The notes beneath the pieces are model-generated. The model did no database searches, had not been told where the DNA came from, and saw nothing but the letters and a program-made list of their open reading frames with translations. Below, piece by piece: positions 1 to 64,000 of a stretch of DNA of 64,000 nucleotides. This DNA is from Chlorops oryzae (taxonomy: Eukaryota > Arthropoda > Insecta > Diptera > Chloropidae): contig CM035808.1 in assembly GCA_020466095.1 (NCBI GenBank), forward strand, positions 76,285,633-76,349,632, given 5' to 3'. The translations under genes were made by a program, and so were the position numbers. The stretch's first letter is position 1, and each line of letters starts with the position of its first letter.

Positions 1-380
1 ATCAGTTTTTTTTTATTATTATTTCACGTGTTTGAGGAGCTGCTGCACCTACTTCCACCCGGAACTACGCCAGCTGGATGTGCATTCAGTTACTACTGAT
101 ACTCGATACAGCTTAGGGAAAATTTTCAGCCTTTGCGAAATGATTACCTGAAACCTGTCGCTGGCTCCCAGACTTATTACACAGGCCTGTATCAATACTC
201 CCCTTTAAAATTTAAGTGGTGGTTCTATTACATTTTTGTATGCTGAAAAATTTAAAATTTTCCAAAAAATTCCATCAAGTCAGAATTTTGCGAAAATCGC
301 GTTAAAATTTCTTACGACCATTGCTTTTTTGAAACACATTTTTGTCATATATGGTTTGAAATATTTAAAAAAATTTAAAT
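1..380. other. No recognised gene
   Basis: AT-rich sequence. A slightly more GC-rich stretch lies at about 40-160, but I recognise no domain, repeat boundary or RNA gene in it. Confidence 0.4.
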
Positions 381-1275
381 CTTTAAACATCATTCTTTAA
401 TATGGCATCAAAAATGTCTTCCAAATCGTTGAATGAATGGTGTAAATAGATGCTTAAAATCGAAAATGTGGTAACCTTTTGCAAGATTTTTATTTATTTT
501 TTTGGATTTTGAATCAACATAGCTCACCCGGTATCAGTCCCCTTTCTAAAATTGATATTCTTAATTGTGGGTCAATCAATTGTGTGTACATATGTCAAAT
601 CTAAGTACTGCAGCACAAACCCTTTATACGATATAAAGGTTTTTCTAAAGCAACTAAATTCGGAGAATCGTATACATAACATACTTAATACAAGTGTGAA
701 TTGAAAAATGCACAAGAAGAAATACTAGAGTGAGTTGAAATATTGGGTCAAGAATAAATAAGGTGCTTATAATAGAACAAACCAAATAAACGCTCTTCCT
801 TTTTGAGGTCAAATGAGCACATTTTGTTCTCTCAAAAATCAATAAATAGTGACCAAAAGCTGTGTCGCGGCAGTAAACTTGTGAGCTAAGGAATTATGCG
901 CGTTTTAATCGGAACTTTATTTTTCCCTGACCCAATATTTCAAATCAATCAAGTCATTTTTTCTTTTACAAACGAAAATCAAGTGAATTTTTCAATTCAA
1001 ACTTGTATAATGTTATGTGTATGAATCTCCCAATTTAGTTGTTTTAGAAATACCCTTATATGGTGGAAACTGTGTGTGCTGAAGTTCTGAATTAAGGCAT
1101 ATCTACACAGAACTGATTGGCCTACAACTAAAGATATCTGTTTTGGAAAGGGGACTGTTAATGGGTGCTCCACGTTCATTCAGAGTCCAAAAAAATAAAA
1201 GTCTTTCAAAAAATTTCAAAATTTTCGACTTTGATCCTCATTTTGATGCCATATTAAAGAATGATGTTTTAGGAA
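380..1275. mobile_element. Foldback-like repeat, degenerate copy
   Basis: Two arms of about 400 bp face each other around position 830. For example, the block TGAAATATTGGGTCA at 736-750 recurs as its reverse complement at 928-942, and a block reading ATGGCATC near 402 recurs reversed near 1245. The same family forms the inner part of the palindrome at 4880-6080, and fragments recur at 40760-41210 and 42770-42930. No coding capacity is visible. Confidence 0.6.
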
Positions 1276-1289
1276 CACAAAAAATACCG

Positions 1290-1400
1290 ACTTTGAAACA
1301 CCCAGCGTCCCGACATTATTGGTGCACTGTGTTTTCCCTTTCCGTACGAAAGTTACACAAAATTAATGTTTGTGGGCTTGACAGTGGACGGAACGTGCTC
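1290..1400 (+). repeat. DINE/Helentron-like repeat fragment
   Basis: The block starting GACTTTGAAACACCCAGCG is closely similar to sequence at 45080-45130 and 43470-43510. It directly abuts the foldback copy on its left. The following 200 bp to 1600 hold nothing recognisable. Confidence 0.5.
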
Positions 1401-1603
1401 GTTTTCTCCAAAATTATATATAGTTATATTACATAGAGAACTTCCGATACTCAATTCGAAAATTGCAAAAAAAACTAAATTTTTGTGCGATTTTTCAATC
1501 TATTTGTTAAACTTTTTGCAGAAAAAGAACTTTAAATTAATAATTAAGTCTCAATGATTCCCTTCGTACAACGTTTTTTCTTGAGTGCAGAAAGACATTA
1601 AGC

Positions 1604-1837
1604 TTAAGATATATTTACAGAAATTGCATCATGATAACTAAACACAGTCTCATATATATTTGCTGCAATGGAATTATTTTCAATATTCGAAAACACCCAG
1701 TCAATTTGAGAGTTTCCAAATGTTTTGCTTTTATTTATATCTAAAAGACGAGTTATGTCCTTGTCAGTCAATATTTCCTCTACACTTCTACATGGGTAAA
1801 ACTGTCTACATAAATTTAAATCGCCCATTACCAACAC
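1604..1837 (-). pseudogene. Helentron endonuclease (EEP-type) fragment
   Basis: A 77-codon open segment with the C-terminal signature of the endonuclease/exonuclease/phosphatase fold: a GDLN motif near the start, an IDWVFS block in the middle and an HDAI block near the end. Autonomous Helentrons are known to carry such an apurinic-like endonuclease downstream of the helicase, which fits the position relative to the helicase pieces at 2514-3965 on the same strand. The first half of the domain is not recognisable, so this is a decayed fragment. A CR1-type non-LTR endonuclease fragment is the alternative. Confidence 0.6.
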
Positions 1838-2099
1838 TTTTTCCGAAAGTCATTTGTCTGGGTTAGCAAATAATTATGTTTTGCTTTTAAAATGCTAACC
1901 AGAAACCAAAAATTTCTATATAATACAATTAACTTTATTGTAGAGTACTTAAAAACTTTAAATTCTCAATCTATCAAAGATTGTATATCCCTCAATATCA
2001 AATACTTCCAAACTCAAAGTCCATGTCTCAACAAAGCATAGTATCTGAGATAAAAGAAGTAACTTGTCGCTTCGTTTAGCATCAATATGGGCTCATAGA

Positions 2100-2500
2100 C
2101 TTTGAACATTATGAAACACTATTTTTAAAGTAATTTGATTATTGAAATAGTTGAAATGTGTGTCCGTCTTTCGCCGAAGCCGCAATGGGGGCGAGCCCTT
2201 AATCGAACCGATTTAACGAAACTCTTTGCTCTCTCCCGTTCAACAGTTCGACCTTCAGCGACGACGGCACAGTCTTTGATCGTTTTCGCTAGCACGCGCG
2301 GCGCCGCTCCGCAAGCGCCATCCAATTTTTAAAATCGAACAGTGAACAAAAGAAAACCCCAAAAAGAAAAATTATAAATATAACGTGAACTAAAAGAACT
2401 AAGTTTAGTGAAACAACAAAGAAAAATCTCAACCTTAAAAACTTTTATCGCGTCGCGCAACTGCCGGCAAACAAAAATTTAAAACCAACCAGAGTTTCCT
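2100..2500. other. GC-rich island of unknown origin
   Basis: About 2160-2325 is sharply more GC-rich and CpG-rich than its surroundings and is followed by A-rich sequence to 2480. It sits between the helicase and endonuclease parts of the Helentron and splits them. It resembles the 5' leader of a retroelement, but no boundary, target duplication or ORF identifies it. Confidence 0.3.
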
Positions 2501-2513
2501 CACATCGTCATCT

Positions 2514-3965
2514 TCAAGAACATGTACGTTTGTCCTTAATTGTCCCTGACATTACCAGTGTGATAAAACCTTTATTGAAGCAAAGATTTTGAATTTCGTT
2601 GTATACGAGATCAGTATTTGAAAATGAACTAGGTGGATTTAAATGACCCACTATAAACAACCCGGAAGCACTTGTTGCTCTACTACATGCAACATACAAA
2701 GAGGTCCGGTTCATCCTTGATCTCGTATGAACTGCTACTTGATTCTAAGTAGCACCTCGACTCTTATGGATCGTGATCCCTTCTGCTGCTATGACAGGAA
2801 ATTTAATCCGGTCGATATTAACCTGTTCATTCTTCTTATATTGGAAAGATTTGCAACATTTTTCGATCGGAGTCAAACTCAGATCTCTAGGATGCTGTTT
2901 TTTTGCCCGAGCATATGTGCCAGCTTTATATTTAGTAAACTTGACCCAAAGAGTCTGAGAAGTTAAACTATTCTAAAACTCAATTTCCATAAGCTTTTTT
3001 GTTGCTCCGTTAACTAGACCATCTGATGTGTCCATGTTACACGTAACGATATATTTAGCAGAAGTTGTAAGCAACGAACAATGAGAAAGGCCTTGGGTTT
3101 CGGATACTTTGAAGGCTTTAATGGACTCAAGAATTACTGATTTTCTTTGAAGCGAAAGGTATACTATTCAGTTTTGTTGTATTGAAGTTATTTACTTCGT
3201 CATTTGACCAGAATAAGTGTATTGCTTCATTTGGAATTAAGAGCTAATGCAAAAGCTCGATTATCTCTTTGTCGCATTATTGGTGTCAATTTGTAATATT
3301 TAAAAAGATTTCAAAAAGCAGTTCCGCTTATCGCGCAATAGGGATCGCTCGAGTTTTTGCAAAAGATCCACTTGTCACCAATTGGTGGCAATTGCCTGAA
3401 GTCTCCAAGCACAAGCATCAAAATACCTCCAAATGGTATTGTGCTCTTAAAAATCTGTTTTAGGCGTGCATCAATATAAGAAACCATCTTCGCACATACC
3501 ATTAAAATTTCATCTATTTATATCAATACCTTTGAGGTAAATTATTTGCGAATAAAGGCGATTGCACACACCATTACTCAAAGGTCGGATTTCAGATCCA
3601 CACTGGTTTATTGGCAAAAAAAATGTCGAATGAAGAGTACGGCCTCCTATGCCGAATGCAGCTTTACCTGTTGGAGCACACAGTAAAACTCTTATGCTGT
3701 TAGGGGTATTTACAGGTAATGATGTAAATCGTTTATGAACAGCTTGGTATAAAGTTTCTATCAATCTGCTTTTCCCTACACCCGCTCCGCCTCCAACGAA
3801 TTCATAGAAAAGCATCTGTGAATTTAAATTATGCAAAAGATGTTGCAAATACATTCTTTGCTCGAAGTTAAGACCTCTTACTTTCAGATAGAATTCTTGC
3901 TCGTCTAATGTAACGGGGATTCGTAAAATGGGCATGTCTATTTGGGGATTAGGCTCGTCATTCAC
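2514..3965 (-). pseudogene. PIF1-like Helentron helicase, broken
   Basis: The helicase part of a Helentron Rep/helicase protein, in at least three open pieces. At 3510-3965 are a Walker A loop (GGAGVGKS) and an APTGKAAFGIGG block. At 3311-3502 the Walker B/motif III region reads GDFRQLPPIG. At 2514-2714 motif VI reads YVACSRATSASG. The region between 2715 and 3310 is recognisable only as scattered similarity with stops in all frames. Helitron-group helicases unwind donor DNA during rolling-circle transposition. The N-terminal nuclease (HUH) motifs were not found, so this copy cannot be autonomous. Confidence 0.8.
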
Positions 3966-5413
3966 TTGAAGAATATTTAAATTGGATCAATTTCTGGAAC
4001 TGCTAAGGCTCTAAACTCGTCATCGTTTTCGTTTACCGCATTGAGCTCAAGTTGTTCTTCATCTTGTCTCATATGGCTCAATGCATCTCCCAGTTTATTT
4101 TGATCGAAAACAATAAATTTTCTTCTGTTAATTTCTTTTTGAAATTTATTTTGTTCGCACGTTTGCTCATTATTGATATTCAAAATTTTTCCTCATTTTG
4201 CCAGGGGTAAAATAACATAGCCCTTTCCCTGAAGTAGTCTTCACGAGATGTGCTGTATCAGAATTGGCGATAACGAACTATACAAGGTCTAGTACGCTTC
4301 GTTATATAGCCGCTGTTATCAATAAGCTTTAAACTTTTTCCTGATGTACATAATCCCGTTTCTGTTTCGGCAAATTCTTCATCCCAATCTAAATTGTTAG
4401 TTTTGGGATATTTTTTCGAATATCTGAAATTTTCTACAAAGTCTGCAAGGCAAATGTTTTCTTATTTAGCTGGCCGTACAAAATAGTGATCTAGAAGCCC
4501 CTTTATAAAAATATCTTTTGAGTCCGAGGGCAAGTTTTGAATTTGTAATTTTGGTTTTAGCATTCTTACGCGTTTTTCTGATCTTGTAGTATTTATATAG
4601 ACAGTAGCATGGCTAATTTCCGATAGGTGCATGCCTAAGCAACAATTAACTGGTTTCTGAGCTGATATCTTTGTGCAGGATATAAATTTATGCCCAATGT
4701 GCTGCAATTTTTGCTTCACAGATAAGTTTCCAGCATTAATTTCTTTCATTGCTTCTCTCAAAAATTTTGAAACCCTTCTATTGGACTTGTTCATACCACA
4801 CGGGTCGGCAAAATTGAATTTTTTCGGCTCCTTTTGAGTTTGAGTAGTGGCTCTAGTAGATTTTGGTCTACTGAATAATTGAAAAATATCAAAAAAATTC
4901 AATCACGTCAGAATTTCGAGAAAATCACGTTTGAAATTTTTAGCACCATTGCTTCATTCCAACTCATTTTTCTCAAATGTGGTTAAAGCTTTTTCAAAAT
5001 TGTATAAACTTTTGTATTTCTTTAAGATCATTCTTTAATATTGTACCAAATATGAATGGAAATACTTTAAATGAATTGTGTAAAATGCTTCTCAAAGTCA
5101 AAAAATTGAATAAATTATATAAAATTTTGATTATTTTTTGAGTTTAAATGAAAATAACACAACCATTAACAGCCTCTCTTTCTATATCGATATCTTATAT
5201 TGCAGGCCAATCAATTCTGTGAGGAACATATCAAATCTCAGAACTGTAGCACAAACCTCTTTCACGATATAAAGGCTTTTCTAAAAAAACTCAATTCGGA
5301 TTTTCGTATACACAACAAAACATAACTTTAAATTGAAAAATCCACTTGTTTTTCGTCTCGAAAAGCAATTATGACTAGATTGATTTGAAATATTGGGTCA
5401 GGAAAAAAAAAAG
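3834..5413. repeat. Large inverted duplication, left arm
   Basis: This arm pairs with 5567-7146. Matching positions sum to 10980 throughout, so there are almost no indels over about 1.58 kb. Only scattered substitutions are visible. The spacer between the arms is about 150 bp (5414-5566). The arm spans both the foldback-type sequence and the Helentron coding segments. Confidence 0.9.
3977..4902 (-). pseudogene. Helentron Rep/helicase, pre-helicase region
   Basis: Two open segments (4462-4902, 146 codons; 3977-4183, 68 codons) lead into the helicase pieces. The first contains blocks such as LSVKQKLQHIG and CLGMHLSEISHATVYINT, typical of the conserved region between the Rep nuclease and the helicase of Helitron proteins (family recognition from memory). 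It is separated from the second segment by about 280 bp with stops. The whole unit is duplicated in inverted orientation at 6078-7146 with only a few amino-acid differences. Confidence 0.65.
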
Positions 5414-5566
5414 TTAGGAATAAAATATTCCCGGTGGGCCATTTCACCCCGAGTCCGCCCGTGGACATGCACCACTGTCAAAGTAAACAGTGAACATAAT
5501 GACGAAAAACGGTGGGCGTGGCAGTAAACATGTTGAACAACGGAATGATGCGAATTTTTTCTCGAA

Positions 5567-7146
5567 CTTTATTTTTTCCTAGCCCAATATTTCAAATCAA
5601 TCTAGTCATAATTGCTTTTCGAGACGAAAAACAAGTGGATTTTTCAATTTAAAGTTATGTTTTGTTGTGTATACGAAAATCCGAATTGAGTTTTTTTAGA
5701 AAAGCCTTTATATCGTGAAAGAGGTTTGTGCTACAGTTCTGAGATTTGATATGTTCCTCACAGAATTGATTGGCCTGCCATATAAGATATCGATATAGAA
5801 AAAGAGGCTGTTAATGGTTGTGTTATTTTCATTTAAACTCAAAAAATAATCAAAATTTTATATAATTTATTCAATTTTTTGACTTTGAGAAGCATTTTAC
5901 ACAATTCATTTAAAGTTTTTCCATTCATATTTGGTATAATATTAAAGAATGATCTTAAAGAAATACAAAAGTTTATACAATTTTGAAAAAGCTTTAACCA
6001 CATTTGAGAAAAATGAGTTGGAATGAAGCAATGGTGCTAAAAATTTCAAACGCGATTTTCTCGAAATTCTGACGTGATTGAATTTTTTTGATATTTTTCA
6101 ATTATTCAGTAGACCAAAATCTACTAGAGCCACTACTCAAACTCAAAAGGAGCCGAAAAAATTCAATTTTGCCGACCCGTGTTATATGAACAAGTCCAAT
6201 AGGAGGGTTTCAAAATTTTTGAGAGAAGCAATGAAAGAAATTAATACTGGAAACTTATCTGTGAAGCAAAAATTGCAGCACATTGGGCATAAATTTATAT
6301 CCTGCACAAAGATATCAGCTCAGAAACCAGTTAATTGTTGCTTAGGCATGCACCTATCGGAAATTAGCCATGCTACTGTCTATATAAATACTACAAGATC
6401 AAAAAAACGCGTAAGAATGCTAAAACCAAAATTACAAATTCAAAACTTGCCCTCGGACTCAAAAGATATTTTTATAAAGGGGCTTCTAGATCACTATTTT
6501 GTACGGCCAGCTAAATAAGAAAACATTTGCCTTGCAGACTTTGTAGAAAATTTCAGATATTCGAAAAAATATCCCAAAACTAACAATTTAGATTGGGATG
6601 AAGAATTTGCCGAAACAGAAACGGGATTATGTACATCAGGAAAAACTTTAAAGCTTATTGATAACAGCGGCTATATAACGAAGCGTACTAGACCTTGTAT
6701 AGTTCGTTATCGCCAATTCTGATACAGCACATCTCGTGAAGACTACTTCAGGGAAAGGGCTATGTTATTTTACCCCTGGCAAAATGAGGAAAAATTTTGA
6801 ATGTCAATAATGAGCAAACGTGCGAACAAAATAAATTTCAAAAAGAAATTAACAGAAGAAAATTTATTGTTTTCGATCAAAATAAACTGGGAGATGCATT
6901 GAGCCATATGAGACAAGATGAAGAACAACTTGAGCTCAATGCGGTAAACGAAAACGATGACGAGTTTAGAGCCTTAGCAGTTCCAGAAATTGATCCAAAT
7001 TAAATATTCTTCAAGTGAATGACGAGCCTAATCCCCAAATAGACATGCCCATTTTACGAATCCCCGTTACATTAGACGAGCAAGAATTCTATCTGAAAGT
7101 AAGAGGTCTTAACTTCGAGCAAAGAATGTATTTGCAACATCTTTTG
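5567..7146. repeat. Large inverted duplication, right arm
   Basis: Reverse-complement partner of 3834-5413. Similarity stops abruptly at about 7146, inside the helicase N-terminal region, and the sequence beyond is unrelated. Neither arm shows an obvious target duplication at its outer edge. Confidence 0.9.
6078..7146 (+). pseudogene. Inverted second copy of Helentron fragment
   Basis: Mirror copy of the minus-strand segments at 3834-4902: open stretches at 6078-6518, 6797-7003 and 7015-7146. The encoded peptides differ from the other arm at about three positions in the first segment (for example a Gly/Tyr and a Glu/Lys change). It is cut before the Walker A motif, so no functional helicase is encoded. 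Confidence 0.7.
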
Positions 7147-7824
7147 CTGTGTGAGTTCGTCTGTACACAAATCGTGGTGAAAGTCAGTTTATTTTATGTG
7201 AGTGTATTAACTGTGGACAAATTATGATTGTGAATAGACAAAGTCGGTTTATACGAACTCTCCTCACCCTTCTTTGTGGTTTTTACGGCAAATTTGAAGT
7301 GTCACTTGTAGTATTGTATGGTCTTTAGGTTCTTAATTCTGCCACACCGTATTAACTTGAATTTGTATATATAACAATAAGACCTAATAAGCGCAATCGT
7401 TTTAGAGCATTAAACTACGACGGTGGCAATATAAAAACAATTTTAATATAGGCTTTGTGAACACCCTTACTGTGTCAGACCGATCTTACGTCAATTTTAA
7501 AGGTCTTAATTTGCAATAACCAAATTTTGCATTGGAAGGAGAAGAAATGCATCCGAGACACATTCTAAATTTTAAATTTAAATTTTCAGACAGAAATCAA
7601 GAATAAATTATTTTAATCTTGTTACTATATTGTTGAATAGACGTGTATTTCAATACTTTTGATAAATTTTCAATTGCGATTAGTTGTTGCACTAATGGTT
7701 AGAACAAAAATGCTTCTTTGTTTTGGTTAATTAAACGAAAAACCGTATGTTAACATTTTTTTAAAATATATAAATGTAAAATTCTTAAATAAATCTTGGA
7801 TACATCTGTGAACACCTGCCTTAC
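7147..7824. other. Intronic sequence downstream of dynein exons
   Basis: AT-rich DNA after the GT donor at 7824 (minus strand). I see no further exon, repeat family or RNA gene here. Confidence 0.5.
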
Positions 7825-7989
7825 CTTTCGCTCTATTTCCGATGCAGTACTCTTTGTTGTTTCTAGGTTCTCGACAAGGGCCGTATCACCTAAAATATTC
7901 GTACCGGCTGATGAAAGTCGTGAGAGAAGATCGTCCTCTAATTTTTTCAACATAATTTTGAAATCGTTTTGTTGTTTAGTCAGTTCGGC
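7825..7989 (-). CDS. Axonemal dynein beta heavy chain, exon 4 of 4 seen
   Basis: A 165 nt exon (55 codons, phase 0 at both ends) with a TTAAAG acceptor before 7989 and a GTAAGG donor from 7824. It encodes the block SRLSSAG followed by [14 protein letters not shown], a hallmark of dynein heavy chains just before AAA6. With the three exons upstream it forms one uninterrupted frame of about 289 codons that matches the outer-arm beta class (human DNAH9/11/17; Drosophila kl-5 or Dhc93AB; recalled, not searched). Axonemal dyneins are ATP-driven microtubule motors of cilia and sperm tails. Intact frame and perfect splice sites argue for a living gene inside TE-rich DNA. The next downstream exon is not in this window as far as I can see. 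Confidence 0.9.
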
Positions 7990-8050
7990 CTTTAAAAGAA
8001 GACAGGTTATTTTTTAGGCAAAATTAGCAATTATTTTTCAAAACACATAC

Positions 8051-8255
8051 TTTCAGATCCTCCAAGTCAGGACGTTCGGCTTTAACAACCTCGGCAAGAA
8101 GTTGATCTTCTAATCCGTCTCTTGTTACTGTGAAATTGATTAAAGTAGTCTGTGCTTGCATTTCTGGCTTATAATGTGGATTCGCTAGTTTTGTATGCAG
8201 TATTAGTCGAAACTCTGGACTATATTCCACCTCTTTATCGCCAATTTTGATTGCT
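8051..8255 (-). CDS. Axonemal dynein beta heavy chain, exon 3 of 4 seen
   Basis: A 205 nt exon with acceptor TATTCAG before 8255 and donor GTATGT from 8050. It starts with the last base of a codon split by the intron and ends in phase 0. It encodes [20 protein letters not shown], then the [11 protein letters not shown] and [12 protein letters not shown] blocks conserved in axonemal heavy chains. The intron to the next exon is 61 nt (7990-8050). Confidence 0.9.
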
Positions 8256-8310
8256 CTGAATATAAAACACATAAGTTCCGTGTTTTCGAGAATATTTCTA
8301 TACGCCTTAC

Positions 8311-8504
8311 TTGCCCTTTTTGATCAAATTACGTCCTAATAATGTATCTAAAATGGGATCCAAGCAGTCGTCAATATTTTCAATAAGAACAGTGGCCCCA
8401 GTGCTAATTGCCCTCTCAATTATGTCCAAATAGTTACGTTGACCCATACGCACAACTTTAAGTTCGTCGCCAAATTTCTGTTTGATCCACTTAACACCTT
8501 GAAG
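8311..8504 (-). CDS. Axonemal dynein beta heavy chain, exon 2 of 4 seen
   Basis: A 194 nt exon with acceptor GTTTCAG before 8504 and donor GTAAGG from 8310, ending in phase 2. It encodes [15 protein letters not shown] and [20 protein letters not shown], part of the AAA5 module. The flanking introns are 48 nt (8505-8552) and 55 nt (8256-8310), typical small fly introns. Confidence 0.9.
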
Positions 8505-8552
8505 CTGAAACCACAATAAAAAAAACTTGTTGTAAAAATTTGCTTAAATTAC

Positions 8553-8856
8553 CTGTGGGTCAATCATCAAAGGCCAACGGTCAGAATTCGATAAAATTGT
8601 AGCATTCTCAATGGACATACGATCACTGGGAAGGCCCTCATTTGTCCAAATTGCAATTGTTGTGTCATCTGTGAGCAACGTTAAAGGATCTAAGTCTTCA
8701 GTGGTGGGAATTGATGGATCCATATTTCTCAAAAATGGGGTCCACATTTTTTGCAAAAGATCAATGCGAAAAAGCTTAGTAAAGCAGCCCACGTAAGATA
8801 TAAACGCAGTTATCAGAAGTGTATCTCCGGGAAGAGTTATGCCTTGTTTCACAAAA
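8553..8856 (-). CDS. Axonemal dynein beta heavy chain, exon 1 of 4 seen
   Basis: A 304 nt exon with acceptor AATTCTAG before 8856 and donor GTAATT from 8552. Its first base completes a split codon. It encodes the end of the stalk/AAA5 transition ([18 protein letters not shown]), then [26 protein letters not shown] and RWPLMIDPQ, all diagnostic of beta-type outer-arm heavy chains. No upstream exon (the stalk coiled coil and microtubule-binding domain would be expected) was recognised between 8857 and the window end, implying a very long TE-filled intron. Short exons could have been missed. Confidence 0.9.
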
Positions 8857-10034
8857 CTAGAATTAAACAAGTAAGGGTGTTGTATTCAAGCGAGCCTGAC
8901 AATAGAATAACTGACACAGACACACATATTCAAATAATTTTTAATATCAACAGGTGTTTAAGGCCATAAGCGGCCGCATATACCGAGTTTAGTTAGATTT
9001 AACTTAAAACTCGCAAAAAATCACTAACTTTGAAAAGATGTTGCGTCCGTATATATTAAAATTTTTCAAAAATATTTTGAAGTTTTCTTATTTAAAGTAT
9101 TTTCTTTAAAACGGTTCCAAATTTGTTATGTTCCAACACCACAAAAATTTTGATTTATTTGAATGGGACAAATCGCTGTGCGACATCGAGAAAACTGCAT
9201 TTTGCGAACTAGGTTTTTCGATCTCGTTCCGATCCTTAAAAATTTATAAGTCCTAAGATGTTATTTATTCAGTCTAAGCGCCGTTTTCTCATCCTTCTTA
9301 TAAACTAACATATCTGCATGTTATTAATAATTTTATATGACTTATTAATCAAGTTTTTATGAAATTATCAACAGGGGGATGAATCAAAAAGAACAGATTT
9401 GGCATTGCGCATGACTGAAAGTTTTAAATTTGAAATCAGCTTTTCGCATGACGTAAACTAAGACCCATTATTCAACCAAATTTGTATGACGAGCCAGAAG
9501 AACCCTGTGGAAACGTCATCGACGTGTAATCATAGCATTAGTATCCCTTCGACATCACAGTCCGTCATCCATCCGACTTTTGGCGAAAAGACTGAAAACC
9601 AGGTCAACCAAAAGTAAGTAAACTTTTATTTTACGTACAAATTGAAGTTTTGCAATACCCCAAGGACGGAGTTTAGTAGCAAAGATTAACGGAAAACTAA
9701 ACAGCATTTGAAAATTTGGACAACGAGTTTCAACAATTTTAAATGTCGTTTGCTTCAAAAATCGAAATGTTTATTAACAGTGTATGTTTATACATATATT
9801 GCACCCTTGCTACTAAATCGGCACAATTCGAAATTTCGCATTTCTTGAAAATTATTCGATCTCTCATGAAACTAAGCAAAAATAAAAATTTTTCTAAACT
9901 AATATTACTCTTAATCGACTGCTGCATCAGTCAATAGAAGCGTTAATTTTCCGGGAGTTGGGTTTCTTACAGAAAAATTCAATCGAACATTAAAAATTGA
10001 TTAAAAAAATTTTGAATTGGGCCGACTTATTAGC
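8857..10034. other. Presumed intron, no recognised feature
   Basis: AT-rich DNA with no convincing ORF, repeat boundary or RNA gene. It lies upstream of the dynein exons on the minus strand. Confidence 0.4.
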
Positions 10035-10042
10035 AAGGGTGC

Positions 10043-10820
10043 TAGAGTTGTAAAATTTAACAAAAAATAGATTTTCGATTAATTGAAGACCTGCATAGTT
10101 ATAAATCGATGTTGGATGATTAATTGAAGCAATAAATCGATTAAATCGATTTATTTTTCATTTTTTCCAAACCTATTTATAATGCCTATTTTTTGTTTTC
10201 TGAAGTTTATAAAATAACAGAGTAACAGTATTTTTAAAAATATTCCTTCGCGAATGGGGTAAAAGTGGAAAAATAACAGTTGCCGTTCATCGCAACTACA
10301 AAGGGGAATTTCCAAAGAATCAAAGAGCAAGATTGACTTATGTTTAAGCAGTCAATCAATAATTGAGGTCTTTTACACTGTAGAAGTTGCAGATCGGAGG
10401 AGGCTCGCTTCATAAATGAGTCTAACTGGCTCCACCAAAGGTGTAACTAGGAAGGCATGCCTTCCCTCGTGGTATCACAACGGGCCCATATGCGGCCTAA
10501 GTGTGTCCCCTTAAAGGGGGCAGCCACCCTAACCTAACATAACCTAACGCAAGTCAATTAATGATATTCAATTATAGTTCTGTTCACTTTTGGAGGTGCA
10601 TTCAGAAGAATTGACCGTCAATTTCTGTAATTTTTCCATTTTTACATATCGTTTTGCTCATCGTTTAAACATTTTCCAGAGTTTCCAAAAAAATTTAACA
10701 TCGAAAGAAAAAATCGATTTTATTAAAAATAGAAAAAAACATAATCGATTTTTTAAAAATCGATCGAAAGCCCAAAAAATCGATTAAATCGAGACTTTGA
10801 ATGTTTTTCTTACAACCCTA
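10043..10820. mobile_element. Non-autonomous hAT-like element
   Basis: Perfect 8 bp duplication AAGGGTGC at 10035-10042 and 10821-10828, with short imperfect terminal inverted repeats (TAGAGTTGTAAAA on the left; TAGGGTTGTAAGAA read from the right end). The 8 bp TSD and a TAGGGTTG-type terminus fit hAT elements. The interior is rich in ATCGATT motifs at both ends, has no transposase, and is interrupted by a retroposon tail at 10368-10550. Confidence 0.75.
10368..10550 (+). mobile_element. Retroposon 3' end (SINE or truncated non-LTR)
   Basis: About 180 bp of GC-richer sequence ending in a CCTAACCTAACATAACCTAAC-like tail, inside the hAT element. Imperfect flanking repeats (AGTCAATCAATAATTGA on the left; AGTCAATTAATGATA on the right) look like a target duplication. 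No internal coding sequence. Confidence 0.5.
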
Positions 10821-11177
10821 AAGGGTGCGATATGTTATGAATGTTAACAACAAATTATGTCAAAAACTGTGAACGGCTAAAAAAATTTATTTCTTAATTT
10901 ACAGAATTTTAGTGAGTTTTCTGTGCGTACTGGGGGATTAAATAAAAAATAAAATAAACAAAAAAATTCTTTTCAGATTTTCAAATTTCATTTTGTGTTT
11001 AATTTTTAAAAATTTTTTTTTTATGAGGAACATATAATATTTTCGTGGCTAGTACTGGTTGCCGAACTAAATCCGACTTTTCTCGGAAAATATTGGGTCA
11101 AGTTAGTCCAATCAGTTTTTTTTTGCTGTCGTGTTTTGTAAAGAACAAATCATATTACTTCTTAATTTTTGCATATA

Positions 11178-13230
11178 TTATTTATTGTCGCAACGCAAGC
11201 AAATTGCTACGTAATGTCCAATAGCTTTGTTGTCACTTGTATCCCGTTGACTTGGAGGATAAAAATGGACGAGTCCAATTAGTCTCATGGTGCTCTTATC
11301 TGTGGAATGCTCAAATTCCGCGGGTACTGTTTTTAATTTTCTTCTCACATAAGCACCCGTTATCAAATAGGGCTCAAATGCCAGGACATCTCCTAAAATA
11401 TACGATAATAATTTGAAACGTTATTCTTCTATTTTAAAACCTAAGAACAAGCAGGAAAATAAGAAGATTAAAAAAAAGGTAGAAATAGAGGAACAATTTA
11501 TATGTGTGACAGCTCTCACCAATGATATTTTCTTTGATTATTTCACTCCCTGTGCATGTTTGGTTCTTGCACCTTCTGCTGATCTCACGAAGAACCCACT
11601 TAACGAAAACATTCCTGAATTTCTCTGTTCCTTCATCTAAAGCTGCAGCATTGAGATTTTTTATTGGAAAATACGATAAACGCTTGGAGCACCCGTTATC
11701 ACATTGAGCTCTCTCTATCCAGCTGTACATGGACATAAAAATTTGGCATGCAAATGCTCCAATCTCAAGCTGTCAATCAATTATTTCGATACCTGCCTCT
11801 CGATACTGGGAAAATCGGAAGGAGAATTTCTTTTCTCTTGCGATAACTAAAAGACCCTAGAGGACGTTTCAATGCATCAATTATAAAACTATACATGGGT
11901 ATATGAGGCGCTTTCTCCATATGTAAACAGAACTAACATTTGTTTAGATCTAAAGAAAATACAAGTCTTCAAGCAAAAAGAACTTCAATTTTACAAGTAC
12001 AAAAATCATGGCTTACATGAGAACGCAAAAGATCATAGTCAAATGCACCAGCGAGCAAAATCTAAAAAATGCTATCGAAAGGGCAAGTATTCCGTAGAGT
12101 TACACGACAACCGTTTATCCTCACTGTTTGTAGGTCGGTGGACTCTCCAGCTTTTAGAGTCGGTAGCCCCTGAGCTTTTTTGTAAACTAGCATTTCCTTT
12201 AGTAGACGAGAGTTCTTCAGATACAGTGCCCGTGGTAATTTATTTTCCTTTTGTTTCCTCTGCTTTTTCCAATTTTCCACATGATTTTTGGCCAAAAGCT
12301 CTGTGACATTAGAAGTGCTAGAAGAATTGCAGAAAAAAAATTAACGAGGTCTATTATAACCTTCTTCTTTCCCTTCGATTGGAAACGAGCATTCTTCAAA
12401 AGGGTGCACAGCTTTTCCACGCACTTTGCACCAATGCGCACCACCTGGCTTGTCCCCACGACTACAAGCCACACAGCGGCAAGACAATCCATGGGCTGTT
12501 TCACGGGGTGGCGAAAAAGGACCATCAAGAAATGGTGAACTGTTAGCCTGTGGCCCAGAGGTAAGTTCTAGATTAGCATCATTACTCGAAGTTATGAATC
12601 CGTTGTCACGAATTGAAGAATTTTGTCAGTAGGTGTTCTCCTCTTTAAGCTTTTCCTTCAGTGGGTTGCTTGTCAGATCCTGATGTCTTTTTTTATGATG
12701 CATTCTGTCGTTGTCCTCTGCTTGACGACAAATCCTCCGTTCCATCATGATCTCGATCACCTGTCTCCTTAATAAGATTGTCATTGCGCTGTCGTTTGTT
12801 GGGATGAATCCTATCAATTACTTTAGGAACTCTTATCTTCCTTTCATCGCGTGCATTTAAAGTAGGAAAGATTATTGTTTCTTTATCAATTTTGGCTTTA
12901 TTGATAAAATTATTATCAGAATCTGTTGTACCCGAAAATTCCAGGGCACGAGTTTTCTCCTCGACAGTTTGGTTGACTTAACATACTTCATTCTTCCCTG
13001 GAGGAATTGAATATGATGTTCAATCGCACAGTCCACTCTAATTTTTTTTGGTTTATCGTAGACATTGTGTTTTGTTTTTTTAAATTCACACTCTACTGAT
13101 GCATTCGATGCAGGAATGCGTCCATACCCAAATTTATTGTAAATGACGGCAGACCAAAGAGGAATTGTCTTTATATCTTTGACTAAACGACTAATGAAAG
13201 GCGGATAGTAGTACGCCTTCGAAACAGATA
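11178..13230 (-). pseudogene. DNA-transposon ORF with USP-like peptidase, decayed
   Basis: Read on the minus strand this is one decayed protein in several frames. At 13230-12990 there is a transposase-type C-terminal block (IPLWSAVIYNKFGYG, then ASNASVECEFKKTKH). At about 12500-12400 there is a Cys/His cluster (CRCVACSRG, AHWCKVRGKAVHPFEECS). At about 12120-12060 there is a cysteine box, LRNTCPFDSIF. At 11736-11520 there is a CxxC zinc region. At 11366-11178 there is a histidine box, GHYVAICLR. A GT-AG intron (about 11402-11522) restores the frame into LAFEPYLITGAYVRR. Cys and His boxes in this order are those of ubiquitin-specific protease folds. I recall similar transposon proteins in arthropods but cannot name the superfamily. 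Several stops and frameshifts make it inactive. Confidence 0.6.
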
Positions 13231-13488
13231 CTTTAATTTACAAAATAATTCGCGAACGTTATATATATTTTTTTTAAATTCGTTTTTGCAAAACAATTCA
13301 AAACAATTTTATTAGTATTTTTTTCTTATTTTCCATCGCACCTGAAACGGTAGTTTTTGTGAATAAGAGCTTTTCTACTTCGGTTGATGATAACCCCCTT
13401 TTTAAAACCTGCAAGGTTCCGCGATAGCTTTGCATCCGTTTGACACACTTTCTACCGTACAGATGTAGTTTTATTACTACAAGAATTA

Positions 13489-13575
13489 AAACTTTTTCAA
13501 AGAAAGATCGATAGATTAAGTTAAAACGTAACCTTTTTCAAAGAAAGATTGACAGATTACGTTAAAACGTCACCT
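13489..13575. repeat. Two-copy tandem repeat, about 45 bp
   Basis: The block CTTTTTCAAAGAAAGAT followed by a GATTA(A/C)GTTAAAACGT stretch occurs twice in a row with few mismatches. Confidence 0.7.
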
Positions 13576-13814
13576 GTTGAAATTGTCTTTTTCCAAGTGG
13601 CCTCCACCGTCTTTGCCGTTCGAATTACGAATTGAGTTCAACTATAACGGTAAGTGATAACCAAGCGTTTAAAATCAGAAAGGTTCCGTTTTCAACCGAA
13701 CTCGTATTTTCGCACGTCGTCCTGCAAAAACCTTAAAGGGTCGCTCTCTTTAAAAGTCTTGAGCCTTGGTTCCCTATCCAATTTCTTCCGCACACAGAGC
13801 GAAGAACAAAAACA

Positions 13815-13945
13815 AATATATATATATTACTCGCGCAATTTTGATCGAACGTTCTAAGAACGAAAAAAACTTTTGAAATATATATATCACTCGCGAAAGT
13901 TTCAACGTACGTTCTAAGAATGAAGAAATCTTATGAACTAGCCAG
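13815..13945. repeat. Two-copy tandem repeat, about 62 bp
   Basis: Two adjacent units each run from an ATATATAT tract through CACTCGCG/TACTCGCG and a GTTCTAAGAA block to an A-rich end. This may belong to the same retroelement leader as the LTR remnant at 14650. Confidence 0.6.
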
Positions 13946-14244
13946 CTGCACGATTTACGCATATAGAAACGAAAAAAAATAAATGTATTAAATAATTTAG
14001 CCTCTTTTTACATGCGTATTGACACAAAAGAAATAATTAAATAATTTACAACATTTTTGTTTTTCAGGGATATCCTTGTTTTGGAAGGATTTATATTTTC
14101 AATGTTATCTTTTGTTTTAGTTATTCCTAGAGATTTTATTGAATTATGTCTCGCTTTTGCTGAGCCGCAGGACTTGCAAATCTGTTCGGCGCAAGCGCCC
14201 AATTTCTCTATATTTATACGGCGGAGATACGCTGATTAAAGGCT

Positions 14245-14419
14245 CAGTTACTCTTGATTGAACGTAACTTAACTTTACTTATTCAATCAGCTGACTTGAT
14301 ATGTTTAGTACATTTTGTATGGGAGCAGTTACTGATTACTTAATTTGACTTAAGATAAGAATCTGTGGAAAACAGATTTCAATAAGTTAAGTTAAGTTAC
14401 GTTCAATCAAGAGTAACTG
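14245..14419. mobile_element. MITE with 39 bp terminal inverted repeats
   Basis: The ends are CAGTTACTCTTGATTGAACG on both strands, continuing for about 39 bp with one mismatch, and the total length is 175 bp. No clear target duplication and no coding sequence. Superfamily not assigned. Confidence 0.8.
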
Positions 14420-14429
14420 TGTCTTAATT

Positions 14430-15085
14430 CAGCGCATAGCGCTTAAGTTTTTATTATTATTTTTTTTTTCACTGCAATAATTTTGGTTTCTTGCTTTTTT
14501 TTGGTTTCTTTGGCAGTTATTTATTAATGCTGCTTTCTTCTCCTTTTTTTTTAGTTGAAGCCTTTTTTCACTTTTCTATTTTTCTTAACTATCTTTGCTT
14601 CTTTTTTTTTGTTGTCTAATTTCACTTTTCGCGAAACTTTTTGCTCGGGCGCCATATGTTAGGATATATATGTTGAAATAAAAACACATCCACTTCCTTT
14701 AGTTATTTTGTAGATCTTTATTGTTAACCAACTTTGTAGTTGTTCGATTGTTATATCTCGTTCCCGTGTTATCTTACAACTCAAAACTTCTTAAATCCAA
14801 AATATATTTCAACCTAAAAATATGCTTAAAATTACTTAAACTAGGTTCGCTGACGCGAACTCTGGTGTAGTCGCACTCCCCCGCTGCTGTCTTCTCGCTT
14901 CAGTTTCTGCTGACGTCTTCGTCTTGCGCAGCCTATTCGCACTCACTTAGGACTTGCGTTCCAGTTCTCCATTATTTTGCTCGGATGCATAATTTGCCTT
15001 GCACTCAACTGCTCTAATTTAGACTTTTTAGAGCCCTGGTGCTTGGTGTTGCTTTCTTGCTTTCGATCAGCACAGTGGGCTCACG
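14430..15085 (-). mobile_element. LTR-retrotransposon remnant: LTR plus PBS and leader
   Basis: On the minus strand a candidate LTR ends TATATCCTAACA at 14657 and is followed by TGGCGCCCGAGC at about 14643-14654, a good tRNA-type primer binding site, then an A-rich leader. The LTR would extend up to about 15085, where the foldback element begins. No partner LTR or coding region was found, so the element is partial. Confidence 0.45.
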
Positions 15086-15091
15086 ATATGT

Positions 15092-16171
15092 GGGGCAAAA
15101 CACGTCAAGTGTGCCACCGGAAAAATTTTTTCTTCCCGATTTGGATGAAACTTGGTACAGTTGTTAAGATGTAAGAGTACGTTAAATGTTCAAAAAAAGA
15201 GTAAAATTTAATCACAGGTTTCCGAGATACAGGGTGTCAAAGTTTAGATTTTTGCTTCGAAGAACATATTTCATTGAATTACAATGGGGCTAAAATCGCC
15301 TCGCTTCAAAAATTTTTCGAAATGTTTCTTTAAACAAATTTTCTGAACTTTTCGAAAACAATACTTAAAAAATTTTTCGATAACGGTAAATGAGGAAAAT
15401 TTGGCATTTTAGTTTTATTTCTTGATTTTCTAGGAGAGACGTCATTTTTTTTTAATTTTTTTTAATTTTGAAATAAAGCTTAGTTCTTCCCCTTTAAATT
15501 GATGCATAAATCAGAATGGGCGGACCATGATTAGTGCTCCAAATACACCTTTGAAAATGCTTACCTAGCATATTTCCCTCAATATCCACTCAGCGAGCGC
15601 ATTTTCAAGCGCAATCGTTGCGTGGTGTTTTGATATGTGCACATACGAGTATAGGCATTGTTCGCTCGCTCAGTGGTTATTGAGGGAAATATGCTAGGTA
15701 AGCATCTTCAAAGTTGTATTTGGAGCACTAATCAAGATCCGCCCATTCTGATTTATGCATCAATTGAAAGGGGAAGAACTAAGCTTTATTTCAAAATTCA
15801 AAAATATAAAAAAAAAATATTACGTCTCTCCTAGAAAATCAAGAAATAAACCTTAAATGCCAAATTTTCCTCATTTACCGTTATCGAAAAATTTTTTAAG
15901 TATTGTTTTCGAAAAGTTCAGAAAATTTTTTTTAAGAAACATTCGAAAAATTTTTGAAGCGAGGCGATTTTAGCCCCATTGTAATTCAATGAAATATGTT
16001 CTTCGAAGCAAAAATCTAAACTTTGACACCCTGTATCTCGGCAACCTGTGATTAAAATTTACTCTTTTTTTTGCACATTTAACGTACTCTTACATCTTAA
16101 CAACTGTACCAAGTTTCATTCAAATCGGGGAGAAAAAATTTTGCCGGTGGTACACTTGACGTGTTTTGCCC
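15092..16171. mobile_element. Foldback element with about 500 bp inverted repeats
   Basis: The two arms pair around position 15631. For example, TTACCTAGCATATTTCCCTC at 15561 faces its reverse complement ending at 15701, and GGGCAAAACACGTCAAGTGT near 15093 faces the sequence ending near 16171. Arms differ by scattered substitutions and small indels. A spacer of about 100 bp is GC-richer. No ORF. Confidence 0.85.
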
Positions 16172-16879
16172 TTGTGCGACATGATCCCAACAACTTTAAC
16201 CCTGCTGGTAGCTTAAAAAAGTTACACTAAATGCTTAAGGGAACATTTTTCCCGTGGTGTATTTTTCATACAAAATATATGGTCAACATTAGAATTTGAA
16301 CTCTTTACAAGATTGTTATGGCTGAAAGTAAATATATTTCATCAATCTCCAGATATTGGCCACAAAAAAATTACATTTTGGACCAAATGGTCCTAAGGCA
16401 CTAGCAGGGCTAATCAAAATTTTTTTTGGAGACGTTTTGACGTCACGTAGTGTAGAATCGGAAAAAATAGAGATGCAAGACTATCGATACTGTGAATATC
16501 GCTTGTTTCGATGGTTTTTGAAATGGTCTGAAAAATTTTTTCCCTCTTCTATAAATGGAAATTATTTCATATCGCCAAGTATTCGCGTTTCTTTTAATTA
16601 AAGATGAGTAATATTGCCTTCCTGGTGGTTACTCATCACGCATGGGGACGTAGAACCATCGATGGTTAAGAAAAATAAAAATTGTTGATGATATCGGTCG
16701 TACCATCGATAGTTTTTCAGCAACAAACAAGAAAAAATTTTCAAAATGTATTCATGCGTCTGTCATTTCTTATGGAAATAAGAATTTCAGTCGATTTTCA
16801 TTGATTCTATTGAGATTCAGTGCAGGAATTATAAAAAAAAGTGAACATAAGCAAATGCCGATGTACGACTTTATGTGAG
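16172..16879. other. No recognised feature
   Basis: AT-rich sequence. One 81-codon open stretch (16356-16601, plus) has no recognisable motif and is probably chance. Confidence 0.35.
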
Positions 16880-16929
16880 CTTATTGGTCAGAAAGTTAGA
16901 TGCAAATAAAAAACAATTATTCCATCATT

Positions 16930-16970
16930 TGCCCAACGTTTCGTTCCTTTTTGGGAACATCTTCAACAGC
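16930..16970 (-). ncRNA. Hammerhead-ribozyme-like motif
   Basis: Minus strand: a TTGAAGA core segment, a GTTCC...GGAAC hairpin with a CAAAAA loop, then CGAAACGTTGGGC. This matches the CUGANGA / stem II / GAAA layout of the minimal hammerheads known from Penelope terminal repeats. The first core C appears as U, which should disable or weaken cleavage. Confidence 0.5.
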
Positions 16971-17203
16971 TTTTTATCTGGTGGACTATAAGGAAAATTT
17001 TTTCATGTTTAGTATTGTTCGTACATTTGTAGAAAATTTTTTATGTAGGCTTACATTTAAATTTGTTTTATTTTATAACTTTAGTCAAATTAATGTTCGT
17101 CGAGAATTCAAGTAAAACTGAAAAAATAATGATTGTCAAGAAATTAAATAAAAATAAAACTGGACTACACGGAAAAAAGACACTTATGTTATATCACAGT
17201 ATG

Positions 17204-18095
17204 TTACGCCTGCAATATCACAGAATAAACTAGACTTATTTTGTCTTTGTTCTCTTTAGGATTCATACTCGTTTCTATTTTTTGTTGTATTCTTAAGCTC
17301 TCAAGTGTAAGTCGGTTATTTTGGTTTCTCTCTTTGTCTAGAATTCTTACATGATCAAACTTCGCCGTGTGCTTATGCGTCATTATGTGCTGGCTAAGTG
17401 CTGTTGTTGTTTTTCCTTTTTCTAAGTCCGATTTGTGCCCGGCTATTCTTGTTTTTAGCGCGCGCTTCGTCGCGCCTATGTAGCTGTTGTTGCAATTTGC
17501 GCATGGTATTTCGTAAAAGACGTTGCTTTGGTCATAAAGTGGTATTATGTCTTTTGTTTTTGTGAACAATTTCTTTAAAACTTCTGTTGGGCGATGTGCA
17601 AATTTTATGTTCTCTTGTTTGATTAGGGATTTACGATAATGGTTTTCTGTCAATTTCGCCGTGTATTGAACTCCAAAATATATTGTTTTCTGTGGTTCAT
17701 TTTGATCGATGTCTTCTTTTTCTTGACTTTTGTTGTAGTTGTTAGTATGGGATGTGTTTGTTGTAATTTCATTTTTATGGATGAGGTCGTTGACAATGTG
17801 ATGTGGGTAGCAATTTTTGTGGAGAATGCTGTGTATTTTGTTTTTTTTTTTCTTCCTTAAATTCTTCGTCTGATATTTTGAAAACTTTGTATATTAGATT
17901 GTTGATTGCGTTTATTTTTTGTGTTTTAATGTGCGCCGAGTTTAAATTGATAATTCTTTCGGAAGAAATTGACTTAGAATACCAGTTAAAACTTAGTTTT
18001 TCATCATGTCTATGGATCGTCATGTCTAGAAAGGGATTCTTTTTGTCTTTTTCTACTTCGCAGGTGAACTTTAATTTTGGGTGATATTCGTTCAA
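17204..18095 (-). pseudogene. Penelope RT C-terminus and GIY-YIG endonuclease
   Basis: The first open segment (17775-18095) begins with YHPKLKFTCEVE and contains NPFLDMTIHR and FNWYSKSISSERIINLNSAH, the thumb/C-terminal region of Penelope reverse transcriptases. A homopolymer at 17840-17851 coincides with a frameshift, after which the second segment (17204-17653) carries the GIY-YIG nuclease: FYEIPCANCNNSYIGATKR with a CCHH-type metal site, followed by LKTRIAGHKSDL. Penelope-like elements use target-primed reverse transcription with this nuclease. The truncation and frameshift make this copy inactive. Confidence 0.85.
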
Positions 18096-18261
18096 AACGT
18101 TGCCTTCGACGCGCCCAACAAATTTCGAACGAAATAAATGTCTAACGAAAAATAATGCTTTTTAAAGTCTCCAAAGTACTTTTTTGCATTTCGTTTTAAG
18201 TGGAATCAGGCAAACGCTTCGTTTTTTATACGTGTGTTGTTTATGGAAACGAAAATTTTGA

Positions 18262-18408
18262 TTAAAGTGGACACTTAGCTTAAATGAGAGCTTAAACAAG
18301 TCAGTTGAGCGTTATTTCGATGGAGAGGAGCTAGAACGACTAGGACGGCAAAGAAACATTGACGAAGCAAAATCTAAGAGACAGACTATTGCAAACATAT
18401 TATTCTAA
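18262..18408 (+). other. Short open segment, possible terminal exon
   Basis: Forty-eight codons ending in TAA. The peptide is hydrophilic and protein-like (contains RYFDGEELERLGRQRNIDEA), unlike neighbouring random frames. There is no ATG, but a TTAG acceptor-like site at 18272-18275 would fit an internal start. It could be a host 3' exon or a transposon remnant. I do not recognise the family. Confidence 0.2.
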
Positions 18409-18531
18409 TATAAACTTCTTTATTAAATATTATGTATATTAGGGTGGTCCTTATTTCAAAAAAGTTTTTTTTTATGCACGACACCCCGTCGTTTTAATAC
18501 TAAGTTCGATAAGTTCTTAGAGTGTTAGTAT

Positions 18532-18984
18532 TGTCATAAATAAAGGTGTCATGAATAAATGCAACTAAGGTCAAGCATGCATAAATGCAACTAAACTCAA
18601 AACACAATAAAAAGGGTAAAGAATGCAATGCCCATCAGCAAGCGTAGCGAATCACTGTTTTTTAGTTCTTATCATTTCTCTTTTCCCGCGTGTACGTCTG
18701 AAGTCAGCAATCTAACCCGCTGGTTGATGTTTTGCTCGATACATGTCAAGAACAACATATGTGCGCTTGGCACTTAAGATCAAATGACCGTTGCATTCTT
18801 CGAATGTGTAGAAACGTATGTTACATTCTATATAAATACTGGAAATAAATTGTAAGAAACGATAGTCAATGATATGGACTCCTCTAGTTGGCACCACCAG
18901 TGTTAACCAACATAGCTGGACAAATAAACCAAATAAAAATTAACAATAAACATAACTAAAGCCTTTTAATTTATATCTATTAAA
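18532..18984 (+). repeat. 5' LTR of 412/mdg1-like element
   Basis: Begins TGTCATAAATAAAGG and ends CTATTAAA just before the PBS. It contains a TATA box (CTATATAAATA at 18828-18838) followed by AATAAA signals near 18930-18950. Confidence 0.9.
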
Positions 18985-19000
18985 TGGCGATCCTTGCCAG
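18985..19000 (+). promoter_or_regulatory. Primer binding site
   Basis: TGGCGATCCTTGCC directly follows the LTR. It resembles the TGGCGACCG-type site of 412/mdg1 elements, with differences. Confidence 0.6.
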
Positions 19001-19099
19001 TTCGTGCAAATGATAAATTTTCGCGAATGTTAAGTTAAAAGGACACGGAAATTTATAAATAAATAAATAAAAAGGACGTTTGGTGTAAACCATTGCAAA

Positions 19100-19219
19100 A
19101 TGGATCCCGTCGAAAAAGAGATCCTAAAACATTTTGGAACTGCATTAAAAAGTGAAATTATAGTGAAAACAGGACCTATATACACAAAGCAACAAATAAT
19201 AAAAATACTTAAAAGCTAA
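19100..19219 (+). CDS. Leader ORF 1, 39 aa
   Basis: ATG at 19100 (context CAAAATGG) to TAA at 19217. The peptide starts MDPVEKEILKHFG, is rich in Lys and Ile, and is too short to assign. It lies between the PBS and gag. Short leader ORFs are reported for 412/mdg1-type elements (recalled), so it may affect gag translation. Confidence 0.4.
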   Translation: MDPVEKEILKHFGTALKSEIIVKTGPIYTKQQIIKILKS

Positions 19220-19471
19220 AGACTAGAAAAGTATACAAAAAAAAAAAAAAAAAATAAAACAAAAACAAAAAAAAAATATATATATATACAAAAAGAACAA
19301 TTTTAAACAAAAGGCTATGCTTGTTGGAAGAAGACACATCAACCGGTGACTGCACAACGTTGGATCAACAGCTTAAACAACAACAGAAACATCAGCAGCG
19401 GCACAGCAACAAAAAAAAAAAAGAAACCAAAGCTAAGTTACATCTAAAACTATTATATTATATTTTTTTTC

Positions 19472-19699
19472 ATGAATCAAGCAGTATACTATTTAACAAT
19501 GTTTGAAAAAAATACAAAAAATGAAAATTCGGGAGCTGTAGTAAACGAAATACTAGCTGGTACACCCGCAGAAATCCCTCTATCAATAGCCATATGTATT
19601 TATATAATAACCTCTTTAGCAATAGTTAACACCCTATACAAAGAATATAAGTTACTGCACAAAAATTTAAAGAAAAAGTATGTAGCACCAAAAATTTAA
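19472..19699 (+). CDS. Leader ORF 2, small membrane protein
   Basis: Seventy-five codons, with an alternative ATG at 19499 that gives 66. It has one predicted membrane segment (PLSIAICIYIITSLAIVNTL) followed by a basic tail, and no recognised domain. It lies upstream of gag in the leader, with poor homopolymer-rich DNA before it. Confidence 0.45.
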   Translation: MNQAVYYLTMFEKNTKNENSGAVVNEILAGTPAEIPLSIAICIYIITSLAIVNTLYKEYKLLHKNLKKKYVAPKI

Positions 19700-19751
19700 A
19701 TAAATAAAATATTGTTGGCATGTAAAGGTGACTGAGTATTAAATCTGTCTT

Positions 19752-20072
19752 ATGAGTGATAGTTGGGAAAATCTTCAAGCACAACTTACTTTAATAAAAG
19801 CAGAATTCGATAGGTCATTCAAATGTATAAATAAACCACAGTTACCTTCCGACGCAACTCAGGCAAAACATTTAAATATTTTAGTTCAACAACACAATTT
19901 ATATGCTGCCACCCTAAAAATATTTTTGCCTTTACTATCAGAAACTCACCAATTTGAAGTGCAAAACGTATTTAAAGGGATAAAAAAAAAATTTAAACAT
20001 ATCTTGCGTAGAGTGGAAATTAGAGACCAGGTCCCGGACGACTTCACAAGTGCCTTTAATTTAAAAATATAA
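19752..20072 (+). CDS. Leader ORF 3, 106 aa
   Basis: Starts MSDSWENLQAQL, is mostly helical and charged in character, and ends before gag in a different frame. It may be an N-terminal Gag-like product of the lineage. I do not recognise a domain. The TAA TAA TAA run after it blocks read-through into gag. Confidence 0.45.
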   Translation: MSDSWENLQAQLTLIKAEFDRSFKCINKPQLPSDATQAKHLNILVQQHNLYAATLKIFLPLLSETHQFEVQNVFKGIKKKFKHILRRVEIRDQVPDDFTSAFNLKI

Positions 20073-20206
20073 TAATAAAATACGAACACAGTAAAACACC
20101 AACTCCAAACTCTGACGACAAAACACCGACACCTTTTGATGAAAATCACCAGCTTCTCCAATTCACATTTCATTTAGACCCCCAAAGACAGCCGAAAGCA
20201 ACCACA

Positions 20207-21175
20207 ATGGATATGACCATCATAGAATTTATCAATACAGCTTCAAAGCTACTACCCTCATATGATAGTTCGGCAGAAATCTTGCAATCCTTTCTAAACG
20301 CATTAGATTTGGTGGATCAGATCAAAGGGACTCATGAGCCGGTCGCTGTCTCATTAATAAAAACCAAAATACAGGGATCTGCTTTGTCTAACATAACAAA
20401 TGAGACGACAATCGCGAGAATAAAAGAAGTCCTAAAAAGCAAAGTAAAAAGGGAATCCGTTGAATCAATATCTGCCAAATTAATGGCGCTTAAACAACAT
20501 AACAAAAATGCGGTTGATTACTCAAAAGAAATTGAGACATTATCGGAAAGATTGAAAGCTGCTTATTTGGCTGACGACATTTCAGTAGAGACGGCCGAAA
20601 AATATGCTGCAAAAGAGGCAGTAAAAGCATAACGTAATAACGCAAGCTCATCTGAAACACGCTTGCTAATGAAAGCAGCCCAATTTGCTAATGTTTCAGA
20701 GGCAATAACAAAATTTGTAGAATTAAGTTCCGAACAGGAAACTTTTTCTATAAATTATATAAGAAATAACGGTCAAAATAGCAACAGAAGCAGAGGAAGG
20801 GGCCACCGGAATTACAATAACGGCAACAACAGTCGTTCTTACTCGAACAATTATAATAACGGCAACAACAGTCATTCTTACTCGAACAATTATAATAACG
20901 GCAACAACAGTCGTTCTTACTCGAACAATTATAATAACGGCAACAACGGTCGTTCTTACTCAAACCATTATAATAACGGCAACAATGGCCGCTCGTACGC
21001 AAACAATGGTTTCTACAATCGGGGTAACGGAAATCAAAATCAAAACTTAAACAGGAATTATGATTATAATCACGGCAATAGCAATAATAACGGTAACATC
21101 AGGGCTATACAAAGCACCTCGGAAAACCAAGAGGGCCCTCAGCAAGCCCAGCTGGGGAGCCCAAGTCAGAAATAA
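20207..21175 (+). pseudogene. gag: gag of 412/mdg1-like element, one nonsense codon
   Basis: Starts MDMTIIEFINTASK at 20207. The frame stops at TAA 20630-20632 and continues in the same frame from 20633 to 21175, so a single nonsense change splits it. The N-terminal half is a helical capsid-like region (KTKIQGSALSNITN and following). The C-terminal half is a basic Asn/Gly/Arg/Tyr domain with five tandem 14-residue units (NNYNNGNNSRSYSN and variants, 20815-21010) that replaces any CCHC zinc knuckle. Such a region presumably binds RNA. Confidence 0.85.
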
Positions 21176-21186
21176 AAACGTTCAAT

Positions 21187-24100
21187 ATGTTGCATATTAA
21201 TCTCAAATTCAGTAACTATGTGACTGTGAAAACATCTTTGAATGGGTCTACGGCTACATTCTTGCTGGATACGGGTTCAGATATTTGCATCATTAAAAAT
21301 AATCGGCTGAATAAAAATGATCTTGACCAATCTAAATTTTTTAACCTATCAGGAATAAGCGAGGGTTTAATCAAAACACAGGGGACACTAACTGCAAACA
21401 TTTTTATAAGCAATTTTGAATTTAACTTTGAATTTCATGCAGTGGAAGAAAATTTTCCGATCCCTTGTGACGGAATTATTGGGTTAAATTTCATAAAATT
21501 CTTCAATTGTGCTCTCGATTACCAAAATTACGGCCCTAGTTGGTTAATTTTACGACCTTATTTCACCAATAGTGATATAGCTATAAAAATTTTGGACTCA
21601 CATGAGCCAAATGTCCTTTTTCTACCAGCTAGGCATGAAGTGATTCAAAAAATAACAATAAAATCCGAAGAAGAAAACATTTTGATTCCAAATCAAGAAC
21701 TAATAGAAGGTGTGTATATTGCAAACACAATAGTAAATTCACAAAGCCCTTACGTTAAAATTATAAACACAAATGACAAGCATTTAAATGTACGACTAAA
21801 TCAAATTGAAACTGAAAGTCTAAATAATTATTGGGTTTTGCAAATAAACCCCGTTAAGGACAATAGCGAGCGGAAACACACTGTACTTTCAAAAATAAAA
21901 AACAATTGCCCCATTCCTTTTCAAGAAAAATTAAAAAATCTATGTTCTGAATATACTGATGTTTTTGGTTTAGAAACCGATATAGGGACTTATAATAATT
22001 TCTATAAACAAAAGTTGCATTTAAAAGATGACACGCCAGTGTACATCAAAAATTACAGAACTCCCCATGAACAAAAACCTGAAATAAACAGGCAAATCAA
22101 TAAAATGCTCAATGATGGAATTATTGAGCCATCGAACTCAGAATATAATTCCCCCATTCTTCTGGTTCCAAAAAAATCACTACCAAACTCCACTGAGAAA
22201 AAATGGAGATTGGTGTACGACTATCGACAAGTCAATAAAAAGCTAGCATCGGATAAATACCCTTTACCCAGAATTGACGATATTCTGGATGAACTTGGTA
22301 GAGCAAAATATTTTTCCTGTCTAGATTTGATAGCCGGTTTTCACCAGATGGAATAAGATGAAGACCCTAGGGACATTACATCCTTTTCAAGTGACCAAGG
22401 CTCTTTCCGCTTTAAGCGACTACCATTTGGCTTAAAAATAGCCCCTAACTCCTTTCAGCGCATGATGAATCTGGCCTTTGCAGGTCTTGGCCCAAACAGA
22501 GCATTCGTTTACATGGATGACTTAATAGTCATCGGATGTTCCGAAAATCATACGCTCAACAATCTAAAATCTGTGTTTGATATTTGTAGAAAAACTAACC
22601 TAAAGCTTAATCCGGATAAATGTAATTTTTTCAATGCAGAAGTTATTTTCCTGGGGCATAAATGCACTGATAAAGGCATTTTGCCGGATGATTCAAAAGC
22701 GGACAAAATCAGAAATTATCCAAAACCAACCAACGCAGATGAAGCCAAAAGATTTATCGCTTTCGTAAATTATTACAAGAGATTTGTCCCAAATTTTTCA
22801 CAACATGCAACACATACCACAAAATTAACACGGAAAAATTTTCCTTTTGTATGGACAAAAGAATGCGAAGATGCGTTTAACTATCTTAAAAACTCCCTAC
22901 TGAGCCCAAAAATTTTGAAATACCCAGACTTCGCAAGACCATTCTGCATAACGACTGACGCCAGCAAAATCGCATGCGGCGCAGTTTTGAGTCAGGAACA
23001 AAACGGCACCCAATTACCCATTGCTTTTGCCTCTCGATCCTTCACTAAAGGTGAGCAAAACAAATCAGTCATAGAGCAAGAGCTTACAGCCATTCATTGG
23101 GCTATAAATTTTTTCAAGCCATACGTATATGGTACAAGGTTTCTAGTTAAAAGTGACCATAAGCCACTCACTTACCTTTTTGCCCTAAAAAACCCCTCAT
23201 CGAAATTAACGGGCATGAGATTAGACTTGGAAGAGTTTGACTTTGATATAGAATATATCAAAGGCAAACACAATTGTGGAGCAGATGCTCTCTCACGAAT
23301 TGATTTTGGGCAAATCAAGGAAATGAATAAGCAAAATGCTACCATATTGAAAGTTACAACACGTTCAAGCACCAAACAAGACTAACCAAAAAGAAACAAA
23401 TATAAATCACCAACAAATAAATAAACCAGTATGCTTACAAGTGTATGAACCATTAACAAATGATGAACTAAAAAAGTTGAAAACCCTTAGTTATTCTAAG
23501 AAAAATAGCGCTATAAAAATAAAACACGGAAAAATAACCGTGAATGAAGTCAACATAAATGACTTGATTGTTAACGAGAAAATCGCTTTAGAGCAATTAT
23601 TCTCGAGACTTGAAAAATTAGTCGGCAATCAAGGGCATAAAAATTTTAAAATTAAACAGAATGATGAGCTCTTTGAATATACAAACAAAAATGACTTCAA
23701 AACTAAGGGTAACCAAATTCTAAAATCGGTAACAATAGCAATCGCGCCCCAATTAAAAACGGTCACTGACATAAACGAACGCCTTCAAATTCTAGAAAAG
23801 TTTCATAATGACCCTGTTTTAGGTGGCCACGCAGGTGTCACGAGATTACTTGCAAAATTACGTAGATATTTCACATGGAAAAATATGTACAAAGACGTAC
23901 GAGCTTATGTCAGGAAATGCGTTGATTGTCTAAGAAACAAATCCTATAACGTCCCAAAAGAACCACTCGTTATAACTCAAACACCTAAGAATTCCTTTGA
24001 TACAGTACAAATCGATACAGTAGGCCCATTACCAAAGCCAAATAGTGGTAATGAATATATCGTCACAATCATATGCGACCTTTCAAAATTCCTAATAGCA

Positions 24101-24804
24101 GCTGCAATTCCCGATAAATCCGCAAAATCCGTTGCCAATGCCATCGTAGAACAGTGCATTCTCCGTTACGGATCTTTCAAAACTGTTCTTACTGATATGG
24201 GCACGGAATATCAAAATCAGGTATTCACAGAAATATGCAATTTACTTAAAATTAAACATAACACTTCCACACCATATCATCATCAAACTCTACTTGGTAC
24301 AGTGGAGAGGAGTCACCGTACGTTCAACGAATACATACGATCATATCTGTCACAAGATCGATCAGACTGGGACGAATGGCTCCAATTTTTCACATACTGC
24401 TACAATACTACTCCATCAACGGTTCATAACTACACCCCTTTTGAATTAGTCTTTGGAAGAACAGCACCCCCTTTTGACTTCACCACGACGAATACAATAG
24501 ACCCACTTTACAATCTAGAGGCATATGATAAGGAATTGAAATATAGGCAAAAAAACGAGCAATAAAACTCATTGAAAAATATAAGCAAAGGAATAAAGAA
24601 AATTTTGACAAAAATGCGACAGCACAAAACATATGTCCAAAAAACTCAGTTAATCTAAAAAATGAAGCAGGTCATAAACTAGAAGGACTGTTTAAAGGCC
24701 CTTATACAGTAATAGAATTAGATCAGCTAGGTAATTGTAAATTAGAATTAAATGGTAAACATACTTTAGTTCATAAAGACAGATTGAAACTAGCACCTAA
24801 ATGA
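21187..24804 (+). pseudogene. pol: pol of 412/mdg1-like element, broken
   Basis: Protease: FLLDTGSDICII near residue 25. RT: KWRLVYDYRQVNKKL, then DLIAGFHQM, a TAA nonsense codon at 22354-22356, and the YMDD box in the same frame at about 22513. RNase H: TTDASKIACGAVLSQ. A frameshift near 23380 moves to the integrase frame (23441-24565), which has the HHCC zinc finger (CVDCLRNK end) and the D, D and E residues (QIDTVGPL, LTDMGTEY, GTVERSH). A second frameshift near 24560 leads to a GPY/F tail (LFKGPYTVIEL) ending at TGA 24802. The element cannot make a full Pol. Confidence 0.9.
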
Positions 24805-25062
24805 TATTTTTCTTATCAATTAGATCTACAAATTAAATCTCATTGCCTTTTAAACACAATAAAATAATGGCTCAAGATATTTATTAAATCTTAATAATAA
24901 GTAAGAATAAAACTACCACTGAATTATTGTATACGATTGAATAAGACTATATAAATAACTATAAATTAATATATAATTTAATATCTATTAAATCTAATAT
25001 CAAAACATTAAGCTTTAGTGAAAAATCTTTAAATTGAGTAGCTAACAATTTAAGAATTTTTC

Positions 25063-25077
25063 AAAAAAGAGGGGAGG
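25063..25077 (+). promoter_or_regulatory. Polypurine tract
   Basis: AAAAAAGAGGGGAGG directly before the 3' LTR, the plus-strand primer for reverse transcription. Confidence 0.8.
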
Positions 25078-25530
25078 TGTCATAAATAAAGGTGTCATGA
25101 ATAAATGCAACTAAGGTCAAGCATGCATAAATGCAACTAAACTCAAAACACAATAAAAAGGGTCAAGAATGCAATGCCCATTAGCAAGCGTAGCGAATCA
25201 CTGTTTTTTAGTTCTTATCATTTCTTTTTTAACGCGTGTACGTCTGAAGTCAGCAATCTAACCCGCTGGTTGATGTTTTGCTCTATACATGTCAAGAACA
25301 ACATATGTGCGCTTGGCACTTAAGATCAAATGACCGTTGCATTCTTTGAAGGTCACCATGTGTAGAAACGTATGTTACATTCGATATAAGTACTGGAAAT
25401 AAATTGTAAGAAAATATAGTCAATGATATGGACTCCTCTAGTTGGCACCACCAGTGTTAACCAACATAGCTGGACAAATAAACCAAATAAAAATTAACAA
25501 TAAACATAACTAAAGCCTTTTAATTTATAT
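25078..25530 (+). repeat. 3' LTR of 412/mdg1-like element (first 445 bp plus TSD of insertion)
   Basis: Matches 18532-18984 with scattered substitutions and an 8 bp insertion (GGTCACCA region near 25351). The TATA box is altered to GATATAAG. It is cut at ATAT (25527-25530) by the insertion of the minus-strand element. The remaining CTATTAAA is at 39499-39506. Confidence 0.9.
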
Positions 25531-26329
25531 TGTTAAAAGGTTTTCCGTGCGTATTCTTGGAAGAAGGATACACCTGAATCCTCTTTTTCATGTAAAAATA
25601 AAAACAAGGACAAACAATAAATTCATTCAAATTCTTTTATTAATTTATAGTCCTCTTGTTTATTTTACATGAATTATTCCTAAGCTAAAACTCCTTCTTA
25701 CACTCGAAATACTTCCTAGTACTAACTAACACTTAAAGTCCACGTTCTAGTCGCTGTTGCCGCTTGATGAGTACAGCCGATTCGAATTGAGACCTTGGAA
25801 ACTAAAATGCAAGTCCTCTTCCAGATATCGATCATTTGCTTATATAGGGAGAAAGTGTCTAGTCTTCACTTTCTCACTGGGATGTCGCAATCTGGAATAC
25901 CGTTGTTGTGTTGCAATACTATTTCGAAATTGACATTTCGCAACCTCTTGTTGTTGTTGACCCATTTTGATGCTTGAATTCAATATGTACGAGTTTGCCG
26001 AAACTGCAACCCTTGCTGTTTTCTTGCTCGTCATTCTCGCTGCCCGCCGTTCTCGCCTGTCGTCGTTCTCACTCTTTGTTGTTCTCGCTGTTCGTCGCTT
26101 TGGCTGTCGTTTACTTCTTTATGCCAACGATCATATTACCTTGCGGCTGTTGGCTTCGCCTTTGAGTTTGTTTGTTGTTGTTGTTCTGGCCTTAAAAGTG
26201 AGCTTGCAGTTTTTTCTCAGCTTTCACTTCAAGGTCTTTGGCTATTTCACTCACAGCTGATTATGTTTTGGTTATGACGGTCGATCAGAGGCGATACAGA
26301 AGGGTTGTGAGTAGAGACGACTCACAACA
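25531..26329 (-). repeat. 3' LTR of Ulp1-bearing gypsy element
   Basis: Identical to 38696-39494 except for about two positions (T/G near 25650 and T/G near 26315). A minus-strand TATA box (CCTATATAAGC) lies at 25838-25848. Confidence 0.95.
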
Positions 26330-26343
26330 TCCCTCCCCCTTTT
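26330..26343 (-). promoter_or_regulatory. Polypurine tract
   Basis: Minus strand reads AAAAGGGGGAGGGA directly next to the 3' LTR. Confidence 0.85.
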
Positions 26344-27239
26344 CATGGAAGTCACGAACATCGTGACGTAGAGAAGATTCGCCAACATCGTGTAGATCTT
26401 ACTTCTGGGCAACTTGGACTTTTGCCCCTGCTTTCGTTATAGAGCCGGTGATGAAAATTTGAGACGATTTTCCTGACTGTCTGAGCTCTGTTGTTACGCA
26501 GGCCTGGTGTTATTCTTGAAATTTGGTTGCAATTGTTACTGGTGCTGAGAAAGAGTGAAGGAAGTTGCGGAGGCAATCGATATATTTGCTGATGTATTCT
26601 GCTGTCGAGATGATAATGCATTGGTATTTGCGGATGCATTCGATGTTGTTGCTGATGCATTTAACTTTGTTGTTGAGATGATAGACCGAAGAATTTTGCA
26701 TTTTTACTAAAGATTAGTCGTTGATTTGGGGCTAAGGCAACTGATCCGGTTGCCCCCTTCCCCCCATACGATGACTGATTTTGTGGGCTTATTAATGTGC
26801 TTTCTTTAGTTGTTATTCGGAGGAAAATGCATACTAAATAGCCCAGTTGACTGTTGTGGAAATATGTTCCCCAAGGATGTGACGGTGTGCCGCATGTTTT
26901 GTATGCCAAATAAACGTCTGTACTGCTGTTGTTGGTGCTGTTATCGTTGATGTGCCTTCGATTTCGCTGACTTATTAGCTTATTTTAACTTATTAAATCT
27001 AAGAATGTTATTCCTCTTAACAGTATTTTCCACCACCTTTTCTTATTGATCTATCTATTTCTATTTCTTATTCTTGTTATTTATTATTCTAATTAATTTT
27101 TTATTTTTTTATTTTTTTATTTTTTTTTTTTTTTTTTTTTTTTTTTTCAATTTTTAAACTTACGTTAGCAAAATGTCAATTTTTTCTTAATTTTAAAGCC
27201 ATGTGTACCAATGATAATTTATTTGAACTCATATTTTGG
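26344..27239 (-). other. Non-coding 3' region of Ulp1-bearing element
   Basis: No conserved ORF. It includes a run of about 29 A on the minus strand (27120-27148) flanked by A/T-rich sequence, and a CAACAACAAC-type low-complexity stretch near 26560-26680 and 26920-26960. Confidence 0.5.
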
Positions 27240-28088
27240 CTATTTTTCGCATTTAGATATTTCGATTTTAAACTTATTTGTGTTATCCATTCTTAGCTTA
27301 ACAATTTTCCCATTAAGTTCTACAGTTCTTGTAATTACAGAGCGTTTGCGTTTTTCTTTTTTTATCGATTTCAGAATTTTATGGAGATATACATTTTCTT
27401 CTAAGCTTAAATCTACCGAGTTTGTGTTATTTTCTTTTAGGCCCCATTTTCTCAGCTGAGTGGCCAAAAATGGTCTTGTTATTCTGCACGTTTTTTCAAA
27501 TATTTCCTTACTGGGTATGCCATTGTTACCTTCTTCTAACGATATTAACATTTGTTCCGCGAATCTAAGTATAAATAACCCGCAATCTACAAAATTGGTT
27601 TGTTGAGGGCAATTAACATATATTGGTTTTAAGTTTTTCGTAAAATTTTTTTCCGTTATGTTACTCAAGATATCAAAAAATTTTTCCATATTTTTTACTA
27701 TTTCGGATGCGTCATGTGGCTTCAGAGAGTCCCAAATGTGCATTTGGTCGTCTCTTATTACCATTAACATCCAGTGGTTGCTCTCGCATACTGGAAATAT
27801 CCAGTTCTCCACCCGTTCCACAACAATGTTTTTTGTTAAGTTTCTTATTCTCGATAGGGCTATTGAATAATCCGCTTTCGCGGCTGCCTTTATTCCCTCG
27901 TAAGTAAATGAACTGCAGATATGTACCTTAGTTTCTATTGTCTTATGTTTCTTCATAAGCCAATTCAAAAAAACATTAATGTGGACATCTGCCAACCACT
28001 GGTTGTTAATGATTCTTTCGTAATCATTATGTGTTATATATGTTGTTCTATTTCCTATTTTATAGGAACAAATGTTTGAAAATGTCAT
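27240..28088 (-). CDS. Ulp1/SENP-like cysteine protease, third ORF of LTR element
   Basis: A 282 aa open frame, ATG at 28088, with an in-frame TAA just upstream. The order and spacing of the C48 (Ulp1) catalytic residues are present: His105 in SNHWMLMV, Asp120 in MHIWDSL, Gln162/163 and Cys169 in CPQQTNFVDCGLFILRF. The WLADVHINVFLNWL region upstream fits the N-terminal part of the Ulp1 fold. Ulp1/SENP enzymes cleave SUMO or related modifiers. The ORF lies where gypsy-type elements have env, between pol and the PPT, in the same orientation. A TTTTCTTTAG acceptor-like site lies about 100 bp upstream, so expression from a spliced RNA is possible. The C-terminal 90 residues are basic and unassigned. 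Capture of a host or DNA-transposon gene is the likely origin. Confidence 0.85.
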   Translation of the reverse strand: MTFSNICSYKIGNRTTYITHNDYERIINNQWLADVHINVFLNWLMKKHKTIETKVHICSSFTYEGIKAAAKADYSIALSRIRNLTKNIVVERVENWIFPVCESNHWMLMVIRDDQMHIWDSLKPHDASEIVKNMEKFFDILSNITEKNFTKNLKPIYVNCPQQTNFVDCGLFILRFAEQMLISLEEGNNGIPSKEIFEKTCRITRPFLATQLRKWGLKENNTNSVDLSLEENVYLHKILKSIKKEKRKRSVITRTVELNGKIVKLRMDNTNKFKIEISKCEK

Positions 28089-28293
28089 TATTAATTAGTA
28101 TTACCCAATGTTCGTCCACGTGCACTGATTTCGATTGTAATGCTCCTTCTTGTTTTTGCCTTCTCCGGTTACCTTCTAAAGAAAACTGAGACGAATATTT
28201 AATATTAATGTGCGAAAAGTTATTACGTTCCCTTTCGTTTACTATCTTTTGCTTTAAAAATTTTTTATTATTTTTTATTAATTGTCAAATTGC

Positions 28294-28400
28294 ATTTTTG
28301 CATATCGAGATTGGCAGGCCAATAAACTTTTTAAATTTTGTATTCGTTTTGTTGAAATGAAAAATTTTTTTAATTTTTTTTTTTTTTTTTTTTCTAAATG
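28294..28400 (-). repeat. Poly(A)-bearing direct repeat, copy 2
   Basis: Similar to 31018-31131: a block containing TTGGCAGGCCAAT (plus strand) followed by a poly(T) run. Once the LOA element is removed, the two copies would lie about 130 bp apart, as a tandem pair. Confidence 0.7.
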
Positions 28401-28418
28401 CCTTGTCATTGTAGTTTT

Positions 28419-30997
28419 ATTATTATTATTATTATTATTATAAGGCTATGAGTGCACCGCGACCTGATAGATCTTTTGTGCAGCCTATGTTCCCTAGAAA
28501 AGATTTAGACTTTTTATGAATCTCAGTGTTTCCAAGGGACTAAATTGGCTGATGGCCCGGGGACCCAAAGTACTTGCCCCTAGACATACAAGTCTACGCC
28601 TAGCCGCCGCCGGGCATGTACATAGTACATGCTCCGCTGTTTCCTGTTCAGCTCCGCACAGCCTACAGATATCTTCGTTTACCACCGCCAGCTTCTTCAG
28701 GTGGTAATTTAATTTACAGTGCCCTGTTAAGAACTCAGTGTAAATCTTAATATTTTTCCTACTGAGGTTAAGAATAGTTTCCGGCCTGATAGTCCTGAGA
28801 TTTATTAGCCTTTTGGCCTGCCGCATGCCTTTGTGGGCTCTCCAGTAGTCCTTTAGGCTATTTTTCTCCCATTTTCTAATCAGGTCATTTTTGAAGCTTA
28901 AATTAACCCCGCAGAAGGGTTCTGGTCCTATGAAGGAATTTGCCGCAGCCCTTTTGGCCAGGCAGTCTGCCCTTTCATTGCCCTCATGTCCCTCATGACC
29001 TGGTATCCAGAAAAGAGTAACTTTGTTCCTCTTGGATAGAGTCTGAAGGAGATTGTAGCATTCATAAACCTGTTTTGAGTTTACTGTGAATGCCATCAAG
29101 GATTTTAAAGCTGCTTGACTATCAGAGAAAATACATATGTTGGAACCAGATGTGTTCCTTCGTATGCATTCTCTAATACACAGCTCTAGGGCGTGGACCT
29201 CCGCCTGAAAAATGGATGATGTTTTTCCCATTGCAGCTGCTTTCTGGAAGTTGGGTCCGACAACCCCAGCCCCTACGCTGCCATCTTCCATTTTGGACCC
29301 GTCAGTGTACCATTTTTGCGAGTCCTCTTCCAATCTTATACTGTTGTTTCTCCACGAGTCGCGGTCACTGATGACTACCTCGTATGTTCTGGAGAAGATG
29401 AATTTTTTGAGCATCTTATCAGATAGCTCCATGCATGGAGTACCCCAGAAGAGATCTAGGGCCTTTATGTGCCCTCTGAGGTTCCCTTCTTTAAGACTGC
29501 TCAAGTTTGGTAGCCTGAGTGCTGCACATGCTGCTTCCCTCTTTATAGCTATATGAAGAGGTATGAGACCTGTGAGCATTCCCAGGCTTGCCGGTGGACA
29601 AGTTCTCATCGCACTTGTCACGCTCAAGCAGGCTACTCTGTGTACCTTATTCAGGATAATCTGAGCCTTAACTTGATCAACTTTTGGCCACCATGCCAAG
29701 GATGCATATGTAATCATTGGCAAGATGACTGTTTTGAAGGACCACGCCATCATTTTTGGTCGTACGCCCCAGGTTTTCCCATACAGCCTTTGACACGCAT
29801 ACGTTGCTCTCAAGGCCTTGTTTGAGACATATGTTATATGCTTGTTCCATGTGAGTGTTTTGTCTAGGATAACACCTAGATATTTCATCTCATCGGAAAG
29901 AGTTAGCACTTCCCCTCCAAGAATTAAAGCTCCAATGTTACGCTTTCGTTTCCTAGTGAAGGGAACTACTGTTGTTTTGGCTGGATTGATTGTAAGTCCT
30001 TTTTCTTGGCACCACTTAGAAGTGATGTCAAGGGCTAGTTGCATGCGATCCGTTATGGTTGAGTCAAATTTGCCTCTAACCACAATTATAAGATCGTCAG
30101 CAAAGCCCTGAACTTCGAATCCGGTTTCATCAAGAATCTGAAGCAGTTCATCGATGACTAATATCCAAAGGAGTGGGGACATTACTCCTCCCTGGGGACA
30201 GCCTTTTGTTGTCCTTACGGTTAGTGTTTTTTCCCCTGACTCATAGACTACTGTTCTCCAGCGGAGCATATCCAGTGTCCATGCAATGATCAATCTTGGA
30301 ATATTTTTCCTGATCATTGCTGCCTCTATGGAATTAAATGACGCATTGTCAAAGGCTCCCTGTATATCAATTGAAGTACAGAGAGCTATTTCTTTACTGT
30401 CCAAAGCCCTTTCGATCTTTGTCGTAAGGCTGTGTATTGCAGTATCAGTGGATTTGCCTGCTTGATAGGCATATTGTTCCGGATGCAGTGGGAATCTCTC
30501 GAGGAAGACTTCCCTGATATACTGATCCAGTATCTTCTCCATTGTTTTGAGAAGAAATGATGTCAGGCTTATTGGTCTAAAAGCCTTGGGCACATGCACC
30601 TCTTGTCTCCCTGGTTTTGGGATGAAGGCTACTCTTGCCCGTGCCCAGTCTTTTGGCACTACGCCTAATTGAAGGCTTGCCCTAAAGATTTTCAACAGGG
30701 TTGGCGCTAATATTTCTATACCTTGCTGCAAAAAGCAAGGCTGAATATTATCAACACCAGCGGATTTAAAGGGACTGAAAGTGGAGATAGCCCATTTAAT
30801 TTTATTTACGGTAATAATTTTACGAGTTAGTGATCGATCTCGCCTGGTCGACACCAAGAATTTTATTTCCTCGGTTGTTTCTGCGTTCTCTTCACATCTA
30901 ACACAGCCCGGAAAGTGTGTGTCCAGCAATAGCTGTCCCGTTTCTTCCAGACTCTCTGTAAATGTACCATCAGCCTTTTTCAAAGTGGAAAGGCCGT
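28419..30997 (-). mobile_element. 5'-truncated LOA/I-type non-LTR retrotransposon
   Basis: Flanked by a perfect 13 bp duplication (TCATTGTAGTTTT at 28406-28418 and 30998-31010). On the minus strand it starts inside the RT region and ends in a (TAA)n tail at 28419-28442. Upstream ORF1 and the endonuclease are missing, as in normal 5' truncation. It lies inside the Ulp1-bearing LTR element. Confidence 0.92.
28494..30997 (-). CDS. Reverse transcriptase-RNase H of LOA-like element, truncated
   Basis: An uninterrupted frame of about 834 codons. RT blocks: VAFIPKPGR, FRPISLTSFLLKTMEK, the SIDIQGAFDN palm motif, KGCPQGGVMSPLLW, and the catalytic GFADDLIIVV. RNase H: WYTDGSKMEDGSVGAGVV, FQAEVHALE, SDSQAALKSL, GNERADCLAKRA. 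A C-terminal CCHC-type finger reads CRLCGAEQETAEHVLCTC. The RNase H domain plus (TAA)n tail point to the LOA/I groups; the RT wording looks LOA-like to me. The apparent start ATG comes from the target-site duplication, not from the element. No stops, so the insertion is young. Confidence 0.9.
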
Positions 30998-31017
30998 TCA
31001 TTGTAGTTTTAAAATTG

Positions 31018-31090
31018 ATTTTATTAATTTTCGAATTGCATTTTTGCGTTTCGAAATTGGCAGGCCAATGAACTTTTTAATTTTTGAAAC

Positions 31091-31128
<38 letters not shown>

Positions 31129-31131
31129 CAA
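31018..31131 (-). repeat. Poly(A)-bearing direct repeat, copy 1
   Basis: Contains a block with TTGGCAGGCCAATGAAC followed by a run of about 40 T (plus strand, 31088-31128). Belongs to the LTR element, just outside the LOA insertion. Confidence 0.7.
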
Positions 31132-32111
31132 TGACTTTCAAACAAAGAAACTGAATGTGTCAATTTTGATTTTGTGCGAGAGCGAATGCTCTCTATTTCT
31201 GGATAAACGGGAGAGACCATGTATTGTTCTTGCTTATTTTATCACAGGCAGTGATCGCTCTTCATGCCTCAAATGTGTGGTTTTGAAATTCTTTGTGCTT
31301 GGAATTTTACTCTTAATCAGCAAAAATGTTTGAGCTGTTAAAAAATATGTATTCAGTTGAGTTGTTGTGGCTTTCAATTATACGCCGTTCGGGAAAAATT
31401 TTATTTAAAGTAGTTGTGTTAATTAAAAATCAATAAAAATTTAGTTGTGCTTTCATATTCTTAGTGAGGAAAAAGTGATTTTACGCATATTCTTCGCGCG
31501 ATTTTGTTTTTATAATTCGAAAAGGTTCATACCAAGCGAATTGTCTGTATTTGAATTTAATTTTCCAGACGATCGCTTGGTAATTTCTTTTGAATTATTT
31601 CATCTTTTATTTTCGTCTATGTGAGGTGAGCGCTGTTGAATTGAACGTGCTACTTTTAAAATTTTGTCTTAATTGTTGTTCTCCTAGGTCCTGCAAATCT
31701 ATTTTCTTTTTGGATTTTATTCATTGTTTGTTCAGGGGTACCAACTGTACCCTTTTTGGTGAGTTGTTCCAATACAACATTAAATTTCCGCAAATATTAA
31801 ATAAATATTTTCCTTAGGTTTTCAGAAATTGTTCAATTACTGGATTGTGCGTAACTATGTATGATTAAATATTTATTTTAGTCGGCTAACCTAATTTAAT
31901 TGTCTACTAACTTTTGTTCTCTCAGAGCAGTGCTTCCGAACCAGTGGGCCATGGTTTTAACCGTGACCAAAATTTGTATCAATAAACTAACCGTAAAAAT
32001 TCCAAAAAAGTGCGGGAGAAAAACTATTTCAATGTATCTTCAACACACAACAATGTTCCGTCAACACATTTGGATCAAACTGATCGCAACAAAAGGTTAA
32101 GAAACGCTGAC
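31132..32111 (-). other. Non-coding spacer after pol in Ulp1-bearing element
   Basis: About 1 kb with no conserved ORF on either strand, between the pol stop codon and the poly(A) repeats. It is unusually long for a gypsy-type element. Confidence 0.5.
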
Positions 32112-35100
32112 TTAGATTGTTGTGCTTTCGATAATTTGCTTTGGATGTTTGTTTTGTTGATCGTTAAATTGTTTTACTAAATTTTTGTGAAAAGTTTTTT
32201 CTTTTCTTTTTATCAACAAACGAACATTTTCTGGCGATGGTGTAGAAATCACTTCATAAGGGCCCTCCCAAATTGGGGAAAATTTATTTTTCCTATTTTG
32301 ATTTTTTAGCCAGACTTTATCACCCTTAGAAAACTTTCGAGAATTGCTTTTTTTGTCATAATATTCTTTTGATTTTTTCTTAGCAGTTTGCTGATTTTTC
32401 CTTACTATTTCGTAACTTCTTTGAATTTGATATTTAAGAATTTTACTGTAATCGTCAACATTGTATAGAGGGGCTGGCTTGTTTTTAAGCTTGATCGGAA
32501 TTTCGAAATCGAAACCAAAAAGTGTTTTACTAGGCGTCTGTTTGGTTGTTGAGTGCACTGTATTATTATGTACGTGCATAGCATGATGAATCCATTCATC
32601 CCAATTCGTACCACCTTCATTTACGAAATTTCGCACATATTCTGCCATTGGACGGTGGGTTCTTTCGAGAGCCCCGTTAGCTTGCGGGTGGTACGGGGAT
32701 GTCTGTGATTTTTTAATGCCCAATATTTTGCAAACTTCTCTAAAAAGGGCGGAAACGAAATTGGTGCCATTGTCAGTTATCAAAACTTTAGGGATGTTAA
32801 ATTTAGAAATTATTTCATTAAAAAATGCTCTTGCTACTGTTGCTGCTTCTGCATCTGGAATTGCCGTGCATATAAAATATTTTGAAAAATCGTCTAAAAA
32901 TGTGAGAATGTATTTGTTGTCCCTTGCCGAGACTGGAAGTGGCCCAACTATGTCCATATATACTTTATCGAAAGGTCTATGAGGTGTGTCTGTAATTGCC
33001 ATTGGCATTTTTTCAATTAAAGAGCTCTTATTCTTTTGACAGAGTTTGCATGCGGCTATGTAGTTTTTAACTTGACGTTGCATGCCCTCCCACTTAAATT
33101 GTTTTCTAATTCGAAAGTATGTTTTCAAAAAACCTTTATGGCCTCCTATGGGTGTGTCATGGAAGATTTTCAAGACGTTTTCTATGTCTTTTGGATCGGT
33201 AAGGACAACTGCCGTGTCTTCATTTTCAAAATTTTCTGAGTCTATCTTTGTTTCGAGTTCTTCTTCTTGAGATTTTGCTTTGGATCGGGTTACAATTGAA
33301 ATTTTATTTTCGGAAATTGGTAGTCTACTTAAGGCATCAGCATTGAGATTACTTTTCCCTGGTTTGTAGCAAATTTCGAAGTCATATTCTAAAAGTTTTA
33401 AACGAAAACGTCCTAGTCTGGTGTCTTGATCTTTTAAATTAGCTATTCCCTTAAGGGGCTTATGGTCCGTATAGATTTTAAAATGTTTGCCTAATAGATA
33501 TGTTCTAAAATTTTTTACTGCCCAAACGATTGCTAAAAACTCTTTCTCTATCGTTGAGTAACGCCTCTCAGTTGCACTAAGGGATCTACTTGCGTAATAT
33601 ATAGGAAGATCTTGCCCTGGTTCCCCTTGAGATAGGACTGCTCCTAGTGCCTCGTTACTAGCATCTGTTGTTAAAATAAAAAGTTTTTCAAAATTGGGAT
33701 ATTGAAGAATTGGGGGACTGGTAACCGCTTTTTTTAGCTGTTCCATGGCTTCTTGACATTCAGGATTCCATTTAAATTTTTCCTCTTTTCTTAATAGTTT
33801 TGTTAAGGGCAACGAAATTTTTGCTGCTTCGGGTATGAATTTTCTATAATAATTTATTAAACCTAGAAATGATTGCAATTCCTTAATATTTTTAGGGGGC
33901 TGTATATTTTTTACGCATTCTACTTTTTCGGGATCTGGTAACACTCCTGCCTCTGAGCATTTATGGCCTAAATAAACTACTTCTCTTTTTAAAAATTGAC
34001 ATTTTTCCGTCTGTAATTTCAAATTATTCGCTCTCAAAACATCTAATACTTTTCTCAGTCGTATTTCGTGTGACTCTAAATTTCTAGCATAAATGACAAT
34101 GTCATCAAGATAAACAAAACAATCAATTCCCTGTAAACCGGTTAGTATGCTATTCATTATGCGCTGAAAAGTCGCTGGCGCTCCTGTCAGCCCGAACGGC
34201 ATTCTGGCAAATTCGAAATGTCCTAACCCGGTACTAAAGGCTGTCTTGGCTCTATCTTTTTTGTCAACCAAAACCTGATGATATCCACTAGCCAAGTCTA
34301 ATGTCGAAAAGTAACGACTACATCCTAACTGGTCCAAAATTTCATCTATTCTGGGAATAGGAAAAACCTGTTTGAGAGTGATTTCGTTCAATTTTCTAAA
34401 ATCGACTACTAGTCTCCATCTTTTCTCACCATCTACTCCTGCCTTTTTGGGGACTAATATGATCGGGGTATTCCAAGGTGATTTGCTTGGAGTGATAATG
34501 CCGTCTTGCAGCATCTTATCTACCTGTGAGTTAATTTCTTTTTTGTGGTGTTCGGGTAATCTATATTGTCTGGTATTAATTGGAGAATGACCTGCTTCGG
34601 TCGGTATTTCGTGTTCTAACACTGTAGTGTAGGAAAGTGGATCTCCTGGCAAATGAAAAACGTCTGAATAATCTTTAAAAATTTTTTGCATTGAAATTTT
34701 TTCCTCTTGATTAAGGGTGTTATCTAGTTTTTTGGTTTCTAACAAGAGGTTATAACGAATATCTGTATTAGTGCATTTATTTAACTGATTAATAGTTGGA
34801 CACTTTAATTCTTGAAAATTTTCTATTGGTTCGTAATCCAATGGTACTTCGCCTAATCTAATAGCCTCATTATTCGTATTTAAAATTGGTATATACCCTT
34901 TTCCATTTATTATCCTAGTCAGTGTGCCTCCTACAAAAACATTTGGCATTATTTCTTTCTTCTGTACGACTACATCCCCTGATAATTCTTCTGCATAAAT
35001 TGCCACTATTCTCTTTTCCCTAGCTTGGACTGTGACTGTTTTCACAATACAAATCCTATTGCTATCGTCGGAAAAAACAAGCGGAAGTGATGCAATTTGT

Positions 35101-36035
35101 TCATTGTTATTGAAAAAGGATATTTCTTTATTGATATTATCAATTACTGACCTATTCCAGAGTTCATCCCTTCCCAGTAAGCCATGTGCTGGAATTTGGC
35201 TTTCTTTTGGTAGCACATGTAACTTAAATTTTAATTCAGGGTTACTGAAGTGTTGAAGGGGAATGGTTCCTATTGTACGAACGTTACCCCCAAAAGCTCC
35301 CGACAATTGTGTGCTTTCGTTCTCATCTATTTCGACATTACTCTTCAATGCTTCCTTTTTTACTAAGCTTGTGTCGGCACCAGTGTCTACTAACAACGTT
35401 ATTTGCTCATTTATAGCTTGTCCACATGGAAATACTATAAACGAGTCATTTAATGCTGAGCTAGCCACCTTGTCATTATTCGCTTGAGTGCGGTACCTGA
35501 ATTTTTTAAGATTTCCACTATATTCTCTGATCCATCTGCCTATCAACAAAGTTTTTTCCCACAAAAATGTGAATAAGAGTAACACAAAAGATAAGATCAA
35601 TTCGATTCTATCTTCGTTTTTATTCTTATTACCTTGAATTTTTGTTTCGGATACAATTTGAGTTTGGTTCGGAGGTACCTTTCTCGCAAAGTTCTTTTCA
35701 ACCAAAACATGCACTAATTGATTATTCTTCGATTCTTTAACTAATGGTTCTTCGCTTTCATAATAATGAACGACGACTTCGTCGTTGAAATTCACTTTCT
35801 TTGAATTTCTTAGTTTCAAGGAAATTTCATCTTTGCTCTCTATCCTTTTTATTTTCTTCTTAATAATCTGGTTGTTAAGGTCATCTAAGAAGATTTTATT
35901 TATGTCAAGTTCCTTGAACTCTTCTTGGGGGTTTTTTAATTTAACTACTTTTTCTCCTTTTTCTTTAAGTTCATATGGTTTATCTATTTCTTCTTCCCCC
36001 GGAACTATACTTGGCCTATGAGTTTTCGAATTCAT
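32112..36035 (-). CDS. pol: Pol polyprotein of Ulp1-bearing gypsy element
   Basis: 1307 aa, open throughout. An unusual N-terminal extension (residues 1-205) is charged and holds one hydrophobic segment at about 144-158 (IELILSFVLLLFTFLW), likely membrane-spanning. Aspartic protease: LLVDTGADTS at 215-224. RT: KRWRLVVDFRKLNE near 538, YLDD at 642-645. RNase H: TTDASNEALGAV from 789. Integrase: His959, His966, Cys996, Cys999 zinc site; Asp1028, Asp1088 (ITDNGTNF) and Glu1124 (GALERTHRP). GPY/F-like IWEGPYEVI near the C-terminus. The ATG at 36035 lies 15 bp after the gag stop codon and in another frame, so a frameshift or reinitiation is needed. RT type and PBS fit the 17.6/gypsy branch. Confidence 0.95.
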   Translation of the reverse strand: MNSKTHRPSIVPGEEEIDKPYELKEKGEKVVKLKNPQEEFKELDINKIFLDDLNNQIIKKKIKRIESKDEISLKLRNSKKVNFNDEVVVHYYESEEPLVKESKNNQLVHVLVEKNFARKVPPNQTQIVSETKIQGNKNKNEDRIELILSFVLLLFTFLWEKTLLIGRWIREYSGNLKKFRYRTQANNDKVASSALNDSFIVFPCGQAINEQITLLVDTGADTSLVKKEALKSNVEIDENESTQLSGAFGGNVRTIGTIPLQHFSNPELKFKLHVLPKESQIPAHGLLGRDELWNRSVIDNINKEISFFNNNEQIASLPLVFSDDSNRICIVKTVTVQAREKRIVAIYAEELSGDVVVQKKEIMPNVFVGGTLTRIINGKGYIPILNTNNEAIRLGEVPLDYEPIENFQELKCPTINQLNKCTNTDIRYNLLLETKKLDNTLNQEEKISMQKIFKDYSDVFHLPGDPLSYTTVLEHEIPTEAGHSPINTRQYRLPEHHKKEINSQVDKMLQDGIITPSKSPWNTPIILVPKKAGVDGEKRWRLVVDFRKLNEITLKQVFPIPRIDEILDQLGCSRYFSTLDLASGYHQVLVDKKDRAKTAFSTGLGHFEFARMPFGLTGAPATFQRIMNSILTGLQGIDCFVYLDDIVIYARNLESHEIRLRKVLDVLRANNLKLQTEKCQFLKREVVYLGHKCSEAGVLPDPEKVECVKNIQPPKNIKELQSFLGLINYYRKFIPEAAKISLPLTKLLRKEEKFKWNPECQEAMEQLKKAVTSPPILQYPNFEKLFILTTDASNEALGAVLSQGEPGQDLPIYYASRSLSATERRYSTIEKEFLAIVWAVKNFRTYLLGKHFKIYTDHKPLKGIANLKDQDTRLGRFRLKLLEYDFEICYKPGKSNLNADALSRLPISENKISIVTRSKAKSQEEELETKIDSENFENEDTAVVLTDPKDIENVLKIFHDTPIGGHKGFLKTYFRIRKQFKWEGMQRQVKNYIAACKLCQKNKSSLIEKMPMAITDTPHRPFDKVYMDIVGPLPVSARDNKYILTFLDDFSKYFICTAIPDAEAATVARAFFNEIISKFNIPKVLITDNGTNFVSALFREVCKILGIKKSQTSPYHPQANGALERTHRPMAEYVRNFVNEGGTNWDEWIHHAMHVHNNTVHSTTKQTPSKTLFGFDFEIPIKLKNKPAPLYNVDDYSKILKYQIQRSYEIVRKNQQTAKKKSKEYYDKKSNSRKFSKGDKVWLKNQNRKNKFSPIWEGPYEVISTPSPENVRLLIKRKEKTFHKNLVKQFNDQQNKHPKQIIESTTI

Positions 36036-36049
36036 TTTGGCTTTCCGGT

Positions 36050-38101
36050 CTATTGGCCTTGACCGGGCCGCATCGAGTTTCCCTGGCTCCTATTTTCCTG
36101 GGGTGCACTATTACAATACCGTGCTATGTGACCGAAATTTGAGCATTTGAAACATTGCATCCCTTTTGGCTGACTATTATTTGTCATATTCTCTCTAGGT
36201 TGACTACTCGAATTTTGCGCTCTCCCAGGAGTATTTCCATTGTTGTTATAATTTTGAGATTGGTTATTATTTTGTGTTCTAAACGGGTTGAAATTTAGAT
36301 TTTGCATACTATTTTGTGGTTCAAAAGGATGATTTGGAGCATGATGGTAACTTTGTGTTCTAAAACCGCTTTCAATATTCCCTGTACCAGGCTGCTGATC
36401 CTGTTGAGCATTCAAAATTGGTTTACAAAATTTATTGGATTCATGTCCTCGTGTTTTGCATATATTGCAGAATATGTTTTTTAATCGACTGAAACAGTTT
36501 TTTTCTAAATGACCTCGTTTGTTGCAATGTGTGCAGGTCACGGGGTCACTTCTAGGTTCTATACTTTTTCGACCACAATTTGCTGTTTGTTCGTGCCCAT
36601 ATTCGAAGCAAATATTGCAATAAGGAGTATTTCTCCTGAGTTGGCAAACATCTCTAGTATGACCCACAATATTGCAAAAAGAGCAGGGAATTGTTTGAAA
36701 TTGGGCTGGTTGATTTATGAAGTTATTTGCATGAAATTGTCTACTATTGCAATGACGATCTTCTGCATCTTCGGCTATTTTTACTAAAAACGATAGCGGT
36801 TTATCTAAATGTCCTTCGAGGCGGAGTTGCATATATTTATCTTTTAGTCCAAAAATAAATTTATTTTTTGCCATATTTCGGTACTCGCTAAGTGCTGATA
36901 CTGCCTCAGACTCGTTCCAGGACGCTTTAATCATTCGTTCCGCTTCATTCAGTAAAACTTCTATCCTTCGCCCAAATTCTGAGGCCATTTCATTTGCATG
37001 CTCTACGGTGCTTTCCATTTCTGCCCTTATCACTTCTAAGCTTTTCTGTTTTAGGAATTGTTTTTTAATGAAATTCCCCAATTCATCTACGCTCCCGAAC
37101 ACTAGCTCATTTGTTTTTATAAACGCCTCTCCTGACAGTCGTTGTTTTACGCACTTTATCAGTTCGCTAGGAGCTATATTTTGTGAAATGCTTTTAAGAA
37201 GTTCTAGTCCTGTGACGAACTTCGCTACCTCTGACCTTAATTCTAGCCTATTTTCGCCTGAAAAGCAAGGCACTAAACTCACTACTTTCTTCATTACTTC
37301 ATCTGCGGGAGGTGGAATTGCCATTGTGACTGTTAAAGTAGGAACTATTGGTGTTTGATTATTCTTTTCCTGATTTAGCCTGTTTTCTGTATTTACCCCT
37401 ACTGAAATATTGTTTTTCGCGGGGGTTGGAAGCAGTCTTAAAAAGGTTGGATTATTTTGAAGGAGTATTTTTGGACTATTTGTATGCTCAATAATTACTT
37501 TTTCGTTATTAATTGAACTATTTTCTTTATTTGTGTCTCCTAGTGAACTTGTAGGCGGGGGTGGAGCGGGTTTTGGACTCGTTTTGCTGCTGCTGTGTGT
37601 GTTCCTAAATTCCCTTTTGAAATTTTCTATTTCTTCTTTCAGCCACCTTATTTCTTCCTCTCGCTCTCTAAGGGTTTCCTTGTCTCTCTCGACCTGGTCT
37701 GCTAGCTTTTCCCCTGCTGCGTTACTTAATGCTTTTTTAAGATCCTCGTTTCTCTTATCGGACTCCTCAATTAATAACCTGCTCGCGTCAATTTGGTTCT
37801 TTAATTTTTTGCGGTCTTTTTTTAGGCAGTTTATTGTTTCTTCTAATTGTTGCACTTTTTTCTTATATGTCTCGCTCTGCTTACTCAATGGACCTCTTAC
37901 TTTGTCTATAAGGAAGGATGCCTCCCCAAGTTTCGAAAATTGGCCTAACACTATTTGATCTTTAATTAACTGCGAAACTTCTCGCCCTAAATCTGCTTCT
38001 TTAAGTAATTCTCTTGCTGTCTCTAAAACTACTGCAGTATCGATTTCTGATTGTTTAATTGTTTGTCTAAGTGCTTCCAATTCTCCCTCCATATGACTCA
38101 A
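36050..38101 (-). CDS. gag: Gag with long coiled coil and five zinc knuckles
   Basis: 683 aa, open. Residues about 75-165 are strongly coiled-coil (Lys/Glu heptads, e.g. KKVQQLEETINCLKKDRKKL), followed by a Pro/Ser-rich linker. The middle region (about 270-440) is the capsid-like domain. The C-terminal part has five CCHC-type clusters in a row: CSFCNIVGHTRDVC, CNICFEYGHEQTANC, CTHCNKRGHLEKNC, CNICKTRGHESNKFC (two with 5-residue last spacing), then after an Asn/Gln-rich stretch CFKCSNFGHIARYC. Most gypsy Gags have one or two such knuckles. Gag forms the particle and binds the RNA genome. Confidence 0.95.
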   Translation of the reverse strand: MSHMEGELEALRQTIKQSEIDTAVVLETARELLKEADLGREVSQLIKDQIVLGQFSKLGEASFLIDKVRGPLSKQSETYKKKVQQLEETINCLKKDRKKLKNQIDASRLLIEESDKRNEDLKKALSNAAGEKLADQVERDKETLREREEEIRWLKEEIENFKREFRNTHSSSKTSPKPAPPPPTSSLGDTNKENSSINNEKVIIEHTNSPKILLQNNPTFLRLLPTPAKNNISVGVNTENRLNQEKNNQTPIVPTLTVTMAIPPPADEVMKKVVSLVPCFSGENRLELRSEVAKFVTGLELLKSISQNIAPSELIKCVKQRLSGEAFIKTNELVFGSVDELGNFIKKQFLKQKSLEVIRAEMESTVEHANEMASEFGRRIEVLLNEAERMIKASWNESEAVSALSEYRNMAKNKFIFGLKDKYMQLRLEGHLDKPLSFLVKIAEDAEDRHCNSRQFHANNFINQPAQFQTIPCSFCNIVGHTRDVCQLRRNTPYCNICFEYGHEQTANCGRKSIEPRSDPVTCTHCNKRGHLEKNCFSRLKNIFCNICKTRGHESNKFCKPILNAQQDQQPGTGNIESGFRTQSYHHAPNHPFEPQNSMQNLNFNPFRTQNNNQSQNYNNNGNTPGRAQNSSSQPRENMTNNSQPKGMQCFKCSNFGHIARYCNSAPQENRSQGNSMRPGQGQ

Positions 38102-38680
38102 TAAAATACGGATTTACTCCGTTCATTGTTCATTGCAAATAACAAAAAAAAATTTTCATTCGCATCTAAGTACACCAAATGCCAGCCTACTCAATCGAAA
38201 ATAACAAAAATAAGCAAACAGTAATACAACTCTTCGCACATAAATTTAAATTCACGTACTCACCATGTTTTGTTTTGTTCTGCTTTTCTTTAATTTCTGG
38301 GTCTGCTTTGTTTATTTGTTTGTGTTTATTTAAAGAAATTTGTTGAACTTTTTGTTTGTGCGAATGTTTGAAACTCAACTTATTTAATTAAATTACTCTC
38401 TCAACCACAAATAGCTTCTTCATCAAAATATTGACAAACTGTTTGTAACAATTTATCCGTCAATATTTAATGTTCTTTGGTCATCACAACTTTTACAAGG
38501 TAGCCTTACGAAAAATTTTATTAGACTGGGCGGTTATGACGCATCAACTTTTAAAACCGAAACCAGTTCCGCTTCAGTTTATTTTTTTTTTTTTTTTCGC
38601 AATTCACCCTACAAAATGTTGAAACAGTCCTTATGAAACTATTTATCGTGTAGATTCGAATCCAACTATGAATAGTTGAA

Positions 38681-38694
38681 TACCGGCTGCGCCA
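38681..38694 (-). promoter_or_regulatory. Primer binding site
   Basis: Minus strand TGGCGCAGCCGGTA, one base after the 5' LTR. It resembles the tRNA-Ser site used by 17.6/297-type elements. Confidence 0.75.
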
Positions 38695-38695
38695 A

Positions 38696-39494
38696 TGTTA
38701 AAAGGTTTTCCGTGCGTATTCTTGGAAGAAGGATACACCTGAATCCTCTTTTTCATGTAAAAATAAAAACAAGGACAAACAATAAATTCATTCAAATTCT
38801 TTTATTAATTTATAGTCCTCTGGTTTATTTTACATGAATTATTCCTAAGCTAAAACTCCTTCTTACACTCGAAATACTTCCTAGTACTAACTAACACTTA
38901 AAGTCCACGTTCTAGTCGCTGTTGCCGCTTGATGAGTACAGCCGATTCGAATTGAGACCTTGGAAACTAAAATGCAAGTCCTCTTCCAGATATCGATCAT
39001 TTGCTTATATAGGGAGAAAGTGTCTAGTCTTCACTTTCTCACTGGGATGTCGCAATCTGGAATACCGTTGTTGTGTTGCAATACTATTTCGAAATTGACA
39101 TTTCGCAACCTCTTGTTGTTGTTGACCCATTTTGATGCTTGAATTCAATATGTACGAGTTTGCCGAAACTGCAACCCTTGCTGTTTTCTTGCTCGTCATT
39201 CTCGCTGCCCGCCGTTCTCGCCTGTCGTCGTTCTCACTCTTTGTTGTTCTCGCTGTTCGTCGCTTTGGCTGTCGTTTACTTCTTTATGCCAACGATCATA
39301 TTACCTTGCGGCTGTTGGCTTCGCCTTTGAGTTTGTTTGTTGTTGTTGTTCTGGCCTTAAAAGTGAGCTTGCAGTTTTTTCTCAGCTTTCACTTCAAGGT
39401 CTTTGGCTATTTCACTCACAGCTGATTATGTTTTGGTTATGACGGTCGATCAGAGGCGATACAGAAGGGGTGTGAGTAGAGACGACTCACAACA
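38696..39494 (-). repeat. 5' LTR of Ulp1-bearing gypsy element
   Basis: 799 bp, about two differences from the 3' LTR. Minus-strand TATA box near 39003-39013. Followed by ATAT, the target duplication. Confidence 0.95.
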
Positions 39495-39599
39495 ATATCT
39501 ATTAAAGTATATATCGCCGCCACTATAAATACAAGCCTGTAATATGAAAGTCTCATCTCTAGGAAGTACAGCTTGTACAGCTTTCGATACTATGCAATA

Positions 39600-40650
39600 A
39601 TGGAAAAAGTTGAAATTCGAGCAGTGGTAAAGTATTTCGATTTGAAGGGCATAAACTCAAAATAAGTGATTCTAGAGTTGAACACAACTTTAAGAAAGTC
39701 TGCTCCGTCAAATGCAACTGTTTATAATTGGTTCGCTGAATTCAAACGTGGTCGTACAAGCGCGAGTGATGATCAACGCAGTGGACGCCCAAAAGACACC
39801 AGTACTGAAGAAAATATCGAAAAAAATACACGACTTCATACCGAAAGACCGTAAACTGAAGCTCCGTGAGATAGCTGGGATCCCAAACATATCACACAAT
39901 AAGGTTTTCCATATAATACACAATGATTTGGGTATGAAAAAGCTCTGTGCACGTTGGGTGCCGCGCTCGTTAACAGTCGACCAAAAACGTGATCGAGTCA
40001 TCAAATCAAAGGAGTGTTTGGACATGTTGAAGCGCAATAAAAGTGAATACTTGCGTCGATATATCACTGTTGATGAAACCTGGGTGCATCACTTCATACC
40101 AGAGATACAACAACAATTAAAGCAATGGGTTGCGCCTGGGAAAAGTGCTTCGAAGCGACCACAGACACAACACATCGCTGGAAAGGTCATGGCCACCGTT
40201 TTTTGGGATTCGCATGGTATAATATTCTTCGACTACCCACAAAAAGGAAAAACAAATACCAACGAATATTAAATCCAACTTCTGGATCAACTAATGCAGG
40301 AATTTGTGGAAAGACGGCCGCATTAAGCGAAGAAGAAAGTCTTGTTCCATCAGGACAACGCGCAAGCTCACAAGTCAATCAAACCGATGTCGAAATTGGC
40401 CGAGTTACACTTCAAACTACTTCCGCATCCACCTTATTCGCCAGATATCTCCCTCTGCAATTATTATTTATTTCCAAACTTGAAAAGATGGCTCGCAGGC
40501 AAAACATTTGGCTCTAATGGGGAGGTTGAGATGGAAACTAATGCCTTTTTTGAGGACCTTGGGCAAGACTATTATTTGTTAGGCATCGAGTTGTTAGAAA
40601 AACGTTGGACCAGTTGTATTGAGTTAAAGGGGGATTACGTTGAAGAATAA
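39600..40650 (+). pseudogene. Mariner transposase, inactive
   Basis: A DD34D-type mariner transposase in several frames. It starts MEKVEIRAVVKYF at 39600, has an in-frame TAA at 39663-39665, then HTH-type blocks (SNATVYNWFAEFKRG) and RSGRPKDTSTEE. Further frameshifts lead to TVDETWVHHF (first Asp), FHQDNAQAHKS (second Asp) and YSPDISLCNYYLF. There the third catalytic position, 34 residues after the second, is Asn instead of Asp. No intact terminal inverted repeats were identified. The element starts about 90 bp right of the nested LTR elements. Confidence 0.85.
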
Positions 40651-41210
40651 AACGAATTTATCTCAAAAAAATGTTTTATTTGATACGCATTCTAAGAACC
40701 TATCGAACTGCCTAGTATATACCACGAGAAAATATTTTGTATTTTTTGGAAATTTTTTAAATTACATTTAGGGGTCGCTTCCAGCGTCCAAAATTTTCCT
40801 TATAAACTCCATATAAAAATTTGTTAGTTTCAGAAAAAATATTATAAAATTACAACAATACAAAAAGCCAAGGGGATTTTAAGCATTTTCTATAGACTTT
40901 AGCTTGGTAAATAATTGAAAAAAATAAAAAAAATCCATCACGTCACAGTTCCAAGTTAATCGCATATTAAATTTTTAAATACCATTAATGTTTTGAAATT
41001 CATATATCTCAAATATGGTTTGAACTATCTAAAAATTTAAGGCTATTGTGTTCTTAAAACGTCGTTTTTTAATACGACATCAAAAATATAATAACTTACA
41101 AGTCTTTAAATGCATGGTAAAAAATGATGATTGAAGTCGAAAATAAAAAAATTTATGTAAAATTTTAATGGTTTTTATATCCAGCGTAAGCAGGTTATAC
41201 TTGTAACGAA
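40648..41210. repeat. Direct duplication, copy 1 (mariner end plus foldback family)
   Basis: Starts with the right end of mariner (AACGAATTTATCTC) and continues into sequence of the same foldback family as 380-1275. It is repeated at 41211-41850 with insertions. Confidence 0.7.
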
Positions 41211-41850
41211 TTTGTCTCAAAAATGTTTTATTTGATACGCATTCTAAGAACCTATCGAACTGCCGTAGTATATACCACGATAAAATATGTTACATGTATA
41301 TTTTTGGATCAGGATTTTTTAAAGCTGAATCGATTTAGGATGTCCGTCTGTCCAGTCCGTCTGTCAAAATGTCTGTCCCTCCGTGGTCGGATCTCCATCC
41401 TAAAAATTTGTTAAGTTTCAGAAAAATATTAAGATTTGGCACACAGGTATAAAAAGCCAAGGGGATTTTAAGCATTTTCTATAGACTTTAGCTTGGTAAA
41501 TAATTGGAAGAACAATCAACAAACTGCCATCACGTCACAGTTCCAAGTTAATCGCAGTATTAAATGTGTTGTCAAGTACCATTAATGCTTGTGAAACTTG
41601 CGATATCATCTCAACATATGGTTCTGAACTATCTAATAAATTTGATGCTATTGTGTTAACTACGAAAAGCGTCGTTTTTTACATATTCTGTACATCAAAA
41701 ATATCATAACTTACAAGTCTTCCTAAATGCCACGCCCACAAAATGATGATTGAAGTCGAAAATACAAAGAAGAGTTTATCATAAAATCGTTGAATGGTTT
41801 TTATATCCAGGCGTAAGCAGGTTATACTTGTTTTGTGCACAATCATGGGT
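41211..41850. repeat. Direct duplication, copy 2, mosaic
   Basis: Same order of blocks as 40648-41210, but with small inserted stretches that match the DINE-like family (for example TGCCACGCCCACAAAAT near 41730 and CAAAGAAGAGTTTATCAT near 41765). Confidence 0.7.
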
Positions 41851-41859
41851 TGACCAAGG

Positions 41860-42660
41860 CAGAACTACAGCTCCGTAGATATAGCATATATGTTACATAT
41901 ATATATTTTTGATCAGGATCAAAAGCTGAATCGATTTAGACATGTCCGTCTGTCCGTCCGTCTGTCTGTCTGTCCCTCCGTGGTCGGATCTCCTCCTAAA
42001 CTGCTAAGCCAATCAATTTGAGATTTGGCACACAGGTATATCGGGGTCCGAGTATGATCCTAAGTAAAAATGGGAGACATCCGCCAACTGCCACACCCAC
42101 AAATGAGTTTAATGTGTGTCAGTAAACATAGCTGTGCCAACTAATGTCGGGATCGCTCAACATATTTCGTTGATATTTGATGTACTGGCTTGACTACGAA
42201 TGGGACTTTCTTACTTGTTTAAAAATTGAATAAGCCGATCTTCCTCGAGCCACGCCCACAAATAAGCCTACAAAGAAGAGTTTATCATAACTCGTGAAGT
42301 TAAAGGCGTAGAAACTTCAAATTCACAACATGGGTTGACCAAGGCGAACGACAGTTGAAGCAAGAATAATATTATGTGAGCCCTTCTCATTGCCACGCCC
42401 ACAAATGGTAGATTTTTCGTACACTTCCGAAGTAATATAACATTAGAAGCTTCAAAATTCGCAACAAAGGTTGACTTTTCGCAAATTGAAACGATTAGGA
42501 ACAAATTACTATGATTGCCCGCCCACTGCCACGCCCACAATATTGGGAGAGGCAAAACATAGTGTGCCAATAAGTGTCCGGGACGCTGGGTATTTCAAAG
42601 TCGGGCTTGACCGACTTGGCTATTGTTACTTGTATTACACTTTGAATCAGCGATCTTTCA
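41860..42660 (-). repeat. DINE/Helentron-like non-autonomous repeat
   Basis: Contains the reverse complement of the DINE-1-type 3' region (minus-strand GACATGTCTAAATCGATTCA and TTTTGATCCTGATC, near 41910-41960) and several TGCCACGCCCACAAA blocks. A hairpin-like AAGTCGGGCTTGACCGACTT lies at 42600-42619. Non-coding. Confidence 0.6.
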
Positions 42661-42769
42661 AGCCCTGATGTAAATGGACAGTTAATTCTGTTACAAGTGT
42701 ATGTCAAATCTGTACCATCGTCGGTCTTCACCGTAAGCAGAGATATAAGTTGAGTTGTGTCATAGGACA

Positions 42770-42930
42770 CCAGACTAAGAACGAAGTTCGTTATGGTATT
42801 TATACACAACATAATATAACATTAAATTTAAAAATCCACTTGCTTTTCGTTTGAAAAAGAACAAATTACTAGATTGGTTTGAAATATTGGGACAGGAAAA
42901 AATAAAGTTCCGACTGAAATGTGAATGTAT
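42770..42930. repeat. Foldback-family fragment
   Basis: Includes TTTGAAATATTGGGACAGG and a CACTTGCTTTTCGT block, shared with 5340-5410 and 690-760. Confidence 0.6.
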
Positions 42931-43269
42931 TGTTGTTGTATTACACTGTTTTCAGACAAGCGAAAAAAGCGATACATGTATATTCTGCTTAGCTGCATTT
43001 TCAATGTAGATCTCGGCTTCCTAAGCAAGAAACAAGTTGAGTTGTGTCACTTACGTGACACCAGATAACGCACCTACCCGAAGTTCATTATGCTGTATTT
43101 ATAAATGTTAGTAAATATAATTCGCAGCAATGTCTTTAACAAAGCTCAATTGTTTTTATTAACCGAAGAATTGTATACAAGACGGCTGTTTGTTGTTATT
43201 CAACTGTTTTCCACAAGCGAAGTAATGCGATACAGCTATATTCTGTCTTAGCTGCATTCAATTATTTTC

Positions 43270-44200
43270 CAGACAATTTTATGCACTTAGCGTCCCGACA
43301 TTATGAGCGCACCTACCCGAAATTTTGCTTGCTGTATTTGTGGGCTTGGCAGTGGGAGGGCCACATATCAGATTATTTCCTTTAACAACACTTGCATTCT
43401 TAAAAGCCATGCCGTCCAAATATTTATTTTATTAACAAACATTTAAGAAAGCTAAAGTCGGTCAACGCCCAACTTTGAAATAGCCAGCGTCCCGACATTA
43501 TGAGCGCACTAAATTTTGCTTCTCTATTTGTGGGCTTGGCAGTGCGCGAGGGCACACAATTAATTTATTTCCTTACACCTTTCATTCGCCTTGGTGAACC
43601 TATGTTGCGCATTTAAAGCTTCTACGCCTTTTATTTCGGAAGTTACGATAAGCCCTTCATTTGTGGGCTTATTTGTGGGCAGTGTCTCGAGAAGGACGGC
43701 GTCCAATTTTTTTTTCCAGGATATGTCACCTTTTCCTAGTTCGCCTTGGTGACACCTATGTATGCGAATTCGAATGCTGTCTACGCCTTTTATGGTTCGG
43801 AAGTTACGATAAGCCCTTATTTGTGGAAACACAATATATGCATTTGTGGGCGTGGTCAGTTGAGAAGGATGTCGTCCCATTTTTTTTTCCAGGATCATAC
43901 TCGGATCCTTTTCCTAGTATGCCATGTTCCCAAATTTCAATGGAACTGTGTTAGATGGTTCAGCAAGTTCCGGAGGAGCATTTACTGAAAACACACGTAA
44001 GGCATTGTGGACAGACGGTCAGACGGACAGACGGTCAGACGGACAGACGGTCAGACGGACAAACGGACATGTCTAAATCGATTCAGTTTTTGATCCTGAT
44101 CATTTCTATATATATTTTTCCATATCTCCGGAGCTTTATTCTCCCTGTTACAAGATTTGCACAAAACTAATATACCCCGCTTACGCTGGGTATGAAAACA
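43270..44200 (+). repeat. DINE/Helentron-like repeat cluster with short tandem array
   Basis: Blocks of the 45050-45780 repeat family, a tandem run of 16 bp units (CGGTCAGACGGACAGA) at 44006-44065, then the conserved ending GACATGTCTAAATCGATTCA ... GATCCTGATC ... CGCTTACGCTGGGTATGAAA at 44070-44200. This resembles the DINE-1 3' part known in flies (recalled). Confidence 0.65.
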
Positions 44201-44477
44201 TATTTAACTTTTGTAATAAAAGGAAAATTCTTTCATAACTGACTAGAAATAAAAAAATGCAGTAAAATGAAATGAAAAAAAAAAAATTGAGGTTTATCGT
44301 CTTCAACCTAGCTTAAACTTTTTGATGGTTTAAACAAGTGATGTGCAAAATTACCACATACATATTATTTGAACGCTACTGAAATAATTTTCTTGTCAAA
44401 AATTTAGAACAAAATCAAATAAAAACAAAACGTTAGGGAAAATTTTTAAATAAAAAGCGTTCCAATTTCAATTCATG

Positions 44478-45054
44478 ACGTCGTTCAAATTTATTTCACG
44501 TTTGTAACATTTAATTCTGAGTAAGTGTTTAAGATTATTATTTGATAAGCGGTTACGTTGTTTTGACTGAATTATATTTAACATCGAAAAGGAAGTTTCG
44601 CAACTATAAGTTGAGCCGAACATGGACATAAGCTTATAGATCTGTTTGGTAATTTCGGTAAATTTTTGAACGCTTGAACTTTTCCAAAAATTTAATCCGT
44701 TTTAAAAAGGAAGTCTTATATCGCAGCGCATTTTAATGAGCTCATTCTAAATACCTTCGGAGTGACCATTCAACGAACAAGTCATGGGGTTTTCAAACAA
44801 TTAAATTAAATGTTCAACTTTCTTGAAGTCTTGAAAATGAATTCGGAAAGACTCTTCTAAATCCTGTAGAATTTTTTTGTGACTTTCATTCTTGGTGGGG
44901 GAATTCCTTGTTTTGTAAGTTTCCGCTGTTCTTGGAAAATCTTCAAAATTATTTGACTGAAATTGTGTACATATTGTCTTCGCTTCGCTTCATGGACTGT
45001 TCGTACCAAATTACAAATAGTTTTTTCATTTCCTTGCAAGCTGAGATTTAACAA
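44478..45054 (-). pseudogene. hAT transposase C-terminal remnant
   Basis: Minus strand at about 44640-44478 reads MSMFGSTYSCETSFSMLN, NRLSNNNLKHLLRI and ends INLNDVMN stop, the hAT dimerisation domain of the GTF2IRD2/ZBED-like group. Upstream, 45054-44857 holds LNLSLQGNEKTICNLV, also typical of that group. The two parts are in different frames with stops between them. Confidence 0.7.
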
Positions 45055-45109
45055 GTAAGAAAGCTAAAGTCGGTCAAGCCCGACTTTGAAATACCCAGCG
45101 TCCCGACAT

Positions 45110-45780
45110 TATGAGTGCACTATGTTTTTCTTCTCTATTTGTGGGTGTGGCAGTGGGAGGGCCACATAAATTATTTCCCTACACCTTTCATTCGCCTTGG
45201 TGAACCTATGTTTCGAATTTGAAGCTTCTACGCCTTTTACTTCGGAAGTAACGAAAAATCTTCATTTGTGGGCGTGGCAGTGGGCGGGCCACATAAAATG
45301 TTTACCTACACCTTTCATTCGCCTTGGTCAACCTATGTTGCAAATTTGAAGCTTCTACGCCTTTTATTTCGGAAGTTACGAAAAATCTTCATTTGTGGGC
45401 GTGGCAGTGGGCGGGCCACATAAAATTTTTACCTACAACTTTCATTCGCCTTGGTGAACCTATGTTGCGAATTCGAAGCTTCTACGCCTTTTACTTCGAA
45501 AGTTACGAAAAATCTTCATTTGTGGGCGTGGCAGCGGGCGATCCAGTTTTCTCCCTACATCTTTCGTTTGCCTTGGTCAACTTATGTTACGAATTTGAAG
45601 CGTCTACGCCTATTAATTCGGAAGTTAAGAAAAATCTCTATTTGTGGGCGTGGAAGTGGGCGGGCCATATAAATTTTTTTCCTATACCTTTCATTCGCCT
45701 TGGTCAACTTATGTTGCGAATTTGAACCTTCTACGCCTTTTATTTCACAAGTTACGATAAGCCCTTATTTGTAGGCTTAT
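45110..45780. repeat. Tandem array of about 127 bp units
   Basis: About five copies of a unit that contains CATTCGCCTTGGTGAACC, GAAGCTTCTACGCCTTTT and TTTGTGGGCGTGGCAGTGGG, starting near 45190, 45317, 45444, 45567 and 45698. It is an expansion of part of the DINE-like repeat. Short plus-strand ORFs across it are by-products. Confidence 0.85.
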
Positions 45781-45859
45781 TTGTGGGCGTGGCTCACGGA
45801 GGGCGGCGTCCATCTTTTTCCAGGATATGTGCCTTTTTGTATTTTACCAGTACACCAAA

Positions 45860-46040
45860 TGTTTAGAGTGAGGCTGATTTGCCTTACACTATGTTTGAGT
45901 CGTATTCAGGTGGTACACCAGAATACTAAAAACAATTTACTCCCAGCACTTGTAACTGCGTAAATCGATGTCTGCAGAAGTTAACAAGTCAAAAGTTTAT
46001 CATTAACTTCATAACTTTATTCAATTTCTTCTTTCTTTTA
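45860..46040 (-). repeat. 3' LTR of BEL element, part 1
   Basis: Matches 55442-55622. Ends CTTTCTTTTA, directly followed by the Helitron. Confidence 0.95.
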
Positions 46041-47258
46041 TCTATATATATAAAATAATGTTGCGAAATGTGTTTGTGTTGAACTTTCTCGGCACTGGCT
46101 GAACCGATTTGCATGCAGTTTTTTTTGTTTGAAAGGTGAAGTCTGCCTAAATGTTTTAAGCTATATGCGACATTGGTGCGTGTGCGACATTGGTGCGTGT
46201 GTCGTGAGATATCAGCATTTTTGTGAGTTGTAAGAATTGATAGATAGAAAGATTGATTGACAGATTGATAGATTGATTGATTGATATATTAACAGATTGA
46301 TAGATAGAAGGATTGACAGATTGATAGATTGATAGATTGAAAGATTGATAAATAAACAGATTGACAGAATGATAGATTGATGGATAAATATATTGAAAAA
46401 TTGATAGATTGAGAAATTGATAGACAGAAAGATTGATAGATTGATAGATTGATAGACTGATAGATTGATAGATTGATAGATCGATAGATTGAAAGATTGA
46501 TAGATTGACATATTGATAGGTTGATAGATTGAAAGGTTCATAAATTGACAGATTGACAGATTGATAGATTGATAGAATGACAGATTGATAGATTGATGGA
46601 TAAATATATTGAAAGATTGATAGATTGACATATTGATAGAATGTCAGATTGATAGATTGATGGATAGATGTATTGAAAGATTGATTGATTGACAGATTGA
46701 TAGGTTGAAAGATTGATGATAGATGGATAGATAGATGGATAGATGAATAGAGAGATGGATATATAGATAACACCTATTCCCTTAATTAAATGGCCGAATA
46801 ATTTTACCGAGATTGCACTGCAGTCGGTATCTAGGTTATTTAAAATAAAAAAGCAGCAAAGTAGGCTTGAGCAAAAAATACGAATTCACCAAGCTATTTA
46901 AAATTTTAATGTAACAAACTTTCAAATCATAAAAAAAAATTTATTTTTATTTAAATCGGGAGTAAGCGCATTTCAGTGAATATTAAGTGTATTATATTCA
47001 CAGTTAAGTACATAAAACAATGCCACGTTTCCGTGGGCGAGGGGGAAATATTGGTCGATAGTAGTTTAAGTAAAAATTTATAGCATAATGTTTAAATTTC
47101 ACACAAAGAATGAATAAAAACCTAGAGTATTTAAAAACATACTACTTTACCACTTTTATTACTTTTGCCCAATATCAACCTGTACCGGGAGAGGAAACGA
47201 GCGCGGGTCATACGAAGCTGGCGCGAAGGCTCGCGGAGCGAGCCTTGGTGCCAACTAG
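46041..47258 (+). mobile_element. Non-autonomous Helitron, 1218 bp
   Basis: Begins TCTATATATATAAAAT and ends CTAG after a terminal hairpin (AAGGCTCGC GGA GCGAGCCTT at about 47226-47246). Inserted between A and T without target duplication. The intact sequence ...TTTTATATGTTATAAATG is preserved in the other LTR at 55613-55630. It holds an 8 bp-type microsatellite at 46230-46760 and a short ORF at 47020-47061 (MPRFRGRGGNIGR) that looks like the start of an autonomous Helitron protein. Confidence 0.93.
46230..46760. repeat. TTGATAGA-type microsatellite
   Basis: Long imperfect array of TTGATAGA / TTGACAGA units inside the Helitron. The apparent Ser/Gln/Tyr/Ile-rich ORFs across it are low-complexity artefacts. 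Confidence 0.9.
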
Positions 47259-47583
47259 TATGTTATAAATGCTTACTAAAGTACCTTTCTTGCAATATTC
47301 TTGACCTAATTAATATTTAAAATCAGCAAATCAATAGGTGCATGCAATTCACTCAATAATAATTTCATCATAAAAGAAATAAGCAAGAAACCCAATTGAG
47401 TGCATTTACATATATGTGTGTAAACAAAAAACAATGAAAACGCCAAGTTAGTTGCCGTTACACAGTCCAAGTGAGATTATATACATACATATGCATGCAT
47501 AAGCAAATCAACATAAGCGAAATGACTGCGTTCATATATCTGTATGTCGCTCTTTATGTTGAAATATGTGATGAAACTGAACA
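47259..47583 (-). repeat. 3' LTR of BEL element, part 2
   Basis: Matches 55623-55947. Ends CTGAACA. Confidence 0.95.
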
Positions 47584-47912
47584 TTCTCCCGGCCGTTGAC
47601 GTATGGTCAACAGACGAAATATGTGGAACTCTGGTAATGAATTTGCTGATTTATCATTTTGGGCAAGAATATTTCAAGAGATTGTGAAATTTATTTGATT
47701 TTATTCGTGCTGACGGATAGTTGACAATTTTTTAGAGAACGAGAATAAAATAAAATAAAACGATTGGAAAATTTTGGCTTGTGGTGCTGATCTGGAACCC
47801 AATTGTAAGTGTTTGACATCTTTGGATTGAGGTGCTGATCTGGAACCCAATTGTTAGTGTTTGACATCTTTGAACAAAAGGTTCATCATTTCCTCCCCTT
47901 TTTTTATAACTG

Positions 47913-49690
47913 CTATGCTGCAGAAAACACGAAATCCGGTGATTGTGCGTGTTGCCGAATTGCTGGGGTCGGTGATTGATGTTCAGGTAGTTTAATCTTT
48001 TTAGTGCGATATTTTTTGTACAAAAATGCAATGCAGGCTAGAATTCTAATTATGAGTGCGAGATAAGCCACTATTGATGAATGATATTTTATGTAAGCAA
48101 TTTCCAAAGGAATTTCGGTGTGTATTTGTTGATGTAAATCATTTTGCAATTTAGATATGTTTTTAACTTGGTCCTCATAAGCCTGGATGTGAATGCGCTC
48201 AAATTGTATTTCCTCTGGATAGATTATATTGCTCATATTCGCAACGGCAGTTTACGATGCTTGCATTGTTGTTGAAAATGTTCGGTGTCCTTGAATAGTC
48301 AGATCATTGTGTTTGAGTGTGCAGTCTGGGCTTATTTTCAACAACCCACTACCTTCCAAACTAAATTGTGATAATTGTTGGTTGCAGACAGCGGTTATTC
48401 GCGTTGATTGTGGAAAAGTGAACATCCAGTAGTTGTTGTGTTCTAATTGAATGATGGATGATTTTGCCATCTGATGTACAATGTTACAATTGGTACGATT
48501 ATTGTGGTTGAGCAGGGACATTTCACACAAACATTTTTCTGCGTTGGCGTTGAATTTTGATTGCATGTGTGGACATAAAAATTCGTCTTCGTCTATTATA
48601 GTGCACGATCTCCACTGGCTTTCGCTTAGAGCGAAGTATTGATCTCTGTGTGCATTTATAGCGATGAAGTCAGCACATGGTCGTATGGAAAGCATTGTTC
48701 CATTAATGACAGTTGGAATTGGATGAGGTTTTAAAAGCTCAAATTTTTCTCGCTCACATAATGGGATTGAGAGATGGAATATTACGTGATCATTTGTTAC
48801 TCCTCCACGCACGCTCATCAATTTGTATAGCTGTAGAAGGTTATCTTTGTTAACAGGTAACTCCAAATTTGTTGTGAGGTGAGTTTTTATTCGAGCAATT
48901 TCAGATTGAAGTTGAGCTGGCGAGATTAAAGCTGGACTTATTTTTCCGTGATGTGCATCGGATAGGGCTGCAATTATTTCTGATTGGATGCGGTGTAATC
49001 TTGCGGAGATCATAGAAAATTGTAAAGATAACGACACAAAAAGTTGAAATAATTTTCTTTGCTCTTGGACCTTTTTATCGTGCCGCAAACTTGAAATAAT
49101 TTCTGTTAACTGAGCATCCAGGCTGTCAAACTTTTTCTTCGTTTTTTGCTCCTCCTGTTTGAATATATTTAAAGTTGAATCTATAATTGATGTTTGCTTT
49201 TGTAACAGTTGCTTCAGGTGTCCTTCGTTCTCTTTTACAACATTGATCGTGTTAGACATTTCTTCGGCATAATTAGAATCCAAAATACCAAAGAGTGAAT
49301 TAGCAATATTACCAACCACGTTGATTGCTCCTCGTTTTACTCTTTTCTCTTTCAATAACGAGTTTTCATCTTGCAAATCTGCCAATGCGAATTCGACTAT
49401 TTGATGGATGTTTTCACACGTTGATTCTTGAGTTTAGACGTTGCATAAGTGTCGCATGGTTTCAGTCCCATTGACGAACGTCGACATTTCGCGCCAATAA
49501 GGTTGTAGCTCATAATACGTGATGATAAACCAGTCTGATTGAGACATTCGAGTCCTTCCAAGTCCTTCAAAATGAATACCAATGCTGGAATTGAAGCGAG
49601 TAATTTCAACCGGGTTTGAGAGCACCAACGGTAATGCGAGAATCGTTATGATGAATGTTATAAGGAAGTTGCTTGAAGATGATTTGTTTT
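47913..49690 (-). pseudogene. env: Env (F-like fusion protein) of BEL element, broken
   Basis: Follows pol in the same frame. A hydrophobic signal-like segment is at about 49667-49610, a furin-type site RVKR near 49340, then a hydrophobic stretch of the kind seen in insect errantiviral and baculoviral F-type proteins, a helical region, a Cys-rich ectodomain and a membrane segment near 48070-48010 with a basic tail. In-frame stops at 49434-49436 and 48252-48254 interrupt it, so no complete Env can be made. Confidence 0.8.
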
Positions 49691-49699
49691 TCTTTGATG

Positions 49700-52600
49700 G
49701 AGGTTGATTCTCTTCTGCTTGATCATTTTCTGGATCTTGATGGTTGAGAGTAGCATCAGTTTTCGGTTGATGATTATTCAAGTCTATATTGGCATCTGAT
49801 GAGGCGATTGGGAGCAGTGCAAGACGATCAATACTTCGTTTGATCACCTTTGAAGCCGTTTTGATATCTGCTACCCGCACTATTCCGTCAGGACCTTTAT
49901 AAGATTTAAGTATTCGACCTATGGGCCATTCCATAACTGCAGTATTATCTTCCTTAATAATTACAATCGACCCAATTTCTACATTTGGAGATTTTTTGTT
50001 CCATTTGTGTCGTCCTTGCAGTTCATTCAGATAGTCCCTTTGCCATCTTTTCCAGAATTCTTTTTTGATTTGATTAACCAGTTTCCATTTGGTAGTTGAG
50101 CTATGATTTGACGATTGGCTGATTGCATCAATTTGTGCAGTTAATGGTCCCCCCACCAAGAAATGCCCTGGAGTGAGAGCTGCTACGTCATTGGGATCTG
50201 ATGACATTGGAGAAATAGGCCTTGAGTTGAGGACGGCTTAAATTTCTATCATTAGTGTCTCTTATTCTTCATACGTGAGGGAGGCGTTTCCAACACTTCT
50301 TAATAGGTGATATTTCGCTGACTTCACAGCTGCCTCCCAGAGACCTCCAAAATGAGGGGCTCTTGGTGGAATAAAATTGAAGTTGATGCCCTTGCTACTG
50401 CATTCAGTTGTGATTTTATCAGCGCCTTTTGGTGAAAAAATTGCATCGTTGAGCTCTGCTAGCTGATTTCGGGCGCCAACGAAGTTGGTGGCATTGTCAC
50501 AGTACAGGGTTTGACAATGTCCACGACGACTTATGAATCGTCTTAAAGCTCCTATAAAGGCTTCTGTTGTTAACTCTGTTACAAGTTCAAGATGGACTGC
50601 CTTCGTCGCGAAGCAACAGAATACTGCTAAGTAGGCCTTTTGCGGTTTTTTGCTTCTGATTTTGTAGTGTACCCATATTGGTCCAGCATAGTCAACGCCT
50701 GAGTTGATAAAGGGACGTGCAGGAGTTATTCTAGTTGCTGGTAAATTTCCCATTATTTGTTGCATGAAAATTGGCCTAGCTCGATTGCATCTTATGCATT
50801 GATGGACAGTTGCTCTTGCCATTAGTTTTCCCTTTATTGGCCAGAATTGTTGCCTTATTATTCCCAGTAAGGTTTGAGGGCTGCAGTGGTTGTAGGTTTT
50901 ATGATACATTTCAAAAATTAACTTGGAGATTGGATCGTTATATGGGACTAACATTTGATGCTTTGCATCAAATGTCAAATCAGAGGCCTCCAGACGTCCT
51001 CCTACGCGAATAATTTCGTTTTCGTCTAAGAACGGCGAAAGTGTTCGAAGTACACTTGATCCTCTTATTTCCTTGTATTTTTTGAGTTGAGAGATTTCAT
51101 CTTTGTATTCGGAAAATTGTATTGCCTTTATAATTGATTTGAGTCCTTCATTTAATTCGATAGGAGTGAGAATCTTCTCAGTATGAACCTTATTTTTTGT
51201 TTTATTGATGAACCGTAGTACGTATGCCATGACTCGCTTAAGTTTTGCAAATGAATTTTTATGATTGATGCTGTAGACGAACTGATAAGGATCCGTTGCA
51301 AGCGGAAGAGACAGTGCCATCCTTTTTTTCCTTTCTAAATTGGTGCTAATTGCCAATTCAGTGGAGAATTTTGGAGGCCATAATGTTTCATTTCCATGCA
51401 AAAAAGGTGGGCCATAAAACCATAAACTGCAGTTGTTCAGAAATTCGGGTGCTATTCCCCTGGAGAGGACATCTGCTGGATTTTGTTTTGAACTAACATG
51501 ACGCCACTGTTCTGCCAATGTTGAATTTTGAATTCGTGCCACACGATTTGCTACGAAAGTCTGAAATGATGATGATGATGCATTGATCCAAGACAGTACT
51601 ATTTCAGAATCAGTCCAATAATAAACAGGTTTCTCTGTCCAATGTAAATCCTTTCTTAGCCGATTTCCTAGGAGCGCTCCAAGTTCCGCAGCACACAGTT
51701 CCAATCGTGGCAGAGTTTGTTTCTTAAGAGGGGCAATTCGTGACTTGGCACACAGTAGTCGTACAAGGGTGATACTGTTGTTAAATGTTGCTCTCACGTA
51801 TGCCGATGCTCCATAAGCCTTCTCTGAAGCGTCGGTAAAAATATGAAGCTGGATCGAGTCTGGAATGCCTCCCTTAAAGACATGTCTAGATATTTGGAAT
51901 TTTTCTAGAGTTGTGAGATTTGTTCTGAAGTGTAGCCACTTTGTGTGCAGTGAGGCCGGAAGAGCTTCGTCCCAGTTAAGTTTTAATTCCCATAGCTCTT
52001 GTATGAAGATTTTTGCTGTCACCACAACTGGTGCCAAAATGCCAAGAGGATCATATATCCTTGCCAGATCTGATGTCACTGTGCGTTTAGTAATTCTATT
52101 GCAGCTTTCCATATTGACTCTTACTTGGAGCTTATCATCTTTTGGTAGCCATTTTAATCCTAAAGCCTTTATCGTTTTGTTGTCATCCTTTGAGAAATCT
52201 AGATCCACTTCTTGATCCTCTTCCGGAATATTTTGCAGTAGTTTGGGATGGTTTGCACACCACTTTCTAAGGTTGAATCCATTTTCCTTTAATAGATTTA
52301 TAAGCTGAGTTTGAGTTTCAATTGTTGTAGGCAGGCTATCATCTCCTCCAAGACCATCGTCAACGTAGAAACTTTGATCAAGGAATTTGCATGCTAATGG
52401 ACATCGAGCTGTATGTTCGTTGGCAATATGTTGTAAACATTTTGTTGCAAGATACGGAGCAGATCTTGTCCCATATGTTACGGTGTTGAGTTGATAGTAG
52501 CTAAGAGGTTTTGATGGCTCGCTTCTCCATATAATGAGTTGAAATTTGCGATCGCTTTCATCTACTTGAATTTGTCGATACATTTTTTCAACATCAGTAG

Positions 52601-53926
52601 TGAAAATGTATCGAGGGATGAAGTTTTTGCCGAGGCGTCGAAAACTACACGCAGTTTTGTTGTTGTGCTGTCAGGTCTCAACACGCAGTGGTGTGGAATG
52701 AAGTAATTAGGTGATAGAATTGAATCCTTGTTGACTCGTGTCAAATGTCCCATGGCTTCATATTCGTCCACAAACTTTACGTATTGAGTCTTTAAATCAA
52801 GATTTTTGGCCAGCCGACGTTCTAGAGATAAAAATCTATTCAGAGCTATTCCATGAGATTCTCCAAGTTCGGTGGGGTTTTCAAAAAAGGGCAGTTTGAC
52901 TACAAAACGTCCATCTGAGGTTTTTCGAGTGTTTTGAGCAAAATGCATTTCGCATAATTTTTCAGCTGTTGATAGTGTCTTCTCTGTGGTTTCGATTTCT
53001 TCCAATTTCCATAATTGTGAAATAGCATTTTCTAAACTTTGTTGTTCAGTACTAATTCCACACGTAGCCTGCGTTAACTGGTTGCTATCAACTTTTCCAG
53101 CAACAACCCAGCCAAACAATGTATTTTGAAGAGTCGGGAGATCCTTCGAAATATTTATTTGTCCAATGGCTAAAAGTTGATGCGTAAATTCGGCTCCCAA
53201 CAGAATGTCAATTTGATCAGGTAAATTGAATCTTGGATCAGCTAGCTTGATGTTTTGCGGAATTTGCCACTGGCTGATGTCAATGAACTGCGATGGTTGA
53301 TTTGTTATGATATTTGGCAGAACTGATGCCTCTAGGCGAGTAAAAAAGTTATTTATTCTCGACTGCAAACCAATGCTCACTCTGCGATGTGCCTTCGTGT
53401 TGCTTGATCCGATGCCATTAATGTGAATTGTAGATGGTTTCGTGGAAACTCCAAGTCGTTTAATTAGTCTTTCCGTAACAAAATTTATCTGCGAGCCAGA
53501 ATCAAGAACGGCACGGCACTCGATTTCTTTATTGTTGGCCTTAACTTTTACTAGGGCAGTCCCCAACACAACGTAGGACTTGATGTTTTCGTAGTTAGTT
53601 GACGTGAGCGATGTGACTTCAGATCCTTCCGCCCCACGACCTATGGAGGATGTTGATGGTTGCTGATCATTATTTGTAGCTGTTAATGCCTTTGGTTTTT
53701 CTGGAGTTCCTGCAGCTGCCTTGTCGGTTGATTTAAGGTGAAGCAAACTATTATGTTTTTTGCTACACTTTTTGCAATTTTTAAAAGTGCATTGTTTCGA
53801 AGCATGGCCAGATTTTAGACAATTGACACAATTTTTTTGTTTCTTTACAAACTTGAGGCGTTCTGGAACTTTCGATTGCAAGAATTTTTTGCAGTAGTAA
53901 AGTGAATGATTTCCATTTTTACACAT
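49700..53926 (-). pseudogene. pol: Pol of BEL element, broken
   Basis: From upstream to downstream: a Cys-rich knuckle region (CVNCLKSGHASKQC and neighbours), BEL-type aspartic protease (RAVLDSGSQINFV), RT start ending LRVVFDASAKTSS. Near 52600 the frame changes and a stretch of RT expected between FDASAKT and EKMYRQI appears missing. RT continues with FYVDDGLGGDD at about 52350, RNase H (FTDASEKAYGAS, WTDSEIVLSW), an integrase HHCC zinc site and a D, D, E core (GVDYAGPI, CDNATNFVGA, GGLWEAAVKSA). Stops at 50262 and 50238 precede the integrase C-terminal domain (49434-50207, PGHFLVGG). Confidence 0.9.
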
Positions 53927-54010
53927 TTTGCAGCTTCCATCTTCTTGAGTGTCTGACGTTGCCGAAGTACATGTTCTTGATGAATAATTGGACCTTTTTA
54001 CTTCAATTGT

Positions 54011-55309
54011 CTATATTGATTGAAAATGTCTTTCCACGAACTCTAAAAATTCCTTCACTGTTGGAAGTTCTCGAGGTTTCGATAATGACTGCTCGAATCT
54101 TAACCGAGTAGGTTGATCAAGTTTTTTGAGCAGTATATGTAGCAACAATGGATTCCAGTTTTCTACATTTATATCCAGATTTTCAAGAGCCAGTAAACAT
54201 TCTAATGTCCTATCATGCAATTTCTTGAAATTGTCGGCTGCTGCATTGCCAGAAGTGTCCACCAGTTCTTGGATGTATTTGCTGACTAGTAAACGCCTGT
54301 TACTGTAGCGATCTACCAGCAAATTCCAAGCTCCATCGAAATTTTCTTCAGTTGCTGAAACGTGTTGAAGTAATCTGGATGCTTCACCCGCTAAATGTGT
54401 TTTTAAGTACCACATTTTTTGTACTTTTGACACTGCTTGATTAACCACGAGTTTTGAGAAGAGGTCGTAAAATTCTTGCCACTTCAAGTAGTTGCCATCA
54501 AATTTAGGTATGTTGATTTTTGGCAATGGAATTTTTTGAACTTCACCATTGCTATTTGAAGAGTTTTGCTGAGTAGAAATGTTATTTCGAAGATTCTCTC
54601 TTACAATACTCTCTTATCTTATGAATCGACTGACGTTGTAACCACTGGTGTCTGGATCATCCTCCATTTCACATATTTGAAAGTGTATATTTTCGATGTT
54701 TTCCCAAAGTGTGAGTACTATTGGAGCATCGTGTTGCGATAAGTGGTCCTGGAATACCCTTTCCAATGATGACATCATTGCTGCTTGTCTGCGAAATAGC
54801 TTAGTGAGTTCAGGAGGTGTGTTTTGTTGTTCTCCTGTCCTTGCTGACCCGCCTTGCTGATTGTCGTCGTTCATATATGTCTTATTTTCTGCCAATTTCA
54901 AAATTGATTGCTGGAATATGTCCTCATACTGTTTTACTGCGTCTGCCGTGGTTTTGTAATATTGGTTGGTGAAGTAGTCGTGACTCATCGGTTTGTCTTC
55001 TCCTTTGAGTATTTTGTTGTTTGTCTCTTCGAACACCATCCATGCCGTATTCAACCTCTTCAACCTTTCTTGGTAGTAACTCTCATCTTTTCTCGATGGG
55101 GGATCTTTTTTGAAGTTGGAGATGATTTTCTCAATGTGTTTTCCATTCTCTTTTTGAGCTTGGACTAGTTCTGCAAACGACGACATTGTTAAAAAATTAA
55201 GTGTTATCGCACTGGTCCTTTCTAAGAATTCTGGACTGTGTTCACTTAAGTGGTGACTATATAAGTACTTTCTACCACTTTTTAAAATTGATGATACCTC
55301 CTGTGCCAA
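54011..55309 (-). pseudogene. gag: Gag of BEL element, two nonsense codons
   Basis: The open frame begins at 55309, but the better start is the ATG near 55186 (context AACAATGTCG; MSSFAELVQAQKEN). The first part to the TAA at 54614-54616 is a helical N-terminal domain. The second part (54526-54011) is the DUF1759-type capsid region (IPKFDGNYLKWQEFYDLF, LKTHLAGEASRLLQ), ending at TAG 54011-54013. Both stops are in the frame that continues into pol, consistent with a former single polyprotein. Confidence 0.88.
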
Positions 55310-55422
55310 TTTACGGGAGGTATGTTTAGACTTTACTCCTGTGCCGTGTTACAGGATGCACGATGATATTTAATCCTGTGCCAGGTTACAGAGTTTTCAA
55401 TTGTACGTGTCCTTTTGAATTT

Positions 55423-55441
55423 AGGACTGGGGGTCACCAAA
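55423..55441 (-). promoter_or_regulatory. Primer binding site of BEL element
   Basis: Minus strand TTTGGTGACCCCCAGTCC directly after the 5' LTR. TGGTGACCCC-type sites are usual for BEL/Pao elements. Confidence 0.75.
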
Positions 55442-55947
55442 TGTTTAGAGTGAGGCTGATTTGCCTTACACTATGTTTGAGTCGTATTCAGGTGGTACAC
55501 CAGAATACTAGAAACAATTTACTGCCAGCACTTGTAACTGCGTAAATCGATGTCTGCAGAAGTTAACAAGTCAAAAGTTTATCATTAACTTCATAACTTT
55601 ATTCAATTTCTTCTTTCTTTTATATGTTATAAATGCTTACTAAAGTACCTTTCTTGCAATATTCTTGACCTAATTAATATTTAAAATCAGCAAATCAATA
55701 GGTGCATGCAATTCACTCAATAATAATTTCATCATAAAAGAAATAAGCAAGAAACCCAATTGAGTGCATTTACATATATGTGTGTAAACAAAAAACAATG
55801 AAAACGCCAAGTTAGTTGCCGTTACACAGTCCAAGTGAGATTATATACATACATATGCATGCATAAGCAAATCAACATAAGCGAAATGACTGCGTTCATA
55901 TATCTGTATGTCGCTCTTTATGTTGAAATATGTGATGAAACTGAACA
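55442..55947 (-). repeat. 5' LTR of BEL element
   Basis: Uninterrupted 506 bp LTR. Contains the empty site for the Helitron at 55622/55623. Followed by CCAAA. Confidence 0.95.
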
Positions 55948-55952
55948 CCAAA

Positions 55953-56303
55953 TATCAATGGAATGTGTTGAGTGGTTCGCAAGTTACAAGCATTTTACTG
56001 AATACACATTATATTCATTTGTGGGCGTGGCAGTGGGCGGATGTCTCCCATTTTTACTTAGGATCATACTCGGACCCCGATATACCTGTGTGCTACATTT
56101 CGACTTGATTGGTCCAGCCGTTTCGGAGGAGATCCGGACACGGACGGACGGACAGACGGACAGACGGACATGTCTAAATCGATTCAATTTTTGATCCTGA
56201 TCAAGAATATATATATGTTATATATGTCTATATCTACGGAGCGTTATTCTGGCTGTGACAAGATACCCTTATATATCCTGCTTACGCTGGGTATAAAAAC
56301 AAA
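55953..56303 (+). repeat. DINE/Helentron-like repeat, 3' part
   Basis: Continuation of the repeat interrupted by the BEL element: TTTGTGGGCGTGGCAGTGGG, CGGACAGACGGACATG, TCTAAATCGATTCAATTTTT, GATCCTGATCAAGAATATAT, and an end CTTACGCTGGGTATAAAAAC. This is the typical DINE-1-like arrangement in fly genomes (recalled). Confidence 0.75.
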
Positions 56304-56639
56304 TAAGTACTTTGACTTACTTTCGCTACTTGAACGCATACGCTTATTACAAGTAATCGGACTCACAGGGTTGCATTTAAGTAAAACATTTCCTATATTT
56401 CTGTTTAATTGTTTTTTCGGGATATCGTCGGAAATAAGTGTCGCCTAAAAAAGTATAATATCTCGGCCGCATCAGGAAGTCATTTTACGTAAATATATGT
56501 ATATTTCTTTCTTTTGGCAAGGGTTATTATACCCTTTTTTGCGAACTTCAATTTAGGTAACACGGATTTTATGGCGGTTTTTAACTTTTTCTCGACTAGG
56601 TCCCCTGTGGCTATCGTTTCATAAAGAACTTCGTTCTAA
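56304..56639. other. No recognised feature
   Basis: AT-rich, with a short palindrome-like AAGGGTTATTATACCCTTTT at 56518-56537. Nothing else recognised. Confidence 0.4.
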
Positions 56640-59600
56640 AAATTTTTTTAAATTTTGTTCAGTGCATTTCGTAGGTGCACTTGATATTTCAAGCATATCT
56701 CGGACGCCGATCTACTGATTTTAATTTGTTTACTTTTTAATTATAGATAATTAAGCTCTTCACAACTTTTACAAACAAAGTTTTTGATTTTCATGAGTAG
56801 TTTTAGTGCTAGAGGTGCAATTAAACAAGAAAATTGTGTTTTTTTCTAAAAAAACAGGGTAAAGTTTTTATACAAAAATCTGTAGAAAAAATAGAAATCG
56901 AAGTGGCAAACCCATTTTCAATTTTTTTACGTATAGTAAGGTATTTCTTCTAAAAAATAAGCCCTGTTTGCCTAATATCGGGAGAAAATTTACGGAGCTA
57001 TGATCTTTTTGCCAAAACACTAAAAAATCGATATTTCACAATTTTTGCTTTGTTCACACAACTTTTCCATATGAGCCGAAATTATTTTATGAAGGTGTAA
57101 TTGAGTAAATTTTCACACATTATTTTGAAAAAAAATAAAAACAGTCTTGATTTGGGATTATTTGATTACCGGTCTTCGATACACAGGGGCGGCTGTGATG
57201 CAGCCCACTTTAAGACAACATGAACTACCAAATTGGTGCAACTCCTGTAAAACATTTGTGAAATAAGCTCTAATGCAAAATTGTTAAAGAAATAAATATT
57301 TATTTCAAAAATTTTTTTATACAATTTCAAAAAATTCCTTGCTTCCGCTTTGTCTTTGATATTTACTACCATCATTTTCACGCACAAGGGACCACACGTA
57401 ATCACCCATCATAGCCGTGTCGAAAAGGCCGCCATAGCAATTTACAATATGCTTTAATTGCTGATGAAAACGTTCGCCATGCTCATCGCTTACGTCTCCT
57501 AAGTTTTCAGGAAAAAAATCCAAGTGCGAATCGAGAAAGTGGATCTTCAACGACATGTGTACTTCGGCTTTCTTATAATTCTTAAGTAGGTTATTTACTA
57601 TTTGCATGTAATCTGGACTTTTGTGGTTGCCCAAAAAATTGTGTACGACAAGTTTGAATGAACTCCACGCTGCAGCTTCGACTGGTGACAAAAGGCTTGA
57701 GAACTCGTCGTCTTGCAAAAGTTTACGCATTTCTGGACCACTAAGAACTCCTTCCGTGAGAATTGCGTGAGAAAGGTAGGAAAAGATCGCCTTTAAGCGG
57801 GCAAAAGCTTCCTGTGTTCCATATTTTGCCAATTTTTTATAAAGTTCTTAGCAAGTCCTAATTTTATATGCAGTGGCGGTACTATAATATTATTTTTATC
57901 AACAAGAGCAGTGCGTTTAATATTGTCTTCACCAACTATAATGTTGGTTCGCAAAGGCCAATCTTTTTTAATAAAGTGCAAGTGGTCAGCACAAAAAACA
58001 ACAATATTTTGTATATCCTCCTTGAAGCCCGCACAGAATTGCCACTACCTTGAGATCAGCGTATATTTTCCATTTATGCTTGTCATATTCAATAAGATCC
58101 AACAGCGTTTTCATTGTTTGGTAGGTTTCTTTCGAATGCGATGCATATGCGACAGGAAGAGACGGTTTTTGATTGCCATTGTGTAGGAGGACAGCTTTTA
58201 AGCTTTCTTTGTTGCTATCGATAAATAAACTCCACTCTCCGGGATTGTAGACTTCATTGAGCTCTACGCATATGCCTAAAATATTGCTGCAGAAACAGAT
58301 ATCGTCTTGTTTTGCGTAGAATTTTCCGTATTGCAAGTGCCGATTTCTGTAAATGCTTGTTTTGACATCAGGAGCCAAAAATCCGCGTTCTTTCATTCTA
58401 GATGCAAAAAGTTCAGCTTTACCCTTTGAAAAACCAAAATCACGAATCCAGTCATTTAATTCGGCCTGTGAGAGTATTCGTTGCGTTAAACTTGTTTCAA
58501 ACTGACATCCACTACTAGACCCCAGGATTTCCTCTGATGATCCTTCTATTTTGGATGCTGAGCCAGGGTATTCTGGATAAGGTAGAGGAAATTTTACTGA
58601 ATCAACTTTTGCGTACTTCCATTTTAACTTTTTTCCAAATCCACTTCTTACACTAAGCCAAAAATAGCAGTCCACCGAGTGACAAAAGGGCTCACTCCAT
58701 TCCATTGCCGTGTCAAAATCCATGTAACAGCTAGAATGCAAATAGTTAGTTTTTTTTTATAGCGTATTAAATTTTTTATTCTTACCGTTTTCCAGAACCC
58801 CATTTTGATAACTTTCTATGGCAAAGGTCACATATTCTTTTAGGCGTACACGGCTCATTGAGAGTTGGCAAAACACCGAAGTAATGGAAATAGTGCTTTT
58901 GCAGTGCTTCAGTAAACGTCAATCCTTTATTTTTTAACATATATAATCCACTAACATTGCAAAAATCGTCCGGATTGTTTTTGCACATGAATATACGAGA
59001 TCTTTTACTCATTTTTTTATATTTTAAAATTTGTTTTAATTTCATTTGATGTACGTTCTTCAAAATTTAGTTCAAGACTACTAATCTAAACGCATAAGTG
59101 TTACCCATTTATATGTTGCCAACAAATTTTCTGTACTGTATGTAAGTATGTATGTAAAGTATGCAAAACCTCAGGTATTTTATACTACGCTGAATGCAAT
59201 AGGCAAAATTGCAAGTAAAAAAACACACATAGTATTAAAAATGACGTTAACGCTCAAAACATATTCATGATACCTTATATTTTCCCACTAAGGGAAAGCA
59301 CTGTACCCTTTTTTATCTGTTGCAGGTCATTTAGACCGGCAGGTAAAGAAATCCACCACAATATTCTAAAAGGCAGGGGAAAATGACATTCATTTTTAAT
59401 CAATAAACAGGTAGCATTTATGCATTTATTTATGTGAAAATTAACTTAATTGCACCTTCATAAAATAATTTCGGCTCATATGGACAAGTTTTGTGAACAA
59501 AGCAAAAATTGTGAAATATCGATTTTTTAGTGTTTTGGCAAAAAAAAAATCATAGCTCCGTAAATTTTCCACAGATTTTAGCCAAATAGGGCTTTTTTTT

Positions 59601-59911
59601 TAGAAGAAATACTTAACTATACGTAAACAATTTGAAAATGGGTTTGCCACTTCGATTTCAATTTTTTACAGATTTTTTTAAGAAAAATTTATCCTGATTT
59701 TTTAGAAAAAAACAAAATTTTCTTGTATAATTGTACTTCTAGCACTAAAACTACTTATGCAAATCATAAACGTTGCGTTTTTAAAGTTGTAGGGAGCTTA
59801 ATTATCCATAATTTCAAAGAAAATTTATTAAAATCGGTAGATCGGGGCCCGAGATATGCTTGAAATAGCAAGTGCGCCTACGAAATGCACTGAAAAAAAT
59901 TTCAACAATTT
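56640..59911 (-). mobile_element. DNA transposon with long terminal inverted repeats
   Basis: Arms 56640-57101 and 59449-59911 are reverse complements (matching positions sum to about 116551), with scattered differences and small indels. Between them is one gene on the minus strand. Exact ends and a target duplication could not be fixed. The superfamily is not recognised. Confidence 0.75.
57317..59063 (-). pseudogene. Transposase-like protein of unassigned family, broken
   Basis: Exon 1 (about 59063-58786, CDLCHRKLSKWGSG near its end) is joined by a clean 55 nt GT-AG intron (58731-58785) to exon 2 (58730-57986). Exon 2 has LTQRILSQAELNDWIRDFGF, SLFIDSNKESLKAVLLHNG, KWKIYADLKVVAILCG and GYTKYCCFLC. 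A frameshift with a probable small deletion near 57985, and another at an A run near 57845, precede HIKLGLAKNF and MSLKIHFLDSHLDFFPENLG followed by VSDEHGERFHQ. I recall this set of blocks as a common arthropod transposon-associated family. Conserved Asp/Glu positions (FIDS, YADLK, DEHGE) suggest an RNase H-like transposase, but this is inference. Confidence 0.65.
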
Positions 59912-60390
59912 TTTTTTTAAAAACTCTTCCATAGAAATATTGAAAAAAAAATTTTCTTGCTTAGGAGGTCGAGATCTACAGGAAAATTTTACAAATATTC
60001 ATTTCCTTTTTATTAATTCCAAATTTGTTTAGCAGTGTTATTGCTCAATATTTCCTTGATTTCATTTTCTACTTTGGTCAAAATATCTGCTTCTTAAATT
60101 CACAATACTGCAAGCTGACATTTTTCTAATAACATTTTGTGCTGTTTATGTTCTCGATTAAAAATTAATTAATGTTACCCTGAACGTCTCCCTGAAAAAT
60201 GGCCGCAATGCAAAATGGCCCCAAACTTGTAAGGTGCTGTTTTCCAACCGGGGTAGATACTCAGCCTAGTTATCAAGGTACTTCCTTACAAAAATTAATT
60301 TTTTTTGTTTAATAGAAACTCTGGGGAATGTAAACTTTATAAAAAATGTTATTTATTAGAAAATAAGATTCCCTTTTTTTAAGGGGAATG
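59912..60390. other. No recognised feature
   Basis: AT-rich DNA between the TIR transposon and the GC-richer region that begins near 60400. Confidence 0.4.
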
Positions 60391-60959
60391 ATGAGAAAAT
60401 AATTTGGGAATCGAGTCCCGACACACTACTTACTATAAAATTCTACTTTGTCGACAACTAATAACGTATGTCCTGATTTCTGACCTAGCGCCTACAAAAT
60501 TTATTCGAAATAATAAAAATTTCGACCAGCCATCGATGAGCGAATCGACCCCCGCCGTGACTAACCAATTTCGTCGGCAACCAACTCCCGTTGAGAATCC
60601 CTCGGCGCGGATTTTATTGGTCGCAGTATACTATTTTCCCACTGCTCTTAGTTTGTTGAAGGCAAATCGATCTTTACACGTTGGTAACAGTAACGGTCAA
60701 ACTGTCGTATGACCGGGTGGCTTCCTTACTGGTCATCTGCCACTCGAGTGACTTTCAGACTGTCGCGCAATCGTACGGCTCCCAAAAGTTTTGAAACAAG
60801 TGACTTCCAAACGGCCACGCGATCGTACGGCTTCCAAAGATTTATCAGGAAACCGAGTGGCTTCAAAACTGTTATGTTTCCGTGTGCTCTTCAACCTAAC
60901 CTCCAGTCGGGCTTTCACTCGCGGTCGACCTGGTTTTCGCACTTGTCGTAACTATCCTA

Positions 60960-61180
60960 GTTAGATCTTCATACGTACGTTGCCGTGTGACATCTTAACA
61001 TATTTCGAACTTACTTGCCACTTCTCGCAACGATTTCGGCTAAATGCTCATACGTACGTTGTCGTATGATACATTTACGTATTTTAACTTACTTTGCTTT
61101 TCTCGCAACTATTTCGGCTAAATGCTCATACGTACGTTGTCGTATGATACATTTACGTATTTTTATTTACTTTATATATT
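60960..61180. repeat. 78 bp tandem repeat
   Basis: Units with TTCGGCTAAATGCTCATACG and GTTGTCGTATGATACATTTA start at 61035 and 61113, with a partial unit before 61035. Confidence 0.8.
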
Positions 61181-61189
61181 AAACGGACG

Positions 61190-61480
61190 AGTTTAAATGA
61201 CTTCCACTAACTGTTCATACGTATGGTGTCGTATGAGAGTTTCCACGTGCTTTTAAGAGTTTTTGTGAATTTTCATACGTAGAGTGTCGTATGGAAATTT
61301 CCACGTGTTTTAAATGAATTTAATATTTACGCGGAATAGTTTAAATAGATTATCGCTAACTGTTCATACGTATGGTCTCGTATGAGAGTTTCCACGTGCT
61401 TTTGAGAGCTTTTGTGAATTTTCGTACGTAGAGTGTCGTATGGAAATTTCCACGTGTTTTAAATGAATAAAGAAAATTAA
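61190..61480. repeat. 149 bp tandem repeat, two copies
   Basis: Units starting near 61207 and 61356 share CTAACTGTTCATACGTATGG, GAGAGTTTCCACGTGCTTTT and GGAAATTTCCACGTGTTTTA. Each unit itself contains two related CATACGTA...GTCGTATG blocks. Confidence 0.8.
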
Positions 61481-62318
61481 TTTTTTAAGTTCCGACACTT
61501 ATCCGCGAGTTGGAGATTAATCCCAACGATTTACCCACGTGCGATTCCGTGCGACGCTCGCGATTCTCTTGGTATTGAGTTAGGAATTTATATTTCGGTC
61601 CCACACGTCGCTTTTCTTCAGACACCGGCCGTGCGAAACTTCCTCACCCAGTTCAAAACCAACTTATTCACAATATATACGGCGGATATACTCACAACTA
61701 AATCACGCCCTGGGTCTTTGTGCTGTGCCCTAATCTCCGAATACTTCCTTTAAGCTGCCGTTCGGCCGCGTGGGTTTTTTTCCTTTTTAATTTTGCTTCT
61801 TTCCGCTTCTTCGTCTTTTTTCGTTTTTGACTGCGTCCGACGCTGGTTCCCAGAAGACTGACTTTCTTGAAAAAAATTCTTCTCAACGCTTCTGGCGTCG
61901 CTGGTGGATATCGCTAGTTTCGCCATTGCCGATTTTTCGATGTCTTTCTCATCGGTGTCTTACTGCGGGTGTCGACTGTCGCTCTCACATTTTCTAGGCT
62001 TCGTGTAAACGTGGACTTCGATAGCTTGGTGGTTATTACTTTCTTACAACTACCAATCTTTGGCTCATGTTATCTTACACGATCTCAACGCTTTCTCACC
62101 ACTACAAAATTTTAAATCCGCTTAGTTTTTCCCTATCGGCATTGTTTCTTAAACTACAATTTGAAATTCACTTGGTCTTAGGCTAACAAACTACTCACTA
62201 AAGAAGCTTCCTTGGTACAAAAATCAAAATTTTAAAAAATAATATTTAATGCTCGCATAATTAAATAAACTCACTCCCTTCATAGGGCCTTAAACTACCG
62301 TGTTAACGTTTCTTAAAA

Positions 62319-63206
62319 CTAGAATCGCCGCTTCTTCCTCGGCTCCGTTTGTGAGGGTCCCTCACATCCCCTCCTTACTTCGGAGCGGGTGCACTTCACT
62401 CGCCCATCGGCGTACATTTGTAGGCGATAGCGGATGCCTTCGACCACTACCGTCACTCGGGGTCGTCGCTGACACAGTTGTTGGTTGTAGCGGCTCAGTT
62501 TCGACATAATTTGTCTGGCGAAATCCGGCAAGGTCTCGAGTGGTACCTCTTGGGCACTTTCCGCCTGTTCTGGGTCAGGTGACGTCACTGCCAGTCGAGC
62601 GTTAATATGTGCCCCTGGCTCGTCGCTGGATGGTTCGTCGCAGGTGACCGGCACCGGGTCCGTAGACATGTCCTCGTCGCCCGATACTACCGAATGCATA
62701 CTGACTCGGCGACTAGGCGAACGTCGAACTACCGCATGCTGCGTCGTCGGGTTCCCCTTTTGGTCTCGAAACCGAACCACCGTCGTGACCGCCACCTCGG
62801 CGTACACCAGCTCCCCTTGGTGAAACTGGGCATAGTGAATTCGTCTGCCCCTCCCTACCTTCAGCTCGTAACGGGCTTCCTGGCTGTCGTCGCTACTAAT
62901 GGATATGTGCGATTCATTTCCTACCGAGCCGGAAGGTCCACCGTTTCTTTCCTCTCGGGGTGGCGATTCGATGTTAACGTCTACGTCCTCCCCTTCGAGC
63001 TACTCGACATCCTCTACTAACACGCGCCCCAGCTCTTCGTACGTGGAGCTATCACGTTCCGGCCAGATCGGAGGGCCGGGAGACGAATCGTCATCCAGCG
63101 CTTCTAATTCCGCCTCCTCAGCTAGGAATTCCCTCTCCGCGCTTACTCGGTTGGGGTGTCGTTGGGACGTGCTTCCGGAGGGGTCCCTTGCGGTGCTGTA
63201 TTCTGA
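62319..63206 (-). pseudogene. Third ORF of gypsy-like element, acidic, unknown
   Basis: Minus-strand frame from an acceptor-like TATTCTTTTAG at about 63207 to TAA at 62319, with one TAG near 62999-63001. The upstream part is very acidic (EREFLAEEAELEALDDDSS). The middle has VGRGRRIHYAQFHQGELVYA and the end is basic (GPSQTEPRKKRRF). No env, zinc or protease signature. It lies after integrase and before the presumed LTR. I do not recognise the family. Confidence 0.5.
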
Positions 63207-63354
63207 CCTAAAAGAATATAACGTACAGACGGGATTGGTTTTTCAGTACATTTCTATTTTGCATAACAATTTTTCGACATTCAACCCTATCTACTAACCT
63301 ACGTTCGGCCAATAGCTGGCGCTATTTCTCATACTACGGGACATTCACAATCTA

Positions 63355-64000
63355 CTACATGAAATATTTATCGTTAAGTGGGTGCTTCCCCCGTGGTCTC
63401 CGCGCTTGTCTGCTCCGTCCCCTTGCGGTGGCTTCGTGAAACTCTTTCAAATCTCCCAAGTGGACTCGTCGGTTCTGTTTTCGTCCTTCCTGGTGCAATT
63501 CCACAATGACTGGCGAGATGAAACGTTTTATCTTGAACGGCCCTTCAAACTTAGGTGCCAGCTTTGCTTTGAATTTATCCACGGCCCTCGATAACGGGTG
63601 AGCCTTTACGAGTACCCAGGTGCCAACCTCGAGCTTCAAATCCCTTCGCCGCTTGTCATAGCTCCGCGCTTGCTCCTGTTGTGCCAGCGCGAGATTCCGC
63701 TGAACCATCTGGTGCGTCTCCCTGAACCGTTGGGTACCCTCAACCCAATCTTGGATTCCGTTTGGTAGTTAGCCACCTTCGTCTGGCACCGTCACCGGTG
63801 AAGAATTACCACTTGTGCTGACCCCTGCTTTCCGTAGTTCGTCGACGAGCTGGCCCGGCAAGCGCACCTCGCACCCCTGCACCACATACGCAGGACTGAA
63901 ACCGGTTGAAGCCGCTATACTACTGTTGTGTCGTCTAGGGAGCGCGTCTAAGTAGCTTAACGCAAGGAATTACTCGAGACCGTTTAATATTGAATATAGC
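63355..64000 (-). pseudogene. pol: Integrase C-terminus of gypsy-like element, partial
   Basis: Minus strand from the window edge: NSSIAASTGFSPAYVVQGCE and RLPGQLVDELRKAG (end of the integrase core region), a TAA at 63768-63770, then DWVEGTQRFRETHQ, ARSYDKRRRDLKLEVGTWV and a GPF-type tail (LAPKFEGPFKIKRFISPVIV) ending at 63355. Integrases of Ty3/gypsy elements carry this tail. The rest of pol lies beyond the window, and the stop shows that this copy is decaying. Confidence 0.8.

Follow-up and report, generated by a model that had tools for sequence, protein, structure and literature searches.

A Ty3/gypsy lineage of endogenous retroviruses (ERVs) in Chlorops oryzae has a C48 (Ulp1/SENP-type) protease as a resident gene. 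It is the last gene of the lineage, located between env and the 3' LTR, and it is kept by purifying selection. The gene order observed is gag-pol-(PTP)-env-C48, where the tyrosine phosphatase (PTP) is present in part of the lineage. We analyzed a stretch of 64,000 nucleotides (the window), which holds one copy, together with further copies from the same genome. The interpretation given in an earlier note, made from the letters of the window, is partly supported.

The protease gene of the window copy encodes 282 amino acids (27240-28088, minus strand). It was assigned by Pfam, PDB alignment and predicted fold. The earlier note had read it as an uninterrupted 282-codon ORF with the catalytic residues of a C48 protease, and this description is upheld. 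The ORF matches Peptidase_C48 (PF02902) with an E value of 6.6e-13 (49.4 bits; cut-off 20.7). At E ≤0.1 it has PDB matches to 17 distinct sequences, every one named a SUMO protease, with SENP2 at the top (2.9e-8). The residues H105, D120, Q162/Q163 and C169 line up with SENP2, so the His-Asp-Cys triad and the oxyanion glutamine are present. The predicted fold is SENP-like. The protein has W31 and W106, and a basic cluster occupies residues 243-249.

The stop-free run of this frame is 284 codons, a length not reached on either strand of 2000 sequences simulated from the region with a Markov-1 model, where the longest run was 221. Its codon usage correlates at 0.75 with pol and at 0.44-0.59 with four other ORFs, a weak link because pol also correlates at 0.71 with the pol of a BEL element. 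The codon-position GC pattern is flatter in C48 than in gag and pol. A candidate splice donor (ATG/GTGAGT, 38262-38263) upstream of gag and a candidate acceptor (TTTTCTTTAG/AAGG, 28176), both predicted on the minus strand, could give a spliced C48 mRNA from donor 38263 to acceptor 28176.

The gene lies within a provirus-like element of 13,964 bp, nested insert included (25531-39494, minus strand), delimited by an LTR pair and the target site duplication (TSD) ATAT. The 5' LTR (38696-39494, minus strand, TG...CA ends) and the 3' LTR (25531-26329, minus strand) have 799 bp each. They present 2 mismatches over 799 bp, so the element is young, as the earlier note had concluded. A PBS-like sequence, TGGCGCAGCCGG (38683-38694, minus strand), is separated from the 5' LTR by a single base on the inner side. 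The polypurine tract AAAAGGGGGAGGGA adjoins the 3' LTR (26330-26343, minus strand). The gag gene has 683 codons from a TTG, with the first ATG three codons later (36050-38101, minus strand). CCHC-like motifs were seen in it by eye, and no Pfam match above the cut-off was found in it. The pol gene encodes 1307 amino acids (32112-36035, minus strand), in which Pfam gives the order PR-RT-RH-IN and no phosphatase domain. Its open frame extends from 36089 and is in the -1 register with respect to gag, and the two open frames overlap by 40 bases. The LTR ends, TSD, PBS-like sequence, polypurine tract and Pol order are those of Ty3/gypsy. The open gag and pol frames and C48 are all on one strand, with C48 before the polypurine tract, as previously noted.

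A 5'-truncated non-LTR retrotransposon with RT, RNase H and a (TAA)n tail is nested between pol and C48 (28420-30997, minus strand; Pfam and TSDs). It is flanked by 14-bp TSDs at 28406-28419 and 30998-31011, and it is not among the element's own genes. Its empty site was found in copies L029 and L036, where the 14-base target word occurs once with the flanks of the window. C48 is outside these TSDs, which rules out an Ulp1 gene of the NeSL/Utopia non-LTR type. An Ulp1 DNA transposon (Ginger1, MULE) was also ruled out, since neither flanking inverted repeats of ≥14 nor a transposase ORF was found beside C48. A tandem repeat of 68 bp at 90% has its first copy at 31019-31086 and its second upstream of C48 at 28273-28340 (both minus strand; the period is 154 bp once the nested insert is taken out). 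An ATTGA-n match of 32 bases (31132 and 27151) was rejected as a TSD because of its low complexity.

The target of the insertion was the 3' LTR of a further Ty3/gypsy element (18532-25530, plus strand), and the uninterrupted target site TTTATATCTATTAAA is visible in its left LTR. The LTRs of that element are 96% identical, and its gag-side ORF has 39-bp tandem repeats. The window also contains a BEL/Pao element (45853-55947, minus strand) with a Baculo_F-type env ORF (48252-49385, 8.4e-38). One of its LTRs is split by about 1.2 kb, around half of which is an 8-bp minisatellite. An inverted repeat of 1594 bp (3833-5426 and 5554-7147, 99% complementary, 127-bp spacer) overlaps a PIF1-like helicase ORF; it is either a palindrome or an assembly fold-back. 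Nested inverted repeats are present at 15093-16171 (91-94% complementary, about 1.1 kb in total). Finally, two minus-strand ORFs of 171 and 251 amino acids (57317-58741) had no Pfam match.

The protease has at least 139 matches in its own genome (442 Mb, 1044 contigs), with identities from 99% down to 36-37%. This is a lower bound, as 138 of 831 candidates were scored. About 60 of the listed matches span at least 240 of the 282 residues without a stop. We took 20 places, each with 4.2 kb of upstream and 1.8 kb of downstream sequence. They were picked to span the identity range, and the far ones are mostly open copies. Pol, env or the LTR accompany C48 at these places, and in 16 of them pol precedes C48 on its strand. 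The earlier note had asked whether other copies always have the ORF; its company is confirmed, for copies located via C48, with C48-less copies outside the count. The gene has the same place in other copies.

In the near subfamily (L029-L036), C48 is 72-99% identical to that of the window. Pol is upstream on the same strand in seven of these eight copies, and the LTR of the window element follows C48 in all eight. Three of them (L029, L032, L036) have env between pol and C48. Two env-bearing near copies were checked at the 5' end. Their 799-bp LTR pairs are identical in one case and identical save a one-base gap in the other, and their TSDs are CATC and GGAG. One of these two copies, L036, has a broken C48 frame. 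In the far subfamilies (L037-L048), C48 is 36-50% identical. Here 9/12 copies have pol, at 68-82% identity in seven of them and at less in L037 and L041. Env and the phosphatase were each found in 9/12 copies, and phosphatase, env and C48 together in 8/12.

Over all fetched copies, env is present between pol and C48 in 12 of 20. The earlier note had placed C48 as the third gene where env usually stands. Its position between pol and the polypurine tract holds for the window, but env precedes C48 in those 12 copies, so a replacement of env by C48 was rejected. All four env ORFs scanned are above the Baculo_F cut-off (24.1). Three of 465-473 amino acids reach 29.0 to 34.9 bits, and one scanned ORF is additionally near the Gypsy env model. 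A furin-like R-x-K-R-GLINAIGTA site is found in three of the four.

The tyrosine phosphatase is located behind the integrase in nine of the 20 copies (L039, L040, L042-L048), and eight copies have phosphatase, env and C48 together. Four ORFs match Y_phosphatase of Pfam at 6.6e-51 to 1.4e-64, with weaker matches in partial ORFs. The HCX5R signature is present in all four phosphatases checked. The phosphatase reads on from the integrase in L039, L043 and L048, and has its own frame in L044 and L047.

The window copy is a derivative in which about 2.4 kb with env was deleted. L029 and L036 hold env in about 2.4 kb of extra sequence at the point where the window has an A-tract (31101-31126, minus strand), and tblastn gave no env match in the flanking segments of the window. 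No phosphatase match was found in these segments either, and their remaining element-strand ORFs have at most 102 amino acids. Likewise, L030, L031 and L035 have one common junction that removes env, and they keep C48. The 3' flanks of L030 and L035 differ; therefore this env-less form, with its C48, seems to have multiplied.

We estimated selection with a model of a single dN/dS and a kappa of 1. The dN/dS of C48 is 0.186 (15 open copies, 258 gap-free codons), a value that the sampling of open copies, which favors intact genes, does not produce alone. With dN/dS set to 1, the log-likelihood falls by 210 units, from -5920.0 to -6129.7. It means that the purifying selection suggested as a check in the earlier note is present. 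The env genes have a dN/dS of 0.095 (7 open copies, 451 codons; -5369.3 to -5758.4 at dN/dS 1). Close C48 pairs range from 0.16 to 1.61, with few changes each. In comparisons of far subfamilies, dN is 0.42-0.64 and the synonymous sites are mostly at saturation. The residues H105, W106, D120, D168, C169, W31 and D34 are invariant in the 15 C48 copies. Q163 is conserved in 14 of them, and L039 has glutamate. C48 changes fastest of the three genes compared (C48, env and pol). L029 and L044 are 43.6% identical in C48 and 65.1% in env, and the pols of L044 and the window share 70-78% identity.

Relatives outside this genome were also found. A protein collection has one full-length homologue of C48 (P0001, 29% identical over 96%) on a 931-bp contig. 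It keeps all the catalytic residues and not W31. A homologue in the moth Eumeta japonica covers 46%, with the alignment broken at the active site, and there are two further weaker matches. NCBIfam gave no match for the window protease, P0001 or P0002. A genome contig collection yielded 20 loci, of which the best is 33% identical; these loci were left out of the analysis. The viral contig collection had no match for C48 or pol.

Among the pol matches listed (120 of 3480), Pfam annotation shows two with a tyrosine phosphatase, two with an ubiquitin-specific protease, one with a G-patch and none with a fused C48. One listed match has a herpes-tegument-like domain below the cut-off (19.1 vs 25). 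P0022, P0122, P0021 and P0025, in which an ubiquitin-specific protease, the herpes-tegument-like domain or the G-patch is inserted in pol, are more distant Ty3/gypsy pols. In P0006 and P0012, the phosphatase is fused behind the integrase. These two phosphatases share 41% identity with each other and 35-39% with the one of L044. A tree that combines the window pol with 60 of the 120 listed puts P0006 and P0012 in the clade sister to the window pol (99/96 for the five rows). For all enzyme labels taken together, label shuffles show no clustering on this tree (as low in 56 of 200). A C-terminal extension of more than 60 amino acids is present in three of 117 measured relatives (P0006, P0012 and the long fused P0035). 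A spacer of more than 100 amino acids between RH and IN is found in 40 of the 120 listed, 26 of which cluster together, and the Pfam annotation of the 40 has no PF02902. Named pol matches, among those listed, come from ants, a termite, a firefly, a braconid wasp, a pseudoscorpion, coffee, two fishes, a choanoflagellate and a Flavobacterium MAG.

The piRNA-guided silencing of retroelements uses SUMO. We consider it somewhat better than an even bet that C48 is a host-directed protease for SUMO or a related modifier, selected as the last gene of an env-bearing Ty3/gypsy lineage and helping the element against SUMO-dependent repression or defence. The gene would probably be expressed from a spliced mRNA. 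Its cysteine protease would most likely remove SUMO or a related modifier from host proteins. The loss of SUMO conjugates could weaken the SUMO-dependent repression of the LTR, or a SUMO-dependent defence, and the element would benefit. We take C48 to act on host conjugates because selection keeps it, in part of the copies in the absence of env, because it evolves quickly away from the active site, and because its family is of the SENP type. This reading as a whole, more than the proposed function itself, gains a little support from the copies found in the same genome and from the refutation of C48 as a passenger. Parts of two papers give it background. In yeast, less SUMOylation leads to more Ty1 transcription (PMC8585004, section 8), and in flies, Su(var)2-10 is proposed as a link between Piwi and SetDB1 (PMC7272611).

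The same host-directed protease might have a different target. As the element infects or spreads, it could act on the defence signalling of the host, in immune or stress pathways that SUMO, NEDD8 or ubiquitin regulate, and not on LTR chromatin, with the phosphatase of related copies as its partner. We give this perhaps one chance in a few. The phosphatase occurs in 9/20 copies, and therefore there is room for a role in signalling. It stands together with env and C48 in 8/20, and env implies an infectious past or present. However, the three copies with the common env deletion retain C48, and the window's own subfamily has C48 without the phosphatase.

It is rather improbable that C48 strips modifiers from the element's own integrase or Gag, tuning stability, nuclear entry or integration. 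The ubiquitin-specific proteases within the pol of the distant relatives P0022 and P0122 agree with such a use. On the other hand, C48 is a separate ORF, and psi-K-x-E sites are not above shuffled sequences (three in gag, mean 2.0; three in pol, mean 5.7).

The capsids of some DNA viruses are matured by C48-clan proteases. The earlier note had suggested that C48 matures Gag. It would then resemble adenain, poxvirus I7L and the asfarvirus proteases, and I7L does appear low in the fold-match list of C48. Nevertheless, this is disfavoured, and we regard it as very unlikely. The pol already has an aspartyl protease domain, and neither GG nor AG-A/S/T nor an adenain-type site occurs in the window Gag. 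GG is also absent in the partial gag of L037 and occurs once in the gag of L041. The window pol has four GG and two adenain-pattern matches. Finally, that C48 is a chance passenger or decaying gene of a single copy, or intact merely through the youth of this copy, has next to no probability: an A-tract 88 bp past its stop would agree with it, and it is refuted by the matches (at least 139), the common place in other copies and the dN/dS of 0.186.

The lineage resembles the env-bearing insect Ty3/gypsy elements of the errantivirus type (gypsy and kin) in its gag-pol-env provirus and Baculo_F env. It differs from them in the C48 behind env and, partly, the tyrosine phosphatase behind the integrase. 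Neither Ulp1 nor SUMO nor a phosphatase turned up in a term search through the portions covered of three insect ERV papers (PMC12992720, PMC13172572, PMC6085415), and those of PMC5408684, PMC6338049, PMC7264820, PMC3286476 and PMC11952523 gave no relevant passage. In the open-licence literature, outside Repbase and among the matches listed, neither C48 nor a tyrosine phosphatase was found in an LTR element, in agreement with the earlier note, which knew of no such gypsy element. Ulp1 is found there, among the matches listed, in DNA transposons and non-LTR elements.

Passages of several papers describe partial parallels. Orchid Ty3/gypsy elements also have an extra ORF for a modification-removing enzyme, an m6A RNA demethylase proposed as an answer to host surveillance (PMC9289625). 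However, that enzyme acts on RNA in a plant host, and here it is a protein-modifier protease. The planarian giant gypsy Burro has extra domains tied to ubiquitin-like systems, a SUMO-like domain included, but they are within a giant Gag polyprotein and C48 is not named in the relevant passages (PMC6431247). NeSL/Utopia are likewise retroelements with an Ulp1-like protease, although non-LTR and with the Ulp1 domain N-terminal in their RT protein (PMC4640811). Ginger1 combines a gypsy-type integrase with an Ulp1 (or OTU) domain; in contrast, it is a cut-and-paste DNA element with TIRs and the Ulp1 is fused to the transposase (PMC2836005). The KIU genes of plant Vandal/MULE elements couple Ulp1 with anti-silencing genes, as accessory Ulp1 genes tied to the escape from silencing. 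Nevertheless, these are DNA transposons, and the part of the text covered assigns no role to their Ulp1 portion (PMC13317346).

Part of the lineage has two candidate modification erasers at once, a tyrosine phosphatase behind the integrase and a SUMO/ubiquitin-like protease behind env. The order of these genes is an observation. That they may form a counter-defence kit against silencing and immune signalling is a proposal, which we hold tentatively and at somewhat less than even chance. These results show that Ty3/gypsy proviruses can have accessory genes beyond gag, pol and env. As a lineage with a SENP-type protease of its own, joined in part by a tyrosine phosphatase, it offers a direct candidate for counter-defence in animal ERVs. 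Whether ERVs fight SUMO-dependent silencing thereby becomes a testable question.
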